Source: Thalassotalea sp. 273M-4 (GTDB lineage Bacteria > Pseudomonadota > Gammaproteobacteria > Enterobacterales > Alteromonadaceae). Taken from it: a stretch of 64,000 bases of DNA. The first letter of the stretch is position 1; the number at the start of each line of letters is the position of its first letter. A program made the translations under genes and the position numbers. Shown one piece after another: positions 1 to 64,000 of this stretch. Where the stretch lies: NCBI RefSeq assembly GCF_041410465.1, contig NZ_CP166961.1:930001-994000 (forward strand), in the 5' to 3' direction. The notes under the pieces were generated by a model that was not told the origin of the DNA, made no database searches, and worked only from the letters and a program-made list of their open reading frames with translations.

Positions 1-1
1 A

Positions 2-514
2 AGCCTTGTGTCGGCTGTTGTCCTTACTATGGTGTTTGCGGTTGTTGCTTTGTGGGTTGCTATTAACATGTTTTTTAAGCATAAAGAGCGGTCTGAAACA
101 ATCATCAAGACAGAGCGGAGTTGGCATTTAGGTATTCCTTTTGGTATTGGCACTTTATCGGCCTTGATGGGCATTGGTGGCGGAACGTTTAGTGTGCCGA
201 TACTAACCCGCTTAGGTTATAGTGTACATCGCAGTGTCGGTACAGCCGCTTTGTTGGGGTTTTTTATTAGCCTGCCGGCAACATTGGGCTATGTTATTAT
301 GGGCTATTCGAACCCAAGCCTACCTCAGGCAAGTCTAGGTTTTGTCAATGTCTTAGGGGTCATTGCGATTTCACCTCTCATGGTGGTATGTGCCCCTTTA
401 GGGGTGAAAATAGCACATCAATTAACGCAACAACAATTAGCCCGGGTGTTTGCCCTGTTTTTATTGCTTGTCGGTGTCAGAATGCTGTATCGCAGTGTTG
501 AAATATTAATATAA
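2..514 (+). CDS. TauE/SafE-family permease, 5' truncated by window edge
   Basis: This is the C-terminal part of an integral membrane protein of the TauE/SafE (formerly DUF81) family, which exports sulfite, sulfonates or other organic anions. The frame is open from the first bases, so the true start lies upstream of the window. A glycine-rich motif (LSALMGIGGGTFSVPIL) at about residue 50 of the visible part, followed by GTAALLGF, is the family signature that opens the second half of these duplicated-repeat transporters. Several hydrophobic segments follow, ending in FALFLLLVGVRML. The fumarylacetoacetase-family gene starts 19 bases downstream and could be co-transcribed. The substrate cannot be told from sequence. 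Confidence 0.85.
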   Translation, partial: SLVSAVVLTMVFAVVALWVAINMFFKHKERSETIIKTERSWHLGIPFGIGTLSALMGIGGGTFSVPILTRLGYSVHRSVGTAALLGFFISLPATLGYVIMGYSNPSLPQASLGFVNVLGVIAISPLMVVCAPLGVKIAHQLTQQQLARVFALFLLLVGVRMLYRSVEILI

Positions 515-533
515 AAGTAAAGGCCATAGTCTT

Positions 534-1115
534 ATGCAAGTGGGAAAAATTATTTGTATTGGTCGAAACTATCGACAACACATAGAAGAATTAGGCAACG
601 AACTGCCAGATGATATGGTGGTCTTTTTTAAGCCGCCTAGCAGCATGACAGAAACATTAACCGCCTATGCTGATGAGCCTTTGCACTATGAAGCTGAGCT
701 GTGTTTTAAAATAATGGATCAGAAAATTTCAGCGGTTGCGGTGGGGTTAGATTTGACCAAAAGAGCATTGCAAAGCAAATTAAAAGCTCAAGGGCTCCCA
801 TGGGAGCGAGCCAAAGCGTTTGATGGTTCAATACTGTTAAGTGAGTTTGTTGCTCTTGATAAGGTGGATAAAGACTTAACAGTGACCTTAACGATAAATG
901 GACAACTTAGACAGCATGGGCAAGTCAAGCAGATGATTTATCAACCTGAGCAAATTATTGAAGAACTACAATCATTTATTCGCCTTGAAGATGGCGATAT
1001 CATTATGACAGGTACTCCCAAAGGGGTAGGTAAAATCAACTTAGGAGATGTGTTTTTTGCCAGCGTGCGCTTGAATGAAACCGAATTAGTCAGCAAAACT
1101 TGGCAAGCTCAGTAA
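534..1115 (+). CDS. Fumarylacetoacetate hydrolase (FAH) family protein
   Basis: A small soluble enzyme of the FAH superfamily (FAHD1/YcgM-like), which cleaves C-C bonds or decarboxylates acylpyruvates with a divalent metal. It opens with IICIGRNYRQHIEELGNELP. The metal-ligand region HYEAELCFKI at about residues 50-60 and the C-terminal GDIIMTGTPKGVG motif are both typical. At 193 residues it is slightly shorter than usual for this single-domain group. It lies directly behind the permease gene. The exact substrate is not predictable; oxaloacetate or acylpyruvate is likely from the family. Confidence 0.85.
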   Translation: MQVGKIICIGRNYRQHIEELGNELPDDMVVFFKPPSSMTETLTAYADEPLHYEAELCFKIMDQKISAVAVGLDLTKRALQSKLKAQGLPWERAKAFDGSILLSEFVALDKVDKDLTVTLTINGQLRQHGQVKQMIYQPEQIIEELQSFIRLEDGDIIMTGTPKGVGKINLGDVFFASVRLNETELVSKTWQAQ

Positions 1116-1147
1116 GCTTGCCTGCTATATTGCTAACACCAATCCGA

Positions 1148-1480
1148 TTATCCACCAATAAATTTCACTTTAAAGCCTTCTTTTTCCAAGGTGGATTTTA
1201 TAAGTTCACGCTTATCACCTTGAATTTCAATTACTTCATCAATAACTGTGCCGCCAGTACCACAGGTTTGCTTTAACTTTTTGGCCAAAGCTTTTAGCTC
1301 TTTAGGGCCTAAACCTAAGCCACTAATGGTAACCACTCCTTTGCCTTTACGGCCTTTGGTTTCACGACGTACTTTGGCAAAACCATCGGATGGGGTAATG
1401 ACAGGCTCAGGTTTTTCCTCTTTGATACGTCCCTGATCTGTTGAAAAAACCAGTTTGGAAAGTTGATCGTGCATTGTCAT
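1148..1480 (-). CDS. yciH: YciH/SUI1-family translation factor
   Basis: Bacterial homologue of eukaryotic initiation factor 1 (SUI1 domain), which can discriminate against non-canonical initiation complexes. The protein shows the N-terminal SKLVFSTDQGRI segment typical of YciH and the SUI1 core with GRKGKGVVTISGLGL and LKQTCGTGGTV. A longer frame reaches 1543, but the ATG at 1480 has an AAGG box six bases upstream and gives the normal YciH N-terminus, so that start was chosen. It is convergent with the FAH-family gene. Confidence 0.88.
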   Translation of the reverse strand: MTMHDQLSKLVFSTDQGRIKEEKPEPVITPSDGFAKVRRETKGRKGKGVVTISGLGLGPKELKALAKKLKQTCGTGGTVIDEVIEIQGDKRELIKSTLEKEGFKVKFIGG

Positions 1481-1564
1481 AGTCGGCCTTAAATTAGCTT
1501 GAACGAAAATTAATGGGGTTGATATTAGGGTTAACAAAATCAATTATAAAGAAGTTGAGCCGAT

Positions 1565-1592
1565 AAAAAAACCAGTCCTAGGACTGGTTTTA
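1565..1592 (-). terminator. Rho-independent terminator of etfBA
   Basis: A 9-bp perfect stem (AACCAGTCC/GGACTGGTT) with a two-base loop. On the minus strand it is followed by seven T, placed just after the etfA stop. It also separates etfA from yciH. Confidence 0.85.
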
Positions 1593-1612
1593 GGCTTTTA
1601 TAGAAAAATGTA

Positions 1613-2539
1613 TTATAAGCTGGCGTTTAGCTCAGGTAGTGCATCAAATAAATCTGCCACAAGGCCATAATCGGCGACCTGAAAAATAGGGGCGTCAGGA
1701 TCTTTATTTATTGCCACAATGATCTTAGAGTCTTTCATTCCAGCTAAGTGCTGAATGGCGCCAGAAATGCCGACCGCAATGTAAAGGTCTGGGGCAACAA
1801 TCTTCCCGGTTTGGCCAACTTGCATGTCGTTTGAAACAAAACCCGCATCAACGGCGGCACGAGATGCGCCAATTGCTGCCCCAAGTTTGTCAGCAATGCC
1901 TTCAAGCAGTTTAAAGTTGTCACCATTTTGCATACCACGGCCACCTGAAATCACCACGGGGGCTGCACTTAGCTCAGGTCTTTCGGACTCGGTTAACTCG
2001 GCCGATACAAAACTCGAAATCGCCGCGTCATGACTTTGTGACAAGGTGACGATGTCGGCATTGCCATCAAGCTCTACGGCAGCAAAAGCTGTCGCTCTGA
2101 CGGTGATAACCTTTTTACTGTCTAACGACTGTACGGTGGCAATGGCATTGCCTGCGTAAATAGGGCGAACAAAGGTGTCTGCGCTTTCAACCGCAATAAT
2201 GTCAGATATTTGAGCCACATCCAAAAGAGCTGCAACTCGAGGTAAGAAATTCTTACCACAAGTCGTCGAAGGGGTCAGAATGTGACTATAATCGGCTGCT
2301 AAATCAACAACCAACTGGCTAATGTTTTCAGCCAGTTGGTGCTCGTAACTTGGATTATCCGCTACCAATACGCGCTTAATGGAATGTGCCTTTCTAGCTT
2401 GCGCTACCACATCGCTACACTGACTTCCTGCGATTAATAAATCAATTTCGTGACCAATTTGAGTGGCAGCGGTAATGGTTTTTAACGTTTCTGCTTTTAA
2501 AGTTTTATTATCATGTTCTGCAATAACTAAAATAGACAT
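1613..2539 (-). CDS. etfA: Electron transfer flavoprotein subunit alpha
   Basis: FAD-binding alpha subunit of the electron transfer flavoprotein, which takes electrons from acyl-CoA and other flavin dehydrogenases and passes them to ETF-ubiquinone oxidoreductase. The N-terminal domain starts [10 protein letters not shown]. The C-terminal FAD domain carries [45 protein letters not shown] and the closing [20 protein letters not shown], all standard ETF-alpha motifs. 308 residues is the normal length. Its start codon overlaps the etfB stop (TAATG), so the two subunits are translationally coupled. Confidence 0.97.
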
Positions 2540-3288
2540 TAGATCACCTTCGCTTCATTTTTTAGTTTTTCAACAAGTTCGGCTACGGACTCAACAATTA
2601 CGCCAGCTTCTCGCTCAGGAGGAGGGGTTACTTTGAGCAATACTGAACGTGGCGTTAGGTCTATATCAAAGTCTGTTGCGGCTCTTACGGTTAATGGTTT
2701 ACGTTTTGCTTTCATAATATTGGGCAAGGATGCGTAGCGAGGTTCGTTTAAGCGCAGATCGGTAGTGATAATAGCGGGTAAGGATAAACTTAGCGTTTGT
2801 AAGCCACCGTCAACTTCACGAGTGACTTCGACTTTATCGTCGACAACATCTACTTTTGACGCAAAGGTGCCTTGTGGCATCTGGGTTAATGCCGCCAGCA
2901 TTTGTCCCGTTTGATTATTATCTGAGTCAATCGACTGTTTGCCTAAAATGACCAGTTTTGGTTGTTCTTGGTCGACGATTTTTTGCAATAATTTGGCGAC
3001 ATGAATGGAATCCAGTTGCGCATCTGTTTCAACATGAATCGCCCGATCAGCACCCAAAGCAAGTGCCGTTCTTAGTTGTTCTTGACAGGCTTTACTACCA
3101 ATTGACACCGCTACGATTTCGCTGGCTTTGCCACTTTCTTTCAGTCTTACCGCTTCTTCTACAGCAATCTCGCAAAATGGATTAATGGCCATTTTTACAT
3201 TGGTTAAGTCAACATCAGAATGATCGGGTTTAACCCGAGCTTTCACGTTGTAGTCAATTACGCGTTTGAGCGGAACAAGTATTTTCAT
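2539..3288 (-). CDS. etfB: Electron transfer flavoprotein subunit beta
   Basis: AMP-binding beta subunit of the electron transfer flavoprotein. It begins [16 protein letters not shown], contains [16 protein letters not shown] and the signature [20 protein letters not shown], and ends after the recognition-loop region [19 protein letters not shown]. 249 residues matches the family. First gene of an etfBA operon transcribed away from the ETF-QO gene, so donor and acceptor proteins share one intergenic control region of 285 bases. Confidence 0.97.
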
Positions 3289-3367
3289 AACAACCCCTAA
3301 TTGATTATTTTTATTGTAATTATCGATATATCGTTAGATTGACATCTTAGTTCTTTTTTAGTAAAAG

Positions 3368-3383
3368 TTAAACAAGTGTTTAA
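3368..3383. promoter_or_regulatory. Candidate operator palindrome between etfBA and ETF-QO gene
   Basis: TTAAACAAGTGTTTAA is a 16-base palindrome with 14 symmetric positions, centrally placed between the divergent etfB and ETF-QO genes. Fatty-acid regulators of Alteromonadales such as PsrA are known to control etf genes and use AAAC/GTTT-type half sites. Assignment to PsrA is inference; it could also be a chance AT-rich palindrome. Confidence 0.35.
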
Positions 3384-3573
3384 ATCTTTCGTTTTAAGTG
3401 AGTGCTGGCTAACGCTCGTTAGTGAAAGAGATTAATTACATCGCAATAACAAATCAATAACAATTTTAAGTTTGGTATTTATAGCCTAAAGGCCGACCGA
3501 GTGACGGCATCTAAGCGAGTATCCATTTTTGCTCCTTAGTGACGTTTAAAATATAACAAGATAGGGGAAGGGT

Positions 3574-5223
3574 GTGGAACGAGAATCGATGGAATTTGAT
3601 GTGGTGATTGTTGGCGCTGGTCCTGCTGGACTTTCCACCGCCTGCAAATTAATGCAACTGGCACAACAAAATGAACAGGAACTGTTGGTTTGTGTTGTTG
3701 AAAAAGGCTCTGAGGTTGGCGCTCATATTTTGTCTGGGGCTGTACTTGAACCCAAAGCACTCGATGAATTATTTCCCGATTGGCAAGACCGTGGCGCCCC
3801 TCTTAATACTCCCGTCACTGCCGATCAGATGGTGTATTTAACCAATGCACAAAAATCCATTACCTTGCCCAATTTTTGCGTGCCCAAAACCATGCATAAC
3901 CAAGGAAATTATATTGTCTCGATGGGTAATGTTTGTCGCTGGTTAGCCGAACAAGCTGAAAGCATGGGGGTTGAAATATTTCCAGGCTTTGCTGCGCAAG
4001 AGGTGATCATCGAAGACAATAAAGTGGCTGGTATTATTACCGGTGATATGGGCTTAGACAAACATGGCCAAGCCAAAGATTCCTATATGCCAGGGATGGA
4101 ATTAAGAGCTAAATATACGGTGTTTGCTGAAGGCTGTCGTGGCCATCTAGGCAAAGAACTCATCAGCCACTTTGACCTTGATAAAGGCAAGTCTGTGCAG
4201 CACTATGGCATAGGCTTTAAAGAAATCTGGGATATTGACCCCAGCCTGCATCAACCAGGTTTGGTTGTCCACACCGCTGGTTGGCCATTAACCCAAGGTA
4301 CAACGGGAGGCGGTTATCTTTATCATGCCGAAAATAATCAGGTATTTGTGGGCTTAATTGTTGATTTAAATTACAGCAATCCGCATTTAAGTCCGTTTGA
4401 TGAATTTCAAAGAATGAAACACCACCCAGCAATTGCTCAATACTTAACCGGTGGTAAGCGGGTATCGTATGGGGCCAGAGCGTTAACCAAAGGGGGCTAT
4501 CATTCGCTACCTAAGATGACCATGCCTGGTGGGCTACTAATTGGTTGTGATGCCGGCACGGTTAATTTCGCCAAAATAAAAGGTAACCATACGGCAATGA
4601 AATCTGGCTTGTTAGCCGCTGAAACAGTATATGAAGCGCTTTCTAAAGGGGATCCCGGTGGGCAAGAACTTACTCAGTTTAGTGACCGGTTCGAAAATTC
4701 TTGGCTTTATCATGAACTTTATAATAGTCGTAACTTTGGCCCAGCGATTCACCAACTTGGTACTTTATTAGGAGGTGTATATAACACCCTTGATCAAAAC
4801 CTGTTTAACGGCAATCTACCGTTTAATTTTAAGGATGAACATGCCGATCATCTGCAACTCAAAGAAGCTAAGGATGCCGATAAAATTGCCTATTCTAAAC
4901 CAGATGGGATTTTAAGTTTTGATCGACTAAGTTCGGTATTTTTATCCAATACCAACCATGAAGAAGAGCAACCATGTCATTTAAAATTGAAGGATAAAAA
5001 CATCCCGATCACGGTTAATTTAGCTAAATATGATGAGCCTGCTCAGCGCTACTGCCCGGCCGGGGTCTATGAAATCACTAGGTCAGAGGCTGGCGATGCA
5101 AGCTTAATCATCAACGCACAGAACTGTATTCACTGTAAAACCTGTGATATTAAAGACCCAAGCCAAAATATCACATGGGTAGCCCCTGAAGGTGCTGGTG
5201 GTCCTAACTACCCCAATATGTAG
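3574..5223 (+). CDS. Electron transfer flavoprotein-ubiquinone oxidoreductase (ETF-QO)
   Basis: Membrane-associated flavo-iron-sulfur enzyme that oxidises reduced ETF and reduces ubiquinone, the last step feeding beta-oxidation electrons into the respiratory chain. The GTG start has a strong AGGGGAAGG box and gives the conserved N-terminus MERESMEFDVVIVGAGPAGL with the FAD dinucleotide motif. GSEVGAHILSGAVLEPKALD follows near residue 50. The C-terminus has the 4Fe-4S motif CIHCKTCDIKDP plus the earlier cysteine in RYCPAGVYE. 549 residues is normal. Divergent from etfBA, its electron donor. Confidence 0.96.
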   Translation: MERESMEFDVVIVGAGPAGLSTACKLMQLAQQNEQELLVCVVEKGSEVGAHILSGAVLEPKALDELFPDWQDRGAPLNTPVTADQMVYLTNAQKSITLPNFCVPKTMHNQGNYIVSMGNVCRWLAEQAESMGVEIFPGFAAQEVIIEDNKVAGIITGDMGLDKHGQAKDSYMPGMELRAKYTVFAEGCRGHLGKELISHFDLDKGKSVQHYGIGFKEIWDIDPSLHQPGLVVHTAGWPLTQGTTGGGYLYHAENNQVFVGLIVDLNYSNPHLSPFDEFQRMKHHPAIAQYLTGGKRVSYGARALTKGGYHSLPKMTMPGGLLIGCDAGTVNFAKIKGNHTAMKSGLLAAETVYEALSKGDPGGQELTQFSDRFENSWLYHELYNSRNFGPAIHQLGTLLGGVYNTLDQNLFNGNLPFNFKDEHADHLQLKEAKDADKIAYSKPDGILSFDRLSSVFLSNTNHEEEQPCHLKLKDKNIPITVNLAKYDEPAQRYCPAGVYEITRSEAGDASLIINAQNCIHCKTCDIKDPSQNITWVAPEGAGGPNYPNM

Positions 5224-5484
5224 TTGCTAGCTTTATTTCAGGGGAGAGAAAAAGCCATAAAGAGAGTGTTGTCTTGGTTATTTCGAGGTTGCACAAAGGC
5301 GTCGCAGAGGACGGTAGAGTCCTCTGTTGTGCATATCTGTTGTGCGTAAATGACCAGCAATGTGGTGCAAAAAAGGTTTGGCAGATTGAAAGGCTGTTAC
5401 AAAGTCGTGACACATTATGCATTTTCATTGCATTAAAATTTAGCTATAAAATTAGTAACCCAGTTTAAATAAGAATAAAAAACA

Positions 5485-5622
5485 GTGAATTCAACCGACT
5501 TAAACCGCATAAATATCCTTGCCAACAAGCTTATTGACGGCACCATCAATGCCGAAGAAGAACAAGAGTTTGTTTATTTATATAGCCTATATAATTCGTC
5601 AAACCAATCGAAAAACGATTAA
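5485..5622 (+). CDS. Small protein, 45 residues, unknown
   Basis: A GTG-started reading frame encodes a short acidic protein with the segment NKLIDGTINAEEEQEFVYLY. That resembles the N-terminal helix of anti-sigma/FecR-type proteins (a 'dG.l..ee...f' pattern), but the match is weak. There is no strong ribosome binding site. It lies alone between the ETF-QO gene and pdxH. The protein-like composition supports coding; function unknown. Confidence 0.35.
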   Translation: MNSTDLNRINILANKLIDGTINAEEEQEFVYLYSLYNSSNQSKND

Positions 5623-5646
5623 TCCTCTGGTGTTGAAAAGCTAAAA

Positions 5647-6300
5647 CTACGGATTTAGATGGAAAATATTCCAGTTATCACCCTGCTTTTCAAAACAGAC
5701 TCTATCGTGTAGTCGACTTGCGCGCCCTTGCCAAAATTCAATGTAATGTGGCACGACTCGATAGCCGCCCCAAAACTCAGGTAACGGAACTTGTTGACCT
5801 TTAAACTGTTCGGTGAAGCGGGTAACACGTTGTTTGAGCTCATCAGGGTGTGACAGTTTTTGGCTTTGTTTTGATGCCCAAGCGCCAATTTGAGAACCAC
5901 GGTCACGAGAGTGAAAATATTGTTCAGATTCTTGACTTGATACCTTTTCGACTCGTCCTTCTATTCGCACTTGACGTTGTAAAACCCCCCAGTGAAATAA
6001 TAACGCAACGTGTTGGTTTTCTTTTATTTCATGACTCTTTCTGCTGTTATAGTTGGTGTAAAATACAAAACCATTTTGGTCGAAAGACTTTAATAATACC
6101 ATGCGTGATGATGGTTGGCCTTGCTCGTTACAGGTGCTAACCGACATCGCTTCAGGTAAGAGTACCCCTGACTTTTCAGCCTCGCTAAACCAGGTTTGAA
6201 ATAAACCAAAAGGGGAGTCGGTCGGTTTTATCTCTGGTAATGGCAATGCTACGCCCTGTCCAAAAGTGAGTAAACAACGCAGTTTTTCAAGAAATGTCAT
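5647..6300 (-). CDS. pdxH: Pyridoxine/pyridoxamine 5'-phosphate oxidase
   Basis: FMN enzyme that oxidises pyridoxine or pyridoxamine 5'-phosphate to pyridoxal 5'-phosphate. Recognised by the FMN-binding segment SSRMVLLKSFDQNGFVFYTN, then NSRKSHEIKEN, the region SRDRGSQIGAWASKQS and the C-terminal FWGGYRVVPHYIEFWQGRASRLHDR with the substrate-binding Arg/His. The frame extends upstream to 6342, but the ATG at 6300 gives the more natural N-terminus; the ribosome binding site is weak for either choice. Confidence 0.94.
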   Translation of the reverse strand: MTFLEKLRCLLTFGQGVALPLPEIKPTDSPFGLFQTWFSEAEKSGVLLPEAMSVSTCNEQGQPSSRMVLLKSFDQNGFVFYTNYNSRKSHEIKENQHVALLFHWGVLQRQVRIEGRVEKVSSQESEQYFHSRDRGSQIGAWASKQSQKLSHPDELKQRVTRFTEQFKGQQVPLPEFWGGYRVVPHYIEFWQGRASRLHDRVCFEKQGDNWNIFHLNP

Positions 6301-6342
6301 AGTGAGTTTCAATCCGATATTTTTAATGCATTGTATCAGCAA

Positions 6343-6707
6343 ATGTTTTTCAGAGAAATCTGAGACCTTAAAATCTCTTCACAATGCTGAGTTAAATCAA
6401 TATTAGTACGAGCAGGGCAAGTAAAAAGTTTGCCAGAAGGTACTGGTTTTATGCCAAATACCATTTGGGAATACCTTGCGTTGCACGATGTTTATTACAA
6501 GTGTGCGCTCGCAGGGCATAGGTTAAACAAACCTATTTTATATTTAAGTCGCTCATTCTAGAAATAAAAATTAACAATTTAGCAAAATCGCTCTGGGCAA
6601 AACTAAGCGATTACTGATAAAGTAAAATTTACAATAATGCCGACTGTATTGACGTTTGGTATTGATAATAAAAGGGATTAACTCTCAAGCATCGTTAAGG
6701 TTATTTT
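6343..6707. other. Intergenic gap, no gene recognised
   Basis: 365 bases between divergent pdxH and the M16 peptidase gene. It is AT-rich with a small imperfect hairpin near 6520-6540. I see no convincing reading frame or RNA. The promoters of both flanking genes must lie here. Confidence 0.5.
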
Positions 6708-9482
6708 ATGAAACATTTCAAACCGGCCATGATCAGCGCCTTTACCGGTGTTGTTGTTGCCATTTCTGGTTGCACAATCACCTCACAAAATATGAATGAA
6801 GCAATCTCCTCTGCGCAGGTCATTACGAAATCAGATACCATGGTGAGAACCATCGAAGGCATTGAAGAACATCAACTAGGGAATGGTCTAAAAGTGTTGC
6901 TTTTTGAAGATGCATCTCAACCGAAAACCTTGGTAAACATTACCTATCGAGTGGGCTCGGTCCATGAGAACTATGGTGAAACGGGGATGGCGCACCTACT
7001 AGAGCATATGTTGTTTAAGGGCTCAGAAAATTACCCTGATATTAATACCGAATTTAAAAAGCGTGGGATGGCCACTAATGCGACGACCTGGCTTGATCGC
7101 ACCAACTACTTTGAAGTGTTTGATGCCAATGAAGAAACCCTAGCATGGGCTCTAGGAATGGAAGCGGATAGGATGATTAACGCAACTTTCACTAAAGCGC
7201 AACTCGACAGTGAAATGACCGTGGTTCGTAATGAAATGGAACGAGGTGAAAATTCACCTACTCGCATGCTGTTAAGTCGAATGTTTTCTTTGTCTTATTT
7301 GTGGCACAACTATGGTAACTCGACGATAGGAGCTCGCTCTGATGTCGAAAACTTTCCATTTGAGCGCCTACGTCAATTTTATAAAAACCATTATCGTCCT
7401 GATAACGCGGTTTTGATGGTGGCAGGTCGCTTTGATAAAGAACAAACCCTTGAACTTATTCAACAAGAGTTTGGCAAAATCCGTCAACCAAGTGCGCCAC
7501 TGCAACCATTATACACGCAAGAGCCAACCCAAGATGGTGAGCGTATCGTTAATTTGCGCCGAACAGGAGAATTGCCTTTTGTTGGGCTGGCTTATCATGT
7601 GCCTTCAGGATTGCATCCGGATGCTGCTGCCGTTAGCTTACTCGAAGAAATTTTAGGCGATTACACTCGTGGTCGTTTACAAAAACAATTGGTTGAACCT
7701 GGATTAGCCACAGGCGCCAGTAGTTTTACCTTTTTATTGAAAGACTCTTCGCAATTTATTTTTCTGGTCCAAGGTGAAAAAGGTGTTGATAGCACTCAGA
7801 TGGAAGCCAAGCTATTGGAAATCGCTGAACAAATTAAAGCCAACCCGATCACCGCAGAAGAGCTAAATAGAGCAAAACTTAAACTCGCTAAGCAAGCAGA
7901 ACAAGCGATGCGAGATGTGACTGGTATTGGCATGGAGTTGTCAGAATATATCGCTAAAGGCGATTACCGTTATGCATTTTACTTTCGTGATTTAATCGCC
8001 AAAACCACGCTTGAACAAGTACAACAAGCAGCTGAAAAATACCTAGTCAAAAGTAACCGCACTCTAGGTCGCTTTATCCCAACCACCGATCCCCAAAGAG
8101 CGGAGATCCCCAAAGCCCCAGATGTTCAAGAGTTGCTAAAAGACTATAAAGGTCAAGCCGTTGTAGCGCAAGGCGAAGTCTATGACAATACAGTTGCCAA
8201 CATTAACAACCGTTTGGTGCAAACAACCTGGCCTGAAGGTACCAAGCTAAACGTTTATCCGAAAAAATTGCGGGGTGATGAAGTCGTGATCACGATGAAT
8301 TTCCCTGCAGGTAATGCTCAGCAGTTAGCAGGGCACTCAAGTGCCATATCGATGGTTGGTAGCATGCTAAAATTGGGCAATGAAAAGTACTCTAAAGAAG
8401 CGATAGCAACCCAATTTGATCAGTTAAAGTCTTCAGTCAATATTTCTACATCGTTGGGGATGAGCAACGTTTCAATCACCACAGATAAAGAAAATTTGAA
8501 CGATACCATTAACTTTTTAGGTGAGTTACTGGCCAATCCTACATTCCCTGAAACCGAGCTTGAAGTGTTAAAACGTTCAGCGATTGCTGATGTTGAAAGC
8601 CAACGCGCAGATCCTCGAGCCATCGCTTCGAATAGTTTTCGCAAAGCTTTGTATGACTACCCTAAAGGCCATCCAAAGGCTTATCGAAGTTTAGAGCAGC
8701 GCATAGACGATCTGAAAAGCATTACCTCTGAACAATTAAGTGCTTTGTATCAACAGCAGTTTTCAATAAAACAAGGTCATATTACCGTGGTCGGTGATGT
8801 TGATAGTCAGCAAATTTCAGACTTATTAAGGGCCAATTTAAAAGCTTATAACCAAGATACGGCTTATCAATACATGCCAATGGCATTAAAAGATAAATCG
8901 GGTCTGGTGATCAGTACCGAAACGCCGGATAAAGCCAATGCCCAGCTTTATGTTATCAATCCGATTATGATGGATGTCAAACACCCCGATTATTTAGCCT
9001 TAAGAATTGCTAATGACATTTTTGGTGGCGATGCATTTACCTCGCGTATCGGTGCTCGAATACGCGTAAAAGAGGGATACAGTTATTCTGTTGGTGCCGG
9101 TATGCAGGTCAGTGTTAAAGATAAACAAGGGTTGTTTTATGCCGTCGCCATAGCGGCACCAGAGAATATGGATGCGGTAATTTCGGCTTTTAAAGAAGAG
9201 GTTGATAAAGTAAAAAGCCAAGGTTTTAACCAAGAAGAGTTAGATACCGCAATTACTGGGTTTATCAGTCAGCGCACTCGCGCTTGGGCAAGTGATAAGC
9301 GTATTGCTTCTGTTATTAATAACGCCAGTTCGGATGCTCTACCACTGAGCTATTATCAACAGCAATTAAATGATGTGCAGCAGTTAACACTTGAGGATGT
9401 GAATCAAGCTTTCAACAAGTATATTGGTCAAATGGATTTCAATATATTTAAAGCAGGTGACTTTGCAAGCGTTGAGAAATAG
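6708..9482 (+). CDS. M16-family (pitrilysin-like) metallopeptidase, lipoprotein
   Basis: Large periplasmic zinc peptidase with two M16 halves. Residues 1-22 form a signal peptide ending in the lipobox VVAISGC, so it should be lipid-anchored. The inverted zinc motif HLLEH lies in MAHLLEHMLFKGSENYP at about residue 97, and the distal glutamate in VVRNEMERGENSP at about residue 177, so the N-terminal half is catalytically complete. The second half (from about residue 500) lacks the zinc motif, as is normal. 924 residues fits the two-domain PqqL-like group. It stands alone, followed by a terminator. Its substrate is unknown. Confidence 0.93.
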   Translation: MKHFKPAMISAFTGVVVAISGCTITSQNMNEAISSAQVITKSDTMVRTIEGIEEHQLGNGLKVLLFEDASQPKTLVNITYRVGSVHENYGETGMAHLLEHMLFKGSENYPDINTEFKKRGMATNATTWLDRTNYFEVFDANEETLAWALGMEADRMINATFTKAQLDSEMTVVRNEMERGENSPTRMLLSRMFSLSYLWHNYGNSTIGARSDVENFPFERLRQFYKNHYRPDNAVLMVAGRFDKEQTLELIQQEFGKIRQPSAPLQPLYTQEPTQDGERIVNLRRTGELPFVGLAYHVPSGLHPDAAAVSLLEEILGDYTRGRLQKQLVEPGLATGASSFTFLLKDSSQFIFLVQGEKGVDSTQMEAKLLEIAEQIKANPITAEELNRAKLKLAKQAEQAMRDVTGIGMELSEYIAKGDYRYAFYFRDLIAKTTLEQVQQAAEKYLVKSNRTLGRFIPTTDPQRAEIPKAPDVQELLKDYKGQAVVAQGEVYDNTVANINNRLVQTTWPEGTKLNVYPKKLRGDEVVITMNFPAGNAQQLAGHSSAISMVGSMLKLGNEKYSKEAIATQFDQLKSSVNISTSLGMSNVSITTDKENLNDTINFLGELLANPTFPETELEVLKRSAIADVESQRADPRAIASNSFRKALYDYPKGHPKAYRSLEQRIDDLKSITSEQLSALYQQQFSIKQGHITVVGDVDSQQISDLLRANLKAYNQDTAYQYMPMALKDKSGLVISTETPDKANAQLYVINPIMMDVKHPDYLALRIANDIFGGDAFTSRIGARIRVKEGYSYSVGAGMQVSVKDKQGLFYAVAIAAPENMDAVISAFKEEVDKVKSQGFNQEELDTAITGFISQRTRAWASDKRIASVINNASSDALPLSYYQQQLNDVQQLTLEDVNQAFNKYIGQMDFNIFKAGDFASVEK

Positions 9483-9506
9483 CTATAACCCCCGCTATTT
9501 GAGATT

Positions 9507-9534
9507 AAAAATGCCGCATTAGCGGCATTTTTTT
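9507..9534 (+). terminator. Rho-independent terminator after M16 peptidase gene
   Basis: Stem AAAATGCCGC/GCGGCATTTT with a four-base loop, followed by a T run. It starts about 25 bases after the stop codon. Confidence 0.88.
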
Positions 9535-9583
9535 AGCATGAGCTGTTGCCATAGAGGCGCTTAAGGGCGTTGCAAGTGGTTAA

Positions 9584-9738
9584 CAACTCGCTCAGCAACT
9601 CAACTAAGCAATCAAACTAAGCTGTTCAACTAAGTAATCAATCTACGTAATTCAGCTTAGCAATGTATCTAAGCAATTCAGCTCAGCAACTCAACTAAGT
9701 AATCAATCTAAGCAATCAATCTAAGCAATGTATCTAAG
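9584..9738. repeat. Degenerate 13-bp tandem repeat, about 12 copies
   Basis: Eleven consecutive 13-base units preceded by one 12-base unit, all close to CAATCAATCTAAG or CAACTCAACTAAG; nearly every unit ends in CTAAG or CTCAG. Copies differ by one to five substitutions but keep length exactly, so this is an aged minisatellite. It fills the gap between the terminator of the M16 gene and the 3' end of the convergent EAL-protein gene. No frame runs through it. Confidence 0.9.
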
Positions 9739-9821
9739 TTAGCAGGCGAGTAATAAGCGCTAGAGCACAAAAAAAACGGCTAAAATCGGGACAACTTTAT
9801 GTTCTTATCGCATTTAACGAT

Positions 9822-12347
9822 TTATTTATGTTCGCTATCTTGCTCACCTGTCAGGACCAAGCTGGTGGTTGTTTCTGTTACTGTTGTGTCACTGTTTGCC
9901 CGTTTCGTCGAATCGGCTTGTGAACGCTCTGACAGAGAGCTTTGAGACTGAGTCTTTTTATGACTTGCCGGTTTCTCAATAATTGGCGAAGGGGTAACGG
10001 TGCGATAGCCAGCTTGTTGAACCCAGCTGTAAAGCTCATCTGCGGGCACCGGGCGACTAATGTAATAACCTTGAACCTTTTCACAGTCATGCTTGATTAA
10101 CCAATCAAGCGTTTCTTTATCTTCTACACCTTCGGCCACCACAGACAGGCCCAGTTGATGCGATAAGTTTAAAGTCGAGGTAACAATTAGTTTGTCAATC
10201 GGTTCAAAGGTTAGGTTTTGAATAAAACATTTATCAATTTTCAACTCTTGTACCGATAGGTTTTTTAGCTGAGCTAACGATGAGTAACCGGTACCGTAAT
10301 CATCGAGCGATAAATAGATGCCATTTTGCTTTAATAATCTAATGTTATCGGCGGCTTTTGAACTGTGATCGATAAAAGCATCTTCTGTAATTTCAAAAGT
10401 TAATGCTTTATTTAGGGTTTTACGACCACACAATTTTGAGATCAGCAAATTACAAAAGTCATCATCGAGTAAGTTATCCGGAGAAATATTGATCGCAATT
10501 CTAAGTTCAATACCTTTTGCCTGCCATATAAAATACTGTTCAAGCGCTTGGTTAATAACCCACAAACTTAGGGCTTTCATTTGTCCTGTTTGTTCTGTTA
10601 ACTGAATAAAACCATCAGGGGCTATTAAACCATGCACAGGGTGTTGCCATCGGACTAAGGCTTCGACTTCTTCAATACTTTGGGTTTTTAAGTTTAACTT
10701 GGGTTGATAATATAAAATAAACTCGTCGCTCTCTAGCGCGGGTTTGATCCTATTAACCAATTGCAATCGATCTAAGGTGTTTAAATCGATTTGTTTGTCA
10801 TACATCTGGTATAGCGAGTTTTGACGTTTAGCCAATTGCATCGCCGAGTCGACTTCTTTTAATAGCTGACTGGGATCTGTTCCACCATTACTGTGGGTTA
10901 AACCAATGTTAACCTGTAAATGTAAAGCAATGTTTTGATAGATAAAAACAGGTTCCATTAAGTTACTGATTTTGCGAATACAGGCATGCACATCCACCTC
11001 TTCTTGATCTTCAAACTTGACTAAAAAGCCATTGCCAGAGGTTTGATAAATTGGAAATTTTAGGTGACTTAAGCGAAGTGCTGTTTCTTGGATTACTTCA
11101 TCACCAACATTGTGGCCCAAAGTATCGTTAATGTCGGATAATCGACGCACATTAATTTGGCATAAGGTAAAGCTCTTGGTGGCTCTTTTGATATCGAGAT
11201 AAAATTGGTTACGGTTGGGAAGCTTGGTTAAGCTGTCAAAGTAAGCTTGCTCTGACACTTCTTTTTCGCGCTCTTGAATAGCCTCTTGCATCTTAGAAAG
11301 CTGAGTGGCGAGCAGGTTTAGCTCCTTGGTTTTACCAACATTTACATTGCCATCGTATTCACCTTGGGTGATTGCTTTACTAAATTCAACTAAGCGTTTA
11401 AGCGGTGTGGTTATACTCAAGGCAATAAAATATGAACCAATAAGCGCGATCACCAACATTAATGACAACATATTAAAAAAATTAAAACCATTAGAATGCT
11501 GTGCTGGTAAGGCTTCAGAGCTTAGTCTATATAACGAGGCAACCAATGTTTTGTCGCCAATTTTGCTCAAAGGGTAATTGGAAAAGACATATTTAGGCGC
11601 TGGTTGGGCATTGGATTGTGGGGCCATTTGAGGTGCATTTTGTATCGGAGAAAAGTCAACCTGAAACGATTCACCTAAGTTATTTCTATTCGCTTCGCTA
11701 GTGGCTAACCAAGTCCATTGTTGTCCATTGATTAAACTCAGCGCTATGTTAAAACCGGTTAAACTGGCAAGTTGTTTTGCTAAATATTGGTTAATTTTAT
11801 GACCAAAACCAACGTGACCGATAATATTTGTTTCACTCCATATTGGCGATATGACCATATGATAAATATTACCGTTGTGGGCGAAGTAATTAATTTGAGT
11901 TTCTTGTTTTAGCCAATCTTTTTGACTAAACGGCTGACCTATTTGACGACCAGTAGTAACACGCTTAATTTCAGCTTCTAATTGGCGCATGACCAATTGC
12001 CCTAAAATGACGCCATTAGCATCAATAGCGACAGCAAAATCGGCATCAATTCGTTTGCGATGTTCATTTAATGCTACCGGTAAATGACGGTTGTCTTGTT
12101 TGAGAGCTTGCCTTAAAAGCTGATCTTTTGCTGCGGTTTCTGAGAATGCACTTAGGTAATAATCACGATCTTTTAGCTCATTTTGTAATAGTAGTTTTGC
12201 TCGAGATATATCCAAATCGAGCGCTTTTTGCTGCCCTTGTTCATTGGATATTTGGGTAGTGTAAAAAGAGAACCCCTGAACAATGAGCAGAAGCAAAACA
12301 AAAAAGAAAACGATTTTAATTTTTAAGCTGTATAGTTTCTTTTTCAA
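9822..12347 (-). CDS. Membrane sensor with HAMP, degenerate GGDEF and intact EAL domain
   Basis: Cyclic-di-GMP signalling protein of about 841 residues. An N-terminal membrane segment (IVFFFVLLLLIVQGF), a periplasmic sensor region of about 260 residues, a second membrane segment (FNMLSLMLVIALIGSYF) and a HAMP linker precede a GGDEF domain whose active site reads SGNGF, so cyclase activity is probably lost. The EAL domain keeps EVEALVRW, INISPDNL, FEITEDAF, LDDYGTGYSS, KIDKCFI and VVAEGVED, so phosphodiesterase activity is expected. A frame from 12410 exists, but the TTG at 12347 has GAAGG seven bases upstream and starts just before the first membrane helix, so it is preferred. Confidence 0.9.
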   Translation of the reverse strand: MKKKLYSLKIKIVFFFVLLLLIVQGFSFYTTQISNEQGQQKALDLDISRAKLLLQNELKDRDYYLSAFSETAAKDQLLRQALKQDNRHLPVALNEHRKRIDADFAVAIDANGVILGQLVMRQLEAEIKRVTTGRQIGQPFSQKDWLKQETQINYFAHNGNIYHMVISPIWSETNIIGHVGFGHKINQYLAKQLASLTGFNIALSLINGQQWTWLATSEANRNNLGESFQVDFSPIQNAPQMAPQSNAQPAPKYVFSNYPLSKIGDKTLVASLYRLSSEALPAQHSNGFNFFNMLSLMLVIALIGSYFIALSITTPLKRLVEFSKAITQGEYDGNVNVGKTKELNLLATQLSKMQEAIQEREKEVSEQAYFDSLTKLPNRNQFYLDIKRATKSFTLCQINVRRLSDINDTLGHNVGDEVIQETALRLSHLKFPIYQTSGNGFLVKFEDQEEVDVHACIRKISNLMEPVFIYQNIALHLQVNIGLTHSNGGTDPSQLLKEVDSAMQLAKRQNSLYQMYDKQIDLNTLDRLQLVNRIKPALESDEFILYYQPKLNLKTQSIEEVEALVRWQHPVHGLIAPDGFIQLTEQTGQMKALSLWVINQALEQYFIWQAKGIELRIAINISPDNLLDDDFCNLLISKLCGRKTLNKALTFEITEDAFIDHSSKAADNIRLLKQNGIYLSLDDYGTGYSSLAQLKNLSVQELKIDKCFIQNLTFEPIDKLIVTSTLNLSHQLGLSVVAEGVEDKETLDWLIKHDCEKVQGYYISRPVPADELYSWVQQAGYRTVTPSPIIEKPASHKKTQSQSSLSERSQADSTKRANSDTTVTETTTSLVLTGEQDSEHK

Positions 12348-13000
12348 GGGAACACCTTCTTTATTGATTATTTTCCATACGTTCAAAAGCTCGAATGGTT
12401 TGTCGAGCATTACTCACAGGGTTTGTTGTTAGCGAACAAACTCTGCCGAGTTAGGGCAATTTTTTGTAGACAGAAATAACAGTTTTACCTTGGCTACATG
12501 GAAGAGAAATCGGGTAGCAAGAAATAGTACCTTTGTTAACTGAAAAGGCCACCAAGAAAAGGCAACAGCAACCCTCACTAGTCGAAAAGATGACGGTGTA
12601 TTACAGAGTTCAAGTGTGAACAAACGGCGTTGATATAAACACTTGGTTGTGAGTAAGTCGCTTCGATTTAACATTAAGGTATTGTTATTATTGTCTATTC
12701 GGTTATTTATTAACCTGTTTTATTAACAATGGCAAAAAAATCCAGTTAGAGCAAATATTTTTAAAAAGTTAAAATATGTAACCAGAGACTCGTTAGTAAA
12801 TTGATAATTTATTGTTAAAACGAAGTCTGACCTCATACCAGCTCAAGTGGTCGGAGTAGTTGTTAAGTTATTGATATTGTTTGTTTAAACTATGTTTTAA
12901 CGGATGGTTTACAAAAATAAATTTGCTTTATTTTTCGACTTCTATACTCTGCCCACTTGAATTATATTTTTAAACAAGATTTTACAAAACAAGAGCAGTT
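12348..13000. other. Divergent intergenic region upstream of fadL-type gene
   Basis: About 650 bases between the divergent EAL-protein and FadL genes. Apart from the FadR-like site listed separately, no gene or RNA is recognised. A minus-strand frame at 12429-12674 has an unnatural composition and was not accepted. Confidence 0.5.
12845..12861. promoter_or_regulatory. Candidate FadR-type operator upstream of the FadL gene
   Basis: AAGTGGTCGGAGTAGTT matches the FadR consensus (AnCTGGTCnGACCAGnT) at about 12 of 15 informative positions, including the central TGGTCnGA core. It lies about 140 bases upstream of a fatty-acid transporter gene. FadR control of fadL is established in gammaproteobacteria; its action here is inferred from the site alone. 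Confidence 0.45.
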
Positions 13001-14326
13001 ATGACTTTTCAAAAATCTCTTCTTACCTTAGCTTTAGGTTTAGCTTGCGCCAATGTTAATGCCGCAGGTTTTCAATTACATGAGACCAGTGTTTCTGGTT
13101 TAGGTCGCGCATTTGCCGGTGACGCCGTTATTGCAGATGATGCATCTGTATTTGCGCGTAACCCAGCAGCAATGGCATTGTTTGATAAAAAATCATTATC
13201 TGTTGGTGCAACGTATGTTGACCCAGGCGTTGATGTAAAAGGTACAGGAGCACCAGATTTAGTTTTAATGAATCCAAATTTTGATGTGTCTTCTTTGGAT
13301 CAAAACGGTGTTGTACCTGCGGCTCTTATTCCATCAGCATACTTTATCAACCCAGTAGATGAAAAATTTGCTTGGGGTGTTGGTTTAAACGTGAACTATG
13401 GTTTAGCGTCTAAGTACGACAGCGACTACGCGGCAGGCTCTATTGCCGGCGAAACAGACTTATTTTCATTAAACATTAACTTAGGTGGTTCATACCGCAT
13501 TAATGAACAATTAAGTGTTGGTGCTGGCATTAACTTAGTATACGCCGATGCAATGTTAAACCGTAACACCGGTGCTATTTTAGTAAATGGTTTACCAAGT
13601 GTCTTACCAGCGATGCCTGCTGATACTACCTTAATGCACATTGAAGGTGATGATACGGGTTTTGGTTGGAACGTGGGCGTTGTTTACGAGCTAAACGAAA
13701 ATCACCGTTTTGGTTTAACTTACCGCTCTGCTGTTGAAATCACTTTTGAAGGTGAATTAACGGATCTTGTAGGTAACAAATCTAACGGTAGCCTTGCGAT
13801 GGACATGCCAGCGTTTGCCGAGTTTTCTGGTTTTCATCAGCTAACCAATGATTGGGCTGTCCACTACAGTGTTATGCACACAGATTGGGATAGCTTTGAA
13901 GAATTATCAGCGTTTGTTGACGGTAGCGACGTACCTGCCTTTTACAAAGTTGAAAACTTTGAAAGCACGTTACGTACCGCTTTGGGTGTTACTTATAACT
14001 TTGATGAAAAGTTAACATTACGCGCTGGTATCGCATTTGACGAGTCGGCAGCACAACAAGGTAACCGTTCAGTTTCTATTCCAGATAGTGATCGCTTATG
14101 GTATAGCGCGGGTGCAACATATGTATTAGATGCAAGCAGTACTATTGATTTTGGTTTGGCTTATGTAAATGGCGAAAAAGTAGAAGTTGTTGAGCATGAC
14201 GCTATTTTAGAAACAGCTATTCGTGCAAACCCTGCGGTTGCTCCACTTTTAGGTAATACTAACTGGTCATTTGAATCGGAAGGTAACGCAATTTTGGTTG
14301 GTTTCCAATATAACCGCCAATTCTAA
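13001..14326 (+). CDS. FadL/OmpP1-family long-chain fatty acid outer-membrane transporter
   Basis: Outer-membrane beta-barrel that lets long-chain fatty acids or other hydrophobic compounds through the membrane. A signal peptide (MTFQKSLLTLALGLACANVNA) precedes mature AGFQLHETSVSGLGRAFAGD, the NPA-containing hatch region (ARNPAAMALF) near residue 55, repeated amphipathic strands, and a terminal aromatic strand ending FQYNRQF, the usual barrel-assembly signal. 441 residues is typical. Together with etfBA and ETF-QO elsewhere in the window it points to active fatty-acid catabolism. Monocistronic, with a terminator. Confidence 0.95.
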   Translation: MTFQKSLLTLALGLACANVNAAGFQLHETSVSGLGRAFAGDAVIADDASVFARNPAAMALFDKKSLSVGATYVDPGVDVKGTGAPDLVLMNPNFDVSSLDQNGVVPAALIPSAYFINPVDEKFAWGVGLNVNYGLASKYDSDYAAGSIAGETDLFSLNINLGGSYRINEQLSVGAGINLVYADAMLNRNTGAILVNGLPSVLPAMPADTTLMHIEGDDTGFGWNVGVVYELNENHRFGLTYRSAVEITFEGELTDLVGNKSNGSLAMDMPAFAEFSGFHQLTNDWAVHYSVMHTDWDSFEELSAFVDGSDVPAFYKVENFESTLRTALGVTYNFDEKLTLRAGIAFDESAAQQGNRSVSIPDSDRLWYSAGATYVLDASSTIDFGLAYVNGEKVEVVEHDAILETAIRANPAVAPLLGNTNWSFESEGNAILVGFQYNRQF

Positions 14327-14376
14327 TTGGGCTCGATTTAACCAGAGAGTAACCTGCTCTTTGGTACCATCATCAA

Positions 14377-14410
14377 AAGCATCCGTTTCATAACGGATGC
14401 TTTTTTTTTG
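14377..14410 (+). terminator. Rho-independent terminator after fadL-type gene
   Basis: Stem AGCATCCGTT/AACGGATGCT with a short loop and nine T, about 50 bases after the stop. Confidence 0.92.
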
Positions 14411-14532
14411 GCTTTATTAGCGTTAATTGTTGAACGGCCAATGACCGTCTTGTGCCTATTGCCATTTTGAGTTGTTCACATAATTAGAAAAATAGCACCA
14501 AAGAAGCACGCACACTATCGAAAACAGTGCAC

Positions 14533-14644
14533 CGTCACAGAAAGAATACGCTCATCCATGAGCCTTCCTGCATTAGTGCATCCGTGCACGTCACAGAAAG
14601 AATACGCTTATCCATGAGCCTTCCTGCATTAGTGCATCCGTGCA
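14533..14644. repeat. 56-bp tandem duplication
   Basis: Two adjacent copies of a 56-base unit (14533-14588 and 14589-14644) that differ at one position (GCTCATCC versus GCTTATCC). They sit in a non-coding stretch together with two dispersed copies of an AGTTGTTCACA-starting segment (about 14470 and 14721). The near identity implies a recent duplication. Confidence 0.9.
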
Positions 14645-14748
14645 CGTCATCCCACCATGTTTTTGGGTGGGATCTTTACCAGTTTCGAAGTGACTCGAAT
14701 GTCGCTTTTGTATCAATTAGAGTTGTTCACATTTTCAGAAAAAGAGCA

Positions 14749-14774
14749 CCGTCATTGCGGCGAAGGCCGCAACC
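14749..14774. repeat. REP-like palindrome, left of GIY-YIG gene
   Basis: 26 bases that are the reverse complement, with a single mismatch, of 15196-15221. The unit itself folds: TTGCGGC/GCCGCAA around GAAG. Together the two units bracket the GIY-YIG gene in opposite orientation. Confidence 0.85.
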
Positions 14775-14809
14775 CCGTTGATTCATCAGTGCCTCTATAA
14801 ACCGCATAA

Positions 14810-15097
14810 TTAAATAAGATCAAAGTACAAATCTCGCCAATCGGGATTCACTTCCCCTATCAACCGCTCTTTCCATGGTCTATGCCATTGCTTTAATCTT
14901 TTTTCTCTCACAATAGCGTTTTCCATATCACTATAAATCTCAAAATAAACTAATTTAGTTAGGTTGTATTTGGCACTAAAGCCTTTAATTATTTTTTGTT
15001 TATGTTGATAAACTCGCTGAATTAAATTGCTAGTCACACCAATATACAAAACAGTATTTCGTGTGTTAGAAAGAATATAGATAGCGGGTTGGTTCAT
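14810..15097 (-). CDS. GIY-YIG nuclease-family protein
   Basis: Single-domain GIY-YIG protein of the short UvrC-like (UPF0213-type) group, about 95 residues. It shows AIYILSNTRNTVLYIGVTS, with YIL and YIG in place of GIY and YIG, then NLIQRVYQHKQK with the arginine/histidine, YEIYSD-like YFEIYSDMENAIVREKRLK with the metal-binding glutamate, and a final NPDWRDLY. The start at 15097 has AAGGA eight bases upstream; a longer start at 15115 is less likely. The gene lies between two inverted REP-like palindromes and beside a tandem duplication, so it may be linked to repeat spread. Its biological substrate is unknown. Confidence 0.9.
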   Translation of the reverse strand: MNQPAIYILSNTRNTVLYIGVTSNLIQRVYQHKQKIIKGFSAKYNLTKLVYFEIYSDMENAIVREKRLKQWHRPWKERLIGEVNPDWRDLYFDLI

Positions 15098-15195
15098 AAT
15101 TGAAGTCCTTTTCAAAAAGAGAGCTTCAATTATAGAGGATATTTACTTTGTAGAAATAAATGTTACGAATTAAGAGGCACACTTTTACTAAACTA

Positions 15196-15221
15196 GGTTG
15201 CGGCCTGCGCCGCAATGACGG
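15196..15221. repeat. REP-like palindrome, right of GIY-YIG gene
   Basis: Inverted partner of 14749-14774 (25 of 26 positions complementary), folding as TTGCGGC..GCCGCAA. It lies 99 bases upstream of the GIY-YIG start codon. Confidence 0.85.
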
Positions 15222-15308
15222 ATATATTTTTCTAATATCATGAAGGGCTCTAAATCGCTCAAAGCGGATGTCGGTGCCCGCCATATCTATTGTTTAATTT
15301 ACAGGTAA

Positions 15309-15530
15309 ATGTTTGAAAGTCAAACTAGTTACTTTAAACAACAATTAACGCTAATAGAGCCTTTTTTTTGGGGTAAGAAGTTCACTTTTGGGTTTATCAG
15401 ATACCATGACGAGTATGGCATTACCATCACCCAGATTACATCGAGTGATGGTAATAGATTTAACGATGTCAACAGCGCAAGTTTTCGTGCTAAGCAAAAG
15501 CTTAATGGTTGTTTGAAAACAAATTTTTAA
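15309..15530 (+). CDS. Possible small hypothetical protein, 73 residues
   Basis: An ATG frame with protein-like composition (FGFIRYHDEYGITITQITSS) that overlaps the 3' end of the convergent LysR gene by 29 bases. No recognisable domain and no clear ribosome binding site. The overlap argues against it; the composition argues for it. Unsure. Confidence 0.25.
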   Translation: MFESQTSYFKQQLTLIEPFFWGKKFTFGFIRYHDEYGITITQITSSDGNRFNDVNSASFRAKQKLNGCLKTNF

Positions 15531-16332
15531 ACTGCTCAATTAGTTCGCTGTTGCTTTTGTTCTTGCGTGAGACCATAAAGATTGGGCGCTTAATTTGCAA
15601 TGGGCTGTTTATTTCAAAAAGCTCTTTTGCTTTTAAGTGTTCGGTGATCAACTCGGTTGGTAAGTAAGCAAAACCACCTTTGGACAAGATCACTTCAAGT
15701 GCAATCATGGCCGTGGATGTTCTAAATTTGGGAATGACCTTATGATATAAAGCATGCTCTTTTTGAAAGGTGATCCCCCAATCTATCAAAATGTAATCTT
15801 CCACATCTTTATCAAAGTCTGCTCTTGAGCCCACTAACGACAGATTAAAGTGACCGATCAGCTCATTAGAAAACTCATCACTTTTGATGGGATCGGTTAA
15901 AAGTCCAACATCCAAACTTCGATCGTCTAGTTTTCTTTGAATCGCTTCTCGAACCGAAAGCTCACTGCCAAGAGCTAGGTTATCAAATAACTCAATTGCA
16001 TCGTAAATACGAGAACTAAAAAACGCATCCCAAACATTGGGTGTTGTGGCGATATTAAACGAGGCTTTTTGTTGACTTGAAATAGAGATAGATATCTTTG
16101 ACTGCTCCATTTGGCTCACCATCAAGTGGGCATGGCCTAATAAAGCTTCCCCTGCTGGCGTTAAGCGTAAGTTGTTTTTTTCCCTAATTATAAGCTGGGT
16201 GTTATAAAACTCTTCAAGTTGTTTTATTCTCGCGCTCACGGCCGCTTGGGTAATGTATAGTGTTTCGGCCGCCCGGCCAAAGTGCTTGTATTCCGCTACC
16301 GCAATAAATGTTTTAAAAACGCGTATGTCCAT
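15502..16332 (-). CDS. hdfR: LysR-family regulator, HdfR-like
   Basis: Transcription regulator with an N-terminal LysR winged helix (FKTFIAVAEYKHFGRAAETL, ITQAAVSARIKQLEEF) and a C-terminal effector domain. The residues around HFGRAAE.LY.TQAAVS.RI and NN.RLT.AG match HdfR, named in E. coli as a repressor of flhDC. As in enterobacteria it is divergent from maoP (yifE), which supports the name. A GTG three codons upstream (16341) is possible; the ATG at 16332 was chosen. Confidence 0.85.
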   Translation of the reverse strand: MDIRVFKTFIAVAEYKHFGRAAETLYITQAAVSARIKQLEEFYNTQLIIREKNNLRLTPAGEALLGHAHLMVSQMEQSKISISISSQQKASFNIATTPNVWDAFFSSRIYDAIELFDNLALGSELSVREAIQRKLDDRSLDVGLLTDPIKSDEFSNELIGHFNLSLVGSRADFDKDVEDYILIDWGITFQKEHALYHKVIPKFRTSTAMIALEVILSKGGFAYLPTELITEHLKAKELFEINSPLQIKRPIFMVSRKNKSNSELIEQFKNLFSNNH

Positions 16333-16570
16333 GTTATCCACTCAAATTTTTCATTGTGGTTAATGTATAAAAAAGTTATCGATACGACAAATATTATTTA
16401 GTTTTCAACGTCAGATCTTTTTCCTACATTCTTGTCTATTAATAATAACGATTGTCATAAATTTGATATGCCGATTTTTGTAGGTGCAAATTTACGCCTA
16501 GAAATATTGTTCAGTCAATTTGATTAGGTATTTGATTGATAGCATTTAAACTGTGGTATGGGAGAGAGAC

Positions 16571-16918
16571 ATGAATACTTCTATCAGAAAAGGCCAATAT
16601 ATTTTTTACGGTGATCCAATATTTACTCGAGGGTTGTCGCGTAGCGGATATTTTTCAAAGCGTGAATCTGACGAGCTCGCGTTGTACGGGTATACTCTAG
16701 AGCAACTTAGTCATGGTAAATTATTACCTGATAATGAAGAAGAGCAAAACTTTGTTGATGCGATTAGCTCTGAGCAAGATTCTGAATTATATGCGGTGAA
16801 ACTATGGCGAAAATATTTGGGAGCCATTGCCAAAAGCCGATGCTTTCATGGTTTTGCTAAAAGTAATGCGAGAAATCAATTTCAACCAAGTAACGATTTA
16901 ATCACTGAGGATTTTTAA
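16571..16918 (+). CDS. maoP: MaoP/YifE (DUF413) macrodomain Ori organisation protein
   Basis: Small protein of the DUF413 family; E. coli MaoP (YifE) is needed with the maoS site to constrain the Ori macrodomain. Recognisable segments are FTRGLSRSGYFSKRESDEL, YGYTLEQLSHGKLLPDNEEE and AKSRCFHGF. The ATG at 16571 is preceded by GGAG with six-base spacing and was preferred to a GTG at 16553. Divergent from the HdfR-like gene, as in E. coli. Confidence 0.88.
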   Translation: MNTSIRKGQYIFYGDPIFTRGLSRSGYFSKRESDELALYGYTLEQLSHGKLLPDNEEEQNFVDAISSEQDSELYAVKLWRKYLGAIAKSRCFHGFAKSNARNQFQPSNDLITEDF

Positions 16919-17055
16919 CTTAAATTGATCCAGTAGATAGATATTTTTTACCCTAACGACAAAGATTTTTTAGGCGTAAAAGACAATGCTTTTCTGTAAG
17001 CTCTCGGCCAAAATAAGAATACTAAAAATCGGTATCTACTACTTGGATTAAATCT

Positions 17056-18102
17056 ATGAAAATTTGTTTTATTATGTACCCGTGGAATCGCGTTGAACCT
17101 GAATCAGATTCAACCTTGCGTCTTATCCACGAGTGCGTTAAACGTGGCCATACGGTTGCGCTTTCAACGGTAAATAATCTTACTATCCGAGATAGCGTTG
17201 CAAGCGCTTTTTGTGATGTGTTTACCAAAAACACCAAGGTATCTGACAACATTATTAGCTTTTATAAAACCGCTCATTTTAAACGTGCTCAATTGCCATT
17301 GGCCGGTTTTGATGCGGTGATCATGCGAGCTAACCCGCCATTAGATACCTTGGCGCTTAACTTTTTAGACTCTGTTCGTGGTGATACCTTCATCATGAAC
17401 GATTTGGATGGGTTAAGGATCGCCAACAATAAAATTTATACTGCTTCTTTTCAAGATACCGAAAGTGAGTTTATTCCTGCCACTCATGTGTCTAAAAATC
17501 GAGATTATTTAGAGCGCATATTTGAAGAATCAGAAAGTAATCGGATGATCTTAAAACCCCTTGATGGATACGGTGGTCGAGGGGTGATTGTCCTAGAAAA
17601 AAGTGCTCGTCAAAGTTTTCGCTCATTACTTGATTTTTATATTGGTGGTGATGAACACGGTAAAGGCAGTAACTACGTTATTTTACAAGATTACGTGCAA
17701 GGTGCAGAGCAAGGCGATGTGCGCATATTAATGCTCAACGGTGAGCCAATAGGCGCGATGAAACGCGTACCCGCGTCAAATGATGTGCGCTCAAATGTAC
17801 ACGCCGGTGGTAAAGTTGTTAAGCATAAACTTACGGCACAAGAAAAGAAGCTATGTAAGTACATTGGCCCGAAACTTGTTCGCGACGGTTTGTACTTTAC
17901 CGGTATTGATGTGATTGGCGGTAAACTTATTGAAGTTAATGTATTAAGCCCAGGTGGTATTGTACGAATTAATAAGCTCAACCGAGTTAAATTACAGGTT
18001 CAAGTGATTGATTTTGTTGAAAGCGTTGTTCATGCCAAAGAATTAGTAATGAACCGAAAATCAGAGTTCAGACAGGTAATTGAAGATGCTAACGCTGTCT
18101 GA
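17056..18102 (+). CDS. GshB-like ATP-grasp ligase
   Basis: ATP-grasp enzyme of 348 residues resembling prokaryotic glutathione synthetase. It begins MKICFIMYPWNRVEPESDST, has the central ATP-binding segment ILKPLDGYGGRGVIVL (about residue 165), and the Mg-binding end KLIEVNVLSPGGIVRINKLN. The classical GshB partner GshA is not adjacent. Instead the gene overlaps by 17 bases a fusion of an N-formylglutamate-amidohydrolase-like domain and a DUF1704 metallopeptidase, suggesting the pair makes and removes an amino-acid or peptide modification. True glutathione synthesis is the alternative. Confidence 0.82.
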   Translation: MKICFIMYPWNRVEPESDSTLRLIHECVKRGHTVALSTVNNLTIRDSVASAFCDVFTKNTKVSDNIISFYKTAHFKRAQLPLAGFDAVIMRANPPLDTLALNFLDSVRGDTFIMNDLDGLRIANNKIYTASFQDTESEFIPATHVSKNRDYLERIFEESESNRMILKPLDGYGGRGVIVLEKSARQSFRSLLDFYIGGDEHGKGSNYVILQDYVQGAEQGDVRILMLNGEPIGAMKRVPASNDVRSNVHAGGKVVKHKLTAQEKKLCKYIGPKLVRDGLYFTGIDVIGGKLIEVNVLSPGGIVRINKLNRVKLQVQVIDFVESVVHAKELVMNRKSEFRQVIEDANAV

Positions 18103-20077
18103 GAAAGAGTGTATCGCACTGATAAAAAAACGTCAGTGCTTTCATGCCGAAGTTAACGGCGGTTCGTTTATCGTTAAAATTGACGATTACACCCCGTTAA
18201 TTTGTGCCGCTATCCATAATGGTCATCATTTGCGCTCTGACTTAGCGAAATCATTTTTATTGTCAGAAAAAGAACGATTTTATGAAGAAGACCCTTATAC
18301 CGATGAAATTATATCTTCTTTTCCAATTCAATTAATAGGCAACGACTCTCGCTTTGAATATGATTTAAACCGAGCGAAAACCCTGTCGACCTATTTTAAA
18401 ACGGCTTGGGATAAACAAGTTTGGCAAAAGACTCTCACCACCAAACAACGTGCCATCAGTCATGCTAAACATCAGGCTTTTTACAATGTGCTTGAGACCA
18501 TTGTGGCGGTTATTGAAAAGCAATTTAGCCATGCCATTGTATTTGATATTCATTCGTATAATTACAAACGCATCGAAAAGGATACCCCAACATTTAATAT
18601 TGGCTCAGGCCAAATAGATGTTGAGCGTTGGAGCCATGTTGTTAGCCACTTTGAACGCCAATTAAATAAAATAAGCCTTCCAAATATTGACGTTAGAGCC
18701 GCAACTGATGAAGTGTTTTATGGTCGAGGTTACCTAATTTCACATATTAATGCCCACTTTGATAACACCTTGGTGCTGCCGACAGAAATAAAGAAAGTCT
18801 TTATGGATGAAGTAAGTGGGGATGTTTATCCTTTGGTCTTAGAGGATTTAAAAACCGGGGTTAAAAATGCAATCAGTGAAACGGCCGCATACTTTATGCG
18901 TCGTTACACCAAGAAAAAGAAAACCCAAAGAGCCGACATATTATCTTCTAGTATCAGCCCTGAAGTTATTGAGATTGATAAACGTTTATACAAGCTGTGC
19001 AAAAGTGTCGAAACCCTAAACTTTATAAACCCGATCAACTTAATTGCTCAAAAGAATCGTTTCTTAAAGAAAAACAGCTATGTAGCGCCCAGCTTTAACT
19101 ATAAACAGTTGGATCTTAACCCGTATAAATTTCGCGAACAATTATACAAATTACCCGTTGAAGATATTTTTGACGCAAGCATTCAGCAACTGTACCGCCA
19201 TGTTATTGATAATTTGGCGAACAAAATTGACTTATTAACCAGCATCGGAACCGACGATTTTGTTTATAATTCGCTTAAGTATTATGGCGAACCAAATCAA
19301 AAAGATGTTGCCAATGCGCGCTTTATTTTACATTTACATGATGACAATGTTGAGCAACAACAAGATTATCTAAACGCCGATCAGGCGATAGATTATTTTA
19401 AACAGCAAGCTCATGATTGGGGTTTAAAGTGTAAAATTGAAAAATCGGCCAAAATTGTGGCCAAAGCTATGGTCAACAACGAGAAAGCTTTGCTGTTGAT
19501 TAACAAAGATGCCAAGTTCACGGCTAAAGAAGTGCATGCTTTTGCCTATCACGAACTGGGTATTCACATGCTCACAACCATCAACGCCAAGCAACATCCG
19601 CTTAAAGTCTTCAGTTTGGGGTTAACCGGCAATACCCACACGCAAGAGGGGATCGCGCTATACAGTGAGTATTGTTCTGGTAGTTTAACCATTGCCAGAT
19701 TAAAAAATATTGCGCTACGTGTTATTGCGGTTCAGTACATGTTGGAGCATGGCGATTTTGTGAAAACCTTTCACACCTTGATGAATGAGTTTGAACTCGA
19801 CAAAGAGTTTACTTTTAACTTAACGACGCGAGTTTATCGTGGTGGGGGCTTTACCAAAGATTATTTATACCTTACCGGCTTTCGCGATATTCTAAATGTT
19901 GCCAGAGAGCAATCGATAGATAATTTACTGGTGGGTAAAACAGGGTTATTAGACTTTGATATTGTCTCGGAAATGATTGAGCGTGGGATGATAACCAAGC
20001 CTCAACCTTTGTTTGACACTCACTATCGAAGCTCTGGTGATCCGGTGCTTGATTTTATCGTCAATTCAATTAAGTAA
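18086..20077 (+). CDS. N-formylglutamate amidohydrolase-like / DUF1704 (QEGLA-motif) metallopeptidase fusion
   Basis: Two-part protein of about 663 residues. The first ~260 residues look like an N-formylglutamate amidohydrolase fold (HGHHLRSDL-like NGHHLRSDLAKSF, VFDIHSYNYKR). The second part is DUF1704, the 'flavohemoglobin expression-modulating QEGLA motif' family, which includes the animal tubulin tyrosine carboxypeptidase MATCAP. The zinc motif YHELGIH (HExxxH, about residue 489) and TQEGIALYSEY (about residue 518) are intact, so peptidase activity is expected. The ATG at 18086 overlaps the upstream ATP-grasp gene; a TTG two codons earlier is possible. Substrate unknown. Confidence 0.85.
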   Translation: MLTLSEKECIALIKKRQCFHAEVNGGSFIVKIDDYTPLICAAIHNGHHLRSDLAKSFLLSEKERFYEEDPYTDEIISSFPIQLIGNDSRFEYDLNRAKTLSTYFKTAWDKQVWQKTLTTKQRAISHAKHQAFYNVLETIVAVIEKQFSHAIVFDIHSYNYKRIEKDTPTFNIGSGQIDVERWSHVVSHFERQLNKISLPNIDVRAATDEVFYGRGYLISHINAHFDNTLVLPTEIKKVFMDEVSGDVYPLVLEDLKTGVKNAISETAAYFMRRYTKKKKTQRADILSSSISPEVIEIDKRLYKLCKSVETLNFINPINLIAQKNRFLKKNSYVAPSFNYKQLDLNPYKFREQLYKLPVEDIFDASIQQLYRHVIDNLANKIDLLTSIGTDDFVYNSLKYYGEPNQKDVANARFILHLHDDNVEQQQDYLNADQAIDYFKQQAHDWGLKCKIEKSAKIVAKAMVNNEKALLLINKDAKFTAKEVHAFAYHELGIHMLTTINAKQHPLKVFSLGLTGNTHTQEGIALYSEYCSGSLTIARLKNIALRVIAVQYMLEHGDFVKTFHTLMNEFELDKEFTFNLTTRVYRGGGFTKDYLYLTGFRDILNVAREQSIDNLLVGKTGLLDFDIVSEMIERGMITKPQPLFDTHYRSSGDPVLDFIVNSIK

Positions 20078-20132
20078 CGCAACGAATTAGCGGACTAAAA
20101 TCATTAGCCCAAGTTAACGCTTACTATGTGTG

Positions 20133-20176
20133 AACGCCTGAATATACTCTATTAAAAGTACATTCAGGCGTTTTTT
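20133..20176 (+). terminator. Terminator after the ATP-grasp/DUF1704 operon
   Basis: 11-bp stem AACGCCTGAAT/ATTCAGGCGTT with an 18-base loop and a six-T tail. It probably works for the operon; the convergent yqfB gene lies just beyond. Confidence 0.85.
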
Positions 20177-20191
20177 GTTTAAAGAGCTCGT

Positions 20192-20512
20192 TTATATGTC
20201 TTGTTGTTTATGTAATTCAAAACGAATTTCATAAAAGTTATTTTCGTTGGGGTAAATTTCTCGGATTAATGCCTTTAGCTCGGTTAAAGACATATTCTCA
20301 CTGTGGGCATGAGTTTGGTTGATTTGGTCAAATGCAACGGGCAATACATGGATGATCTTTAACTGTGCAAAGACTTGCTGTTCAGGGTTGCTAATGGCCT
20401 CGACAAGCTCGTTAGGCTGATAATCGATTTCATCCTTATCTCGTAAAGTAATGGTTTTTCGACCATGGCAAATGTCGTCAATAAAACGACTATAAAAACT
20501 GAGTTGTTTCAT
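20192..20512 (-). CDS. yqfB: YqfB-like ASCH-domain N(4)-acetylcytidine amidohydrolase
   Basis: Small ASCH-fold protein of about 106 residues. E. coli YqfB hydrolyses N4-acetylcytidine. Visible signatures are F..FIDDICHGRKTITLRDK near the N-terminus and HAHSENMSLTELKALIREIYP with FYEIRFEL at the end, which match YqfB closely. It follows the aldo/keto reductase gene with the stop and start overlapping or nearly so; a GTG at 20521 overlaps that stop, while the ATG at 20512 has a weak GTGAG box and was chosen. Confidence 0.86.
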   Translation of the reverse strand: MKQLSFYSRFIDDICHGRKTITLRDKDEIDYQPNELVEAISNPEQQVFAQLKIIHVLPVAFDQINQTHAHSENMSLTELKALIREIYPNENNFYEIRFELHKQQDI

Positions 20513-20520
20513 TTGTCTCA

Positions 20521-21573
20521 CTAAAAAGGCTGTGGGTATTTAGCCAAAGTTTGGTTTATTTCAGATAACACATCTGCGCTTAATGTTAGTTCAAAGCTGG
20601 TAATATTTTCTTTTAATTGGGCCAGCGTGGTGGCTCCGATTATGGTCGCAGTGACCCCGTCGACCTGATCACACCAGGCCAAGGCTAATTGAGCAGGGGT
20701 GAGCTTGTGCCGTTGAGCAATATCACAAAAACTGGCTATGGCACGTTCGCTGTCAGCGGTTGAGCGAAAGTTACCATGGCGCTGGGTAAGGGTGAGGCGA
20801 CTGCCTTTGGGTTTTGCCCCATTGAGGTATTTACCACTTAGCAAACCCCCAGCAAGTGGTGACCAAGGTAAGTAGGCGATATTTTCAAGGACACAGTGCT
20901 CAATAAGGTAGGGCCAATCTTTGCTATGCAATAAGCTAAATTCATTTTGAATCGACACCATCATCGGTAGGTTATGATCTTTTGCCAAGTTTAGGTATTG
21001 GCTGATCCCCCATGGGGTGTCGTCAGATAAGCCACAGTGACGAATTTTTCCGGCTTTGACGCAGTGCTCAAGACCAACCAAGATATCGTGAAACTGGGCA
21101 ATTTCTTGAGCGCGATTTATGCTTGTCGGCAAAATCGCATTAGGTTGGTGACGGCCAAAATGAGGTGTGGTTCTATTTGGCCAGTGCAACTGATATAAAT
21201 CGATATAGTCGGTTTGTAACCGTTTTAAAGAGCCATCGACGGCTTCTATAACAGACTTTCCACTGATAGGACTGCCATTTCTGATCCATGACAACCCCGA
21301 ACCCGCGACTTTCGTAGCCAGTATTAATTGACTGCGCAGGCTTGGATTTCGAGCGAGCCAATGACCAATAATCTCTTCGGTTTTACCATAAGTTTGTGGC
21401 GAAGGGGGAATGGCATACATTTCTGCTGTATCGATAAAGTTAACGCCTTGCGCCATCGCATATTCTATTTGCGCATCGGCTTCTTGTTGATTATTTTGCA
21501 AGCCCCAAGTCATACTGCCCAAACATACGCGTGATACTTGTAAACCACTATTACCTAAAGGCGAAAATTTCAT
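20521..21573 (-). CDS. Aldo/keto reductase, Tas-like
   Basis: NADPH-dependent (alpha/beta)8-barrel oxidoreductase of 350 residues. Motifs: FIDTAEMYAIPPSPQTYGKTE with the catalytic Asp and Tyr, LILATKVAG with the Lys, LQTDYIDLYQLHWPNR with the His, and the NADP-binding end ATIIGATTLAQLKENI. The extended loop after TAEMY is typical of the Tas subgroup. Likely in one transcript with yqfB. Physiological substrate unknown. Confidence 0.92.
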   Translation of the reverse strand: MKFSPLGNSGLQVSRVCLGSMTWGLQNNQQEADAQIEYAMAQGVNFIDTAEMYAIPPSPQTYGKTEEIIGHWLARNPSLRSQLILATKVAGSGLSWIRNGSPISGKSVIEAVDGSLKRLQTDYIDLYQLHWPNRTTPHFGRHQPNAILPTSINRAQEIAQFHDILVGLEHCVKAGKIRHCGLSDDTPWGISQYLNLAKDHNLPMMVSIQNEFSLLHSKDWPYLIEHCVLENIAYLPWSPLAGGLLSGKYLNGAKPKGSRLTLTQRHGNFRSTADSERAIASFCDIAQRHKLTPAQLALAWCDQVDGVTATIIGATTLAQLKENITSFELTLSADVLSEINQTLAKYPQPF

Positions 21574-21655
21574 AATTTAAAGACCTACTTTATCTGAAAA
21601 AACAACGGTATTAATAATACCCACTATACGGGCTAAAACCAGCCATGCCAATGTA

Positions 21656-22294
21656 CTACTCTTGATTGGGGGATTTATCGACCGGCAACTCAGGTTCAGA
21701 CTCATTTTCCCAGTCGTACACTTTGCGCTTTGGTTTAGGATCCCAGTGACGAAACAAAATGGCACAAAAAGCCCCACTTAGAGCACCAAATAAATGTGAC
21801 TCAAAAGAGATCCACTCTTCTCTTGGAAAGATGGTTAGCAACATACTGCCATACATGTAAAAGGCAATCATCATAATGGCGCTAGAGCGCTTATCACGTC
21901 TAAAAATACCACTTAGAAACAAAAAAAAGAAAATACCATGGGCAAGACCGCTCGCACCAATGTGAAAATTCTCTCGCCCCAGTAACCAAACACCCAAACC
22001 AGATAACAGCCATATAATAGCAATTGTCCACCAGCGTGATTTGGGGTAGCCGTAAATGAGAAAGCTGCCCATAAGCAATAAGGGAACACTATTGCCAATA
22101 ACATGCTGCCATGAGCCGTGCACCAAAGGGGCGGTTAAGATACCGATTAAACCATACAAAGAAAGGGGAAATACGCCTAAAAAATGCAGGTCTAGCTGCA
22201 AAATAGTTTCAAATAATTTAACCCACCATAGGATCAAGACAAAAACGGTGGTGATTAAAATACTCGTTAAGATGGATGTTTTTTGTGCACTCAT
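21656..22294 (-). CDS. Rhomboid-family intramembrane serine protease
   Basis: Six-helix membrane protein of 212 residues. The catalytic serine lies in HIGASGLAHGIFFFLFL (GxSG motif) and the catalytic histidine in SFESHLFGALSGAF, so the dyad is present. The L1-loop WR motif is replaced here by a region reading HGSWQHVIGNSVPLLLMG, where HxxxN helps stabilise the oxyanion. The C-terminal tail is hydrophilic. The rhomboid probably cleaves membrane-protein segments; substrate unknown. Confidence 0.9.
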   Translation of the reverse strand: MSAQKTSILTSILITTVFVLILWWVKLFETILQLDLHFLGVFPLSLYGLIGILTAPLVHGSWQHVIGNSVPLLLMGSFLIYGYPKSRWWTIAIIWLLSGLGVWLLGRENFHIGASGLAHGIFFFLFLSGIFRRDKRSSAIMMIAFYMYGSMLLTIFPREEWISFESHLFGALSGAFCAILFRHWDPKPKRKVYDWENESEPELPVDKSPNQE

Positions 22295-22486
22295 TCTTTA
22301 GATATAGGGCTAAATGATTGGTTTTCAATAAAATAGCCAAAACTAATGGTAAAGGTTTGCATCAACCGAGCGACGGCCGTTGTGAAAAAGCGTGTAAAAA
22401 TAGCTCGCAAGCTAGCTTCGTCATACATTTTTATCATCGGCACTAAAGGTTTGCTTAATCTCGTGCCGATAAAATTTAGCTTGGGC

Positions 22487-23899
22487 TTATTTTAATAAAA
22501 AACGACGAATGGTGTTAAATACAAAGTCGCGGTGTTTTAAAATAAATTGGTTTTTGGGCAACCATGCACTTGAATGCAAAACCGTTTTGGCTTTTGAAAA
22601 GGTTAAAAAGCCTTCGTAACCGTGATAATGGCCAATACCAGAGTGCCCAATGCCACCAAAGGGGGCGTCATCGGCGGCAACGTGCATAAGCGTGTCATTA
22701 ATACAGACACCACCACTGTGGGTTTGGGTTAAAATGCGATCAATTAACGTGCGATCCTTTGACATAACATACAGTGCCAATGGACGCTCTCGTTGATTAA
22801 TATATTCGATTACTTCTTCAATCTTTTGGTAGGTCATAATCGGTAAGATTGAGCCGAAAATTTCTTGTTTTAAAACATCCATATCTTGGCTAACTTGGGT
22901 TACCAAATGCGGATAAACTCGGCGCCCATGCTCTGTTTTATTGGCCTCAATTGGATGGGTTTTACCGCCTTTTTCGCTAACATCGTTTAGTAGCCTGAGC
23001 AGTCGTTGATGCTGTTTATCGGAGATAATATGGCTTTGTGTATTGCTGTTTTTGCTGTCTACATAATACGTCTTATACCTTGCGATAAAGGTGTTTATAA
23101 GTTCTTGCTGGCGTGTTTGTGGGACAAAAACATAATCAGGAGCAACGCAAATTTGCCCCGAGTTAATTGATTTGCCAACAATAAGGGCATCGACAACAAT
23201 GTCCATATTAATGTGTTGATCAATTATTGTTGGTGATTTTCCACCTAACTCCAATGTCAGTGGCGTTAGGTTATCTGCGGCCGCCTTCGCCACCACTTTT
23301 CCAACGGCTGTTGAGCCGGTAAAGAGTAGGTGATCAAATGGTAGGCTTGAGAAAGCAGCGCCAACATCGGCTTCCCCTTCAATTAACAAGACATCCTCGC
23401 TTATACACTCAACCACTTTGATAAGTGCTTTGTTGGTGTTTGGAGTAAATTCGCTGAGCTTGATCATCACTTTATTGCCAGCGGCTAACGCTTGAACCGT
23501 TGGTCCTAATGCGAGATAAATAGGAAAGTTCCAAGGCGTTATCACCCCAACGACGCCCAAAGGTTGGTAATGAACCGTGACTGTAGAGGGAGCCAGTAAT
23601 AAACCAGAGTGTCGCTTAGACGGCTTCATCCATTTTTTTACATTTTTTAACGCATAGTTAATGCCAGCGACCGTCGGCATGATGTCGGCTAATAAGGTAT
23701 CAAATTCACTGCGATAGCCATAATCTTGCTTCATGGCCTCATAAAGAGTTTGCTCATGTCTTAAAAGTGACGCTTTTAACGATTTTAATTGTGCTTTACG
23801 CTGATCTAGCGATGGTGATGGATTTCGACTATACGCCTGCTTTAACCCCCTAAACGCTTCTTTTAAATCGACTTGCACTGACGTTGTTACGTCACTCAT
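22487..23899 (-). CDS. Coniferyl-aldehyde-dehydrogenase-like aldehyde dehydrogenase
   Basis: NAD(P)-dependent aldehyde dehydrogenase of about 470 residues. It carries GVVGVITPWNFPIYLALGPT, the NAD-binding LLFTGSTAVGK, the catalytic glutamate in LTLELGGKSP, the cysteine in SGQICVAPDYVFV, and the C-terminal DAPFGGIGHSGIGHYHGYEG typical of the class with short C-termini (CalB/ALDH3-like). A longer frame begins at 23956, but the ATG at 23899 has AAGGGG at good spacing. It may detoxify fatty or aromatic aldehydes; the substrate is not predictable. Confidence 0.92.
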   Translation of the reverse strand: MSDVTTSVQVDLKEAFRGLKQAYSRNPSPSLDQRKAQLKSLKASLLRHEQTLYEAMKQDYGYRSEFDTLLADIMPTVAGINYALKNVKKWMKPSKRHSGLLLAPSTVTVHYQPLGVVGVITPWNFPIYLALGPTVQALAAGNKVMIKLSEFTPNTNKALIKVVECISEDVLLIEGEADVGAAFSSLPFDHLLFTGSTAVGKVVAKAAADNLTPLTLELGGKSPTIIDQHINMDIVVDALIVGKSINSGQICVAPDYVFVPQTRQQELINTFIARYKTYYVDSKNSNTQSHIISDKQHQRLLRLLNDVSEKGGKTHPIEANKTEHGRRVYPHLVTQVSQDMDVLKQEIFGSILPIMTYQKIEEVIEYINQRERPLALYVMSKDRTLIDRILTQTHSGGVCINDTLMHVAADDAPFGGIGHSGIGHYHGYEGFLTFSKAKTVLHSSAWLPKNQFILKHRDFVFNTIRRFLLK

Positions 23900-24178
23900 A
23901 TTATTCCCCTTAACATCTTTTATGATGTAACTCATGCAAATTATTGTTATAGACAACTACTGTACCTTAAATTTCAATCTGTTACATAGCACAAATACGG
24001 GTTAAACGAGTGCAATCGTCGCTTAAAGTAAGCTAACTTTTGCTTTATGTAACAATGATTGCCACTGGCATTCGCTTGTTATAAATTACCTTAAACTACG
24101 CCTTGCTTTAAGATCAGAACCTAAAAGTCTACAAACAATAATAAAAACAATAAAAACAATAATAAGAATAAAAAATTT

Positions 24179-24925
24179 ATGAGATTGAAGCCATCAGTGT
24201 GTTTGCTGAGTTTATGCGTTAGCCTGCCGAGCTATGCAACTCAAATAGTTAAAAAATCCAATAGCGGTATTTGCCACACGGTTGAAAGTCCTTATTATCA
24301 GCAAACTAAAAATTTCATCGCTTTTCCAAAGCTTTCTGACTGTTTAGATTCTGGTGGCAGATTAGCTAAAAATACTCAATCTTTTAACAACATACAGCCA
24401 GCCTTAAAGACCACACATGAAGCCTCTTCTTGGCAGAGCAATAAAGCCCTAAATTATTCTCGCGATCAATTTGGCAAAGGTTGGGAGGATTCAGATTCGG
24501 ATTGTCAAAATACTCGAATGGAGTTGTTGATTGGCTATTCTTTATCAAGTGTGCACTATAAAACAGCTAAAAGTTGTCAGGTCACCTATGGTAAATGGGT
24601 TTCACCTTTTACCGATAAAACCATATACCACGCATCGGACATAGACATCGACCATATTGTGCCTTTGCATTGGGCATGGGAGCACGGTGCCCGTGAATGG
24701 CCTTTAAATAAACGAATAGAATTTGCTAATGATCCTGCAAACCTCTTGAGTGTGGAAGCGTCATTAAACCGACAGAAAGGGGCGAAAGACATCTCTGAGT
24801 GGCTACCACCAAAAAATCAGTGTCAGTATATCGACAGCTTTAACAAGGTCGTAAAAGCCTATAAATTAGGGTCATCGCAAACCGAACAAAAGCTTAGCCA
24901 TGTAAAGCGCCAATATTGTAGTTAG
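24179..24925 (+). CDS. Secreted HNH-type (DUF1524-like) endonuclease
   Basis: Exported protein of 248 residues: a signal peptide (MRLKPSVCLLSLCVSLPSYA) then a cysteine-containing domain with HNH nuclease motif DIDHIVPLHWAWEHGA (about residue 155) and FANDPANLLSVEASLNRQKG, which supply the metal-binding His, Asn and Asp/His. The family includes extracellular nucleases that use environmental DNA. A possible role is nutrient scavenging; no partner genes are adjacent. The gene lies on the chromosomal side of the island. Confidence 0.85.
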   Translation: MRLKPSVCLLSLCVSLPSYATQIVKKSNSGICHTVESPYYQQTKNFIAFPKLSDCLDSGGRLAKNTQSFNNIQPALKTTHEASSWQSNKALNYSRDQFGKGWEDSDSDCQNTRMELLIGYSLSSVHYKTAKSCQVTYGKWVSPFTDKTIYHASDIDIDHIVPLHWAWEHGAREWPLNKRIEFANDPANLLSVEASLNRQKGAKDISEWLPPKNQCQYIDSFNKVVKAYKLGSSQTEQKLSHVKRQYCS

Positions 24926-25164
24926 CACATGCTGATAAAAGAATATCGTCACTGATAATAATGAAATACCTAAGCTCTAAATCCTTACCTTCGTTGCCAG
25001 CATTACAAAATATTCAATAATATTTTTTTACGTAAGTAGAATGACTTAGAGTCATTATTGACCGTAGATTCGATAATAATTATTGGAACCCCAAGTTTTT
25101 TGCCTATATCAATATATACTTAACCCTAAGATCGGCTTTGACTTTCGTTTTTTGGATTTTAGGC

Positions 25165-25488
25165 ATGGCAAAATTTTATACACGTATTTTTTTAATGTTT
25201 TGGGATGTCATTTTATTGGCTTTTACTGTCGCTACAATCGCCTTCCCTATATTTATCTATTCTGTGGAACCGTTCCCCCCTGACACATTAATCACCATGT
25301 GCCTAATTTGGCTTGTTGGAGGGATCATTCTAGGAGCTCTCAGTCTTGGTATATTAATGTACACAAAACTATGCGAATTAGTTGAGCTAAAAAAACAAGA
25401 AGTTCATGGTACTATTCAAGAGAGCGCTGAAAAACCAATCAGTAAAAAGGCATTGAAACCTTCAATGGAACACAAATTCCAGGCATAA
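25165..25488 (+). CDS. Small two-helix membrane protein, unknown
   Basis: About 107 residues with two hydrophobic segments (VILLAFTVATIAFPIFIY and CLIWLVGGIILGALSLGILMY) and a basic, cytoplasm-like tail. No family recognised. The chosen ATG at 25165 has GGA upstream; an ATG-less extension to 25138 is possible. Its stop codon lies inside the left attachment repeat of the island, so this gene is the chromosomal neighbour that faced ssrA before insertion. Confidence 0.6.
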   Translation: MAKFYTRIFLMFWDVILLAFTVATIAFPIFIYSVEPFPPDTLITMCLIWLVGGIILGALSLGILMYTKLCELVELKKQEVHGTIQESAEKPISKKALKPSMEHKFQA

Positions 25489-25527
25489 AAAAAGACGCTG
25501 AAAAGCGTCTTTAATTATGTAAGTGGT
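25481..25527. repeat. Left attachment repeat (attL)
   Basis: Shares 17 identical bases, eight divergent bases and then 22 identical bases with 50500-50546. The divergent block is the loop region of a terminator hairpin. The 22-base part ends at TGGT, the complement of the ACCA end of tmRNA; beyond it the sequences part, although CGGGGG follows after what may be a four-base deletion. The 3' stop codon of the small membrane gene lies inside it. Confidence 0.88.
25487..25514 (-). terminator. Displaced ssrA terminator
   Basis: Hairpin AAAGACGC/GCGTCTTT followed on the minus strand by seven T. Before the insertion this would have ended ssrA; it now serves at most the left end of the island or, in the other direction, the small membrane gene. 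Confidence 0.75.
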
Positions 25528-25595
25528 CGGGGGTAACCTGGGTTGTTGCTGTAAAGTTTTGATTATAAATGATTTAACTTGTTGTGCCTTATGTT

Positions 25596-25631
25596 GGTAC
25601 AACATTTGGTACAACATTTGGTACTACATTT
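25596..25631. repeat. Three tandem 12-bp repeats near attL, possible integrase arm sites
   Basis: Three consecutive copies of GGTACAACATTT (the third with one change), about 70 bases inside the left end. A comparable 12-base-spaced TTGGAATACC repeat occurs inside the right end, as expected for arm-type sites of tyrosine integrases or sites of an excision factor. Role inferred. Confidence 0.6.
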
Positions 25632-25745
25632 GTTCTTTGCTAGCTCTTTCATTAATAAAACCTATTGATTAAATCTAAGCTGCTTAGCCTGTATACAAAA
25701 CTTTCCAAGCACCTCAAATTTTCGGCTAAAAAGTTTGATAACCAA

Positions 25746-26321
25746 CTAGCTACAATTTTGTCTAATAGTTTTTAAAAAGTTTCTATCTAATACAAGATCT
25801 TGAACACTCTGCCTAGTAACTTTTGCTAACAATCGTTCTATAGGAAGTAGTGAAAAAATTTTATTATCTGTTTTTGATTTTATTCGCTTAGAAAACTGAA
25901 CATCATTTGAAATATGTAATGAATAGGTAATATCTAAAGATTGATCAGTGCTAATAGTGTCATGAGCTGCTTGGTGGATATTTGCACTTATCATACACTC
26001 TTGGCTCGGCCCCCCAATCGATATTTCAGTTAACGCCATTTCAACTTCTTGTCGAATAATAGAGCTAATTGGTTGTTTAAATACAAGACCCCAAGAAGTA
26101 CTGCCATCATCTTCACAAAGTCCACAACCTAGAGCTGACAGCTCATAAGAAGTTAAATTTCTATGTTGGTTATATTTGAAATCATCAACAACTATAAAAG
26201 GAATGCTTTGCGCTATTCTTATGGGATCAGAATCTACTTTATGAGAATATTTATAATCTACCATATACGTGGAGCTACAGCCTGAAAGAAGAATGAGGAT
26301 GAAAGGTAAAAGTTTATTCAT
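25746..26321 (-). CDS. Putative lipoprotein, unknown
   Basis: 191 residues with a signal peptide and lipobox (ILILLSGC, cysteine at residue 15), so predicted to be lipid-anchored. The mature part has scattered cysteines (GCGLCED) and an overall mixed fold reminiscent of small outer-membrane lipoproteins, but no family is recognised. It is the outermost gene at the left end of the island and the minus-strand neighbour of several small unknown genes. Confidence 0.65.
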   Translation of the reverse strand: MNKLLPFILILLSGCSSTYMVDYKYSHKVDSDPIRIAQSIPFIVVDDFKYNQHRNLTSYELSALGCGLCEDDGSTSWGLVFKQPISSIIRQEVEMALTEISIGGPSQECMISANIHQAAHDTISTDQSLDITYSLHISNDVQFSKRIKSKTDNKIFSLLPIERLLAKVTRQSVQDLVLDRNFLKTIRQNCS

Positions 26322-26468
26322 GAAAAAATCCTTTTTATTTTTGTTAAGTTGAATTTTTAAGTGCTACTTTCTTGATATAGGAGTCTGTCAGATTACATTG
26401 GATGATGTCAAATAGATATGTCTGCTTCATTGCCTCAGATTACTAGCTTGTTACTTGGAAGGGGCTTT

Positions 26469-26714
26469 TTAATCATCAAGATTCGACGTTAATTTTGTTA
26501 TACAAACCATACAGCCCACTATAACCATTGCGCTGAAGCATTCTAAATAACCTCTTCGACGTCCATTCGTTGTTTCTTGTATTTTGTAACCTTTATTATT
26601 TAAATACGCGCATACGAGCTGATAGGTGGGCGGGTGATTAATGTATTCTCTGATAATTATAAGGGTAGCTTTAATCACGGTGTTATTTATATCTAATTGC
26701 TTTTTTCTACCCAC
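26469..26714 (-). CDS. Small hypothetical protein, 81 residues
   Basis: Starts MGRKKQLDINNTVIKA with GGGGAGG just upstream, a strong ribosome binding site. The N-terminal half looks like a DNA-binding helical segment (PPTYQLVCAYLNNKGYKIQ, resembling the 'L...G' helix of recombinases and HTH proteins); the C-terminus is a hydrophobic stretch with cysteines. No family assigned. The reading frame may be a truncated relative of a longer gene. Confidence 0.45.
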   Translation of the reverse strand: MGRKKQLDINNTVIKATLIIIREYINHPPTYQLVCAYLNNKGYKIQETTNGRRRGYLECFSAMVIVGCMVCITKLTSNLDD

Positions 26715-26768
26715 AAATCCTCCCCTTTTTTATAGGTGCTATAAATACCCTTTTTACGCGTGAATTGT

Positions 26769-27026
26769 TTAATAGTTTAAGCGAGGTGTATTATCAATGG
26801 GGCAACCGTTAAGCAGCTTACAATGAAGATAATTTGTTTCGAATATTTCACTGATATTATCGTCATTTTGCGCCCAAGCTTTTAATATATTATCTATACA
26901 GTCGTGACACATCTCTAGCTCGTCCTTTGCACGATGATCAATTCCACTTAGAGCATCGATTTTTGTACATGCATTGTAAGCGTCCCTTATAATATTAGCT
27001 ATTCTGCTCTCATAGTCATGTGGCAT
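26769..27026 (-). CDS. Small hypothetical protein, 85 residues
   Basis: Acidic helical protein (SRIANIIRDAYNACTKIDAL, KDELEMCHDCIDNILKAW) with several cysteines. AGCGGAAAAATTATAAACTT lies upstream, a moderate ribosome binding site only. It has no recognised domain. It is in series with the other minus-strand genes of the left module. Confidence 0.45.
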   Translation of the reverse strand: MPHDYESRIANIIRDAYNACTKIDALSGIDHRAKDELEMCHDCIDNILKAWAQNDDNISEIFETNYLHCKLLNGCPIDNTPRLNY

Positions 27027-27419
27027 AAGTTTATAATTTTTCCGCTGAAGTAGGTTTATTCTATTTGATTTATGTTAACAGGAATTATCCCAATCAATTA
27101 ACCATTCTTCGGTTGTCTGGTCTTGAGGTCTTTTTTTATTACTACTTATATCCTTAGGGTGGGTTACATTTCCTTAACCCTAGACAGGGGCATTGTTGAA
27201 AGGTAGTTACACAAAATGATTTTAAGGCTCTAGCAGTTTTATAGAGGCTTTTAGTTTTTTTACTGTAAATTGACTTAATCATTGGTAGACGGGAAACTAG
27301 GCCCGCTCTAACTTGAAAAATAAATATCATTTATATCATTAACCAGTGCCTATTTATAACTTGGTCTAATGTGTTAATATTAAGAAATTAATATTTATAT
27401 AAATTTACAAAAAAAGTCT
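27027..27419. other. Intergenic gap with a possible gene relic
   Basis: 393 AT-rich bases. On the minus strand, 27077-27173 reads as a start-less, protein-like tail ending TTEEWLIDWDNSC before a stop, which may be the remnant of a lost gene. Nothing else is recognised. Confidence 0.35.
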
Positions 27420-28019
27420 TCATAACTTAGCCTCAGCAAGGTTTTTTAACCATTTTTCTTTGGTGATTAGCCAATCTTCTTTTTCAGCTATCCACTTATT
27501 CCTTGCGTCTAAAAGGTCATATTCTTTTTTCAATTCATCTTTCAATTTTTTTGTTGTTTCTCGAGTTTCTCTTAGGTGCTCAACTTCTTTATCAAATGAC
27601 TTTTTCTTGATTTCCAAAGTATCTTGAAAGTCTATCAATTCTCGCTCAAATTCAACTAATCTATTTTTGTATTCTTCTAATTCAGATTCTTTTTTCTTTA
27701 ATTCTATTTTATTGTTTTTTAACAACTGATCCAAAGACTCTAATAGGGATGATGATTCATTGAGACGATGTTCTCTTTCTACTAGTCGTGATTCTTTGGT
27801 AGCAAGTCTCTTCTGTTTTTCATCGAAATTAATCAATATAGTTTTAGTATCATTGACTTTTCGTTTCATTGCTTCCAGTTGAGCATTTAGCTTTTCATTT
27901 CGAGACCTTGCATTTTGTTCAGAATCTTTAGTTATAGAAAGTTGATTAGCTATATCCTCTATCTTGTGCCAAAAATAAATACTTAGAACCAATAAAAAAC
28001 ATATTATTAGAATTTCCAT
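27420..28019 (-). CDS. Membrane-anchored long coiled-coil protein
   Basis: About 199 residues: one N-terminal membrane helix (MEILIICFLLVLSIYFWH) followed by an almost continuous heptad-rich coiled coil rich in Lys and Glu (ELKKKESELEEYKNRLVEFE). No further domain. The ATG at 28019 has GGAG with seven-base spacing and starts directly at the membrane helix, so the longer frame to 28073 was not used. Role unknown; the layout resembles a scaffold or sensor stalk. Confidence 0.7.
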   Translation of the reverse strand: MEILIICFLLVLSIYFWHKIEDIANQLSITKDSEQNARSRNEKLNAQLEAMKRKVNDTKTILINFDEKQKRLATKESRLVEREHRLNESSSLLESLDQLLKNNKIELKKKESELEEYKNRLVEFERELIDFQDTLEIKKKSFDKEVEHLRETRETTKKLKDELKKEYDLLDARNKWIAEKEDWLITKEKWLKNLAEAKL

Positions 28020-28177
28020 ATTACAGCTCCATATCAAAAATAGTGTAGTTTTATAATTTATCAGTAAAAACAATTTTCTAGTTTGATCTGATTTAATTAA
28101 AAAGGTGTAGTGGTCAAGTTAAACTGTCCCACTAAAATTTCTAGATGTCATCGGCACCCTCGGATTTCTTCGGACAT

Positions 28178-28225
28178 AAAAAAACCCGCTAAAGTCTATG
28201 TTTAAGGCTTTGCGGGTTGTTTTTG
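28178..28225 (-). terminator. Terminator downstream of the MatP-like gene
   Basis: Stem AACCCGC..GCGGGTT extended by AAAG/CTTT with one bulge; the minus-strand side ends in seven T. It lies between the MatP-like gene and the att-like 14-mer, mirroring the order tmRNA 3' end then terminator seen at the island edge. Confidence 0.75.
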
Positions 28226-28245
28226 TATCCTTTCGGATCGATGTT

Positions 28246-28259
28246 TGGTGGAGCGGGGG
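28246..28259. repeat. Internal copy of the tmRNA 3' end (att-like relic)
   Basis: TGGTGGAGCGGGGG is identical over 14 bases, and in the same orientation, to the complement of the ssrA 3' end at 50543-50556. It sits between a terminator hairpin and a gene, as at the real ssrA end. A chance match of this length in 25 kb is unlikely. It marks a probable boundary between two island modules. Confidence 0.65.
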
Positions 28260-28290
28260 ACATCTGTGTTTGGTTTTTATGTGTTTGAAT

Positions 28291-28803
28291 CTAAAGGCTA
28301 AAGCTGTCTTTTACCTTGTTTTTGGAATACTTTTGGGAATGCTTGTGCATATTGTAAATGCGTAATTTATCTTCTGCTGCCTCACAACCAACTTTTAATA
28401 GTGCATCTATAGCTTCGGTTATAGGGCAGTTCGCCTTTTGAGCAATGTACCTAACACGTTTATACAATTCATTATCCATCTCAATACTAACAGGTCGATA
28501 TTTACCTTTTAAAGTATTGCGCCTTTTGTATTGGTTCCATGAAGCTCGAGCTTTTTTGAGAAACTCTTTACGTTCTATTCCGGGGTACGCTGATTCGATA
28601 TCGTAAATAATTTGCTCCCTGAGAGCTGAATTATGTGAAGTGACATGCCCGCTTAATGGAATTTTATTTCTAAGGTAATTATACAGCCATTGAAGCTGTT
28701 TCGAGTTTTTTTCTATCCAGTCAAATTCATTTGTTTTCAATTGAGCAATCCCATTCTTTTTTTTATTTTTTAACATAAGATAGTTACTCATACAAGTAGT
28801 CAT
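28291..28803 (-). CDS. MatP-like ribbon-helix-helix protein
   Basis: 170 residues. The C-terminal half (RPVSIEMDNELYKRVRYIAQ, then KANCPITEAIDALLKVG) resembles the ribbon-helix-helix part of MatP, preceded by a basic helical segment LKKARASWNQYKRRNTLKGK that also has a MatP-like look. MatP itself organises the Ter macrodomain; island-borne relatives may instead be regulators or partition proteins. It is divergent from a winged-helix gene, with palindromic TACATGT-type sites between them. An internal start at 28791 is possible; no clear ribosome binding site. The family call is by eye. Confidence 0.55.
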   Translation of the reverse strand: MTTCMSNYLMLKNKKKNGIAQLKTNEFDWIEKNSKQLQWLYNYLRNKIPLSGHVTSHNSALREQIIYDIESAYPGIERKEFLKKARASWNQYKRRNTLKGKYRPVSIEMDNELYKRVRYIAQKANCPITEAIDALLKVGCEAAEDKLRIYNMHKHSQKYSKNKVKDSFSL

Positions 28804-28830
28804 ACATGTATTACATGTGTAATATGTAAT
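28803..28830. promoter_or_regulatory. Candidate operator in the divergent 28.8 kb promoter region
   Basis: Contains TACATGTA (perfect palindrome) and ATTACATGTGTAAT (12 of 14 symmetric), followed by AATATGTAAT. The repeated half sites lie in the only 47 bases between divergent regulator-like genes, the place where a ribbon-helix-helix protein would autoregulate. Inference from position and symmetry. Confidence 0.4.
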
Positions 28831-28850
28831 GCTGAAATGTATTAAGTTTT

Positions 28851-30071
28851 ATGAAGGGAATATTCAATATAATGAAAGGGTTAAGCTACGGAGCAAGATA
28901 TTTACAGACTTATTTTACCTTGAAGATAGCGCCAATGAATACAAGGCTTGATGACATCACATGTAATCAAATCTCAGAAGAAACGTGCTTATCTTTATCA
29001 TCGGTATATAAGTATATTGATGAGCTAAAAGATAAAGAGGTTATAAGAGTTGAAAGGAACCCTATTTTTAGGCAAGGACCAGGTTCCAATAGTTATATTT
29101 TATTTGAACGAGCTCCCGAAACTTGGTCGATGCGCGATCATGTACAAAAGGTGGTTAGTAACTATGAATTGAAGCCAATTGAGAAGACCATCTTAATTAC
29201 TCTTCTAATGCAGTGTGATAAATGGGGAGTCATTGAGCACATTGTATTTGATGAATTATCGAGAGATACAGGAATCAGTATAAATGCCTTATTGGCTAAT
29301 ATTGATGGACTGATAAAATCAGATTACATCTTTAGTGTTTTTAAAGGGGGATTAGTTGATTTTTATAGAACAACCACTAAACCGTCGATTTACTTAAATC
29401 TGAAGAGAATTATAGCCACTAATATTCATGGAAAATCACTTTCTTATTGTACAGGTTATTTTGGTGGTCCTATAACCCATACTGATGATATTTCGCTTAT
29501 GTTTTCTCGTCGATTCGATTTTTTTGAATTAGACCCTATTGACTACTTTTCATCGGATTATCTTCCGAACGGAGTATTGAAAGAATATTTTTCATTTTTG
29601 GATGATAATACTCGTGACTCGACCATATTATTTTTAACTCAGTTGGTTGACAAACACACCAGTGAAGCCATGCGAAGTTGGAGCGAGGATGCTGTTCAGT
29701 ACATAAGGCAGGAAATTGAAGGAGATGCTATTGAGTTTTATCTAGGTTCAACCATAACTTCGATTGATATAAAGAAACTAAAGGAACAATATAAAAAAGG
29801 GACCTTTAGTTATATTTCTAGCCGTCCATTAGAAAATGAACTGAATAGTAAAATTTTAGAAGGAAATACATGGTTCACGCCCAAAAGTGAGATTTACAAA
29901 GAATTGGTTTTTGAACTGATGTTTTTAATAAGTACCACGGCTTATATTGCTAAAGTACAGTCTATTGAGCTGAGAGAATCTCAATACAAAATAATCAGAG
30001 AAGCTAATGGTTTAATTGTAAATATAGACAGGGAATCACTTCCTAGAACTGTTTTATCAAGACCAATTTGA
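28851..30071 (+). CDS. Winged-helix DNA-binding protein, possible replication initiator
   Basis: 406 residues. The N-terminus (GLSYGARYLQTYFTLKI, then ISEETCLSLSSVYKYIDELKDKEVI) is a clear winged-helix fold of the kind found in plasmid and phage replication proteins and in GntR-like regulators. A second helix-turn-helix-like segment follows at about residues 105-160 (IEKTILITLLMQCDKWG, LSRDTGISINALLANIDGL). The rest is unrecognised. The neighbouring YagK-type gene suggests a role in island replication or its control. A second ATG at 28872 is possible. Confidence 0.6.
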   Translation: MKGIFNIMKGLSYGARYLQTYFTLKIAPMNTRLDDITCNQISEETCLSLSSVYKYIDELKDKEVIRVERNPIFRQGPGSNSYILFERAPETWSMRDHVQKVVSNYELKPIEKTILITLLMQCDKWGVIEHIVFDELSRDTGISINALLANIDGLIKSDYIFSVFKGGLVDFYRTTTKPSIYLNLKRIIATNIHGKSLSYCTGYFGGPITHTDDISLMFSRRFDFFELDPIDYFSSDYLPNGVLKEYFSFLDDNTRDSTILFLTQLVDKHTSEAMRSWSEDAVQYIRQEIEGDAIEFYLGSTITSIDIKKLKEQYKKGTFSYISSRPLENELNSKILEGNTWFTPKSEIYKELVFELMFLISTTAYIAKVQSIELRESQYKIIREANGLIVNIDRESLPRTVLSRPI

Positions 30072-30242
30072 TTGCTAAAAGAGTAAAGTTGAAGACAGTC
30101 ATTTCCAAAACGTAATTTAACCTTTGAAGACTCTTGTAGGCCACGTTCTTCTTGTGTTTTTAAATAGAGAATACTGAAAAAAGCGTAGGTTATAACTAAT
30201 ATATATACGTAAAGTATCTCATTAAATTTTTATAGGTTTCAC

Positions 30243-30273
30243 TGACCTTATGTATTAAAAACACATAAGGTCA
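30243..30273 (+). promoter_or_regulatory. Hairpin occluding the ribosome binding site of the YagK-type gene
   Basis: Perfect 11-bp inverted repeat (TGACCTTATGT/ACATAAGGTCA) with a nine-base loop. The AAGG of the descending arm is the only Shine-Dalgarno candidate for the ATG at 30279, eight bases on. Folding of the RNA would hide it, so translation may be conditional. An operator role is the alternative. Confidence 0.55.
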
Positions 30274-30278
30274 AAAAG

Positions 30279-31043
30279 ATGAACTATAAGAATACAAAAC
30301 ATAAAACTCACTCTAACTCACGCTATAAAGGTTACCCTGTACTTAGTCAACAAGGCCCTCTTCTTAAAAATTGTTTAAAAGCCATTTTTAAAACACTGAA
30401 AAAAGCAACAGATGAGTATCCTCGCTCATGTGCTATTCGCTTTGATTTAAAGTTACCTGATTATCTAGCAGATATTGATAGTGCTGTTATTTCACGATTT
30501 ACTGAGGCATTGAAATACCTGATAAAGCAAGATTTAAACAATAAGCGCAAGGCAAACAATAGAGTGCACAAGTGCCAGCTTCGATATGTTTGGGCCAGAG
30601 AAATTAGCGAGAATGCAGAAGTGCCGAAACCGCATTATCATGTATTAATTTTATTGAATAAAGATGCTTACAACTGCGTAGGAAAATATGATGCTCTCGA
30701 TGGTAATATGGCAGCCAGGATTAAAAGGGCCTGGGCCAGTGCACTTAAGATTGCTTTATCTGAGATTGGCGGATTAGTATACTTTCCAGATAACTGTCTT
30801 TATATTCTAATTAAAAAATCAGATAAATCAGATAAATCAGATAAATCAGATAAATCAGATAAATCAGATAAATCAGATAAATCAGATAAATCAGATAAAT
30901 CAGATAAATCAGATAAATCAGATAAATCAAATGACTTTGATAAAATCTTTCCAAAGTTAATGAAAAGAACCAGTTACTTTGCAAAGGTAGCAACTAAAGA
31001 GTTTAATGGTAGAACCAATAGCTTTGGTTACAGTCAGAAGTAA
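30279..31043 (+). CDS. YagK/YfjJ-type (inovirus Gp2-like) protein with SDK repeat linker
   Basis: 254 residues of the YagK/YfjJ C-terminal-domain family found in P4-like islands. The conserved core is visible: LRYVWAREISENAEVPKPHY, the HYH motif of VPKPHYHVLILLNKDAY (HUH-like), RIKRAWASALKI, GGLVYFPDNCLYIL and the end RTSYFAKVATKEF. Between the last two sits a Lys-Ser-Asp tract encoded by twelve 9-base repeats, not normal for the family. Its start is under an RNA hairpin. It probably acts in replication or nicking of the element; HUH activity is inference. Confidence 0.75.
   Translation: MNYKNTKHKTHSNSRYKGYPVLSQQGPLLKNCLKAIFKTLKKATDEYPRSCAIRFDLKLPDYLADIDSAVISRFTEALKYLIKQDLNNKRKANNRVHKCQLRYVWAREISENAEVPKPHYHVLILLNKDAYNCVGKYDALDGNMAARIKRAWASALKIALSEIGGLVYFPDNCLYILIKKSDKSDKSDKSDKSDKSDKSDKSDKSDKSDKSDKSDKSNDFDKIFPKLMKRTSYFAKVATKEFNGRTNSFGYSQK
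30816..30932 (+). repeat. 9-bp microsatellite, 12 perfect copies in frame
   Basis: AAATCAGAT repeated twelve times without error (30816-30923), then one altered copy. It is in frame with the YagK-type gene and encodes a Lys-Ser-Asp repeat. As the unit is three codons, slippage changes linker length but never the frame. Confidence 0.97.
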
Positions 31044-31352
31044 AATTGAATCCAACCGTTAAAACCAGTTTTGGTCATGTAAAGCTTAATTACCCGTCAT
31101 GCTAACTAAGGTTTATTGTGAATAATTGCATTTTTATAAGTGCTAACAATAGTTCGTTAGAATGAATAAACAAAATATCCATCATGAAAAATCAATATTC
31201 AGGTTCGATTTTAACTTACCTGGAAAGTAAATTATTTGATAATTGAGTTGGATATTTTTTTATAGGTAGGCTAAGTTACTAAATATTATAATAAAAAGGA
31301 GCGGACAAAACGTGTCCGCCATCCTCTTTATGCTGACGTTAACTGATGTCAA
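31044..31352. other. Intergenic gap before the WYL operon
   Basis: 309 AT-rich bases between the YagK-type gene and the WYL regulator. No gene, RNA or strong terminator is seen. The promoter for the following operon must lie here. Confidence 0.5.
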
Positions 31353-32252
31353 TTGAAGAGAGAAAAGGATTTGACAGATATTAAATTAGCCGAGCGTCTC
31401 GCTGAAATTATAGGTATGTTAAACAATGGTGAGGGTATTAACACATCGTTGTTGGCAGAAAGGTTTAATGTCTCCCAAAGAACCATCCAGCGTGATATAC
31501 ATCAGAGACTTAGTTTTCTTGATATTGATAAAAGTCAGCAGTTATGGAGTCTCAAAAAAAATAAAGCAGGAAAGCTTAATAAAGGGATTATTAACAAATT
31601 TGCTGATATTTGTGGGATTAAAGAATTATTCCCTACCATGGATGAACACTTCTTAAAAGAACTCACGGATGACGAATCTACCTCTCCTTACTTAGTAAAA
31701 CCCCTCAATTACGAAGAATTTATTATGCCGACGTATCGGCATCAATTCAAAAAGTTAGCAAACGCTATCAAGTCACAATATCAGATCGATTTTTTCTACA
31801 ACGGTAAAGAGTATAAAAAAATCGAGCCATATAAATTAATTAGTTATCAAGGTTATTGGTATTTGGCTGGAGTTGACTCTCAAAAGATCAAAACATTTCA
31901 AGTTGGCTTGATTGAAATGCTATGGACTTCGAATGTCTATTTCGAAAAGTCATCGAAAATTGATGAAAAAATACGTCAAGACGAAACAATTTGGATAGGC
32001 GAAGAAAAATTTGAGGTAAAACTTAAAGTCAATTCGAGCATTAGCCATTATTTTAAAAGGAGGAAAATTTTACCGGAACAAAAAATAGTAGAGGCATTAC
32101 CTGAGGGAAGTTTAATGATAACAACCCAAGTAGTGAATCAAAAGCAGGTTTTATCACTTATAAAATGTTGGCTACCCAATATTTATATTGTATCCCCTGC
32201 TTCAATGAGAAGTGCTTTGACATCAGAATTAAAAAAATATTTAAAAGAATAA
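31353..32252 (+). CDS. WYL-domain transcription regulator
   Basis: 299 residues: N-terminal DeoR/HTH_11-type winged helix (IIGMLNNGEGINTSLLAERF, then NVSQRTIQRDIHQRLSFLDI), then a WYL domain (QIDFFYNGKEYKKIEPYKLI, YQGYWYLAGVDSQKIKTFQV) and a C-terminal extension. WYL regulators such as BrxR and CapW control many anti-phage loci and answer nucleic-acid ligands. It opens a run of plus-strand genes with short gaps or overlaps, so it probably controls them. The TTG at 31353 is a weak start; an internal start is possible. The link to defence is inference. Confidence 0.85.
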   Translation: MKREKDLTDIKLAERLAEIIGMLNNGEGINTSLLAERFNVSQRTIQRDIHQRLSFLDIDKSQQLWSLKKNKAGKLNKGIINKFADICGIKELFPTMDEHFLKELTDDESTSPYLVKPLNYEEFIMPTYRHQFKKLANAIKSQYQIDFFYNGKEYKKIEPYKLISYQGYWYLAGVDSQKIKTFQVGLIEMLWTSNVYFEKSSKIDEKIRQDETIWIGEEKFEVKLKVNSSISHYFKRRKILPEQKIVEALPEGSLMITTQVVNQKQVLSLIKCWLPNIYIVSPASMRSALTSELKKYLKE

Positions 32253-32262
32253 AGAGGAATAT

Positions 32263-33126
32263 ATGGACATTAACTTAATACACGTATCTGCAGCGGTGAT
32301 TATTTTAGGGCTGATGAATATTATCAGTATTTTTTGGGTGAAGAGTCATCTTGACACTCAGAGCAAGATGCAAAAAGATTCTAATGAAAAACATATCAAT
32401 CAGCTAAATGAAAAAGTGTTAATCCTGGAAGCGACACTGGAAGAGTCAATCAAAAAAACAGTTGAACAACATCAGTTATCAAAGGATTCGATTGCATCAC
32501 TAATTGACTCTTCTTCGCAAGAAATAGCAGAGAAGATGACCTTTACTCAAAATGAGTTAGAGGTGGTTAAGCAAGAACATTCTCGAATGAAGAATGAACT
32601 TTTAATGGCTGTTAAACACTTTTCTGAAAAGAGCGCCATGAGTACGAACAACGCCATCCAAAAACTTCAAGAGTCGAATAAAACCTTATCATTTGAACGT
32701 AAACAAGATTGGCATTCAGGGTTAGAACAATTGACTAGTCTGATTGCATCTCTTCGTATTGAAAACCTTATAGAGATCACTAATGAGCTTGCCAAACATC
32801 AAGAGTTAAGTGTTGATACTGACGAGTTCACTAAGCAACTGGGTGATTGTAAAGTTTTAAAAATAACGGATAAGCATTCAGGGCAAGTTACCGAAGTGTT
32901 TTACGAAAATGGAATTAAGCGAAGCAGTGATACCTTTGATGGCGATCTTCTCAAATACCAAATGTTTTTTAATGAAGATGGTAAGCCAGAAAAAGGGCTA
33001 GAGTTCGACAAACAAGAGCGCATTATATTTGAATATTTATACGATGATGCCGGCGAAATTCATCAAAGAACCGATGTCACTTACGATGAAAATGGCAATA
33101 AATCAGAACAAGTAAAAGCATATTAA
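32263..33126 (+). CDS. Membrane-anchored coiled-coil protein with YD/MORN-like tail
   Basis: 287 residues. An N-terminal membrane helix (VSAAVIILGLMNIISIFWV) precedes a coiled coil (about residues 30-190) and a C-terminal part with short repeats of the YD or MORN type (SGQVTEVFYENGIKRSSDTF, KQERIIFEYLYDDAGEIHQR, VTYDENGNKSEQV). Such tails often bind proteins or membranes. It starts ten bases after the WYL gene with AGAGG upstream. No named family. Confidence 0.7.
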   Translation: MDINLIHVSAAVIILGLMNIISIFWVKSHLDTQSKMQKDSNEKHINQLNEKVLILEATLEESIKKTVEQHQLSKDSIASLIDSSSQEIAEKMTFTQNELEVVKQEHSRMKNELLMAVKHFSEKSAMSTNNAIQKLQESNKTLSFERKQDWHSGLEQLTSLIASLRIENLIEITNELAKHQELSVDTDEFTKQLGDCKVLKITDKHSGQVTEVFYENGIKRSSDTFDGDLLKYQMFFNEDGKPEKGLEFDKQERIIFEYLYDDAGEIHQRTDVTYDENGNKSEQVKAY

Positions 33127-33139
33127 GGGAGTAATAACA

Positions 33140-33553
33140 ATGTACTTAAGTGAACTAAATATTGGCGAGAAGAAAAACTTTTTAGAGTTAGCGCATTACA
33201 CAATGGGGTTAAATGGTTCCCATAAATTTGAAGAACAACAAGTCCTAAGTGCATTCGAACAGGAATGTCAACTAAAGGGATATAAACCTCAGAAGCAAAA
33301 TGAGATTGATAATGTTATTAAAGTAATTTCTAAGGCCTCATGCCGAACGCGAAAAATATATGTAATTGAATTGTTTGGGATAATGCTCGCAGATGGAAAC
33401 GTCTGTGAAGATGAAAGTAATTTTATGACAGAACTCGGTAAACACTTTGATATTGATGAATATGAACTTCGAAAAATAAAGCGATGGGTCATCAATATGA
33501 ATGAATTGGTATTAGAAGGTTATCAAATATTGAAGAAGGAGGTCATATGTTAG
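33140..33553 (+). CDS. TerB-like protein
   Basis: 137 residues. The core RKIYVIELFGIMLADGNVCE, then DESNFMTELGKHFDID and ELRKIKRWV, is the TerB (tellurite-resistance-type) helical fold with its conserved acidic D.....E positions. TerB domains occur in membrane-linked stress and phage-response systems. An AGGGAG box precedes the start. The end overlaps the next gene by seven bases, so the proteins are probably produced together. Function in this operon unknown. Confidence 0.75.
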   Translation: MYLSELNIGEKKNFLELAHYTMGLNGSHKFEEQQVLSAFEQECQLKGYKPQKQNEIDNVIKVISKASCRTRKIYVIELFGIMLADGNVCEDESNFMTELGKHFDIDEYELRKIKRWVINMNELVLEGYQILKKEVIC

Positions 33554-34509
33554 GTAAAGTTTGTAGTTGGTTCTGTGATGGAGTCGATTATTTGTCCGAA
33601 AAGGTAAGCGATGGAATCGATTATCTAAGTAATGTCGTAGTCGGCGGAGTAACTTATTGCGTTAACAAAGTTCAAAAAACTTGGGCTTCAATGAACGGAG
33701 CAGACATAGCCGCTAAAGCTGAACAGCTCTATGAACAAACTAAGGAAAAGTTAATCGATGCTGAGAAAAATTTTACTGAAAATGTATCCTCTTTAACAGC
33801 ACAAATGAATGATCAAGTCGGGAAATTGAACAGAGTCAAAGCGGAAATTCATGACGTGCATTTTAAACGTTTTCTTCAATTAGCTAACCGGCTTCACAAT
33901 GTCACAGTAAAAGGTCAGCCGTTTAATGAATTGTTTGATGATTCAGAGTTTAAACACAAAGAGACAATACAGGTTAGAGCTAAACATAAGCTACTTGAAA
34001 TAGACTTTAACAATATGTCTTTAGGTGAAAAACTTCAGATGTATTTTACTTTTGGTTGGAGCTCCAAGCAAAAGGCTAAGAAGAGCTTAGCAAATGTTGA
34101 AGATGAAGAGAAAAGAATTGACTCTGAAATTGCTAAACTCAACTCACATATAAAAAAATTGGAGCAAGTAAAAAACTCCATTATGGAAGTCTCGATCTAT
34201 TTTGATGAGCTTATAGGCAGCTATGAAAGTTTATTAAAACGTTTTGAATATGGGATCCAAACACAACGTTTTAAACAAATGGCGCTATCTGACAATGTTT
34301 TTTCTGCCAAGTTAGATTTTAGGTTAATGCCAATTGTGCACATTCAAGAATTCCAAGCGCTTTTTAACATGTCCCTCGTTTTGAAGAAAATGGCATCTTT
34401 AGGTTATTTATCTGATAAAGAAGAGCAAGTGGAAGTGTCAGGCTCTGATCTCGAGCAAGCTGTTGCATTACGTAACAACGTCAGAAACCTATTTCAAAAT
34501 GTCGCATAA
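33547..34509 (+). CDS. Coiled-coil protein, unknown
   Basis: 320 residues. The N-terminus has paired repeats of the form DGVDYLSEKVSDGIDYLSNVV, an amphipathic or membrane-touching segment, followed by long helical regions (LSSLTAQMNDQVGKL-like, EEKRIDSEIAKLNSHIKKLE). An AAGGAGG-type box lies directly upstream, overlapping the TerB-like gene. No family recognised; the tightly packed order suggests a complex with the TerB-like protein. Confidence 0.7.
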   Translation: MLGKVCSWFCDGVDYLSEKVSDGIDYLSNVVVGGVTYCVNKVQKTWASMNGADIAAKAEQLYEQTKEKLIDAEKNFTENVSSLTAQMNDQVGKLNRVKAEIHDVHFKRFLQLANRLHNVTVKGQPFNELFDDSEFKHKETIQVRAKHKLLEIDFNNMSLGEKLQMYFTFGWSSKQKAKKSLANVEDEEKRIDSEIAKLNSHIKKLEQVKNSIMEVSIYFDELIGSYESLLKRFEYGIQTQRFKQMALSDNVFSAKLDFRLMPIVHIQEFQALFNMSLVLKKMASLGYLSDKEEQVEVSGSDLEQAVALRNNVRNLFQNVA

Positions 34510-34520
34510 GGATAATGTTT

Positions 34521-36278
34521 ATGGCAGAAAAGTATAGACAAGAAGTCTTAGAGGCCGAAGAGGTGATGAAAAGGTTGGAAAATGCCTCTCCCTTGCAGGC
34601 GAGTAAAGTTCTGATCGATATGGAACTTCACGATCAAAAAGAGTCATTAGAGATACTAAATGGCATATATCAAGATTTCAAAACGAATCAGAATGTGGTT
34701 GATGAATTGATCACACCTATTGGCCTCAATGTATTAGATAGTATCATCACACATAAAAGCCTTAAACTTAACCGAACGGGATTAACAGCTACGAGGCTAT
34801 GGAGTGAAATTAAAGGATTCGAATATTCTTCAGCAACGATTAAAGCTGAAGTTTTTTCAGCAAAACAACAATTGGAGGCGATGAGGGAACCATCTGAATA
34901 CAAAAGATCAACAATCGTTCAAGATCAGAAGTTGAAAAAGCATAAAGAAAGTAATACTGAGACTGATGGTTCGATTAAAAATGAAATAGATGGCAGTGAT
35001 CTTAATAGAGAAAGTAACTCATCCTCAAATGACAGCGTGGATACAGATCATTTAGAAAGTGCTAAAAGCTTTTCAGATAAATATGGCGGCAATCCTTTTA
35101 TATCCGATAAAGATTTAAAGGATATAGCCAATCATGACGACAATTTAGCTTCAATTTCAGCGGCTCAAAACCGATCAAAAAATGCAGGGACCTTTCAGGA
35201 TATTAAGGACAGGAAAGATGCGTTACTTCAGAGGCAAGAAGAAGGAAATTTGACTGCCTCAGAACAAAAGGAACTCGATAAAATCAATGATAAGTTTCCT
35301 GAAGGAAGTCTCGAAGCCGGGATTGAACTTGAGAATGAAGCCTCGCAGAAAAACTTCGAAAAAATGCAAAAGGTCGCTAGAGAAAATGCGCTGAATAACA
35401 AAGCTCATGTGGCTAAGAAAGCTGGTATAAAAGCAGCTGAACAAACTGGTTATCAAGCATTGGGACACGCTATTATTTTACTTATAAAGCCTGTTTTTTA
35501 TGAGTTGAATGATGCAATAAAATTTGGCATTGAAAAAGGTGTTGGTGCCAAAAGCGTGACTGAGGGGTTAAAAATTAGATTTAATCGGGTGCTAGCCTAT
35601 TTAAAGAAAGAAGTAATACCTCTCTTAAAAAAAAGTTTAGGTGATTTTTGCCAAAACTTTTTTAAAGTACTTATTGATGGAATAATGAACCTGGTAACAG
35701 GGTTATTTAAGTCTTTAATGAAGATATTATCGGAAGGTTTTTCAGCCTTGGTAGGCGCTTTCAAAATACTAGCCAAGTCAGATGATGAGATGTCTAAAGC
35801 AGAAAAATCAGATACAATTTTAAAGCTCTTTTCTGCGACAGTAGTGACTTTTGTTGTCTTCTATTTTGAATCAACTATTGTTTCTGCCATTCCTATTGAT
35901 TTCTTAAAAGACATTATTTTGTCTTTGCTAAGTGGTGTTGCATCGACAATAGTTGTGTATATGTTGGATAAGGCGGATTTCTTCTCGGTGAAGTTAGAAA
36001 AGCGTACTAAAGCAGTAAAGGACATTTTTGAGCAAAGAATTAGGCAAATTAAAGAAAATACTGATGCTTTTGAAGCCGCAACCATAGAGAAGTTAGCAAA
36101 AGATAGACTTAAGTTTAAGCTACTATCTGATGAATTAAATCAAGCAATCGAAAGTAACGACAACCCAAATCAAGCGATCGATAAAATTGCCGATTTTATG
36201 AAGCTGGATTTAAAAATAAAGTCGACTGATGATTTTATTCATCTGCTTGAATCAGAAAGTGTACTCGTTATTAACTAG
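34521..36278 (+). CDS. Large membrane protein of the WYL/TerB operon, unknown
   Basis: About 585 residues. Residues 1-150 are helical and charged, 150-290 are low-complexity and acidic, and the C-terminal third is hydrophobic: amphipathic helices around 375-410 (IDGIMNLVTGLFKSLMKILS) and two strong membrane segments at about 440-490 (LFSATVVTFVVFYFES, IILSLLSGVASTIVVYML), followed by a cytoplasmic-looking tail. AAGGA lies eight bases before the ATG at 34521; the ATG at 34515 is too close to it. A plausible membrane effector of the operon, but no family or active site is recognised. Confidence 0.7.
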   Translation: MAEKYRQEVLEAEEVMKRLENASPLQASKVLIDMELHDQKESLEILNGIYQDFKTNQNVVDELITPIGLNVLDSIITHKSLKLNRTGLTATRLWSEIKGFEYSSATIKAEVFSAKQQLEAMREPSEYKRSTIVQDQKLKKHKESNTETDGSIKNEIDGSDLNRESNSSSNDSVDTDHLESAKSFSDKYGGNPFISDKDLKDIANHDDNLASISAAQNRSKNAGTFQDIKDRKDALLQRQEEGNLTASEQKELDKINDKFPEGSLEAGIELENEASQKNFEKMQKVARENALNNKAHVAKKAGIKAAEQTGYQALGHAIILLIKPVFYELNDAIKFGIEKGVGAKSVTEGLKIRFNRVLAYLKKEVIPLLKKSLGDFCQNFFKVLIDGIMNLVTGLFKSLMKILSEGFSALVGAFKILAKSDDEMSKAEKSDTILKLFSATVVTFVVFYFESTIVSAIPIDFLKDIILSLLSGVASTIVVYMLDKADFFSVKLEKRTKAVKDIFEQRIRQIKENTDAFEAATIEKLAKDRLKFKLLSDELNQAIESNDNPNQAIDKIADFMKLDLKIKSTDDFIHLLESESVLVIN

Positions 36279-36363
36279 GTGGCTTTTAGCACAAAAATAT
36301 TTTAAATAGGTTATTCATTTCTTTTAGAAATGCATAATTAGCAAAAATAAAAAGAGAATCTAA

Positions 36364-37071
36364 ATGTTAGGTATATCATCAGGTTGGTCTCTACTTGCAA
36401 AGACCGCTTTTACATCTTTAGCAATTGATTTAGATAAAGATGCTAAGCAATTTATTATTCGAAACATGCTATTTAAAAAAATGGTCAGCTATGCCTTAGA
36501 GCAAAAGTTTGGTGACGATGTATCACTCAAGAGCGTTGAGCAACAAGGAGTAATTGTTGAGCACAAGACTTATGGTGAGATATTAGTCTTGCCTAAGAAG
36601 CTAACCATTTTTCGTGAAAAAGTTGAATTTGTGACAGATGTCGAGTTATTGACTAATAAGACAACATCGGAGTCGATTACAACGTTAATATCAGGTGTTG
36701 TCCAAGGTGTTGCTAGTAGCGCTTTATTTGCATTGTCTGCTGGCTACTTAGGGGCATCAGAAATTAGTCAGTCTTTATTTAAAATAGGTTCATCGATGGT
36801 GCACTTAGTGAACGGTAAAGGTGATAAGTTAGGCCTTGGAAAAGATAGAGTATTTTCGCTAGAACTTCCTGACAGTATTAAACACTCAAACCTAGTATCT
36901 TTATTCTTCGGTGACGAAGAGCAATCTATCGCTATGGCATTAGACATGCGTAATGGTGATTTTGCTATTGCTATTGCTGTTGAAAACTTTGATATGGAAA
37001 AGCTTGAGGCGGTAAAAACAAAAAGTATGGCGCTGATTGGTCAAACCATCCTAGGGAAAGTAGCCGCTTAA
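36364..37071 (+). CDS. Protein with glycine/alanine-rich hydrophobic segment, unknown
   Basis: 235 residues. A central stretch (about residues 107-145: TLISGVVQGVASSALFALSA, then GYLGASEISQSLF) may enter a membrane; the flanks are mixed alpha/beta (ELPDSIKHSNLVSLFFGDEE, DMRNGDFAIAIAVENFDM). AAGAGAATCTAA precedes the start. It lies 85 bases after the large membrane gene and is the last plus-strand gene before a bidirectional hairpin, so it is likely the last gene of the same operon. Not recognised. Confidence 0.65.
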   Translation: MLGISSGWSLLAKTAFTSLAIDLDKDAKQFIIRNMLFKKMVSYALEQKFGDDVSLKSVEQQGVIVEHKTYGEILVLPKKLTIFREKVEFVTDVELLTNKTTSESITTLISGVVQGVASSALFALSAGYLGASEISQSLFKIGSSMVHLVNGKGDKLGLGKDRVFSLELPDSIKHSNLVSLFFGDEEQSIAMALDMRNGDFAIAIAVENFDMEKLEAVKTKSMALIGQTILGKVAA

Positions 37072-37095
37072 CTAATAATGGCGACTAATTATATT

Positions 37096-37123
37096 TTAAG
37101 CCTAGGCTAATGCCTAGGCTTAA
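37096..37123. terminator. Bidirectional terminator-like hairpin
   Basis: Perfect 12-bp inverted repeat (TTAAGCCTAGGC/GCCTAGGCTTAA) with a four-base loop, placed between the convergent ends of the 235-residue gene and the LRAT-like gene. Confidence 0.75.
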
Positions 37124-37127
37124 CCTC

Positions 37128-37598
37128 CTATCTATCCCAATGCCGCCAGGTATTGGCACCAAGGTAGCTTTTCGCTTCATCTTTTAACATCCACATAAAC
37201 GAGCAGGCGTTATGTAGGTCACCATTTAAGCAATAGGCAGAGAACTGATGGCAGTTATTTGATAGCGTGTTGTATTCCGTTTTTGTTCCGAGCATATCAA
37301 GCGCACGTTCAGCTACACACTCATCACCACAGGCATACTCATCTTTGGAAGATACGTAGATGTTTAGTGCGGTGGTACCGTCGGTGAAACCTGTAGGATT
37401 AACTCGTTCAATAACCCCCTTGCCATTTAAATGGATGATTTGGTTATTACCCACATAAATGCCACTGTGATCGGCGTAGCCACAGCACATGTCACAATAA
37501 ACGACACTGCCTATCTTAGGGTTTACGCTATCGCGAAATTCATCGACGAGGCTTTCAACCAGATTGATCGCTGGTCCGAGTAAAAAATATTTAAACAT
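37128..37598 (-). CDS. LRAT/NlpC-P60-like protein
   Basis: About 156 residues. The pattern GSVVYCDMCCGYADHSGIYV, then NQIIHL and later LSNNCHQFSAYCL, matches lecithin:retinol acyltransferase-type papain-fold enzymes, with the histidine in ADHSGIYVG and the nucleophile in NNCHQF. Such proteins act as thiol acyltransferases or lipases, and similar ones occur on mobile elements. AAGGA is seven bases before the ATG at 37598; the longer frame to 37640 overlaps the recombinase end and is unlikely. It follows the recombinase gene by 13 bases. Confidence 0.7.
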   Translation of the reverse strand: MFKYFLLGPAINLVESLVDEFRDSVNPKIGSVVYCDMCCGYADHSGIYVGNNQIIHLNGKGVIERVNPTGFTDGTTALNIYVSSKDEYACGDECVAERALDMLGTKTEYNTLSNNCHQFSAYCLNGDLHNACSFMWMLKDEAKSYLGANTWRHWDR

Positions 37599-37611
37599 AG
37601 AGTATTCCTTA

Positions 37612-38172
37612 TTAGATTTCGAGTTCAACAAAGTCAGCATCGATTTCGGCTTGGGTCATGCCGATGTATCTGAGCGTGACGGCCTCAGAGCTGTGCCTGA
37701 GCATCTTCATCACTCTGGCGATGTCTTTGGTGTTTTTATACAAGTGATAACCACGGGTTTTACGCATGCTGTGGGTACCAAGTGATAAGCCAAGCTCTTC
37801 ACCGACTTTAGCGAATGCTTCGGACACGGCGCGACGGCTTAATGGTTTAGGTGCCTGGTTTTCCGTACCTTGACTGCGATAGGATTGAAACAAGTAAATA
37901 TGAGAAGGGTGCTTCTCTTTGATTTTACTGATAACACTCAGCGCTTTGTTGTTAAGTTGGATGTTGGCAACTTTGCCGGTCTTGCCTTCTTTTAGGATAA
38001 GCCTATCGCCTTGTATGTCGGAAAACTTAATCGACAGTAAATCCGATATTCGAAGAGCCAGGTTTAAACCAATATTCCAAATGTCTGCCATTTGCTCACT
38101 GCAACGAATGGACAGCAGATGGCTTATGAGATGGACTTTTTCAAATTGCGTGATCGCTTGAACTTCGGCCAT
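37612..38172 (-). CDS. Minimal tyrosine recombinase
   Basis: 186 residues, essentially only the catalytic domain of the tyrosine recombinase (XerD-like) family. The active-site set is complete: Arg in LALRISDLL, Lys in KTGKVAN, HSMRKTRG, LRHSSEAVTLRYIG with the His and the Tyr nucleophile. The core-binding domain is absent. Several inverted repeats lie just upstream. It differs from the island integrase and may catalyse another rearrangement or resolve multimers. Confidence 0.9.
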   Translation of the reverse strand: MAEVQAITQFEKVHLISHLLSIRCSEQMADIWNIGLNLALRISDLLSIKFSDIQGDRLILKEGKTGKVANIQLNNKALSVISKIKEKHPSHIYLFQSYRSQGTENQAPKPLSRRAVSEAFAKVGEELGLSLGTHSMRKTRGYHLYKNTKDIARVMKMLRHSSEAVTLRYIGMTQAEIDADFVELEI

Positions 38173-38177
38173 ATTTC

Positions 38178-38290
38178 AGGTTCCTTTTTTGCTGTATGTT
38201 GTTAAAAAGGGAACTTCAGCGAGGGTATATTGCTGAAGGCCTTGTTTTTACTGGGGTGTCAGGTTCCCAAAATGCCAAAATGGGAACCTG
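38178..38290. repeat. Cluster of inverted repeats upstream of the minimal recombinase
   Basis: Contains CTTCAGC..GCTGAAG (38214-38220 and 38232-38238) and CAGGTTCCCA..TGGGAACCTG (38260-38269 and 38281-38290), plus further GGTTCC/GGGAAC half sites at 38178 and 38208. The half-site GGGAACC occurs four times, in alternating orientation. These could be recombination or operator sites; the first is near the recombinase start codon. Confidence 0.65.
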
Positions 38291-38301
38291 AGGTTTTGGG
38301 G

Positions 38302-38718
38302 TCAGTCGATGTAGACGGCGGTGCGATAAACGCCCATATCGTAGTACTCGACGAAGTTGTTGAGAAGCATCGAGAGCAGCTCTTGTGAATCACCGCTATC
38401 TAGCCACTCCGTAAACATGCTGTAGGCTTTATTGGTGGTAAAACAGATATCAATTTCTTTTACCAAATCATTTGATAAACCCTGGTAGGCGTAATCGGAT
38501 ATCGAAATCAATCTCCACTCTTTCATGTCTTTCACCAGGCCCACGTTCACAGGGTGATAACCACCCGTTTGAGCACAATAACCTGGGTCTAAAAAATTCA
38601 GGGTAATGCGCTTGGCACCTTCATCTGGTTTACTCGCTTCTATGATCTCTTTTTCGATTAACTGGTAAAACGTATCAGGTAACGATAATTCAGTATTTCT
38701 CTTTATTTTCATATCCAT
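38302..38718 (-). CDS. DUF2787-family protein
   Basis: 138 residues of the DUF2787 family, recognised by ITLNFLDPGYCAQTGGYHPV and WRLISISDYAY. The family is typical of Vibrio/Shewanella-type integrative elements beside RadC, as here. GAGG is seven bases before the ATG. Function unknown. Confidence 0.78.
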   Translation of the reverse strand: MDMKIKRNTELSLPDTFYQLIEKEIIEASKPDEGAKRITLNFLDPGYCAQTGGYHPVNVGLVKDMKEWRLISISDYAYQGLSNDLVKEIDICFTTNKAYSMFTEWLDSGDSQELLSMLLNNFVEYYDMGVYRTAVYID

Positions 38719-38727
38719 AGCTATACC

Positions 38728-39204
38728 TCACAGCAATCCTTTCTCTGCAAACGACACCGGGGTTTCTGCCACGATGATGTGGTCCAATACCCGAACATCA
38801 ATCAGACCAAGAGCTTTTATCAGGCGCTCAGTAATATTTTTATCGGCAATCGACGGCTCAGAAATGCCAGAAGGGTGGTTATGGGCAAATACCACTGCGG
38901 CTGCATTAGCTTCAAATACCGCTCGAACGACTTCGCGAGGGTAAACGGTTGCCGCATCAATGGTCCCGAAAAACAATTCTTTGTATTCAATCAGGTGATG
39001 CTGGCTATCGAGCAGCATGACAGCAAACACTTCTTGTTTATATGTGCCTAGCTTACACATCAAAAAATCTTGGGTGGCGCCAGAGCTGGTAAACGCCTGA
39101 CCTTTTAAGTAGCTGCGTTCGATGATCTTGGCCGCTTTTTCAAGGACACGAAATTCGTGCAGCGGGCGATGAGACTTGTATGTCTCAGCTAATGAACTGT
39201 GCAT
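38728..39204 (-). CDS. radC: RadC-family JAB/MPN-domain protein
   Basis: 158 residues, the C-terminal JAMM domain form of RadC that is common on islands and plasmids. The metal motif HNHPSGISEPSIADKNITE (His-x-His, Ser, Asp) is intact at about residue 108, and YPREVVRAVFEANAAAVVFA precedes it. A strong AAGGAG box precedes the start. The 'DNA repair' name is historical; the role may be in element maintenance or anti-restriction. Confidence 0.92.
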   Translation of the reverse strand: MHSSLAETYKSHRPLHEFRVLEKAAKIIERSYLKGQAFTSSGATQDFLMCKLGTYKQEVFAVMLLDSQHHLIEYKELFFGTIDAATVYPREVVRAVFEANAAAVVFAHNHPSGISEPSIADKNITERLIKALGLIDVRVLDHIIVAETPVSFAEKGLL

Positions 39205-39337
39205 AACGTTCTCCTTAATGATTAAACATGTCTATGCACAGGGGTGATATATATCTGAAATGTTTTTATATCGTTTTTATGCCCCTAAAAAATAACCGGC
39301 TTTGCGAATCCTTTGAACATAACCAGAGGATTTAAAA

Positions 39338-39553
39338 ATGCGATTAATCAGATTAAAAAAAGTAATGGAATTGACAGGCCTTAGCAGAGCATCGGTATAT
39401 AAGTTCATGGCAAATGACACGTTTCCTAAATCGGTACCATTAGGAGATAGAGCCGTTGCCTGGGTAGAACAAGAAGTAACGGATTGGGTGTTAGATAAAA
39501 TTGCAGAGCGTGATGCTAACAATAAAAATAACTCTGTAAGCATAGTGGCTTAA
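39338..39553 (+). CDS. alpA: AlpA-family transcription regulator
   Basis: 71 residues, a MerR-like helix-turn-helix (RLKKVMELTGLSRASVYKFM, FPKSVPLGDRAVAWVEQEV). AlpA/P4 Vis proteins control integrase and excision genes of P4-like elements. GAGG lies eight bases before the ATG. It is divergent from radC. Confidence 0.88.
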   Translation: MRLIRLKKVMELTGLSRASVYKFMANDTFPKSVPLGDRAVAWVEQEVTDWVLDKIAERDANNKNNSVSIVA

Positions 39554-39749
39554 AGCAGGTTAGAAAAACAAAAGTTACCAGGCGTGTTCGGGATAATGAA
39601 GAGCGACCCTTTACTTTTACGTACTGAGCGACAAATGAAGTCTAGATCAGAAAGTTATCGCCTCAGTATTTTCTACAAAACAATTTGTGATAGGATGATA
39701 CCTAATAAAATTAATTAGATGGCGTAAGCATTCCACCTTTTAAGCTTAA

Positions 39750-39845
39750 TATTCGTATCGTTCAGTTTCTAAAACCGTTTATTTTGCTGAGTCAGATGAG
39801 CTCTTTAATGATGCAGTGGATGTACTTGATGGAAATATGGAATAG
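39750..39845 (+). pseudogene. Possible C-terminal gene relic before mcrB
   Basis: A start-less stretch of 31 codons that reads as protein (FAESDELFNDAVDVL) and ends in a stop three bases before mcrB. It may be the 3' end of an otherwise lost gene at a module junction. The rest of the 39554-39847 gap holds nothing recognised. Confidence 0.3.
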
Positions 39846-39847
39846 TT

Positions 39848-42043
39848 ATGAATAGTCAATCGAATTCGTTTTGGTTTGTAGGTGCATCCTACGGTAAAGG
39901 TAGTGAGGACCAAACTGAGCGCTTCCTCAATGATGCCGTTTGGCAAAACGGCTATGAGGATAAATATCTTGATGTCGTGCGTAGTATGCAGCCGGGCGAC
40001 AAGATTGCTATTAAATCGTCCTACACACGAAAGCGAGAGCTCCCTTTTGAGAATAAAGGCCAGACTGTTTCAGTAATGGGGATCAAAGCTATTGGTGTGA
40101 TTACCCGTAACCATGGCGATGGTCGCTTTGTCGATGTTGAGTGGCAACCACGCTTTGAGCCTGTTAATGAATGGTATTTCTATACCAATCGCAGCACTAT
40201 TTGGCGCGTCTCTCCCGATGACTGGATGACAGAGGGGCTTATTGACTTCACTTTCAATAAAATGCCACAGGATATAGATCGTTTTCGCAATGCTCCCTTT
40301 TGGAAAGAACGCTTCGGTGATACCCCTGTCGATAAACAGCGTTTTAAGTGGACTCAGTTCTATGAAGAGTTTGCCGACAAGCTGTTAGCTTACAAAGGTA
40401 ATCGTGCTTCGTTGATGACCGCCATTCACGACTTACCAAACAAAATTGGAAGCATTTCAGTCCTTCAAGATCAGCCTGAGGAAGGTACGAAAGAATTACT
40501 AGATGATATTTGTCCATTTACCGTATTTGGCCTATTTAATAGAGGCATCACTGATGCTAATCGAATAGCGATCGCAAACGAACTTGCTACTTTTTTGAAA
40601 GTTGAAGCGCCAGTTCCTAACTCTTTTGAAGGTATCCCCGTTGTTAATAATCAGCGCTCTTGGTTTTTTGGATACAAATACCGAAGGGGGGAACACGACA
40701 TTGAGGCGTTATGGAACCTTTTTGAGGCAGCCATAGAACACGCAAATAATTCAGAAACTGATACCGCAGAGGTACTTTATGACGCCTATGAAACGGCGAC
40801 TAAATGCTGGGGAACCGGCTGGAACCTTTCGATGGGGCTCTATTGGATTCGACCATGGAAGTACTTGACTCTTGATGGCCAGTCTCAAACATATATTACT
40901 AAAAAATTGGGTTTAGAAATTGGCAAAAATGGTGAAAAAGGCCGTTGTAGCTCAAAAGATTACTTCGGCCTGATTGACGTTCTGGAAACACGATTTCAAG
41001 AGGACGCCTACCCCGTACACTCTTTTCCAGAACTATCGCTGTCGGCTTGGCTGTTTAAGGACATCGACACATCCGCACATCCAAATGCTACAGACTTTGA
41101 GGATGAGGAGCTATCGGCAGAAGAAAACGAAGTTGCTGAACAGACCGCTCCTATTGAGCAGTATACAATTGACGACATTATTGCCGATGGTTGTTTTCTT
41201 GAGAGAGAAAGCATCGCTAAAATAATTACTCAGCTTAGACAGAAGAAAAATATTATTCTCCAAGGTCCTCCGGGAACTGGTAAAACATGGCTCGCGAAGA
41301 AACTTGCTTATGCGTTAATGGGCCAAAAGGACGAAAACTCCCTGCGTGCCGTTCAGTTTCACCCAAACCTATCTTATGAGGATTTTGTGCGTGGTTGGAG
41401 ACCATCTGGTGAAGGCAAATTGACGCTCGTTGATGGCCCATTCTTGGAAATGATTAACGAAGCAAAAAAAGATGCCAGCATCAAACACGTAGTCGTTATC
41501 GAAGAAATTAACCGGGGGAACCCTGCTCAGGTTTTTGGCGAAATGCTCACCTTATTAGAGGCTGACAAGCGCACACCAAGCGAAGCTTTAGAGCTTAGTT
41601 ATCGTCGAACTGAAGGCGAAAGAATCCATATTCCCGCTAACCTTTATGTTATTGGTACTATGAATATTGCCGACCGCTCATTAGCACTTGTCGACCTTGC
41701 TCTACGTCGCCGTTTCGCATTTTTTGATCTTAAGCCTACGCTGGGTGATGTATGGCGCAATTGGGTTCATAATAAGTCTGGTATTGATGACGATTTTTTA
41801 CAGTTAATTGAGCAGCGCATAGTCTCTCTAAATAACGAGATATCAAAAGATCGAAACTTGGGTCCTCAGTTTAAAATCGGCCACAGTTATGTAACGCCAC
41901 CTTTAAATGCAAAGATAGAAGATGCTGGAGCATGGTTTCAAGGTGTCGTAGAAACTGAAATTGGGCCGCTTCTTGAAGAATACTGGTTTGACGATATAGA
42001 ACGCGCTATGAAGTCCAAAGACGCTCTGATTGAAGGCATTTAA
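39848..42043 (+). CDS. mcrB: McrB-type AAA+ GTPase of a type IV restriction system
   Basis: 731 residues. The AAA+ motor is clear: Walker A LQGPPGTGKTWLA (about residue 473), Walker B HVVVIEEINRGNPAQVFGEM (about residue 546) and IGTMNIADRSLALVD (about residue 602), the McrB form of the sensor. The N-terminus (FWFVGASYGKGSEDQTERF, then GDKIAIKSSYTRKR) could be an EVE/PUA-like modified-base reader. McrBC cuts DNA carrying modified cytosine. It overlaps mcrC by one base (TAATG). Confidence 0.94.
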   Translation: MNSQSNSFWFVGASYGKGSEDQTERFLNDAVWQNGYEDKYLDVVRSMQPGDKIAIKSSYTRKRELPFENKGQTVSVMGIKAIGVITRNHGDGRFVDVEWQPRFEPVNEWYFYTNRSTIWRVSPDDWMTEGLIDFTFNKMPQDIDRFRNAPFWKERFGDTPVDKQRFKWTQFYEEFADKLLAYKGNRASLMTAIHDLPNKIGSISVLQDQPEEGTKELLDDICPFTVFGLFNRGITDANRIAIANELATFLKVEAPVPNSFEGIPVVNNQRSWFFGYKYRRGEHDIEALWNLFEAAIEHANNSETDTAEVLYDAYETATKCWGTGWNLSMGLYWIRPWKYLTLDGQSQTYITKKLGLEIGKNGEKGRCSSKDYFGLIDVLETRFQEDAYPVHSFPELSLSAWLFKDIDTSAHPNATDFEDEELSAEENEVAEQTAPIEQYTIDDIIADGCFLERESIAKIITQLRQKKNIILQGPPGTGKTWLAKKLAYALMGQKDENSLRAVQFHPNLSYEDFVRGWRPSGEGKLTLVDGPFLEMINEAKKDASIKHVVVIEEINRGNPAQVFGEMLTLLEADKRTPSEALELSYRRTEGERIHIPANLYVIGTMNIADRSLALVDLALRRRFAFFDLKPTLGDVWRNWVHNKSGIDDDFLQLIEQRIVSLNNEISKDRNLGPQFKIGHSYVTPPLNAKIEDAGAWFQGVVETEIGPLLEEYWFDDIERAMKSKDALIEGI

Positions 42044-43170
42044 TGGCTGCCGTTATTGAAGCACATGGCCAAGTCACTTCGTCGAGACGATTAGGAAAGA
42101 TACCTGTTCGTAACCTGTGGTTGTTGATGCTTTATGCTTCAGATCTTTATCGCCACCTAGGCACCAAAAACGTCGACGTGGAAGATAATCCTGAAGAAAT
42201 AGCAGATTTGGTTGCCGAGCTCCTCTGCCATCTAGTTGAAGAACGCATGATGCGAAATTTAAGCTATGGGTATGAGTCAAAAGTTGCTGTAATCAGTCGA
42301 GTTCGTGGACGAATAGATACCCTAACCACCGAGCGGCAAAGGCTACTTGAAAAAGGAAAGGTATGTTGTCGTTTTGATGAGTTAACTGTAGATACTCATC
42401 GTAATCGATATGTTAGATCTGCATTAGAACAATTATCAAAGCTGAATATTAAAACAACTCTTGCGCATAAATGCCGAGTCTTAATGCTGAGTTTAGAACG
42501 TCTAGGCGTGAGCAAGGCAAAGCCAATAAATTACAGCGGAAAGTCAGAAAGATTTGGTCGCCATGATATTAGTGATCAGAAGATGGTTGCTGCAGCCGAT
42601 TTGGCATTTTCACTCGCTTTGCCCACAGAGTTTGACGGTCAATTTCATCTAACATCCCCTGACTCTCAGAAAGAGTGGCTTAGAAAACTGTTTGAAAAAG
42701 CTATAGCGGGTTTTTATGCCGTAGCACTAGATAAAAGAGAGTGGCGTGTATTGGCTGGCAAACAATTTGATTGGCAGATATCAGATAAAAGTTCAGGGAT
42801 CGATGAAATCCTTCCCAGCATGAAAACAGACATTATTGTTGATAATCGCTCATCAGATAAACGTTTGGTAATCGACACAAAATTCAATTCAGTGACCACC
42901 AAAGGTTGGCATAGGGAAGAAACTCTTCGCAGTGGTTATATCTACCAAATGTATACCTACCTCAGAAGCCAAGAAGACATATCAGACCCCAAATCAATTG
43001 AAAGCATTGGTATGTTACTTCACCCGACAGTAGATAAAGAAATCGCTGAAACGGTAACAATTCAAGGCCACCCGATATGGTTTTGTACTGTTAATTTGGC
43101 TGAGTCAGCTATATCAATTAGAGAGCGGCTGCTGCTGTTTTTACGAAAGAGTTTCCAAGAGAACAAATAA
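42043..43170 (+). CDS. mcrC: McrC nuclease subunit
   Basis: 375 residues. The N-terminal half contacts McrB (PVRNLWLLMLYASDLYRHLG is a typical opening). The C-terminal PD-(D/E)XK nuclease is visible as MKTDIIVDNRSSDKRLVIDTKFN, with the Asp, the second acidic residue in VIDTKF and the catalytic Lys. Directly coupled to mcrB. The pair should act as a GTP-dependent type IV restriction enzyme. Confidence 0.93.
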   Translation: MAAVIEAHGQVTSSRRLGKIPVRNLWLLMLYASDLYRHLGTKNVDVEDNPEEIADLVAELLCHLVEERMMRNLSYGYESKVAVISRVRGRIDTLTTERQRLLEKGKVCCRFDELTVDTHRNRYVRSALEQLSKLNIKTTLAHKCRVLMLSLERLGVSKAKPINYSGKSERFGRHDISDQKMVAAADLAFSLALPTEFDGQFHLTSPDSQKEWLRKLFEKAIAGFYAVALDKREWRVLAGKQFDWQISDKSSGIDEILPSMKTDIIVDNRSSDKRLVIDTKFNSVTTKGWHREETLRSGYIYQMYTYLRSQEDISDPKSIESIGMLLHPTVDKEIAETVTIQGHPIWFCTVNLAESAISIRERLLLFLRKSFQENK

Positions 43171-43185
43171 AAGCATAAAACGTGA

Positions 43186-43440
43186 ATGGATGGTTCTACC
43201 TCTTTATTGCTGGCGGCCGAGCTTAATGAAATTGATTTATTTGAGCGAATGGTTGAAAGCGGCGGAAACCCATTATTAACGGTACCACACCCTGAAGAAG
43301 GCTTTCCTGTTGATTGTTATTTCATAGCTTACGCGAATAAATCTAAGCAAGTGTTAGAATATCTTGAACAAAATAAAAACAATATGTTCCATAAATTTGG
43401 GAAGCCTTGTTGGAACTGGGGTTTAAGTCAACAGATTTAA
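43186..43440 (+). CDS. Short ankyrin-like protein, possibly truncated
   Basis: 84 residues. DGSTSLLLAAELNEIDLFER, then MVESGGNPLLTV, has one ankyrin-repeat pattern (xGxTxLxxAAxxxxxxxxxxLxxxGxxP). The remainder is unrecognised. It starts 15 bases after mcrC with only a GTGA box near it. A single repeat is too few for a stable ankyrin domain, so it may be a fragment. Confidence 0.45.
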   Translation: MDGSTSLLLAAELNEIDLFERMVESGGNPLLTVPHPEEGFPVDCYFIAYANKSKQVLEYLEQNKNNMFHKFGKPCWNWGLSQQI

Positions 43441-43577
43441 TTAAGTCAATGAATTGCAAGGTTTTTTATTATCTGCTTGCGTAAGCCCTTTAACCCTTTA
43501 CAATAGAGTTCAATATAATAATTTCAACATGAAGTTCCTTCACTATTGTTACAGTGAATAAGCGGGCTATTTTTAAT

Positions 43578-43767
43578 ATGACTACCGAAAAAAATTACGT
43601 TAAAGTCACTTCGATGGATGACCTCAAAGAAAACGACTTTAATCTTAACATTCCGCTATACAATGAAAAAAATAATTGAAGACAACTTGCCAGCTGTTGA
43701 ATAAGCATGGCATGAATGCTTAGAAGCAGAAGAAAAATTTAAAAGGATTTTAAAGGAATTTCTATAG
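43578..43767 (+). pseudogene. hsdM: Relic of hsdM (type I methylase) 3' end
   Basis: The frame from the ATG at 43578 reads MDDLKENDFNLNIPLYNE, the conserved end region of type I DNA methylases (E-N-D-[FY]-N-L-N-I-P-R-Y). It stops after 33 codons by a frameshift. The next frame continues IIEDNLPAVE, a stop, then CLEAEEKFKRILKEFL, which again matches HsdM C-termini, to the stop at 43767. So at least one frameshift and one nonsense codon are present and the gene body is absent. Confidence 0.7.
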
Positions 43768-45081
43768 ATGAATAAGCATCTAAATATTTTTAAAACATAC
43801 GCAAAAAGCAATCGTAGTTATCAGTTAGAGAATGATTTAACAAGAGCTTTAGCAATATGCCTTCAAGAAGATTCACTATTTTGCCATGAAGTATTGAAAT
43901 CCATCATCAATAATTCTGACTTGTACAATCAGCTATTTGAAGACCTAGATGGTGAAACAAGTATTCAAATTGAAATACAAAAAAGTACCAGTAACATTGG
44001 AGAGTTTGAACAGGTATTTGCAGTTTCTTTGAGTGAAACCATAATGTTTAATTTTTGGCAACAAACTCACAATTCCGAATATGATCCTATCTGTGATTTA
44101 GTAATTACAATAAATAATATTTTAATAGTCGTTGAAGCTAAACGAGATAATATCGATTGTACTGCTCAGCTATATAATCAAATATTGAATACTTTTATTC
44201 ATCAAGGAAAAAGTATTGAAAATAATAAAGAAACTGTTACCCCTATAGATTTGAACTGGAAGAAATTAATGGCAATTGCCGTTAAAGTTGCCAGTTTTGA
44301 AAAAACAACCGGCAATAGTAATCGATTCCTGACGGATTTTATTCAACTTGTTAAAGGACATAACTTTAGCTGGATGCCTGAAACTCCAATAGGCTCTTTA
44401 AAAAACATTAGCTCAAAAGCCATATATCGAAGATTAGAATCAGCCATAAACCAGTTTTGTAAAAACTCTGAAACAGTAGAAAAGCTCTCATATAACGACA
44501 GGCTTGGTACTAATTTTTCAAAGGGTTGGTCAAACGAACTCTTATTTAGAGTTGATAATAACTCTGGTGACTTAGTAGTTGATATTTATCCAGGGAACAC
44601 TAAAGGCCAGGGCTGGCATATTTTCCAACAAGAACCACGATTTGCAGACCAATTAATTATCAGTGATGAGCCATATGTTACATGCAAAGAATTTCATATT
44701 AAGTTCATGGGGCAGTCATATATAACTGGTTTATGGTTAAGCGAACATGATTTCTGTAAGCCGCTTTATACCAAGCAAAACTTTAACAAACACACTGGCA
44801 GAATATACAGACAAGACTGGTCTGTTATAGAAAACTTGCTAGATCAGCACATAAATTCTGACTGGAAAACTCAGTGTAATTGGCAAGATAAAATTATTAA
44901 TTCTAAAAGAACATTATTCAACATAGCCTTTGGTTATCATATTTCAATCAGCGTTCCGTTCAAAAAACTCGCTCAACTAGATAGAAATCAAAATGACATA
45001 ACGCCATTAGCTAATTTTATCGAAAGCATTTACAAAGCGTTTGAAACAAAACTAATGAAAGAGGAAATATCCTCATTATGA
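43768..45081 (+). CDS. PD-(D/E)XK nuclease-family protein in an eroded type I R-M locus
   Basis: 437 residues. A PD-(D/E)XK nuclease site is seen as SEYDPICDLVITINNILIVV followed by EAKRD (about residues 100-123). The remaining regions are mostly aromatic/mixed alpha-beta (WHIFQQEPRFADQLII, WLSEHDFCKPLYTK) and unrecognised. It starts directly after the stop of the hsdM relic and its stop overlaps a second relic, so it was probably an accessory gene inside a type I operon and has outlived it. Frame intact, so it may still be functional. Confidence 0.7.
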   Translation: MNKHLNIFKTYAKSNRSYQLENDLTRALAICLQEDSLFCHEVLKSIINNSDLYNQLFEDLDGETSIQIEIQKSTSNIGEFEQVFAVSLSETIMFNFWQQTHNSEYDPICDLVITINNILIVVEAKRDNIDCTAQLYNQILNTFIHQGKSIENNKETVTPIDLNWKKLMAIAVKVASFEKTTGNSNRFLTDFIQLVKGHNFSWMPETPIGSLKNISSKAIYRRLESAINQFCKNSETVEKLSYNDRLGTNFSKGWSNELLFRVDNNSGDLVVDIYPGNTKGQGWHIFQQEPRFADQLIISDEPYVTCKEFHIKFMGQSYITGLWLSEHDFCKPLYTKQNFNKHTGRIYRQDWSVIENLLDQHINSDWKTQCNWQDKIINSKRTLFNIAFGYHISISVPFKKLAQLDRNQNDITPLANFIESIYKAFETKLMKEEISSL

Positions 45082-45222
45082 CCTAACAAGAACTTGAAAA
45101 ATACCTTTGGCAGTGAACGAGAAGTACAAAAATCACTTCGCAAAACCTTGTCTAAATACAAATTACATAAAGACCAAGTAATGTTTGACAAGGCTTACAC
45201 GTATATCATGGAATATTATTAA
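45078..45222 (+). pseudogene. hsdR: Joined relics of hsdM N-terminus and hsdR C-terminus
   Basis: The first 33 bases read MT-stop-QELEKYLW, the usual HsdM opening (MTQQELEKYLW) with CAA changed to TAA. From 45109, in another frame, the sequence encodes SEREVQKSLRKTLSKY, KLHKDQVMFDKAYTYIMEYY and a stop, a close match to HsdR C-termini. Two ends of a type I system are thus fused with the bodies deleted. Confidence 0.72.
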
Positions 45223-45240
45223 TTTTAGGGAGATTGTTAA

Positions 45241-48200
45241 ATGCAGTTTGTAAAAAATGGACCCGATGTACCCGAGGCATTAATTCAAGCCCATGAAGAA
45301 GGAAATGTGGTTTTTTTTTGTGGCGCAGGAATATCTTTTCCTGCAGGTTTACCCGGTTTCGGAGGTTTAGTTTGGGAACTTTACAAACTCATGGGTATAA
45401 CTCCTGATGAAGTGCAACAACAAGCATTAAAAGCAGGACAGTTTGATACAGCTGTCTCCTTGCTAGAGGCGGTCAAACAAACTAATGAATGGCGACGTGA
45501 TGTACGTCATAAGATGGCTGCTCTTCTAGAGCCAGATTTTTCAAAAGCTAATGCGACTTCAACTCATCGAGCGCTACTACAACTTTCTTTAACGAAAAAT
45601 CAGAAAATGAGGTTAATCACTACCAATTTTGATCGTGTTTTCTTTAAAGCAAGTGAAGAGGAGAAACTCGAACTTCCTATTTTTAAAGCACCGTTGTTAC
45701 CGGTGCCCAAAAATAGGTGGGACGGTTTAGTGTATTTACATGGGCTCTTACCTGATTCTGTAAATGGATCTGAATTAGATCATTTAGTTGTTTCGAGTGG
45801 TGACTTTGGATTAGCGTATTTAACAGAACGTTGGGCAGCTCGATTTGTAAGTGAATTATTTAGAAGTTATACCGTCTGTTTTGTTGGTTATAGCCTTAAT
45901 GATCCAGTCCTTCGCTATATGATGGATGCATTAGCAGCTGATAGATTGTTGGGGGAGTCGCCCCCAGAAATGTTTGCTTTTGGAGAATATAGTAAAGGTA
46001 AGTTCGACGATGAGTTCAAACGTTGGAAAGCTAAAAACGTTACACCCATATTGTATAAAAGCCATAAGAATCACTATTATTTGCATAGAACGTTAATAAA
46101 TTGGTCAAGTACATACAAAGATGGATTAAGTGGCAAAGAACAAATTGTGGCCACGACAGCACCGTTTACACCTACTAGCTCTGACTATTACAACGAGTAT
46201 GCAAGGAGATTAGCTTGGGCTTTAAGTCATCCAAGTGGAATTCCAGCCAATACATTTTCAAAATTAATCCCATCACCGCCGTTAAGTTGGCTGTCAGTGT
46301 TAGATTCAATTGAATTTAAAAATCAAGAATTAAGCCGCTTTGGTGTTTATGATGCTAGCATTAATTCTGATGCGACTTTTAGTTTATTTTCTCGACCAGC
46401 AAAATGTTCAAAAGCTCCACTAATGACACTTTCTCAATCACCCTACAGTGAGACTCAATGGGATAATATTATGCGAGGTCTTGGTAACTGGTTAGTATGC
46501 CACCTTAATAATCCTGACCTTGTATTATTTGTTCTTAAAAGAGGCGGAATATTAAACAGTTACCTTCAGAGTTTAATTGAACAAAAAATATCTGAACAAA
46601 GAAAGCAGAAACAAAATGTAAATAGCGCCTTCTTTGAGAAATTAAAACTTATAAGTGAAGATGCTGTATTAAGTGAGGAGATGCTAACAGTTTGGGATTT
46701 AGTTTTAGCTGGCTATTGTATTAATTCTGGACATCGTCATAACCTGTATAGCTGGGCTGATGAATACCAAAAAACAGGGATAACACCAACTCTAAAGAGC
46801 AGACTGAGAAAGGCTTTAAGTCCTGTTGTCATTTTTAGAAAGCCAATAGGTTTGGCATTTTATGACGAGAAAGCAGGAATCAGAAAATATCTTTCTTGGG
46901 ATATAGATTTAAGTTCCTCATTTGCACATTCGGCTATCAAACATATATCTAGAGTTGATACCTGGAAAAGCGATGTATCTCGTATCTTTTCTGACGTGAA
47001 TGCCTTATTGATTGAAGTGATGGAATTAAAAGCTGTTTTAGGGGGAGTCGATGAACATACTGACTATACCTATGTAGAACAGCCATCAATTTCTGAACAC
47101 CCACAAAATAAGGATTATAACAACTGGACTGTATTGATTGACCTAGTCAGAGATTCTTGGATTTCATTACTAGATAGTAACGCTAGCAAAGCAAAAAATA
47201 TCGTACGTATTTGGTGGGAAACGCCGTTTCCAATTTTTAAAAGGCTAGCCTTTTTTGCAACTTCCAAGCTGGACGCCATTTCGCCAGAAGAAATCAATAA
47301 TTGGTTAGAGCAAGAAGACTCTAAATGGCTGTGGAGTGTATCTTCACAAAGAGAACTTCTTCAGCTACTCCCTCATTTAGCTGGGCACTTTGATGTTAAA
47401 AATGCCGAACGTTTATTAAATAATATTTGTTCGGGTCCAAACAGAATATGGTATAGAGAAGATTTAACAGATGAGGCGTTTGGTCATTTAGTAAACAGAG
47501 AAAAATGGTTACGACTAGAGAAGTTGAAGCTGGGCGGACTCATATTTAGTAAAAAAGCAGAACAAGTTTATCAAAATATTAAACAGGAAAACCCAAACTG
47601 GGAATTAGCGGACGACCAAAGAGAGGAGTTTCCATTCTGGATGGGCGAAGGAAGTTATTATAAGGAAACTTCGCCTAGCCCCACTGGTGAAACAGAATTA
47701 ATAGCCTGGCTGAAATCTAAACCTGATCATGATCATTGGGATGAAGATGATTGGTCAATAAGGTGTAAAAATGATTTCATGGTTGCCAAAAATGCACTAT
47801 TAGCTCTTGAACAAGATAACATCTGGATACCTGAACGTTGGAGGGAAGCTTTAAACATTTGGACTGAATCAAAGAGGTTAAGCATTAAAGCTTGGCGGTC
47901 TTTATCCAACGTTTTTCTTGAAATGGACGAGCATAAGTTAAAAGATATTGCATGGAACTTATCACGATGGTTAAAAGCCAATACTACTTGCAGAGCTCTG
48001 CCAGAACAGCAGTATTTTTCTTTTGTAGATAAATTATTAGCTATCCCGTATGACTTTGATAATGAGCCAAATGATGTAATTACCTCAGCGATAAACCACC
48101 CTATAGGTATTACCGCTGAAAGCTTATTTAGACATTGGTATGCCGATAAACCTAACGATAACGATGGACTGGATGATAAATATAGGAAAAGATTCGAGCT

Positions 48201-49008
48201 GTTAGTTTCTAATGAAAACGAAGTTTATTCTTTAGCTAAGGTCATTGTTGCAACAAATGCGTTGTCACTATACAGAGTTTCGCCGGGATGGACCCAAAAA
48301 CATGTGTTACCTCTATTTGATTGGGGCAATTCAAACTCAGCAAGTTTAGTCTGGAGGAGTTACTTATGGTCACCAAGATTACATGAATCATTTTTGATAA
48401 AAATCAAGACAAACCTTTTATACACTGCAAATTACTATGAACAGCTCGGTCAAGCCAAAGAGCAATATGCCCGGTTTTTGACATATGTTGCTCTCCAACA
48501 ATATGAAGATTTTAAAGTCACCGAATTAGCGAACGCCTTTAGAAACCTACCTATTGAATCTTTGCGTTATGTGGTTTCTTCTTTAAATGATGCGTTATCA
48601 AATTCCGGTGATAGACATAATGAATACTGGGAACATCGCGTAAAAGTATTTTTAAATAAAATTTGGCCAAAAGATATTACGCCATCCGAACAGACAGTTA
48701 GCCAATTAGCATTACTTTGTATCAATGCTAAAGAGTTTTTTGTATATACTTTAAAATTGTTAAAACATTACTTAACAAGAATTGACGACACGGAGTACAT
48801 TGTAAATAAATTAAAATCTAGTGAAATAATTAGGCTATTCCCGAAAGAATCATTGGATTTTCTTGATATGCTTATCACTGATGAGCCTAGATTTAGACCA
48901 CCGTCCAAGCTAAGAGATTGTCTAGATGAAGTTTTAGAGCAAGATCCTGATTTACATACAGAGCAAGCCTATCAACGGCTCAATAATTTACTTAGGCGGT
49001 ATGATTAA
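45241..49008 (+). CDS. Large SIR2-domain defence-type protein (DUF4020-like)
   Basis: 1,255 residues. The N-terminal SIR2 domain is complete: NVVFFCGAGISFPAGLPGF (NAD-binding GAG), RLITTNFDRVF, VYLHGLLP (catalytic His) and FVGYSLNDPVLRYMMDAL. Large SIR2 proteins such as DSR1/DSR2 deplete NAD on phage infection. The remaining 950 residues are helical and resemble the C-terminal part of the SIR2-DUF4020 group; no ATPase motif is seen, so this is unlike SIR2-HerA. An AGGGAG box precedes the ATG. It lies next to the McrBC and R-M relics, a defence setting. Abortive-infection role inferred. Confidence 0.85.
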   Translation: MQFVKNGPDVPEALIQAHEEGNVVFFCGAGISFPAGLPGFGGLVWELYKLMGITPDEVQQQALKAGQFDTAVSLLEAVKQTNEWRRDVRHKMAALLEPDFSKANATSTHRALLQLSLTKNQKMRLITTNFDRVFFKASEEEKLELPIFKAPLLPVPKNRWDGLVYLHGLLPDSVNGSELDHLVVSSGDFGLAYLTERWAARFVSELFRSYTVCFVGYSLNDPVLRYMMDALAADRLLGESPPEMFAFGEYSKGKFDDEFKRWKAKNVTPILYKSHKNHYYLHRTLINWSSTYKDGLSGKEQIVATTAPFTPTSSDYYNEYARRLAWALSHPSGIPANTFSKLIPSPPLSWLSVLDSIEFKNQELSRFGVYDASINSDATFSLFSRPAKCSKAPLMTLSQSPYSETQWDNIMRGLGNWLVCHLNNPDLVLFVLKRGGILNSYLQSLIEQKISEQRKQKQNVNSAFFEKLKLISEDAVLSEEMLTVWDLVLAGYCINSGHRHNLYSWADEYQKTGITPTLKSRLRKALSPVVIFRKPIGLAFYDEKAGIRKYLSWDIDLSSSFAHSAIKHISRVDTWKSDVSRIFSDVNALLIEVMELKAVLGGVDEHTDYTYVEQPSISEHPQNKDYNNWTVLIDLVRDSWISLLDSNASKAKNIVRIWWETPFPIFKRLAFFATSKLDAISPEEINNWLEQEDSKWLWSVSSQRELLQLLPHLAGHFDVKNAERLLNNICSGPNRIWYREDLTDEAFGHLVNREKWLRLEKLKLGGLIFSKKAEQVYQNIKQENPNWELADDQREEFPFWMGEGSYYKETSPSPTGETELIAWLKSKPDHDHWDEDDWSIRCKNDFMVAKNALLALEQDNIWIPERWREALNIWTESKRLSIKAWRSLSNVFLEMDEHKLKDIAWNLSRWLKANTTCRALPEQQYFSFVDKLLAIPYDFDNEPNDVITSAINHPIGITAESLFRHWYADKPNDNDGLDDKYRKRFELLVSNENEVYSLAKVIVATNALSLYRVSPGWTQKHVLPLFDWGNSNSASLVWRSYLWSPRLHESFLIKIKTNLLYTANYYEQLGQAKEQYARFLTYVALQQYEDFKVTELANAFRNLPIESLRYVVSSLNDALSNSGDRHNEYWEHRVKVFLNKIWPKDITPSEQTVSQLALLCINAKEFFVYTLKLLKHYLTRIDDTEYIVNKLKSSEIIRLFPKESLDFLDMLITDEPRFRPPSKLRDCLDEVLEQDPDLHTEQAYQRLNNLLRRYD

Positions 49009-49106
49009 AAGAAGGGGATAAAATAGAACTACTAGTGTAGATAAGCCAAATATGGTCACCTAAATGATGGTCAGTTTGTATCAAGTTGACTATTACACCT
49101 TGTCAC

Positions 49107-50309
49107 TCATGGACTGAATTTATTGATGGAGTTACTCCACCAATTCATCATTTCTTTTCTTTGTTCAAGGTATTGAGCTCGATTATAGGCAGCTTCTACC
49201 TGGTTTTCTTTGGCATGTGCGAGGGCTGCCTCAATAACATGCGGTGCAAAACCTTGCTCGTTGAGCGTTGTGCTTGCAAGAGATCTCAGACCATGGCTGA
49301 CGAGTCGTCCTTCAAACCCCATGCGTTTTATCGCGGCGTTTGCTGTTTGAGTGTTACAGTGTGTTCTTGGATTCCGATCTGCGGGGAATAAGTGCTCACG
49401 ATGAGCACTTAGTGGTTTTAGTTTTTCTAAGATTTTCAGAATTTCCGGTGTTAGGGGAACGATATGTTCACGCTTTTTCTTCATGCGCTCAGCAGGAATA
49501 ACCCAAAGTTCATTTTCCCAGTCAACTTCTTCCCACCTAGCGCCAGCAGCTTCACTAGGTCGCACCATAGTGTGCAATTGCCACAAAATAAGGTATCTGG
49601 TTACTTTCTTAATATTAGCTTCAGAAATGGCTTCTAAGAGCTCAGGAAGCTCGTGAGGTTTAAGCGTTGGCATATTTGATTTAATCGGCTTTTTAAAAGC
49701 CGACTTTATGCCGGAAATCGGATTCGCCTTGATGATACCTGTATTGGCTGCAAACTCCATTATCTCGTTTAAGCGTTGGCTTAGGCGTTTTACTGTTTCT
49801 AAGCTTCCTTTAGCTTCAATAGGCTTTAGTACTTCAATTACAGAAGGTGCGTCTAGATCGTTTACATTTAGCTTGCCTAGCTGAGGCAGTATGTAGTTTT
49901 CCAGAGATCGCCATACATCAGTCGCATAATCATCAGATACTGAAGAACGCTTCACTTCAAACCAGTTTTTGATGACATTTTCAAAGATATGTTCAGTTTC
50001 GGCTATTTGCAGCTTTTTATTTTTTTCTCTTTCCTCTTTGGGATCTATGCCCAATTGCACAAGTTTACGAGCTTGTGTTGCTAACTCTCTGGCTTCAGCA
50101 AGTGAAATAGTAGGATAGCTGCCTAGGCCCATATTTAATCGGCGCTTTGTAATAGGGTGGCGATAGTTAAAATTCCAAAGTTTGGAACCTGTCTTTCTTA
50201 TTCTGATTTGTAAGTTAGGAGCAGCAGAGCGAACATAATCTTTATCTAGAGTCTGTAGGGCTTTTAACTGCCTGTCACTAGTAATAGGTTTTACGGTTTC
50301 TTTAGCCAT
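49107..50309 (-). CDS. Island integrase (P4-type tyrosine recombinase)
   Basis: 400 residues: N-terminal arm-binding domain (LQIRIRKTGSKLWNFNYRHP, then LGSYPTISLAEARELA), SAM-like core-binding domain and catalytic domain. The active-site residues are Arg in LHTMVRPSEAAGARW (about residue 250), HGLRSLASTTL (about 337), and LAHAKENQVEAAYNR with the His and the Tyr nucleophile (about 361-374). It lies 234 bases from the ssrA 3' end and is transcribed away from it, as usual. It should catalyse integration at ssrA. Confidence 0.95.
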   Translation of the reverse strand: MAKETVKPITSDRQLKALQTLDKDYVRSAAPNLQIRIRKTGSKLWNFNYRHPITKRRLNMGLGSYPTISLAEARELATQARKLVQLGIDPKEEREKNKKLQIAETEHIFENVIKNWFEVKRSSVSDDYATDVWRSLENYILPQLGKLNVNDLDAPSVIEVLKPIEAKGSLETVKRLSQRLNEIMEFAANTGIIKANPISGIKSAFKKPIKSNMPTLKPHELPELLEAISEANIKKVTRYLILWQLHTMVRPSEAAGARWEEVDWENELWVIPAERMKKKREHIVPLTPEILKILEKLKPLSAHREHLFPADRNPRTHCNTQTANAAIKRMGFEGRLVSHGLRSLASTTLNEQGFAPHVIEAALAHAKENQVEAAYNRAQYLEQRKEMMNWWSNSINKFSP

Positions 50310-50379
50310 CTAGATGTCCTGATTGTTTGCTCTGGTAGAATAGGTTTATCACGCGATATAGGATGAATGAACAGATTAT

Positions 50380-50429
50380 GGTATTCCAAAATATAGGTCA
50401 ATCAGTTTTGGAATACCAATTGGAATACC
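50380..50429. repeat. GGTATTCC/GGAATACC repeats at the right end, possible integrase or excisionase sites
   Basis: GGTATTCCAAAA at 50380-50391 is the exact inverse of TTTTGGAATACC at 50406-50417; TTGGAATACC recurs at 50420-50429, 12 bases on from the second. They lie between the integrase gene and attR. The 12-base spacing mirrors the left-end repeats. Role inferred. Confidence 0.6.
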
Positions 50430-50499
50430 CAAAGAGCTAGATTTAGCTAGATGCTAGTAGACGTTAATAGACAGGGTTTAGTGGTAAATCGTTGATTTT

Positions 50500-50546
50500 A
50501 GGCATAAAAAAAGACGTCCTGAGACGTCTTTAATTATGTAAGTGGT
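50500..50546. repeat. Right attachment repeat (attR) at ssrA 3' end
   Basis: Partner of 25481-25527: 39 identical positions in two blocks plus an eight-base divergent block at the loop of the terminator. It overlaps the last four bases of ssrA. Confidence 0.88.
50506..50532 (-). terminator. Current ssrA terminator, supplied by the island
   Basis: Stem AAAGACGT/ACGTCTTT with a six-base loop; on the minus strand a run of seven T follows. The stem matches the displaced terminator at 25487 but the loop differs, consistent with the element bringing its own copy. Confidence 0.85.
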
Positions 50547-50893
50547 GGAGCGGGGGGGAGTTGAACCCCCGTCCGAAAAACCTACATCCTCGGTACTACA
50601 TGTTTAGTCGTTCTTTTATTTAACCAGTCGGACCCCGAACGACAGGGTTCTTTCTGGTGAGCCTGATACGATTTCGCGGTTCACCCTCAGACAAGGTTCC
50701 CTCGCTAGCCCATTTAGTATGACCATCGCATCTCAAGTCAATAGGCGAGACTATGAGAGGATGGCTAGCATTATGCTGCTAGTGCGAACGTTTCGTCGTT
50801 TGCAACTATAGTTTTGCGGCTTTTTACCAGGCCAACCGCCCCTGGACATGCACCTTGGGTTTCGTGAATCCCGTCGAATCCTAAATCCGCCCC
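50543..50893 (-). ncRNA. ssrA: Transfer-messenger RNA (tmRNA)
   Basis: 351 bases. The 5' end GGGGCGG pairs with the 3' CCGCUCC before ACCA, forming the tRNA-like acceptor; the 5' segment continues GGATTCGACGGG as in other tmRNAs and the T arm is GGGGGTTCAACTCCCCC. The tag reading frame is A-N-D-E-T-F-A-L-A-A then TAA (about 50771-50803), so trapped proteins get the proteolysis tag ANDETFALAA. SmpB, the partner, is encoded about 700 bases away. The island is inserted precisely at its 3' end without changing the mature RNA. Confidence 0.97.
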
Positions 50894-50932
50894 AAAGGTA
50901 TTTCTGAAAGCTGATAGCTATTCAGAAAGTGT

Positions 50933-50961
50933 ATTGTACCTTTAAATTTTGCAAGATACAA
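50933..50961 (-). promoter_or_regulatory. ssrA: Candidate sigma70 promoter of ssrA
   Basis: On the minus strand TTGTAT, 17 bases, TACAAT (good -10). The -10 box ends about 40 bases before the mature 5' end, which fits a leader removed by RNase P. Confidence 0.5.
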
Positions 50962-51085
50962 CGCGATTGATTTTCAACCAATCATCGATACATATTAAGA
51001 CAATTTCGTTGCAATTTAGTGCCCGAAACTCGTATTATGTTTTCTATATCTGATTAGACCAGTATTGATTGAGGCAACTAACTCT

Positions 51086-51559
51086 ATGACGCAAAACAAA
51101 TTATTAGAAATATATAATAAATGGAATAAATTTTCTTTTGGTAAACGTTTATTCTCATGGTTTTTTGCACAAATGGCGCCTTACTTTAAAACCATTAAGC
51201 CTTTAGTGCAGGAACTACGACCCGGGTTCTGTCAGGTTTTAATTAAAAAACGTAAAATTGTGCAAAACCATATTGGCACCATGCATGTGATAGCTATTTG
51301 TAATGGCCTTGAAATGGCAATGGGAGCGGTTGCCGAAGCGAGCATTCCCAGTCATCTTCGCTGGATCCCCAAAGGCATGAGCTTAGATTATACCGCCAAA
51401 GCAGGTACTGATATCCGTTGTATCGCCGATATAAGCGATCAGGAGTGGGTTGAAGGTGATTTTAAAGTGCCGGTTAAGGCCTTAGATGAAAATGACGTTG
51501 TCGTCGTACAAGGGCATATCATGCTTTGGGTAAGTAAAAAACCTGAGAAAAAGGCATAG
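51086..51559 (+). CDS. DUF4442 hotdog-fold protein
   Basis: 157 residues of the DUF4442 family, predicted acyl-CoA thioesterase-like. Visible: MAPYFKTIKPLVQELRPGFC, NHIGTMHVIAICNGLEMAMG (the hotdog helix with the conserved H..T.HA-type positions) and VPVKALDENDVVV. The ATG at 51086 has GAGG eleven bases upstream; a TTG at 51065 is less likely. A terminator follows. Confidence 0.82.
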   Translation: MTQNKLLEIYNKWNKFSFGKRLFSWFFAQMAPYFKTIKPLVQELRPGFCQVLIKKRKIVQNHIGTMHVIAICNGLEMAMGAVAEASIPSHLRWIPKGMSLDYTAKAGTDIRCIADISDQEWVEGDFKVPVKALDENDVVVVQGHIMLWVSKKPEKKA

Positions 51560-51588
51560 TAACACGATTGTTATTGGCTAAAACACAA

Positions 51589-51613
51589 AACGCCAGCATA
51601 TGCTGGCGTTTTT
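51589..51613. terminator. Bidirectional terminator between DUF4442 gene and smpB
   Basis: Stem AACGCCAGCA/TGCTGGCGTT with a minimal loop and T or A tracts on both sides; it serves the convergent genes. Confidence 0.88.
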
Positions 51614-51617
51614 GGGT

Positions 51618-52103
51618 TTATAAGTTTTTCGTTTTCATTAGTCGACCTTGGTCTACTTTCCATTCGCGATCTTTGATATCAGCACGTTTGTCGTGTGCTT
51701 TTTTACCTTTACCTAAGCAAAACTCAAGTTTTACCCAGTTACGCTTCCAATAAAGCGCTGTTGCGATTAATGAAAAACCCTGGCGGTCAACGGCACCAGC
51801 CAGTCTATCGATTTCACGTTGGTTTAATAACAGTTTACGATCACGAGTGGGATCGCAAACAACGTGGGTCGATGCTGAATTTAGCGGTTGTATTTCAGCC
51901 CCTAAAAGGTAGGCTTCGCGATTTTTGATAAACACGTAACAATCTGAGATGTTTACCTTACCAACTCGCAAAGATTTTATTTCCCAGCCTTGCAGTTCAA
52001 TACCCGCTTCAAACTTATCTGAAAGGGTATACTCATGCCTCGCTTTTTTGTTTAAAGCGATGGTATTACTGTTTTGTTTCGATTTAGATTTTTTCTTTGC
52101 CAT
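51618..52103 (-). CDS. smpB: SmpB, tmRNA-binding protein
   Basis: 161 residues. Brings tmRNA to stalled ribosomes in trans-translation. Recognised by the start of the core ([20 protein letters not shown]), [39 protein letters not shown] and the basic C-terminal tail [20 protein letters not shown]. Lies beside its RNA partner ssrA, a common arrangement. Confidence 0.97.
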
Positions 52104-52392
52104 AATGGCGCCATTATACTTAAGAAACAGCAGATTGGTATAGTAAATCCTAATTATTCATCACTGTTGGCAAAATGCGAATTTAATCGCAGGGTTATAA
52201 ATCCTCGTATGTTAATCATCAGCAATACGCTCAGGCTTTAACCGTCATTGATGCCGATGTACTTTGATAAGGCATTCACCGCTTAAACAAACATGCGAAT
52301 TAACTTTTTTGTATTCTTTACAAAATGTTATTTAGGGGTGAGCTTTTTATCTGGCTTTGATATTATAGCCATATTCTAATTGGGGGATCTAA

Positions 52393-52836
52393 ATGCCAGC
52401 TATTAACCGCAGCGCACTTGTTATGCATAGTGCTGCTCAAATGTATGAATTAATTAATGAAGTTCTGTCTTATCCAGAATTTTTACCAGGTTGTCTGGAC
52501 TCTAAAATTGTTGAAAGTCTAAACGACAAAATGGTTGCCTCTTTACTTGTTTCTAAAGGTGGCATTCAAAAGTGGTTCACCACAGAGAATACATTAATCA
52601 AAGATCACAAGATTATTATGAATTTAAAAGATGGACCGTTTCGCAAACTCACCGGCCATTGGTTATTAACCCCGCTCAGTGACACGGCCTGTAAAGTATC
52701 ATTAGAACTTGATTATGAATTTTCAAGCAAGGTGATCGAAGTGGCGTTTGGCAAAGTGTTCCAAAATTTAACCAATAATATGATCAACGCATTTACTGAT
52801 CGTGCTAAAGAGGTGTATACAGCCAATGCTAGCTGA
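52393..52836 (+). CDS. ratA: RatA-family (START-like) protein
   Basis: 147 residues of the polyketide cyclase/START-like RatA group: SALVMHSAAQMYELINEVLS, then YPEFLPGCLDSK, and the C-terminal VAFGKVFQNLTNNMINAFTD. In E. coli RatA was reported to block 70S assembly; its relatives (Coq10) bind ubiquinone. Pairing with ratB and smpB is conserved in gammaproteobacteria. Confidence 0.93.
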   Translation: MPAINRSALVMHSAAQMYELINEVLSYPEFLPGCLDSKIVESLNDKMVASLLVSKGGIQKWFTTENTLIKDHKIIMNLKDGPFRKLTGHWLLTPLSDTACKVSLELDYEFSSKVIEVAFGKVFQNLTNNMINAFTDRAKEVYTANAS

Positions 52837-53185
52837 ACAAATTACCATTGAATTGGTGTATGCCCTACCAGATGAACAAACTTTAATGGCATTACATATC
52901 GATGCCGGCTCTACGGTAGAGCAAGCCATCGAAGTATCGGGGATTTTACAAAAATACCCACAAATTGACTTAACCGAAAATAAGGTCGGCATTTGGAACA
53001 AGTCGGTAAAATTATCGCATGTTGTTGAAGAGGGCGATCGAATTGAAATCTATCGTCCGTTAATTGCCGATCCAAAAGAAGTTCGTAAACGTCGAGCGCA
53101 AAAAGCCAAAGAAGAAGGGCGTGCAGACAAAGTTACCGGTGGCAGGCTAAATCCTTTGCGTGCAAAAACGGATAGCGCAGACTAA
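52826..53185 (+). CDS. ratB: RnfH/RatB family protein
   Basis: About 119 residues with a ubiquitin-like beta-grasp: ITIELVYALPDEQTLMALHI, KVGIWNKSVKLSHVVEEGDR, then IEIYRPLIADPKEVRKRRAQ, the family signature. The ATG at 52826 overlaps ratA by 11 bases. A frame from 52802 exists but the natural start is the second ATG. Confidence 0.92.
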   Translation: MLAEQITIELVYALPDEQTLMALHIDAGSTVEQAIEVSGILQKYPQIDLTENKVGIWNKSVKLSHVVEEGDRIEIYRPLIADPKEVRKRRAQKAKEEGRADKVTGGRLNPLRAKTDSAD

Positions 53186-53195
53186 AGCACAAGCG

Positions 53196-53229
53196 AAAAA
53201 AAATCCTGATATCAAGTCAGGAATTTTTA
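53196..53229. terminator. Terminator after ratB, possibly bidirectional
   Basis: Short stem TCCTGA/TCAGGA flanked by A and T tracts, about 15 bases after the ratB stop and 20 bases before the end of the convergent gene. Confidence 0.65.
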
Positions 53230-53250
53230 GTTTAAATGTGGTCTAAAAAG

Positions 53251-53643
53251 CTAGAGTGAAAATAGACTGGCTATTTTTGCAACGCGACCGGACTTACATT
53301 CCCCACCTTGGTATGAAGGCTCGCTTGAAAAAGTGTCTTCGATAACGGCCATGTAATATTGAACCTTGTCTTGTACATGCATAGCAAGCTCAAACAGGTT
53401 ATGGTTTTTTTCAGGGCTATTGGCTAATGGCTCACTTGAGGCTACTTCAACAATTTGTGCAAGGGGTTTGTTAATAATCGCATCATAGCTGCCAAAATGA
53501 CTGTTGGTCACTGTGGTGATACTCACTTGCATCTCAAAGCTGTAATCTTGTTTGATGTGTTCAATGGCCAATGCCGAAAAAGGAAGCGCCAAGATAAAAC
53601 TAACGCCAAGTATTAAATTGGTAAGTTTATTAAATCGATGCAT
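53251..53643 (-). CDS. Exported protein, unknown
   Basis: 130 residues with a clear signal peptide (LTNLILGVSFILALPFSALA). The mature part is acidic/helical (FELAMHVQDKVQYYMAVIED) with a GECKSG segment near the end. GAGG eight bases before the ATG at 53643 fixes the start; the longer frame to 53718 does not have one. No family recognised. Confidence 0.65.
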   Translation of the reverse strand: MHRFNKLTNLILGVSFILALPFSALAIEHIKQDYSFEMQVSITTVTNSHFGSYDAIINKPLAQIVEVASSEPLANSPEKNHNLFELAMHVQDKVQYYMAVIEDTFSSEPSYQGGECKSGRVAKIASLFSL

Positions 53644-53853
53644 ATTGCAATCCTCAATGACCTTTGGTAAGAGTAACGTGCTACCAGCAAATATTTTCCA
53701 CGTTGGTGATGATAACATATGTTATAAATTTGTAATATGCTAATTTGATCCGATGAATTCCCAAAATTTCAAGATGAATGGCGCCTTTGCGTGACTTTAC
53801 GCGATTATTTATCGCAAAATTAAAGTACAATTTGGCCTAGATTTAATCGGTGA

Positions 53854-54789
53854 TTAACAACTTTGAGCGATATCATTGACTAAATTTCGAAACCATATAT
53901 GACTGGCTTCATGATGAAGTAATGGTGACCAAATCATTTTTAGTTCAATATCTGGGATCTCAAATGGTACCGGTAAAATCACACCGTTAGGATCACTTTC
54001 ATGTAATTTAGCAGCTTTGTGCGGTACGGTGGCGATGAGATCATCATCAAGCGCTAATTGCATAGCGACATAGTAGTTACGGGTAAAGAGTTTTATATCT
54101 CGTTTCTCATCCAATTTAGCTAGGGCTTCGTCAACCCAACCAAGTTTTTGCACATCGTTAGGGTCCATACCAAGCCCGACGCCAAAGCCAGTTTTACTCA
54201 CCCACACATGTTTACTTTGTAAATACGTCTGTAAATTAAACTTGGTAATGGCAGGGTTGGATGCCCGAGTAACACAGCGAAAGCTATCTCGCCACAATAC
54301 TTTTTGATGAAAAGATTGCGGTAAATTATCAAATCGATTGATTGCCATGTCTATTTTACCATCTTCTACATCATGAAAACTCACATCACTTGGGGTCATA
54401 ATATCTAGAGTAACGTTAGGAGCAATTTCATTGAGTTGATGTAAAAGTTTAGGCAGGATGGTTGATGCAGCGTAGTCACTGGCCATTAATCGAAATAGCC
54501 GAGTACTGTTGCTCGGATCAAATTGCTCTACCTTTTGTAAGGCTTCTTTGATTTCTCTTAATACGTTGCGTACGGTAGGGGCTAGACTTCGCGCCCTTTG
54601 AGTCGGCACCATACCCTCAGAGGTTCTCACTAAAACAGGATCGTTTAGCAACTGTCTAAGGCGCTTTAAACTGTTGCTCATCGCCGGTTGGGTTATCGCC
54701 AATTGGGCCGCCGCTCTTGTGACATTTTTTTCACGTAATAAAACATCAAAGGCAACTAAAAGATTAAGGTCAATATTTGCTATATTCAT
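53854..54789 (-). CDS. LysR-family transcription regulator
   Basis: 311 residues. N-terminal helix-turn-helix LLVAFDVLLREKNVTRAAAQ, LAITQPAMSNSLKRLRQLLN, then a substrate-binding domain (RLFRLMASDYAASTILPKLL, DGKIDMAINRF). The NDPVLVRT segment matches the NodD/LeuO/SyrM-like subgroup. No target gene is adjacent in divergent orientation, so its regulon cannot be given. Confidence 0.92.
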   Translation of the reverse strand: MNIANIDLNLLVAFDVLLREKNVTRAAAQLAITQPAMSNSLKRLRQLLNDPVLVRTSEGMVPTQRARSLAPTVRNVLREIKEALQKVEQFDPSNSTRLFRLMASDYAASTILPKLLHQLNEIAPNVTLDIMTPSDVSFHDVEDGKIDMAINRFDNLPQSFHQKVLWRDSFRCVTRASNPAITKFNLQTYLQSKHVWVSKTGFGVGLGMDPNDVQKLGWVDEALAKLDEKRDIKLFTRNYYVAMQLALDDDLIATVPHKAAKLHESDPNGVILPVPFEIPDIELKMIWSPLLHHEASHIWFRNLVNDIAQSC

Positions 54790-54864
54790 AAAATTAATGT
54801 TTTTTATTTTTGTATAAATTACATTAATTATTATAGCGTTGCTAGCCTAACCGAAAGGTGTAAA

Positions 54865-54892
54865 CAAAAAAGCCCGCATCATCAGCGGGCTT
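54865..54892 (-). terminator. Terminator of the DUF481 gene
   Basis: Stem AAGCCCGC/GCGGGCTT with a short loop and a six-T tail on the minus strand. Confidence 0.85.
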
Positions 54893-54914
54893 ACTCACTA
54901 AAAAGATACGACTG

Positions 54915-55808
54915 CTAAATACTATAAACAAGGGTCAAAGAGGTCTCGGTGCGGGTATTATCGGCGTCACCTTCCACTTCGGTATTATGGTCGACATAAA
55001 AAGAAAACTTTAAAGCCAGCGATTCAATTAATTTGGTGGTGACTGAACTTATCGATTTAAACTTACTGTTCTCACCACTTTTTGGCGCCATTTCTACTGA
55101 AAAGGTCTGTTTGAACTGTATTGAGTCAAATAGGTTTTGCTCATAGGTAGTTGCCGCACGAATGATCACCGCCTTTTGGGTTTCAGCACTGATGGTATCG
55201 GTTTCTTTAATCGCATCAACTTTTAAACCAGGCCCAATTTCAGCGTCAAAATACGAGGTGTTGGTTTCAAGCCAGCGACGACCCCAACCCGCAGCAAGTG
55301 AACTTTGGTAATCAAAACCATTAAAGCGGTCATCTTCATAACCTAAAAAGCCAAAGACATAGTTTTTACCACCGTCTTCAAGTACGTAATTACTTTGCAA
55401 TGCGGTCGACCATTTCTGGTCGGTAGTAACATAGATCTTGTCACCGTTTTCCTCTTCTTGCTCTGATTTGCGGGCATAAAAGTCGAGGAGGTAGTTATTT
55501 CGCATTTTACCAATTTCATGGACTAAGTCGGCTCGGGTTTTTGCCAGCGCTGAGTTATTATCACCGGTGTTAAAAAACGCCCCAACTTCTAAAGCCCCCG
55601 AAAATTTTTCTGGGGTTAAAGTACACTCAGGTAAGCTAATATATTCCTCTGGCGGCACCTCATCAGTGAAGTGATAGCAAAGAATTTTATCTTCTTCGTA
55701 AAGCGAAGTAACAACGGCATTAATCACCGCCGCGTCGGCAGACTCTTGAGAAAATGCTGTGGGGAGAGTTAGAGCGGTTAGTAGTAATAGAGACAGTTTT
55801 GATTTCAT
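54915..55808 (-). CDS. DUF481-family (YdiY-like) outer-membrane protein
   Basis: About 297 residues. A signal peptide (MKSKLSLLLLTALTLPTAFS) precedes a long beta-barrel region typical of DUF481: FSGALEVGAFFNTGDNNSAL, TRADLVHEIGKMRNNYLLDF, YVFGFLGYEDDRFNGFDYQS and the end TETSLTLVYSI. E. coli YdiY is acid-inducible, function unknown. The ATG at 55808 begins the signal peptide; 55829 is also possible. Confidence 0.82.
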   Translation of the reverse strand: MKSKLSLLLLTALTLPTAFSQESADAAVINAVVTSLYEEDKILCYHFTDEVPPEEYISLPECTLTPEKFSGALEVGAFFNTGDNNSALAKTRADLVHEIGKMRNNYLLDFYARKSEQEEENGDKIYVTTDQKWSTALQSNYVLEDGGKNYVFGFLGYEDDRFNGFDYQSSLAAGWGRRWLETNTSYFDAEIGPGLKVDAIKETDTISAETQKAVIIRAATTYEQNLFDSIQFKQTFSVEMAPKSGENSKFKSISSVTTKLIESLALKFSFYVDHNTEVEGDADNTRTETSLTLVYSI

Positions 55809-55924
55809 CAGTACAACTTTATAAGACAAATTAAATATTCAAGAAGACAGCAAAGCGATAAAACGGCTGCAACGAGTATTATATCGAGAAATCTATAGCA
55901 AACCAGTAAAATAACTTTTTGTAA

Positions 55925-55959
55925 TAAAAAAGGCCGCTTCGGTTACAAAGCGGCCTTTG
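55925..55959 (-). terminator. Terminator of fbaA
   Basis: Stem AAAGGCCGCTT/AAGCGGCCTTT with an eight-base loop and a six-T tail on the minus strand, starting about 20 bases after the fbaA stop. Confidence 0.9.
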
Positions 55960-55981
55960 TCGTTATTAAACGGTTAAGTTT

Positions 55982-57058
55982 TTAGTTTAGATCAACCGCG
56001 TTTAAATCAGCAAATGCTTGTTTAATACGCGCAACGAAAGACTCTTGCGCTTTGCGTAACCAAACACGTGGATCGTAGTATTTCTTGTTTGGTGCATCGT
56101 CACCTTCAGGGTTACCGATTTGACCTTGTAGGTAAGCTTCTTTTTCTTTGTAGAAGTTCATAATACCTTCCCAAGATGCCCACTGAGTATCGGTATCGAT
56201 GTTCATTTTGATCACACCGTAAGAGATAGCTTCAGTGATTTCTTCTTGTGAAGAACCTGAACCGCCGTGGAATACGAAGTTTACTGGCGCCGCATCTGTG
56301 TTGTGCTTCTCTTGGATGTAAGCTTGAGAGTCACGTAAGATGGTTGGAGTTAGCTTAACGTTACCTGGTTTGTATACACCGTGAACGTTACCAAAAGATG
56401 CTGCAATTGTGAAGTTCGGGCTGATCTTGCTTAAACGCTCGTATGCTTCGTTAACTTCTTCTGGTTGAGTGTAAAGCTTAGACTCGTCCATATCGGTGTT
56501 ATCAACGCCGTCTTCTTCACCACCAGTACAACCTAGTTCGATTTCTAGAGTCATACCCATTTTCGCCATACGGGCTAGGTATTTTTCACAAATTTCTAAG
56601 TTTTCTTCTAAAGACTCTTCAGATAAGTCAATCATGTGTGAAGAGAATAATGGCGAACCAGTTTCAGCAAAGTGCTTCTCTGATGCGTCTAAAAGACCGT
56701 CAATCCAAGGCAGTAATTTCTTCGCCGCGTGGTCAGTGTGAAGGATAACAGGCACACCGTAAGCTTTTGCTAATTCGTGAACGTGTTTTGCACCAGCAAC
56801 AGCACCAAGAACTTGTGCATCTTGTCCTTCAGCTTTAAGACCTTTACCGGCAACGAATGCCGCGCCACCGTTAGAGAATTGAACGATTACTGGTGAGTTA
56901 ACAGCGGCTGCTGCTTCTAAAACACCATTGATAGAGTCTGTACCAATACAGTTAACAGCAGGAAGAGCCGCTTTCTTGGCCTTACAGATTTCGAAGATTT
57001 TGTTTAAGTCTTCACCTGTTACAACACCAGGTTTTACGACATCTAATACTTTAGTCAT
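55982..57058 (-). CDS. fbaA: Class II fructose-1,6-bisphosphate aldolase
   Basis: 358 residues. Zinc enzyme that splits fructose 1,6-bisphosphate or joins triose phosphates. Motifs: ALPAVNCIGTDSINGVLEAA, VPVILHTDHAAKKLLPW (zinc His), LEIELGCTGGEEDGV, FGNVHGVYKPGN and VFHGGSGSSQEEI. The ATG at 57058 aligns with the E. coli start; a GTG at 57070 has no ribosome binding site. Last gene of the epd-pgk-fbaA series. Confidence 0.97.
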   Translation of the reverse strand: MTKVLDVVKPGVVTGEDLNKIFEICKAKKAALPAVNCIGTDSINGVLEAAAAVNSPVIVQFSNGGAAFVAGKGLKAEGQDAQVLGAVAGAKHVHELAKAYGVPVILHTDHAAKKLLPWIDGLLDASEKHFAETGSPLFSSHMIDLSEESLEENLEICEKYLARMAKMGMTLEIELGCTGGEEDGVDNTDMDESKLYTQPEEVNEAYERLSKISPNFTIAASFGNVHGVYKPGNVKLTPTILRDSQAYIQEKHNTDAAPVNFVFHGGSGSSQEEITEAISYGVIKMNIDTDTQWASWEGIMNFYKEKEAYLQGQIGNPEGDDAPNKKYYDPRVWLRKAQESFVARIKQAFADLNAVDLN

Positions 57059-57147
57059 TGTTTTACTCACTATAAATTTTAAATTTTAAATTTTGTTAGT
57101 CAAAAGACTCCCCTTAAGCGACGGCCAAAGGGAACTCTTTTCAGTTT

Positions 57148-58326
57148 TTATTCTGCAGCGCGTGCTTCAAGCATAGCAACAGCTGGTAATTTTTTGCCTT
57201 CTAGGAATTCAAGGAAGGCACCGCCACCAGTTGAGATATATGATACTTTATCAGCAATGTTATATTTGTCCACTGCCGCTAGAGTATCGCCACCACCGGC
57301 GATTGAAAATGCTTTTGAATTTGCAATGGCGTTTGCGATAACTTTTGTACCTTCGCCAAATTGGTCAAACTCAAAGACACCTACTGGACCATTCCAAACG
57401 ATGGTGCCAGCATTTTCCAAAATGTCAGCCAAGGCTTTGGCTGAATCAGGACCAATGTCAAAGATCATATCATCATCGTTCACATCAGCAACGTTTTTCA
57501 GTGTTGCTTCGGCAGTTTCTGAAAATTCTTTACCGACAACTACATCTGTTGGCGTTGGAATAGAACCATTGTTTGCAATTGCATTGGCTGTTAAACGATT
57601 CGCTTCGTCAATTAAGTCGGCTTCGTATAAAGACTTACCTACATTGTGACCTTGGGCTGCAATAAAGGTATTGGCAATGCCACCACCAACAACTAACTGG
57701 TCAACAATGTTCGAAAGAGAATCTAACACTGTCAGTTTGGTTGACACTTTAGAACCGCCAACAATCGCCACCAATGGACGAGCAGGGTTATGTAGTGCTT
57801 TACCAAGAGCGTCTAATTCACCGGCCAATAAAGGACCCGCACAGGCGATCGGAGCAAATTGACCAACGCCGTGTGTTGATGCTTGTGCACGGTGAGCTGT
57901 ACCAAAGGCATCCATTACGTAGATATCACATAAAGCAGCCATTTTTTTCGATAAGCCTTCGTCGTTTTTCTTTTCCCCAACGTTAAAACGAACGTTTTCA
58001 AAAACAACTAATTCACCTGCTTCAACTTCCACACCGTCAAGATAGTCTTTTTCTATGCGTACTGGCTTGTTTAGAGCGTCTGCTAAATATTCGGCAACCA
58101 CTTTCAAAGAGAATTCTTCGTTGTATTCACCTTCGGTTGGACGACCTAAGTGAGACATTACCATTACTTTCGCACCAGCATCTAAAGCGTGCTTCAATGT
58201 TGGTAAAGCGGCTCTTAAGCGAGCATCAGAAGTGATTTTACCGTTTTTTACTGGAACGTTTAAATCTTCACGAATTAAAACGCGTTTGTTGGCTAATTCA
58301 AGATCAGTCATTTTAATGACAGACAT
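57148..58326 (-). CDS. pgk: Phosphoglycerate kinase
   Basis: 392 residues. Makes ATP from 1,3-bisphosphoglycerate in glycolysis. Motifs: [66 protein letters not shown] and the end [20 protein letters not shown]. Follows epd by about 80 bases and precedes fbaA by 90, the standard order. Confidence 0.98.
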
Positions 58327-58409
58327 AGTGTGTCTCCGTTGAAATCTAGAGTGTAAAAATAAAAATAAAAATTTTGAAATTTTGCAAATTAATTATAGTG
58401 CTAATTTTA

Positions 58410-59420
58410 TTAAGCATAATGCATTGAGTAGGCGGTATCTAACATCCGGTTGGCAAAGCCCCATTCGTTATCACACCATACTAGTAATTTTACTAATCGC
58501 TTGTGGCTAACTCGTGTAGAGTTGCCATCAACAATGGCTGAATGCAAGTCATGGTTAAAGTCCATTGAGACCAAGGGTTCGGTGGTAAAACCTAAAATAC
58601 CTGATAAGTCTCCAGCCTGTTTTTCCATAATTGCGTTGTTTACCGAAGCAATATCGACATCGGTGTTTACGGTCACGCTCAAATCCATTGCTGTTACATT
58701 TATTGTGGGTACTCGCACCGCAATGGCTTCAAATCGCCCTTTAAGTGTTGGCAATATTCGCTCAATGCCTATTGCTAGTTTTGTATCAACAGGAATAATA
58801 GATTGACTCGCCGCCCGAGATAAACGTAAATCTTTATGGTAGGCGTCAATGACTTGTTGATCATGCATTGAAGAATGAATGGTGGTAATAGTACCACTTT
58901 CAATACCAAATGCATCGTCTAGTGCTTTTATAACTGGAACAATACAATTTGTCGTACAAGAACCGTTAGATACAATAACATCAGTTGGCGTAAGTGTTTG
59001 TTGATTTATGCCAAATATAATGGTGTTATCGACGTCGGTGTGGGCAGGTTGCGAATACAATACTTTTTTCGCCCCTTGTTTGATGTGTTTTAAAGCGGCC
59101 TCTTTAGAATGATATATGCCAGTGCAATCGAGCACAATATCGACTGCAAGATCAGCCCAAGGCAATTGCTCAACATTGGACTGATGAATCAGAACAATAT
59201 CATCACCCGCAACGTTTAACATGCCGTCATTGAAACTAACGGCAAAGGGAAATCGGCCATGGGTTGTGTCGTACTTTAAGAGGTGGGCAATAGCGTTTGG
59301 CTCGGCTAATTCATTGATCGCCACAATCTGAAACTCATCGTTACGACCAGACTCATAGAGGGCTCGAAGTATGCTTCGTCCGATGCGTCCAAAACCATTT
59401 ATTGCAATTTTTATGGTCAT
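58410..59420 (-). CDS. epd: D-erythrose-4-phosphate dehydrogenase
   Basis: 336 residues. NAD-dependent enzyme that oxidises erythrose 4-phosphate towards pyridoxal phosphate synthesis, a relative of Gap[21 protein letters not shown], the active-site [16 protein letters not shown] with Cys, [20 protein letters not shown], then [15 protein letters not shown] and [11 protein letters not shown]. The [11 protein letters not shown] form and the position before pgk-fbaA favour Epd over GapA. Confidence 0.93.
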
Positions 59421-59511
59421 ATTTTGGCTGCTGTATCCTTAAACGGGGTAGCGTATGTCAAATAACGACTTTGTATGATAACAAACCAATCAAATCGTTA
59501 TCTGAAAATCG

Positions 59512-59540
59512 TCAAGGCAGGCTATAAAAGCCTGCCTTGA
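59512..59540 (-). terminator. Hairpin after tkt
   Basis: Perfect 11-bp stem TCAAGGCAGGC/GCCTGCCTTGA with a seven-base loop downstream of the transketolase stop. No clear T run, so it may be a partial or RNA-protecting terminator between tkt and epd. Confidence 0.6.
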
Positions 59541-59577
59541 CACTGTATTGTGCTAATCTTTTACAATTTAGCTCAAA

Positions 59578-61569
59578 TTATAAGAGTTCTTTGGCTGTAT
59601 TTACCACGTTTTCCACGGTAAAACCAAATAGTTCAAATAATTCGTCAGCCGGAGCAGACTCACCAAAGGTGCTCATGCCAATTACCCGACCATCTAAACC
59701 AACGTATTTGTACCAGAAGTCCTCAATACCGGCTTCAATGGCAACACGAGCGGTCACTGCAGCCGGTAAAACGGCTTCACGATAAGCGGCATCTTGTGCT
59801 TCAAAAGCATCCGTACAAGGCATAGAAACAACACGTACATTATGCTCCTTCGATAATTGCTCGGCCGCATTCATCGCAAGCGCTACTTCAGAGCCCGTGG
59901 CAATCAAGATAACATCAGGGGTGCCGTCACAATCTTTAAGAACGTAGCCACCGCGACCGATGTTACTTACCTGTTCTTCTGTTCGTTCTTGTTGCGCTAA
60001 ACCTTGACGTGTAAAGGTTAACGTTGTTGGACCATCAGTACGCTCAATGGCCATTTTCCAAGCCACAGCCGATTCTACCGCGTCACAAGGGCGCCAGTTG
60101 TATAGGTTTGGTGTTAAGCGCAAGCCAGATAATTGTTCAACAGGTTGATGGGTTGGACCATCTTCACCTAAGCCAATTGAGTCATGAGTGTAAACAAAGA
60201 TATTGCGTTGTTTCATTAATGCTGCCATACGCACTGCATTACGTGCGTACTCCACGAACATTAAGAAGGTTGCGCCGTATGGAATAAAGCTACCGTGCAG
60301 GGCAATACCGTTCATAATCGCCGACATACCAAATTCTCGTACACCGTAATAGATATAGTTTCCGGCAGCGTCGTCACTTGCCAAACCTTTTGAGCCTGAC
60401 CATAGTGTTAAGTTTGAACTTGCTAAGTCAGCTGAGCCACCCATGAATTCTGGTAAAATTGGACCATAAGCATTTAAACAGTTTTGTGACGCTTTACGCG
60501 TTGCTACCGTTTCTGGGTTCGCTTGCAATTTAGCAATGTATTCGTTGGTATGTTGCTCCCAGTTAGCAGGCAACTCACCGTTGTTACGACGAGTAAATTC
60601 GGCTGCAAGCTCTGGATATGCTTTTTCATACGCCACAAACAATTCGTTCCAAGCGGCTTCTGCTGCTTGACCTTTATCGCGACCATCCCAAGCTTGCTTA
60701 ATGTCTGCAGGGATTTCAAATGGACCATGTGGCCAGTTTAAAAACTCACGAGCAGCGGCAATTTCTTCATGCCCTAATGGCGCTCCGTGACAGTCATGAC
60801 TACCACTTTTATTTGGCGAGCCAAAACCGATGATGGTTTTACAACAGATTAATGTCGGCTTGCCAGTTTCGTTTTTCGCTTGCTCTATCGCCGCTAAGAT
60901 TTGCTCAGGATTGTGACCGTCAATATCGCGAATAACGTGCCAGCCGTAAGCTTCAAAACGAGCAGGGGTGTCGTCAGAGAACCAACCTTCAACTTCACCA
61001 TCAATGGAAATGCCATTATCGTCCCAAAAAGCAATCAACTTACCAAGGCCTAGGGTGCCTGCTAATGAACAGGTTTCATGTGAAATCCCTTCCATTAAAC
61101 AGCCATCGCCTAAAAAGGCATAAGTGAAATGATCAACAATATCAAAGTTATCACGGTTAAACTGAGCTGCTAAGGCTTTTTCAGCAATTGCCATACCTAC
61201 GGCATTAGAGATACCTTGACCAAGAGGGCCTGTGGTAGTTTCAACGCCCGGTGCGTAACCATATTCTGGGTGGCCAGGTGTTTTTGAATGTAATTGACGG
61301 AAGTTTTTAAGATCGTCAATGCTAAGATCGTAACCGCTTAAATGCAATAAAGAGTATAACAACATTGAACCATGACCATTTGACAATACAAAGCGGTCGC
61401 GGTCAGCCCATTTTGGGTTGCTTGGGTTGTGTTTTAGGTGATCGCACCACAAAGCTTGGGCAATGTCGGCCATTCCCATTGGGGCACCTGGGTGACCTGA
61501 GTTGGCTTGCTGAACTGCATCCATACTTAATGCGCGAATCGCATTAGCCTGATCTTGGCGTGACGGCAT
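59578..61569 (-). CDS. tkt: Transketolase
   Basis: 663 residues. Thiamine-diphosphate enzyme of the pentose phosphate pathway; it makes erythrose 4-phosphate, the substrate of the adjacent Epd. Motifs: [56 protein letters not shown] (ThDP/Mg motif), [20 protein letters not shown] and [20 protein letters not shown]. Normal length. First gene of the tkt-epd-pgk-fbaA series. Confidence 0.98.
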
Positions 61570-61807
61570 AAAAACTCCAATATAAGTATCAAAAATAATT
61601 GCGGTTATTTTTACTCAGACAAACACTGACTGCAATCAATATTGTCGAAAAATAAAAGAAAATTACATTTTTAACAAAAACAAGTCTTTCTCACGCTTGT
61701 TTCTAACTGGTTACAATTCGACCCTTGTGTATGAAAAACAAACAAGTTAAATTGGTTGTGCTTTACCAAAAACGAAGACATGTAAATAGTAGGTAGTAGG
61801 TGTTGTT

Positions 61808-61897
61808 ATGAAAAACTCGTCTTTGCGGGAAGTAAATCTTATAACGGTTTTTATCGTTGTATTAGTGATGGGAGGCTTTGCATTAAACACAGTTTAG
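61808..61897 (+). CDS. Possible 29-residue membrane peptide
   Basis: ATG frame encoding one hydrophobic helix (LITVFIVVLVMGGFALNTV) with a short charged N-terminus and followed by a terminator. A GTAGGTGTTGTT sequence gives only a weak ribosome binding site. Small single-helix proteins are often real but cannot be proven here. Confidence 0.4.
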   Translation: MKNSSLREVNLITVFIVVLVMGGFALNTV

Positions 61898-61966
61898 TTG
61901 GCAAAGTATTTCCTTAAACATCTGGTCGTAAAAAAGTTATAAAATATAAAGTTAATATATATTTTT

Positions 61967-61995
61967 TAAAGGCTGCTTGGCAGTCTTTTTTTTTA
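61967..61995 (+). terminator. Terminator after small membrane peptide frame
   Basis: Stem AAGGCTGC/GCAGTCTT with a three-base loop and a ten-T tail. It sits 70 bases after the 29-residue frame, which argues that this strand is transcribed. Confidence 0.7.
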
Positions 61996-62358
61996 TCTAA
62001 TCTTTACCTTCATCGTACATTCTTCAGCGCCTAAAATCCCCCCTGCGTTAGCCATCGAATCGGTTTTACCCCCGAGCAAACAATAAAAAAGATGTTACTA
62101 GGTAAATAATATAGGCAATTTTACTTTAGGGTGGCAAAGACATGGCAAATGTTTGCCGTTTTGCCTCTTTAACCTATTAAAATTTCCTAAGTGAATGCGT
62201 ATAACAAAATTTTGTAACGGATAAACACCTTTAATCCTATCGACATACTCATTAGCCTCTTTTTGTAAGGGGCGAAGGTGGTTGTTGGTTGTTCAGGGAG
62301 CGTTTTTTATCGCTTTTTTTTAATGTTTTTTCTTTTGTTTTATGTTTTGTTTTTAAGT

Positions 62359-62374
62359 TGGCATTAAGTTTGCT
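62359..62374 (+). promoter_or_regulatory. Sigma54-type promoter for the FlgD-like gene
   Basis: TGGCATTAAGTTTGCT matches the sigma54 -24/-12 consensus TGGCACGnnnnTTGCW with GG and GC at exact spacing; only two of the less conserved bases differ. It lies about 140 bases before the FlgD-like gene, consistent with flagellar sigma54 regulation (FlrA/FlrC). Confidence 0.7.
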
Positions 62375-62514
62375 TGGTTGTGTTTGCTTAAATAAAATTG
62401 TTGGCTTAATTTTTCTTCTAAGAAAAAAGTAATCAGTGCGTTTTTCATGAACAAATGCTGGGTTTAATAAGCTGACTAAGACTTTGGTTAATAACTAATT
62501 ATTGGAAATACACA

Positions 62515-63198
62515 GTGTCAGATAATAACAATACTTGCATCAAGGCAAGCAGTGAAAATATGACGGAAGAGACCAACTTGCCAAATCAGAATAAAGCCAT
62601 TGGTATACAAGGTTTTTTCGCCCAGCTTACGCCAGAGCCCATAGCCGTTGAAAAAAACGAAGAAGAAAATTTTGAGCAGTCGTTAACTCAGCTATTGGCA
62701 TCCACCATTAGCCAAGGGCTTGAGGACTTTAAGGATAAATTACAAACCAAACAAGCGATAAATAGTTCAAATAAAGCATTGCAAGCCAGTGCGTTGATTG
62801 GACGTAATGTCGCTATCAAGGGTGGAAAAGTACACTTTGAGCTCAGTAGACCGGTTGAAGGTAAAATATTCACCCCTAAGCCTGTGAGCCAGGCCTTAGT
62901 ATATGTGGAAAACGCCCAACTTGAGATCATTCGTATTATTCCTTTAGGTGATTTAGCACAAGGGCAAACAACTTTCAGTTGGAACGGTGTTGATCGAAAT
63001 GGTCGTGAAGCTCCAGAAGGGGAATATCGATTTATCGTATCTGCAATTGGCTCATCGGCGGTTATTGAATTAGAAGTCTTTACGCATCATAAAGTCATTA
63101 AAGTGGGACTAGATGAAAGCAGTGATGATATGAAATTAACCTTTGAAAACGATCAGTCAATGTCGCTGTCTTCGATATCTGAAATAGAGTTAAGTTAA
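62515..63198 (+). CDS. FlgD-like flagellar protein with altered N-terminus
   Basis: 227 residues. The C-terminal half is a FlgD Ig/FlgD-tudor type domain: KALQASALIGRNVAIKGGKV, then IIPLGDLAQGQTTFSWNGVD, RNGREAPEGEYRFIVSA. The N-terminus lacks the usual FlgD export segment (FLxLLxxQLxxQDP); the corresponding part reads QGFFAQLTPEPIAVEKNEEE. So it is a divergent copy or a specialised paralogue, not evidently the main hook cap protein. GTG start with GGA upstream. It precedes the FlrB-type kinase gene by 165 bases and has a sigma54-like promoter. Confidence 0.75.
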   Translation: MSDNNNTCIKASSENMTEETNLPNQNKAIGIQGFFAQLTPEPIAVEKNEEENFEQSLTQLLASTISQGLEDFKDKLQTKQAINSSNKALQASALIGRNVAIKGGKVHFELSRPVEGKIFTPKPVSQALVYVENAQLEIIRIIPLGDLAQGQTTFSWNGVDRNGREAPEGEYRFIVSAIGSSAVIELEVFTHHKVIKVGLDESSDDMKLTFENDQSMSLSSISEIELS

Positions 63199-63363
63199 AA
63201 TTATTTTAACTATACCAAGCCGTTACAAGTGGTTAAAGGTTGACCGTTCAGGTTGGAATTTGATTTAAATCCTTTTTGTAATGTTAAAAATTGCATATTA
63301 TGACAAAAATTTATTCTTAAAGATTAGAGCTCAAAAGAATATAGAACAAACGGAGAGAGTACT

Positions 63364-64000
63364 ATGAGCATGACTGGTGGGGTGACCATGCTATCCACAG
63401 CGTCAACTGCTTCAACATCAGGCACCGGGTTGTTGGTAACCGAATCTTACAGTGGTGAACTTGATACCTTGCGTCTGCAAGCAAATCAATTTAATCAATT
63501 ATTTGATGTTATGCCGGCGGGTGTGGTGATTATCGATGGTGATGGCGTCGTAGTGAAAGCGAATAAGACAGCCATATCGCTATTTTCGATGGACTTGGTA
63601 GGCCAAGCTTGGATTGATGTGATAAAACAAGCATTTAAACCTCGTGCCGATGATGGTCATGAAGTGTCCCTTAAAGATGGTCGCCGAGTAAAGCTAGACG
63701 TGTCCTCATTTGCATCACAAGCAGGTCAGTTGATTCTTATCACCGACTTAACCGAAACCCGTTTGTTACAAGAAAAACTGGGCAAGATGGAAAAACTATC
63801 TGCATTAGGTAAGATGGTGTCTACCCTCGCGCATCAAATTAGAACGCCTTTGTCGGCAGCCATGTTGTATTGCTCTAATCTAGGAAACGCTGACTTGCCT
63901 GAAGAAAAGCGCAGTAGTTTTCTCGATAAACTTGCTGATCGTCTGCAGACATTAGAGCAACAAGTGAACGACATGCTTTTATTTGCTAAAAGTGGTGGTA
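63364..64000 (+). CDS. flrB: FlrB/FleS-type histidine kinase, 3' truncated by window edge
   Basis: The first 212 residues are visible: a low-complexity N-terminus, a PAS domain (FNQLFDVMPAGVVIIDGDGV, then VVKANKTAISLF) and the HisKA segment SALGKMVSTLAHQIRTPLSA with the phosphoacceptor His, followed by LADRLQTLEQQVNDMLLFAK. These match FlrB/FleS, the sensor kinase that activates flagellar class III genes through FlrC and sigma54. GGAGAGAG lies before the ATG at 63364. The ATPase domain is beyond the window. Confidence 0.85.
   Translation, partial: MSMTGGVTMLSTASTASTSGTGLLVTESYSGELDTLRLQANQFNQLFDVMPAGVVIIDGDGVVVKANKTAISLFSMDLVGQAWIDVIKQAFKPRADDGHEVSLKDGRRVKLDVSSFASQAGQLILITDLTETRLLQEKLGKMEKLSALGKMVSTLAHQIRTPLSAAMLYCSNLGNADLPEEKRSSFLDKLADRLQTLEQQVNDMLLFAKSGG

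Follow-up and report, generated by a model that had tools for sequence, protein, structure and literature searches.

Genes 2-5 of an operon in Thalassotalea sp. 273M-4 form a conserved unit with a candidate HNH-type membrane effector

The operon at positions 31353..37071 of a 64,000-nucleotide stretch of the Thalassotalea sp. 273M-4 chromosome (hereafter the window) contains a conserved unit of four genes with a fixed order, genes 2-5, the last of which encodes a protein with a predicted HNH (His-Me finger) motif beside a membrane domain. We consider it moderately probable that these four genes constitute a membrane-tethered, partner-gated HNH DNA nuclease system directed against foreign DNA, and we infer both its triggering and its role in defence. 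By this assignment, an anonymous "hypothetical membrane protein" becomes a candidate nuclease with testable catalytic residues.

Six plus-strand ORFs were found in series, as the preliminary description of this DNA had claimed, with intergenic gaps of 10, 13, -7 (an overlap), 5 and 85 bases. The features of the operon, together with the modules recognised within gene 5, are the following.

31353..32252 (+): gene 1, WYL-domain regulator with HTH, WYL and WCX; optional head of the operon (Pfam)
32263..33126 (+): gene 2, N-terminal membrane helix, coiled coil and MORN/YwqK-like tail (hydropathy, alignment, homologues)
33140..33553 (+): gene 3, TerB-fold protein (PF05099, profile matches, alignment)
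33547..34509 (+): gene 4, long helical-hairpin/coiled-coil protein (alignment, AlphaFold2)
34515..36278 (+): gene 5, HNH-type protein with a membrane domain, 587 aa; likely effector
34521..34718 (+): N-terminal module of gene 5, a probable docking part (25/25 four-gene effectors vs 0/14 others)
34896..35420 (+): HNH (His-Me finger) region of gene 5, with D-H at 35046-35051 (motif, pLDDT, profile)
35421..35987 (+): membrane domain of gene 5, hydrophobic helices at ~35826-35882 and ~35910-35966 (hydropathy, module scan)
35988..36275 (+): C-terminal module of gene 5, a probable docking part (25/25 four-gene effectors vs 0/14 others)
36364..37071 (+): gene 6, orphan ORF with one hydrophobic stretch, outside the conserved unit

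The respective searches with profile collections assigned few of these products. Genes 2, 4, 5 and 6 showed no Pfam family above the cut-off, and the NCBIfam scan gave nothing specific for the operon proteins. Among the PADLOC models, gene 1 matched WYL and gene 5 matched PDC-M40B, genes 2 and 4 had weak coiled-coil matches only, and genes 3 and 6 had none. In PHROGs, gene 1 matched one family of unknown function (1e-25), with nothing strong for the other genes. Good matches to catalogued defence models, whether general or candidate, are thus limited to the WYL gene and gene 5, in line with the earlier view that the operon corresponds to no named system. Gene 6 was dropped from the proposed operon: it is an orphan, for which a shared-word search (770 candidates out of 5.8 billion proteins) returned no homologue except itself and no plasmid match was found, and it is absent from every other locus examined.

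When genome contigs were scanned with the alignment of gene 5, 25 loci were obtained, and in 23 of them genes 2-5 are all present in the same order and on the same strand, which is above chance and bears out the conserved order in unrelated genomes. Most intergenic gaps of the four-gene loci are shorter than about 20 bases. As for the exceptions, the contig end of L017 falls inside gene 4, and L028 (Phocaeicola) has gene 5 broken into two pieces, after which comes an ORF with a weak likeness to gene 4; the gene 4-like labels of L028 and L048 were assigned by the iterated profile described below, whose E-values make them look stronger than they are. Gene 5 is also split across two ORFs in L024. 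The unit is scattered over three phyla, being found in Gammaproteobacteria and in MAGs of Bacteroidota and Bacillota. Among the 23 loci are one each from a MAG of Bacteroidaceae, of Bacilli and of Firmicutes, and in these three gene 2 was recognised by the iterated profile only, with the tail alignment as backing. In detail, gene 2 of L009, L023, L025 and L026 was missed by the single-sequence search and recovered by an iterated profile that took in these rows; that of L009 was also recovered in an all-ORF search, and the alignment of the C-terminal tail backs those of L023, L025 and L026. Genes 3 or 4 of L007, L010 and L012 were recovered only by the all-ORF search, because longer ORFs of the opposite strand had been retained in the first pass.

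The distribution of the system is patchy. In the window's order, a gene 5 relative occurs in 10 of 295 genomes: the full four-gene form is found in the own genome, G138 and G175, pieces of it lie on short contigs in G275, and the remaining six carry other partners. Across the class, gene 4 was found in one of 369 genomes, the own one. Word searches of a literature collection found no paper describing this gene set.

Gene 5 had been regarded as a large protein with two membrane helices and as the effector of a membrane-acting system. The two helices were recovered by hydropathy (three overlapping stretches exceed the threshold), and the HNH motif had gone unseen. This motif reads D-H ... N ... 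N-x-x-K, and the window protein retains D-H, N and K. The predicted strands 172-177 and 209-213 and the helix 214-220 (585-aa numbering) correspond to a beta-beta-alpha arrangement, and residues 131-290 are modelled with pLDDT mostly around 76-94. The gene 5 profile also matches a GmrSD_C protein; the GmrSD_C protein encoded at 24179 had been absorbed by the iterated profile, and its value of 2e-31 was not used as evidence. Gene 5 would accordingly be classed as a putative nuclease with DNA as its presumed target. Because it has the HNH motif in addition to its helices, nucleic-acid cutting is likelier than membrane damage, and the earlier proposal of a large membrane protein as effector is supported in part.

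Permeabilisation of the membrane by gene 5, with a structural or secondary HNH fold and with an additional contribution from an adjoining ion channel, is judged distinctly unlikely. It would agree with the match of the membrane region being stronger than that of the HNH region in 13 of the 14 relatives with other partners, with the HNH lysine being absent from L023 and L025, and with an Ion_trans gene adjoining 4 of the 26 four-gene loci (L008, L015, L022 and G138) against ~0.17 expected. On the contrary, the conservation of D-H and N in 19/19 diverse members, and of K in 17/19, argues against it. In G138, the Ion_trans gene and the end of gene 5 share one base. Another such gene adjoins a two-gene locus (G023), and the count becomes 5/28 when G061 and G023 are included post hoc. 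Over all effector loci, Ion_trans channel genes were noted beside L008, L015, L022, L042 and L046.

The modules of gene 5 follow its partners. The N- and C-terminal modules are present in 25/25 four-gene effectors and in 0/14 effectors with other partners. The HNH region is found in 25/25 of the former and in 9/10 and 3/4 of the others, and the membrane region in 25/25, 10/10 and 4/4, respectively. Since the end modules are confined to four-gene effectors, they accompany genes 2-4 and suggest themselves as docking parts, through which gene 5 would bind its partners.

The ends and the core of the four-gene effectors differ in history. For instance, P0045 and P0005 share 73% identity in the N module and 85% in the C module, and only 23-37% between them. 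In the tree of the ends, the window protein pairs with that of Shewanella L013 (P0044) with support of 94/91. A comparison of nine loci likewise places L013 closest to the window for genes 1 (of three), 2 and 3, with a tie for gene 4 (39-45%); seen from L013, by contrast, genes 3 and 4 have closer counterparts at other loci than in the window. In the tree of the core, P0044 groups with P0046, P0049 and P0050 (100/99), and a pairing of the window protein with P0044 is worse by 200 log units on the core data, which reject it (p-AU 4e-7). Of the core's clades, the ends reject the one of eight (p 0.006) and do not reject the one of four (p 0.15); for the clade of five seen in the ends, rejection by the core is borderline (p 0.0495). 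Each tested clade had been named from the other data set. Very long core branches were observed for P0045, P0047 and P0048. Recombination of the core would be the simplest reading of the conflict between the trees, to which faster change of the core may add. The core thus seems to be exchanged between fixed ends, as would be expected of a weapon against invading DNA; in our judgement, such exchange has seldom been documented for systems of this kind.

A tentative proposal, which we hold with less confidence than the nuclease reading itself, is that of a new class of membrane-stationed DNA immunity in which genes 2-4, as a sensor-adaptor complex, dock an exchangeable HNH-membrane warhead via the constant N- and C-terminal modules. 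Warheads would be swapped by intragenic recombination, incoming DNA would be cleaved at the membrane, and an ion channel would be added in some lineages. If the docking hypothesis is true, an effector without its two ends should lose its partners.

The effectors with other partners are found in several contexts. The effector of L045 is accompanied by a small TerB-domain protein (PF05099, 5.5e-6) that begins with a hydrophobic stretch. Partners of the same cluster or profile are found in L001, L002, L044, L046, L061, L062 and L063; among these, L046 has a TerB match under the cut-off, and L001, L002 and L044 show none. The partner is of the PDC-M40C type in L047 and of the PDC-M09A type in L048. 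In a Klebsiella plasmid (L064:5439-7665), the gene 5 relative directly follows a gene of SMI1/KNR4, which is an immunity family. This last case, the variable core of the effector and the source name "Toxin-antitoxin system Yw..." of one gene 2 relative would suit a toxin-antitoxin or polymorphic-toxin-like unit, in which the nuclease would attack its own cell and genes 2-4 would supply the antitoxin or immunity function. We give this explanation little credence, as three partner genes conserved across phyla exceed the needs of an antitoxin. In a Paraclostridium plasmid (L061:258-4725), a Sau3AI-type restriction gene lies two genes before the pair of a glycine-zipper protein and the effector.

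Gene 2 encodes a single N-terminal membrane helix in a simple hydropathy scan, followed by a coiled coil whose length varies among relatives and by a conserved C-terminal tail. The membrane-anchored coiled coil proposed earlier was therefore recovered. Its YD/MORN-like tail was recovered as a conserved C-terminus of the family, and the MORN assignment is weak in Pfam (MORN_2 in one relative, E 0.74). Besides the toxin-antitoxin label, some relatives bear the source name "chemotaxis protein". Gene 2 is a probable membrane sensor or scaffold. In gene 4, the alignment shows a conserved stretch around LTLGFxSRKKAKESL, and AlphaFold2 predicts helices at 52-113 and 170-247 with a mean pLDDT of 67.

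The TerB fold of gene 3 was upheld by PF05099 (E 1.3e-6, 29.1 bits against a curated cut-off of 24.4), and the family profile matches 2h5n (E 0.0016) and 2ou3, the COG3793 tellurite resistance protein (E 0.05). This domain raises the rather unlikely explanation of a Ter-type stress-response complex, in which metal or envelope stress would be detected by TerB and the membrane coiled coil, and the cell's own DNA would be processed by the HNH protein. In accordance with it, a Cronobacter relative adjoins TerD, TerY-type, VWA and PP2C genes, and the flanks of the relatives lack an enrichment in defence genes (see below). The patchy distribution, the conflicting histories of ends and core and the recurrent WYL neighbours nevertheless fit a conflict system better.

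In the nuclease system that we favour, genes 2-5 would station the HNH nuclease at the inner membrane. With its membrane helix, long coiled coil and folded tail, gene 2 would anchor the complex as the likely sensor or scaffold, and genes 3 and 4 would act as adaptors that grip gene 5 via its N- and C-terminal modules. The HNH core would cut DNA near the membrane in response to a trigger of the complex, most probably an invading element. At loci that have a WYL gene, its product would control expression, probably as a repressor like BrxR/CapW.

The WYL regulator at the head of the operon was confirmed by Pfam, gene 1 showing WYL (PF13280, E 8.9e-9), WCX (PF25583, 2.3e-7) and HTH (PF08279, 4.3e-7) domains. 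Its start may be the TTG at 31371 instead of 31353, because the L045 relative begins at that point. A WYL gene adjoins 11 of the 26 four-gene loci against ~0.10 expected, in genomes that hold 40 WYL genes together. When G061 and G023, genomes with a two-gene locus picked after its WYL-type neighbour had been seen, are added, the count is 13/28 against 0.12. The loci are not fully independent (four Ferrimonas carry one WYL type, and there are groups of Shewanella), and P-values for neighbour enrichment are too small because several loci are close relatives. Gene 1-like neighbours are found in L005, L006, L013 and L045, and WYL genes of other types in L007, L009, L010, L012, L015, L022, L043 and L046; given the 11/26 loci and the several types, the neighbour is recurrent and not obligatory. 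On a Raoultella plasmid, the locus of a different effector form likewise begins with a WYL gene. Upstream of gene 1, there is one 11-base imperfect repeat in AT-rich DNA (31225-31249), and no convincing operator was found.

Gene 1 resembles BrxR/CapW as an HTH, WYL and WCX protein that heads an operon, although its placement in that subfamily lacks a PDB sequence match at E <= 0.01. PMC9122601 describes BrxR as a WYL protein that represses a defence island, with 48% of the BrxR homologues located with known defence systems. WYL domains combined with HNH or TerB domains are recorded in part of PMC4012209.

In the comparison with known systems, the closest relation of gene 5 is to PDC-M40 (the PDC naming is taken from a section of PMC11514479). 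Its core matches M40B of PADLOC at E 7.8e-15 over residues 136-507, and a relative with other partners matches at 4.4e-83. A search of the own genome with the M40A model PDLC04629 gave no match, the M40A and M40C models were matched by none of the seven scanned proteins at E <= 1, and the alignment of gene 4 to an M40C-type protein had a probability of 0.2 of 100. The end modules and genes 2-4 are extra in the operon. The PDC-M40B-type effector family gains a second, larger context.

GmrSD, a type IV restriction system, has in common with gene 5 the HNH motif of DUF1524 and the profile match to a GmrSD_C protein; PMC10952713 places DUF1524, with its DHIYP motif, among the His-Me finger nucleases. 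Gene 5, however, has no Pfam GmrSD_C match, is membrane-bound and has TerB and coiled-coil partners, and the operon has no DUF262 match.

In Zorya, ZorA is a membrane channel with a long coiled-coil tail, and the HNH protein of type II is named ZorE. The layout of type II is similar to that of the operon, with a membrane protein bearing a long coiled coil and an HNH effector (an HNH protein in Zorya II is mentioned in part of PMC10952713). The operon differs in having no MotA/ExbB Pfam match, a weak ZorA match limited to the coiled coil (E 0.0036) and no ZorB match among the seven scanned proteins.

Shango and Bunzi share a TerB component with the operon, as stated in sections of PMC10952713. 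Gene 3 matched no PADLOC model at E <= 1, and the other five genes had no Shango or Bunzi match in PADLOC, among whose models Bunzi may not be included.

A defence island as the general setting of the system was not borne out. The flanks of the relatives gave 5 PADLOC member matches among 121 proteins (dereplicated, 130-1500 aa, within six genes, 21 of 25 loci, types of genes 1-5 excluded), poorer than the 13 among 113 proteins in eight control stretches, all drawn from one genome, the own one. There is no enrichment of defence genes in the flanks, and the defence reading is thus based on what the parts are, not on what adjoins the relatives. It is plausible from the patchy spread, the conflicting effector histories, the WYL neighbours, the HNH effector, the kinship to M40B and the neighbours in the window itself.

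The latter correspond to those expected from the preliminary description. A full-length Dsr1-type SIR2 defence protein (PADLOC Dsr1, 1206 bits) is encoded at 45241-49008 (+), and the gene at 39848-42043 (+) has restriction-type matches, the best in PADLOC being REase_II (4.8e-18). By its sequence the latter gene reads as McrB-like and the next one as possibly McrC-like (both span 39848-43170, +), the second having no PADLOC match at E <= 1e-5. An integrase-like gene, recognised by reading of the sequence, lies at 49107-50893 and adjoins a tmRNA gene (tag ANDETFALAA). Together they are a likely end of the island; a second attachment site was not found within the window.

Three further genes of the window were noted. 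A stand-alone GmrSD_C (DUF1524) HNH protein, whose start resembles a signal peptide, is encoded ~7 kb upstream of the operon at 24179-24925 (+) (PF07510, E 3e-11). The gene at 30279-31043 (+) encodes a YagK/YfjJ-type protein (PF11726, 5e-46) with about twelve in-frame Ser-Asp-Lys repeats. At 37128-37640 (-), an LRAT/NlpC-like gene (PF04970, 1.3e-10) is convergent with the end of the operon.
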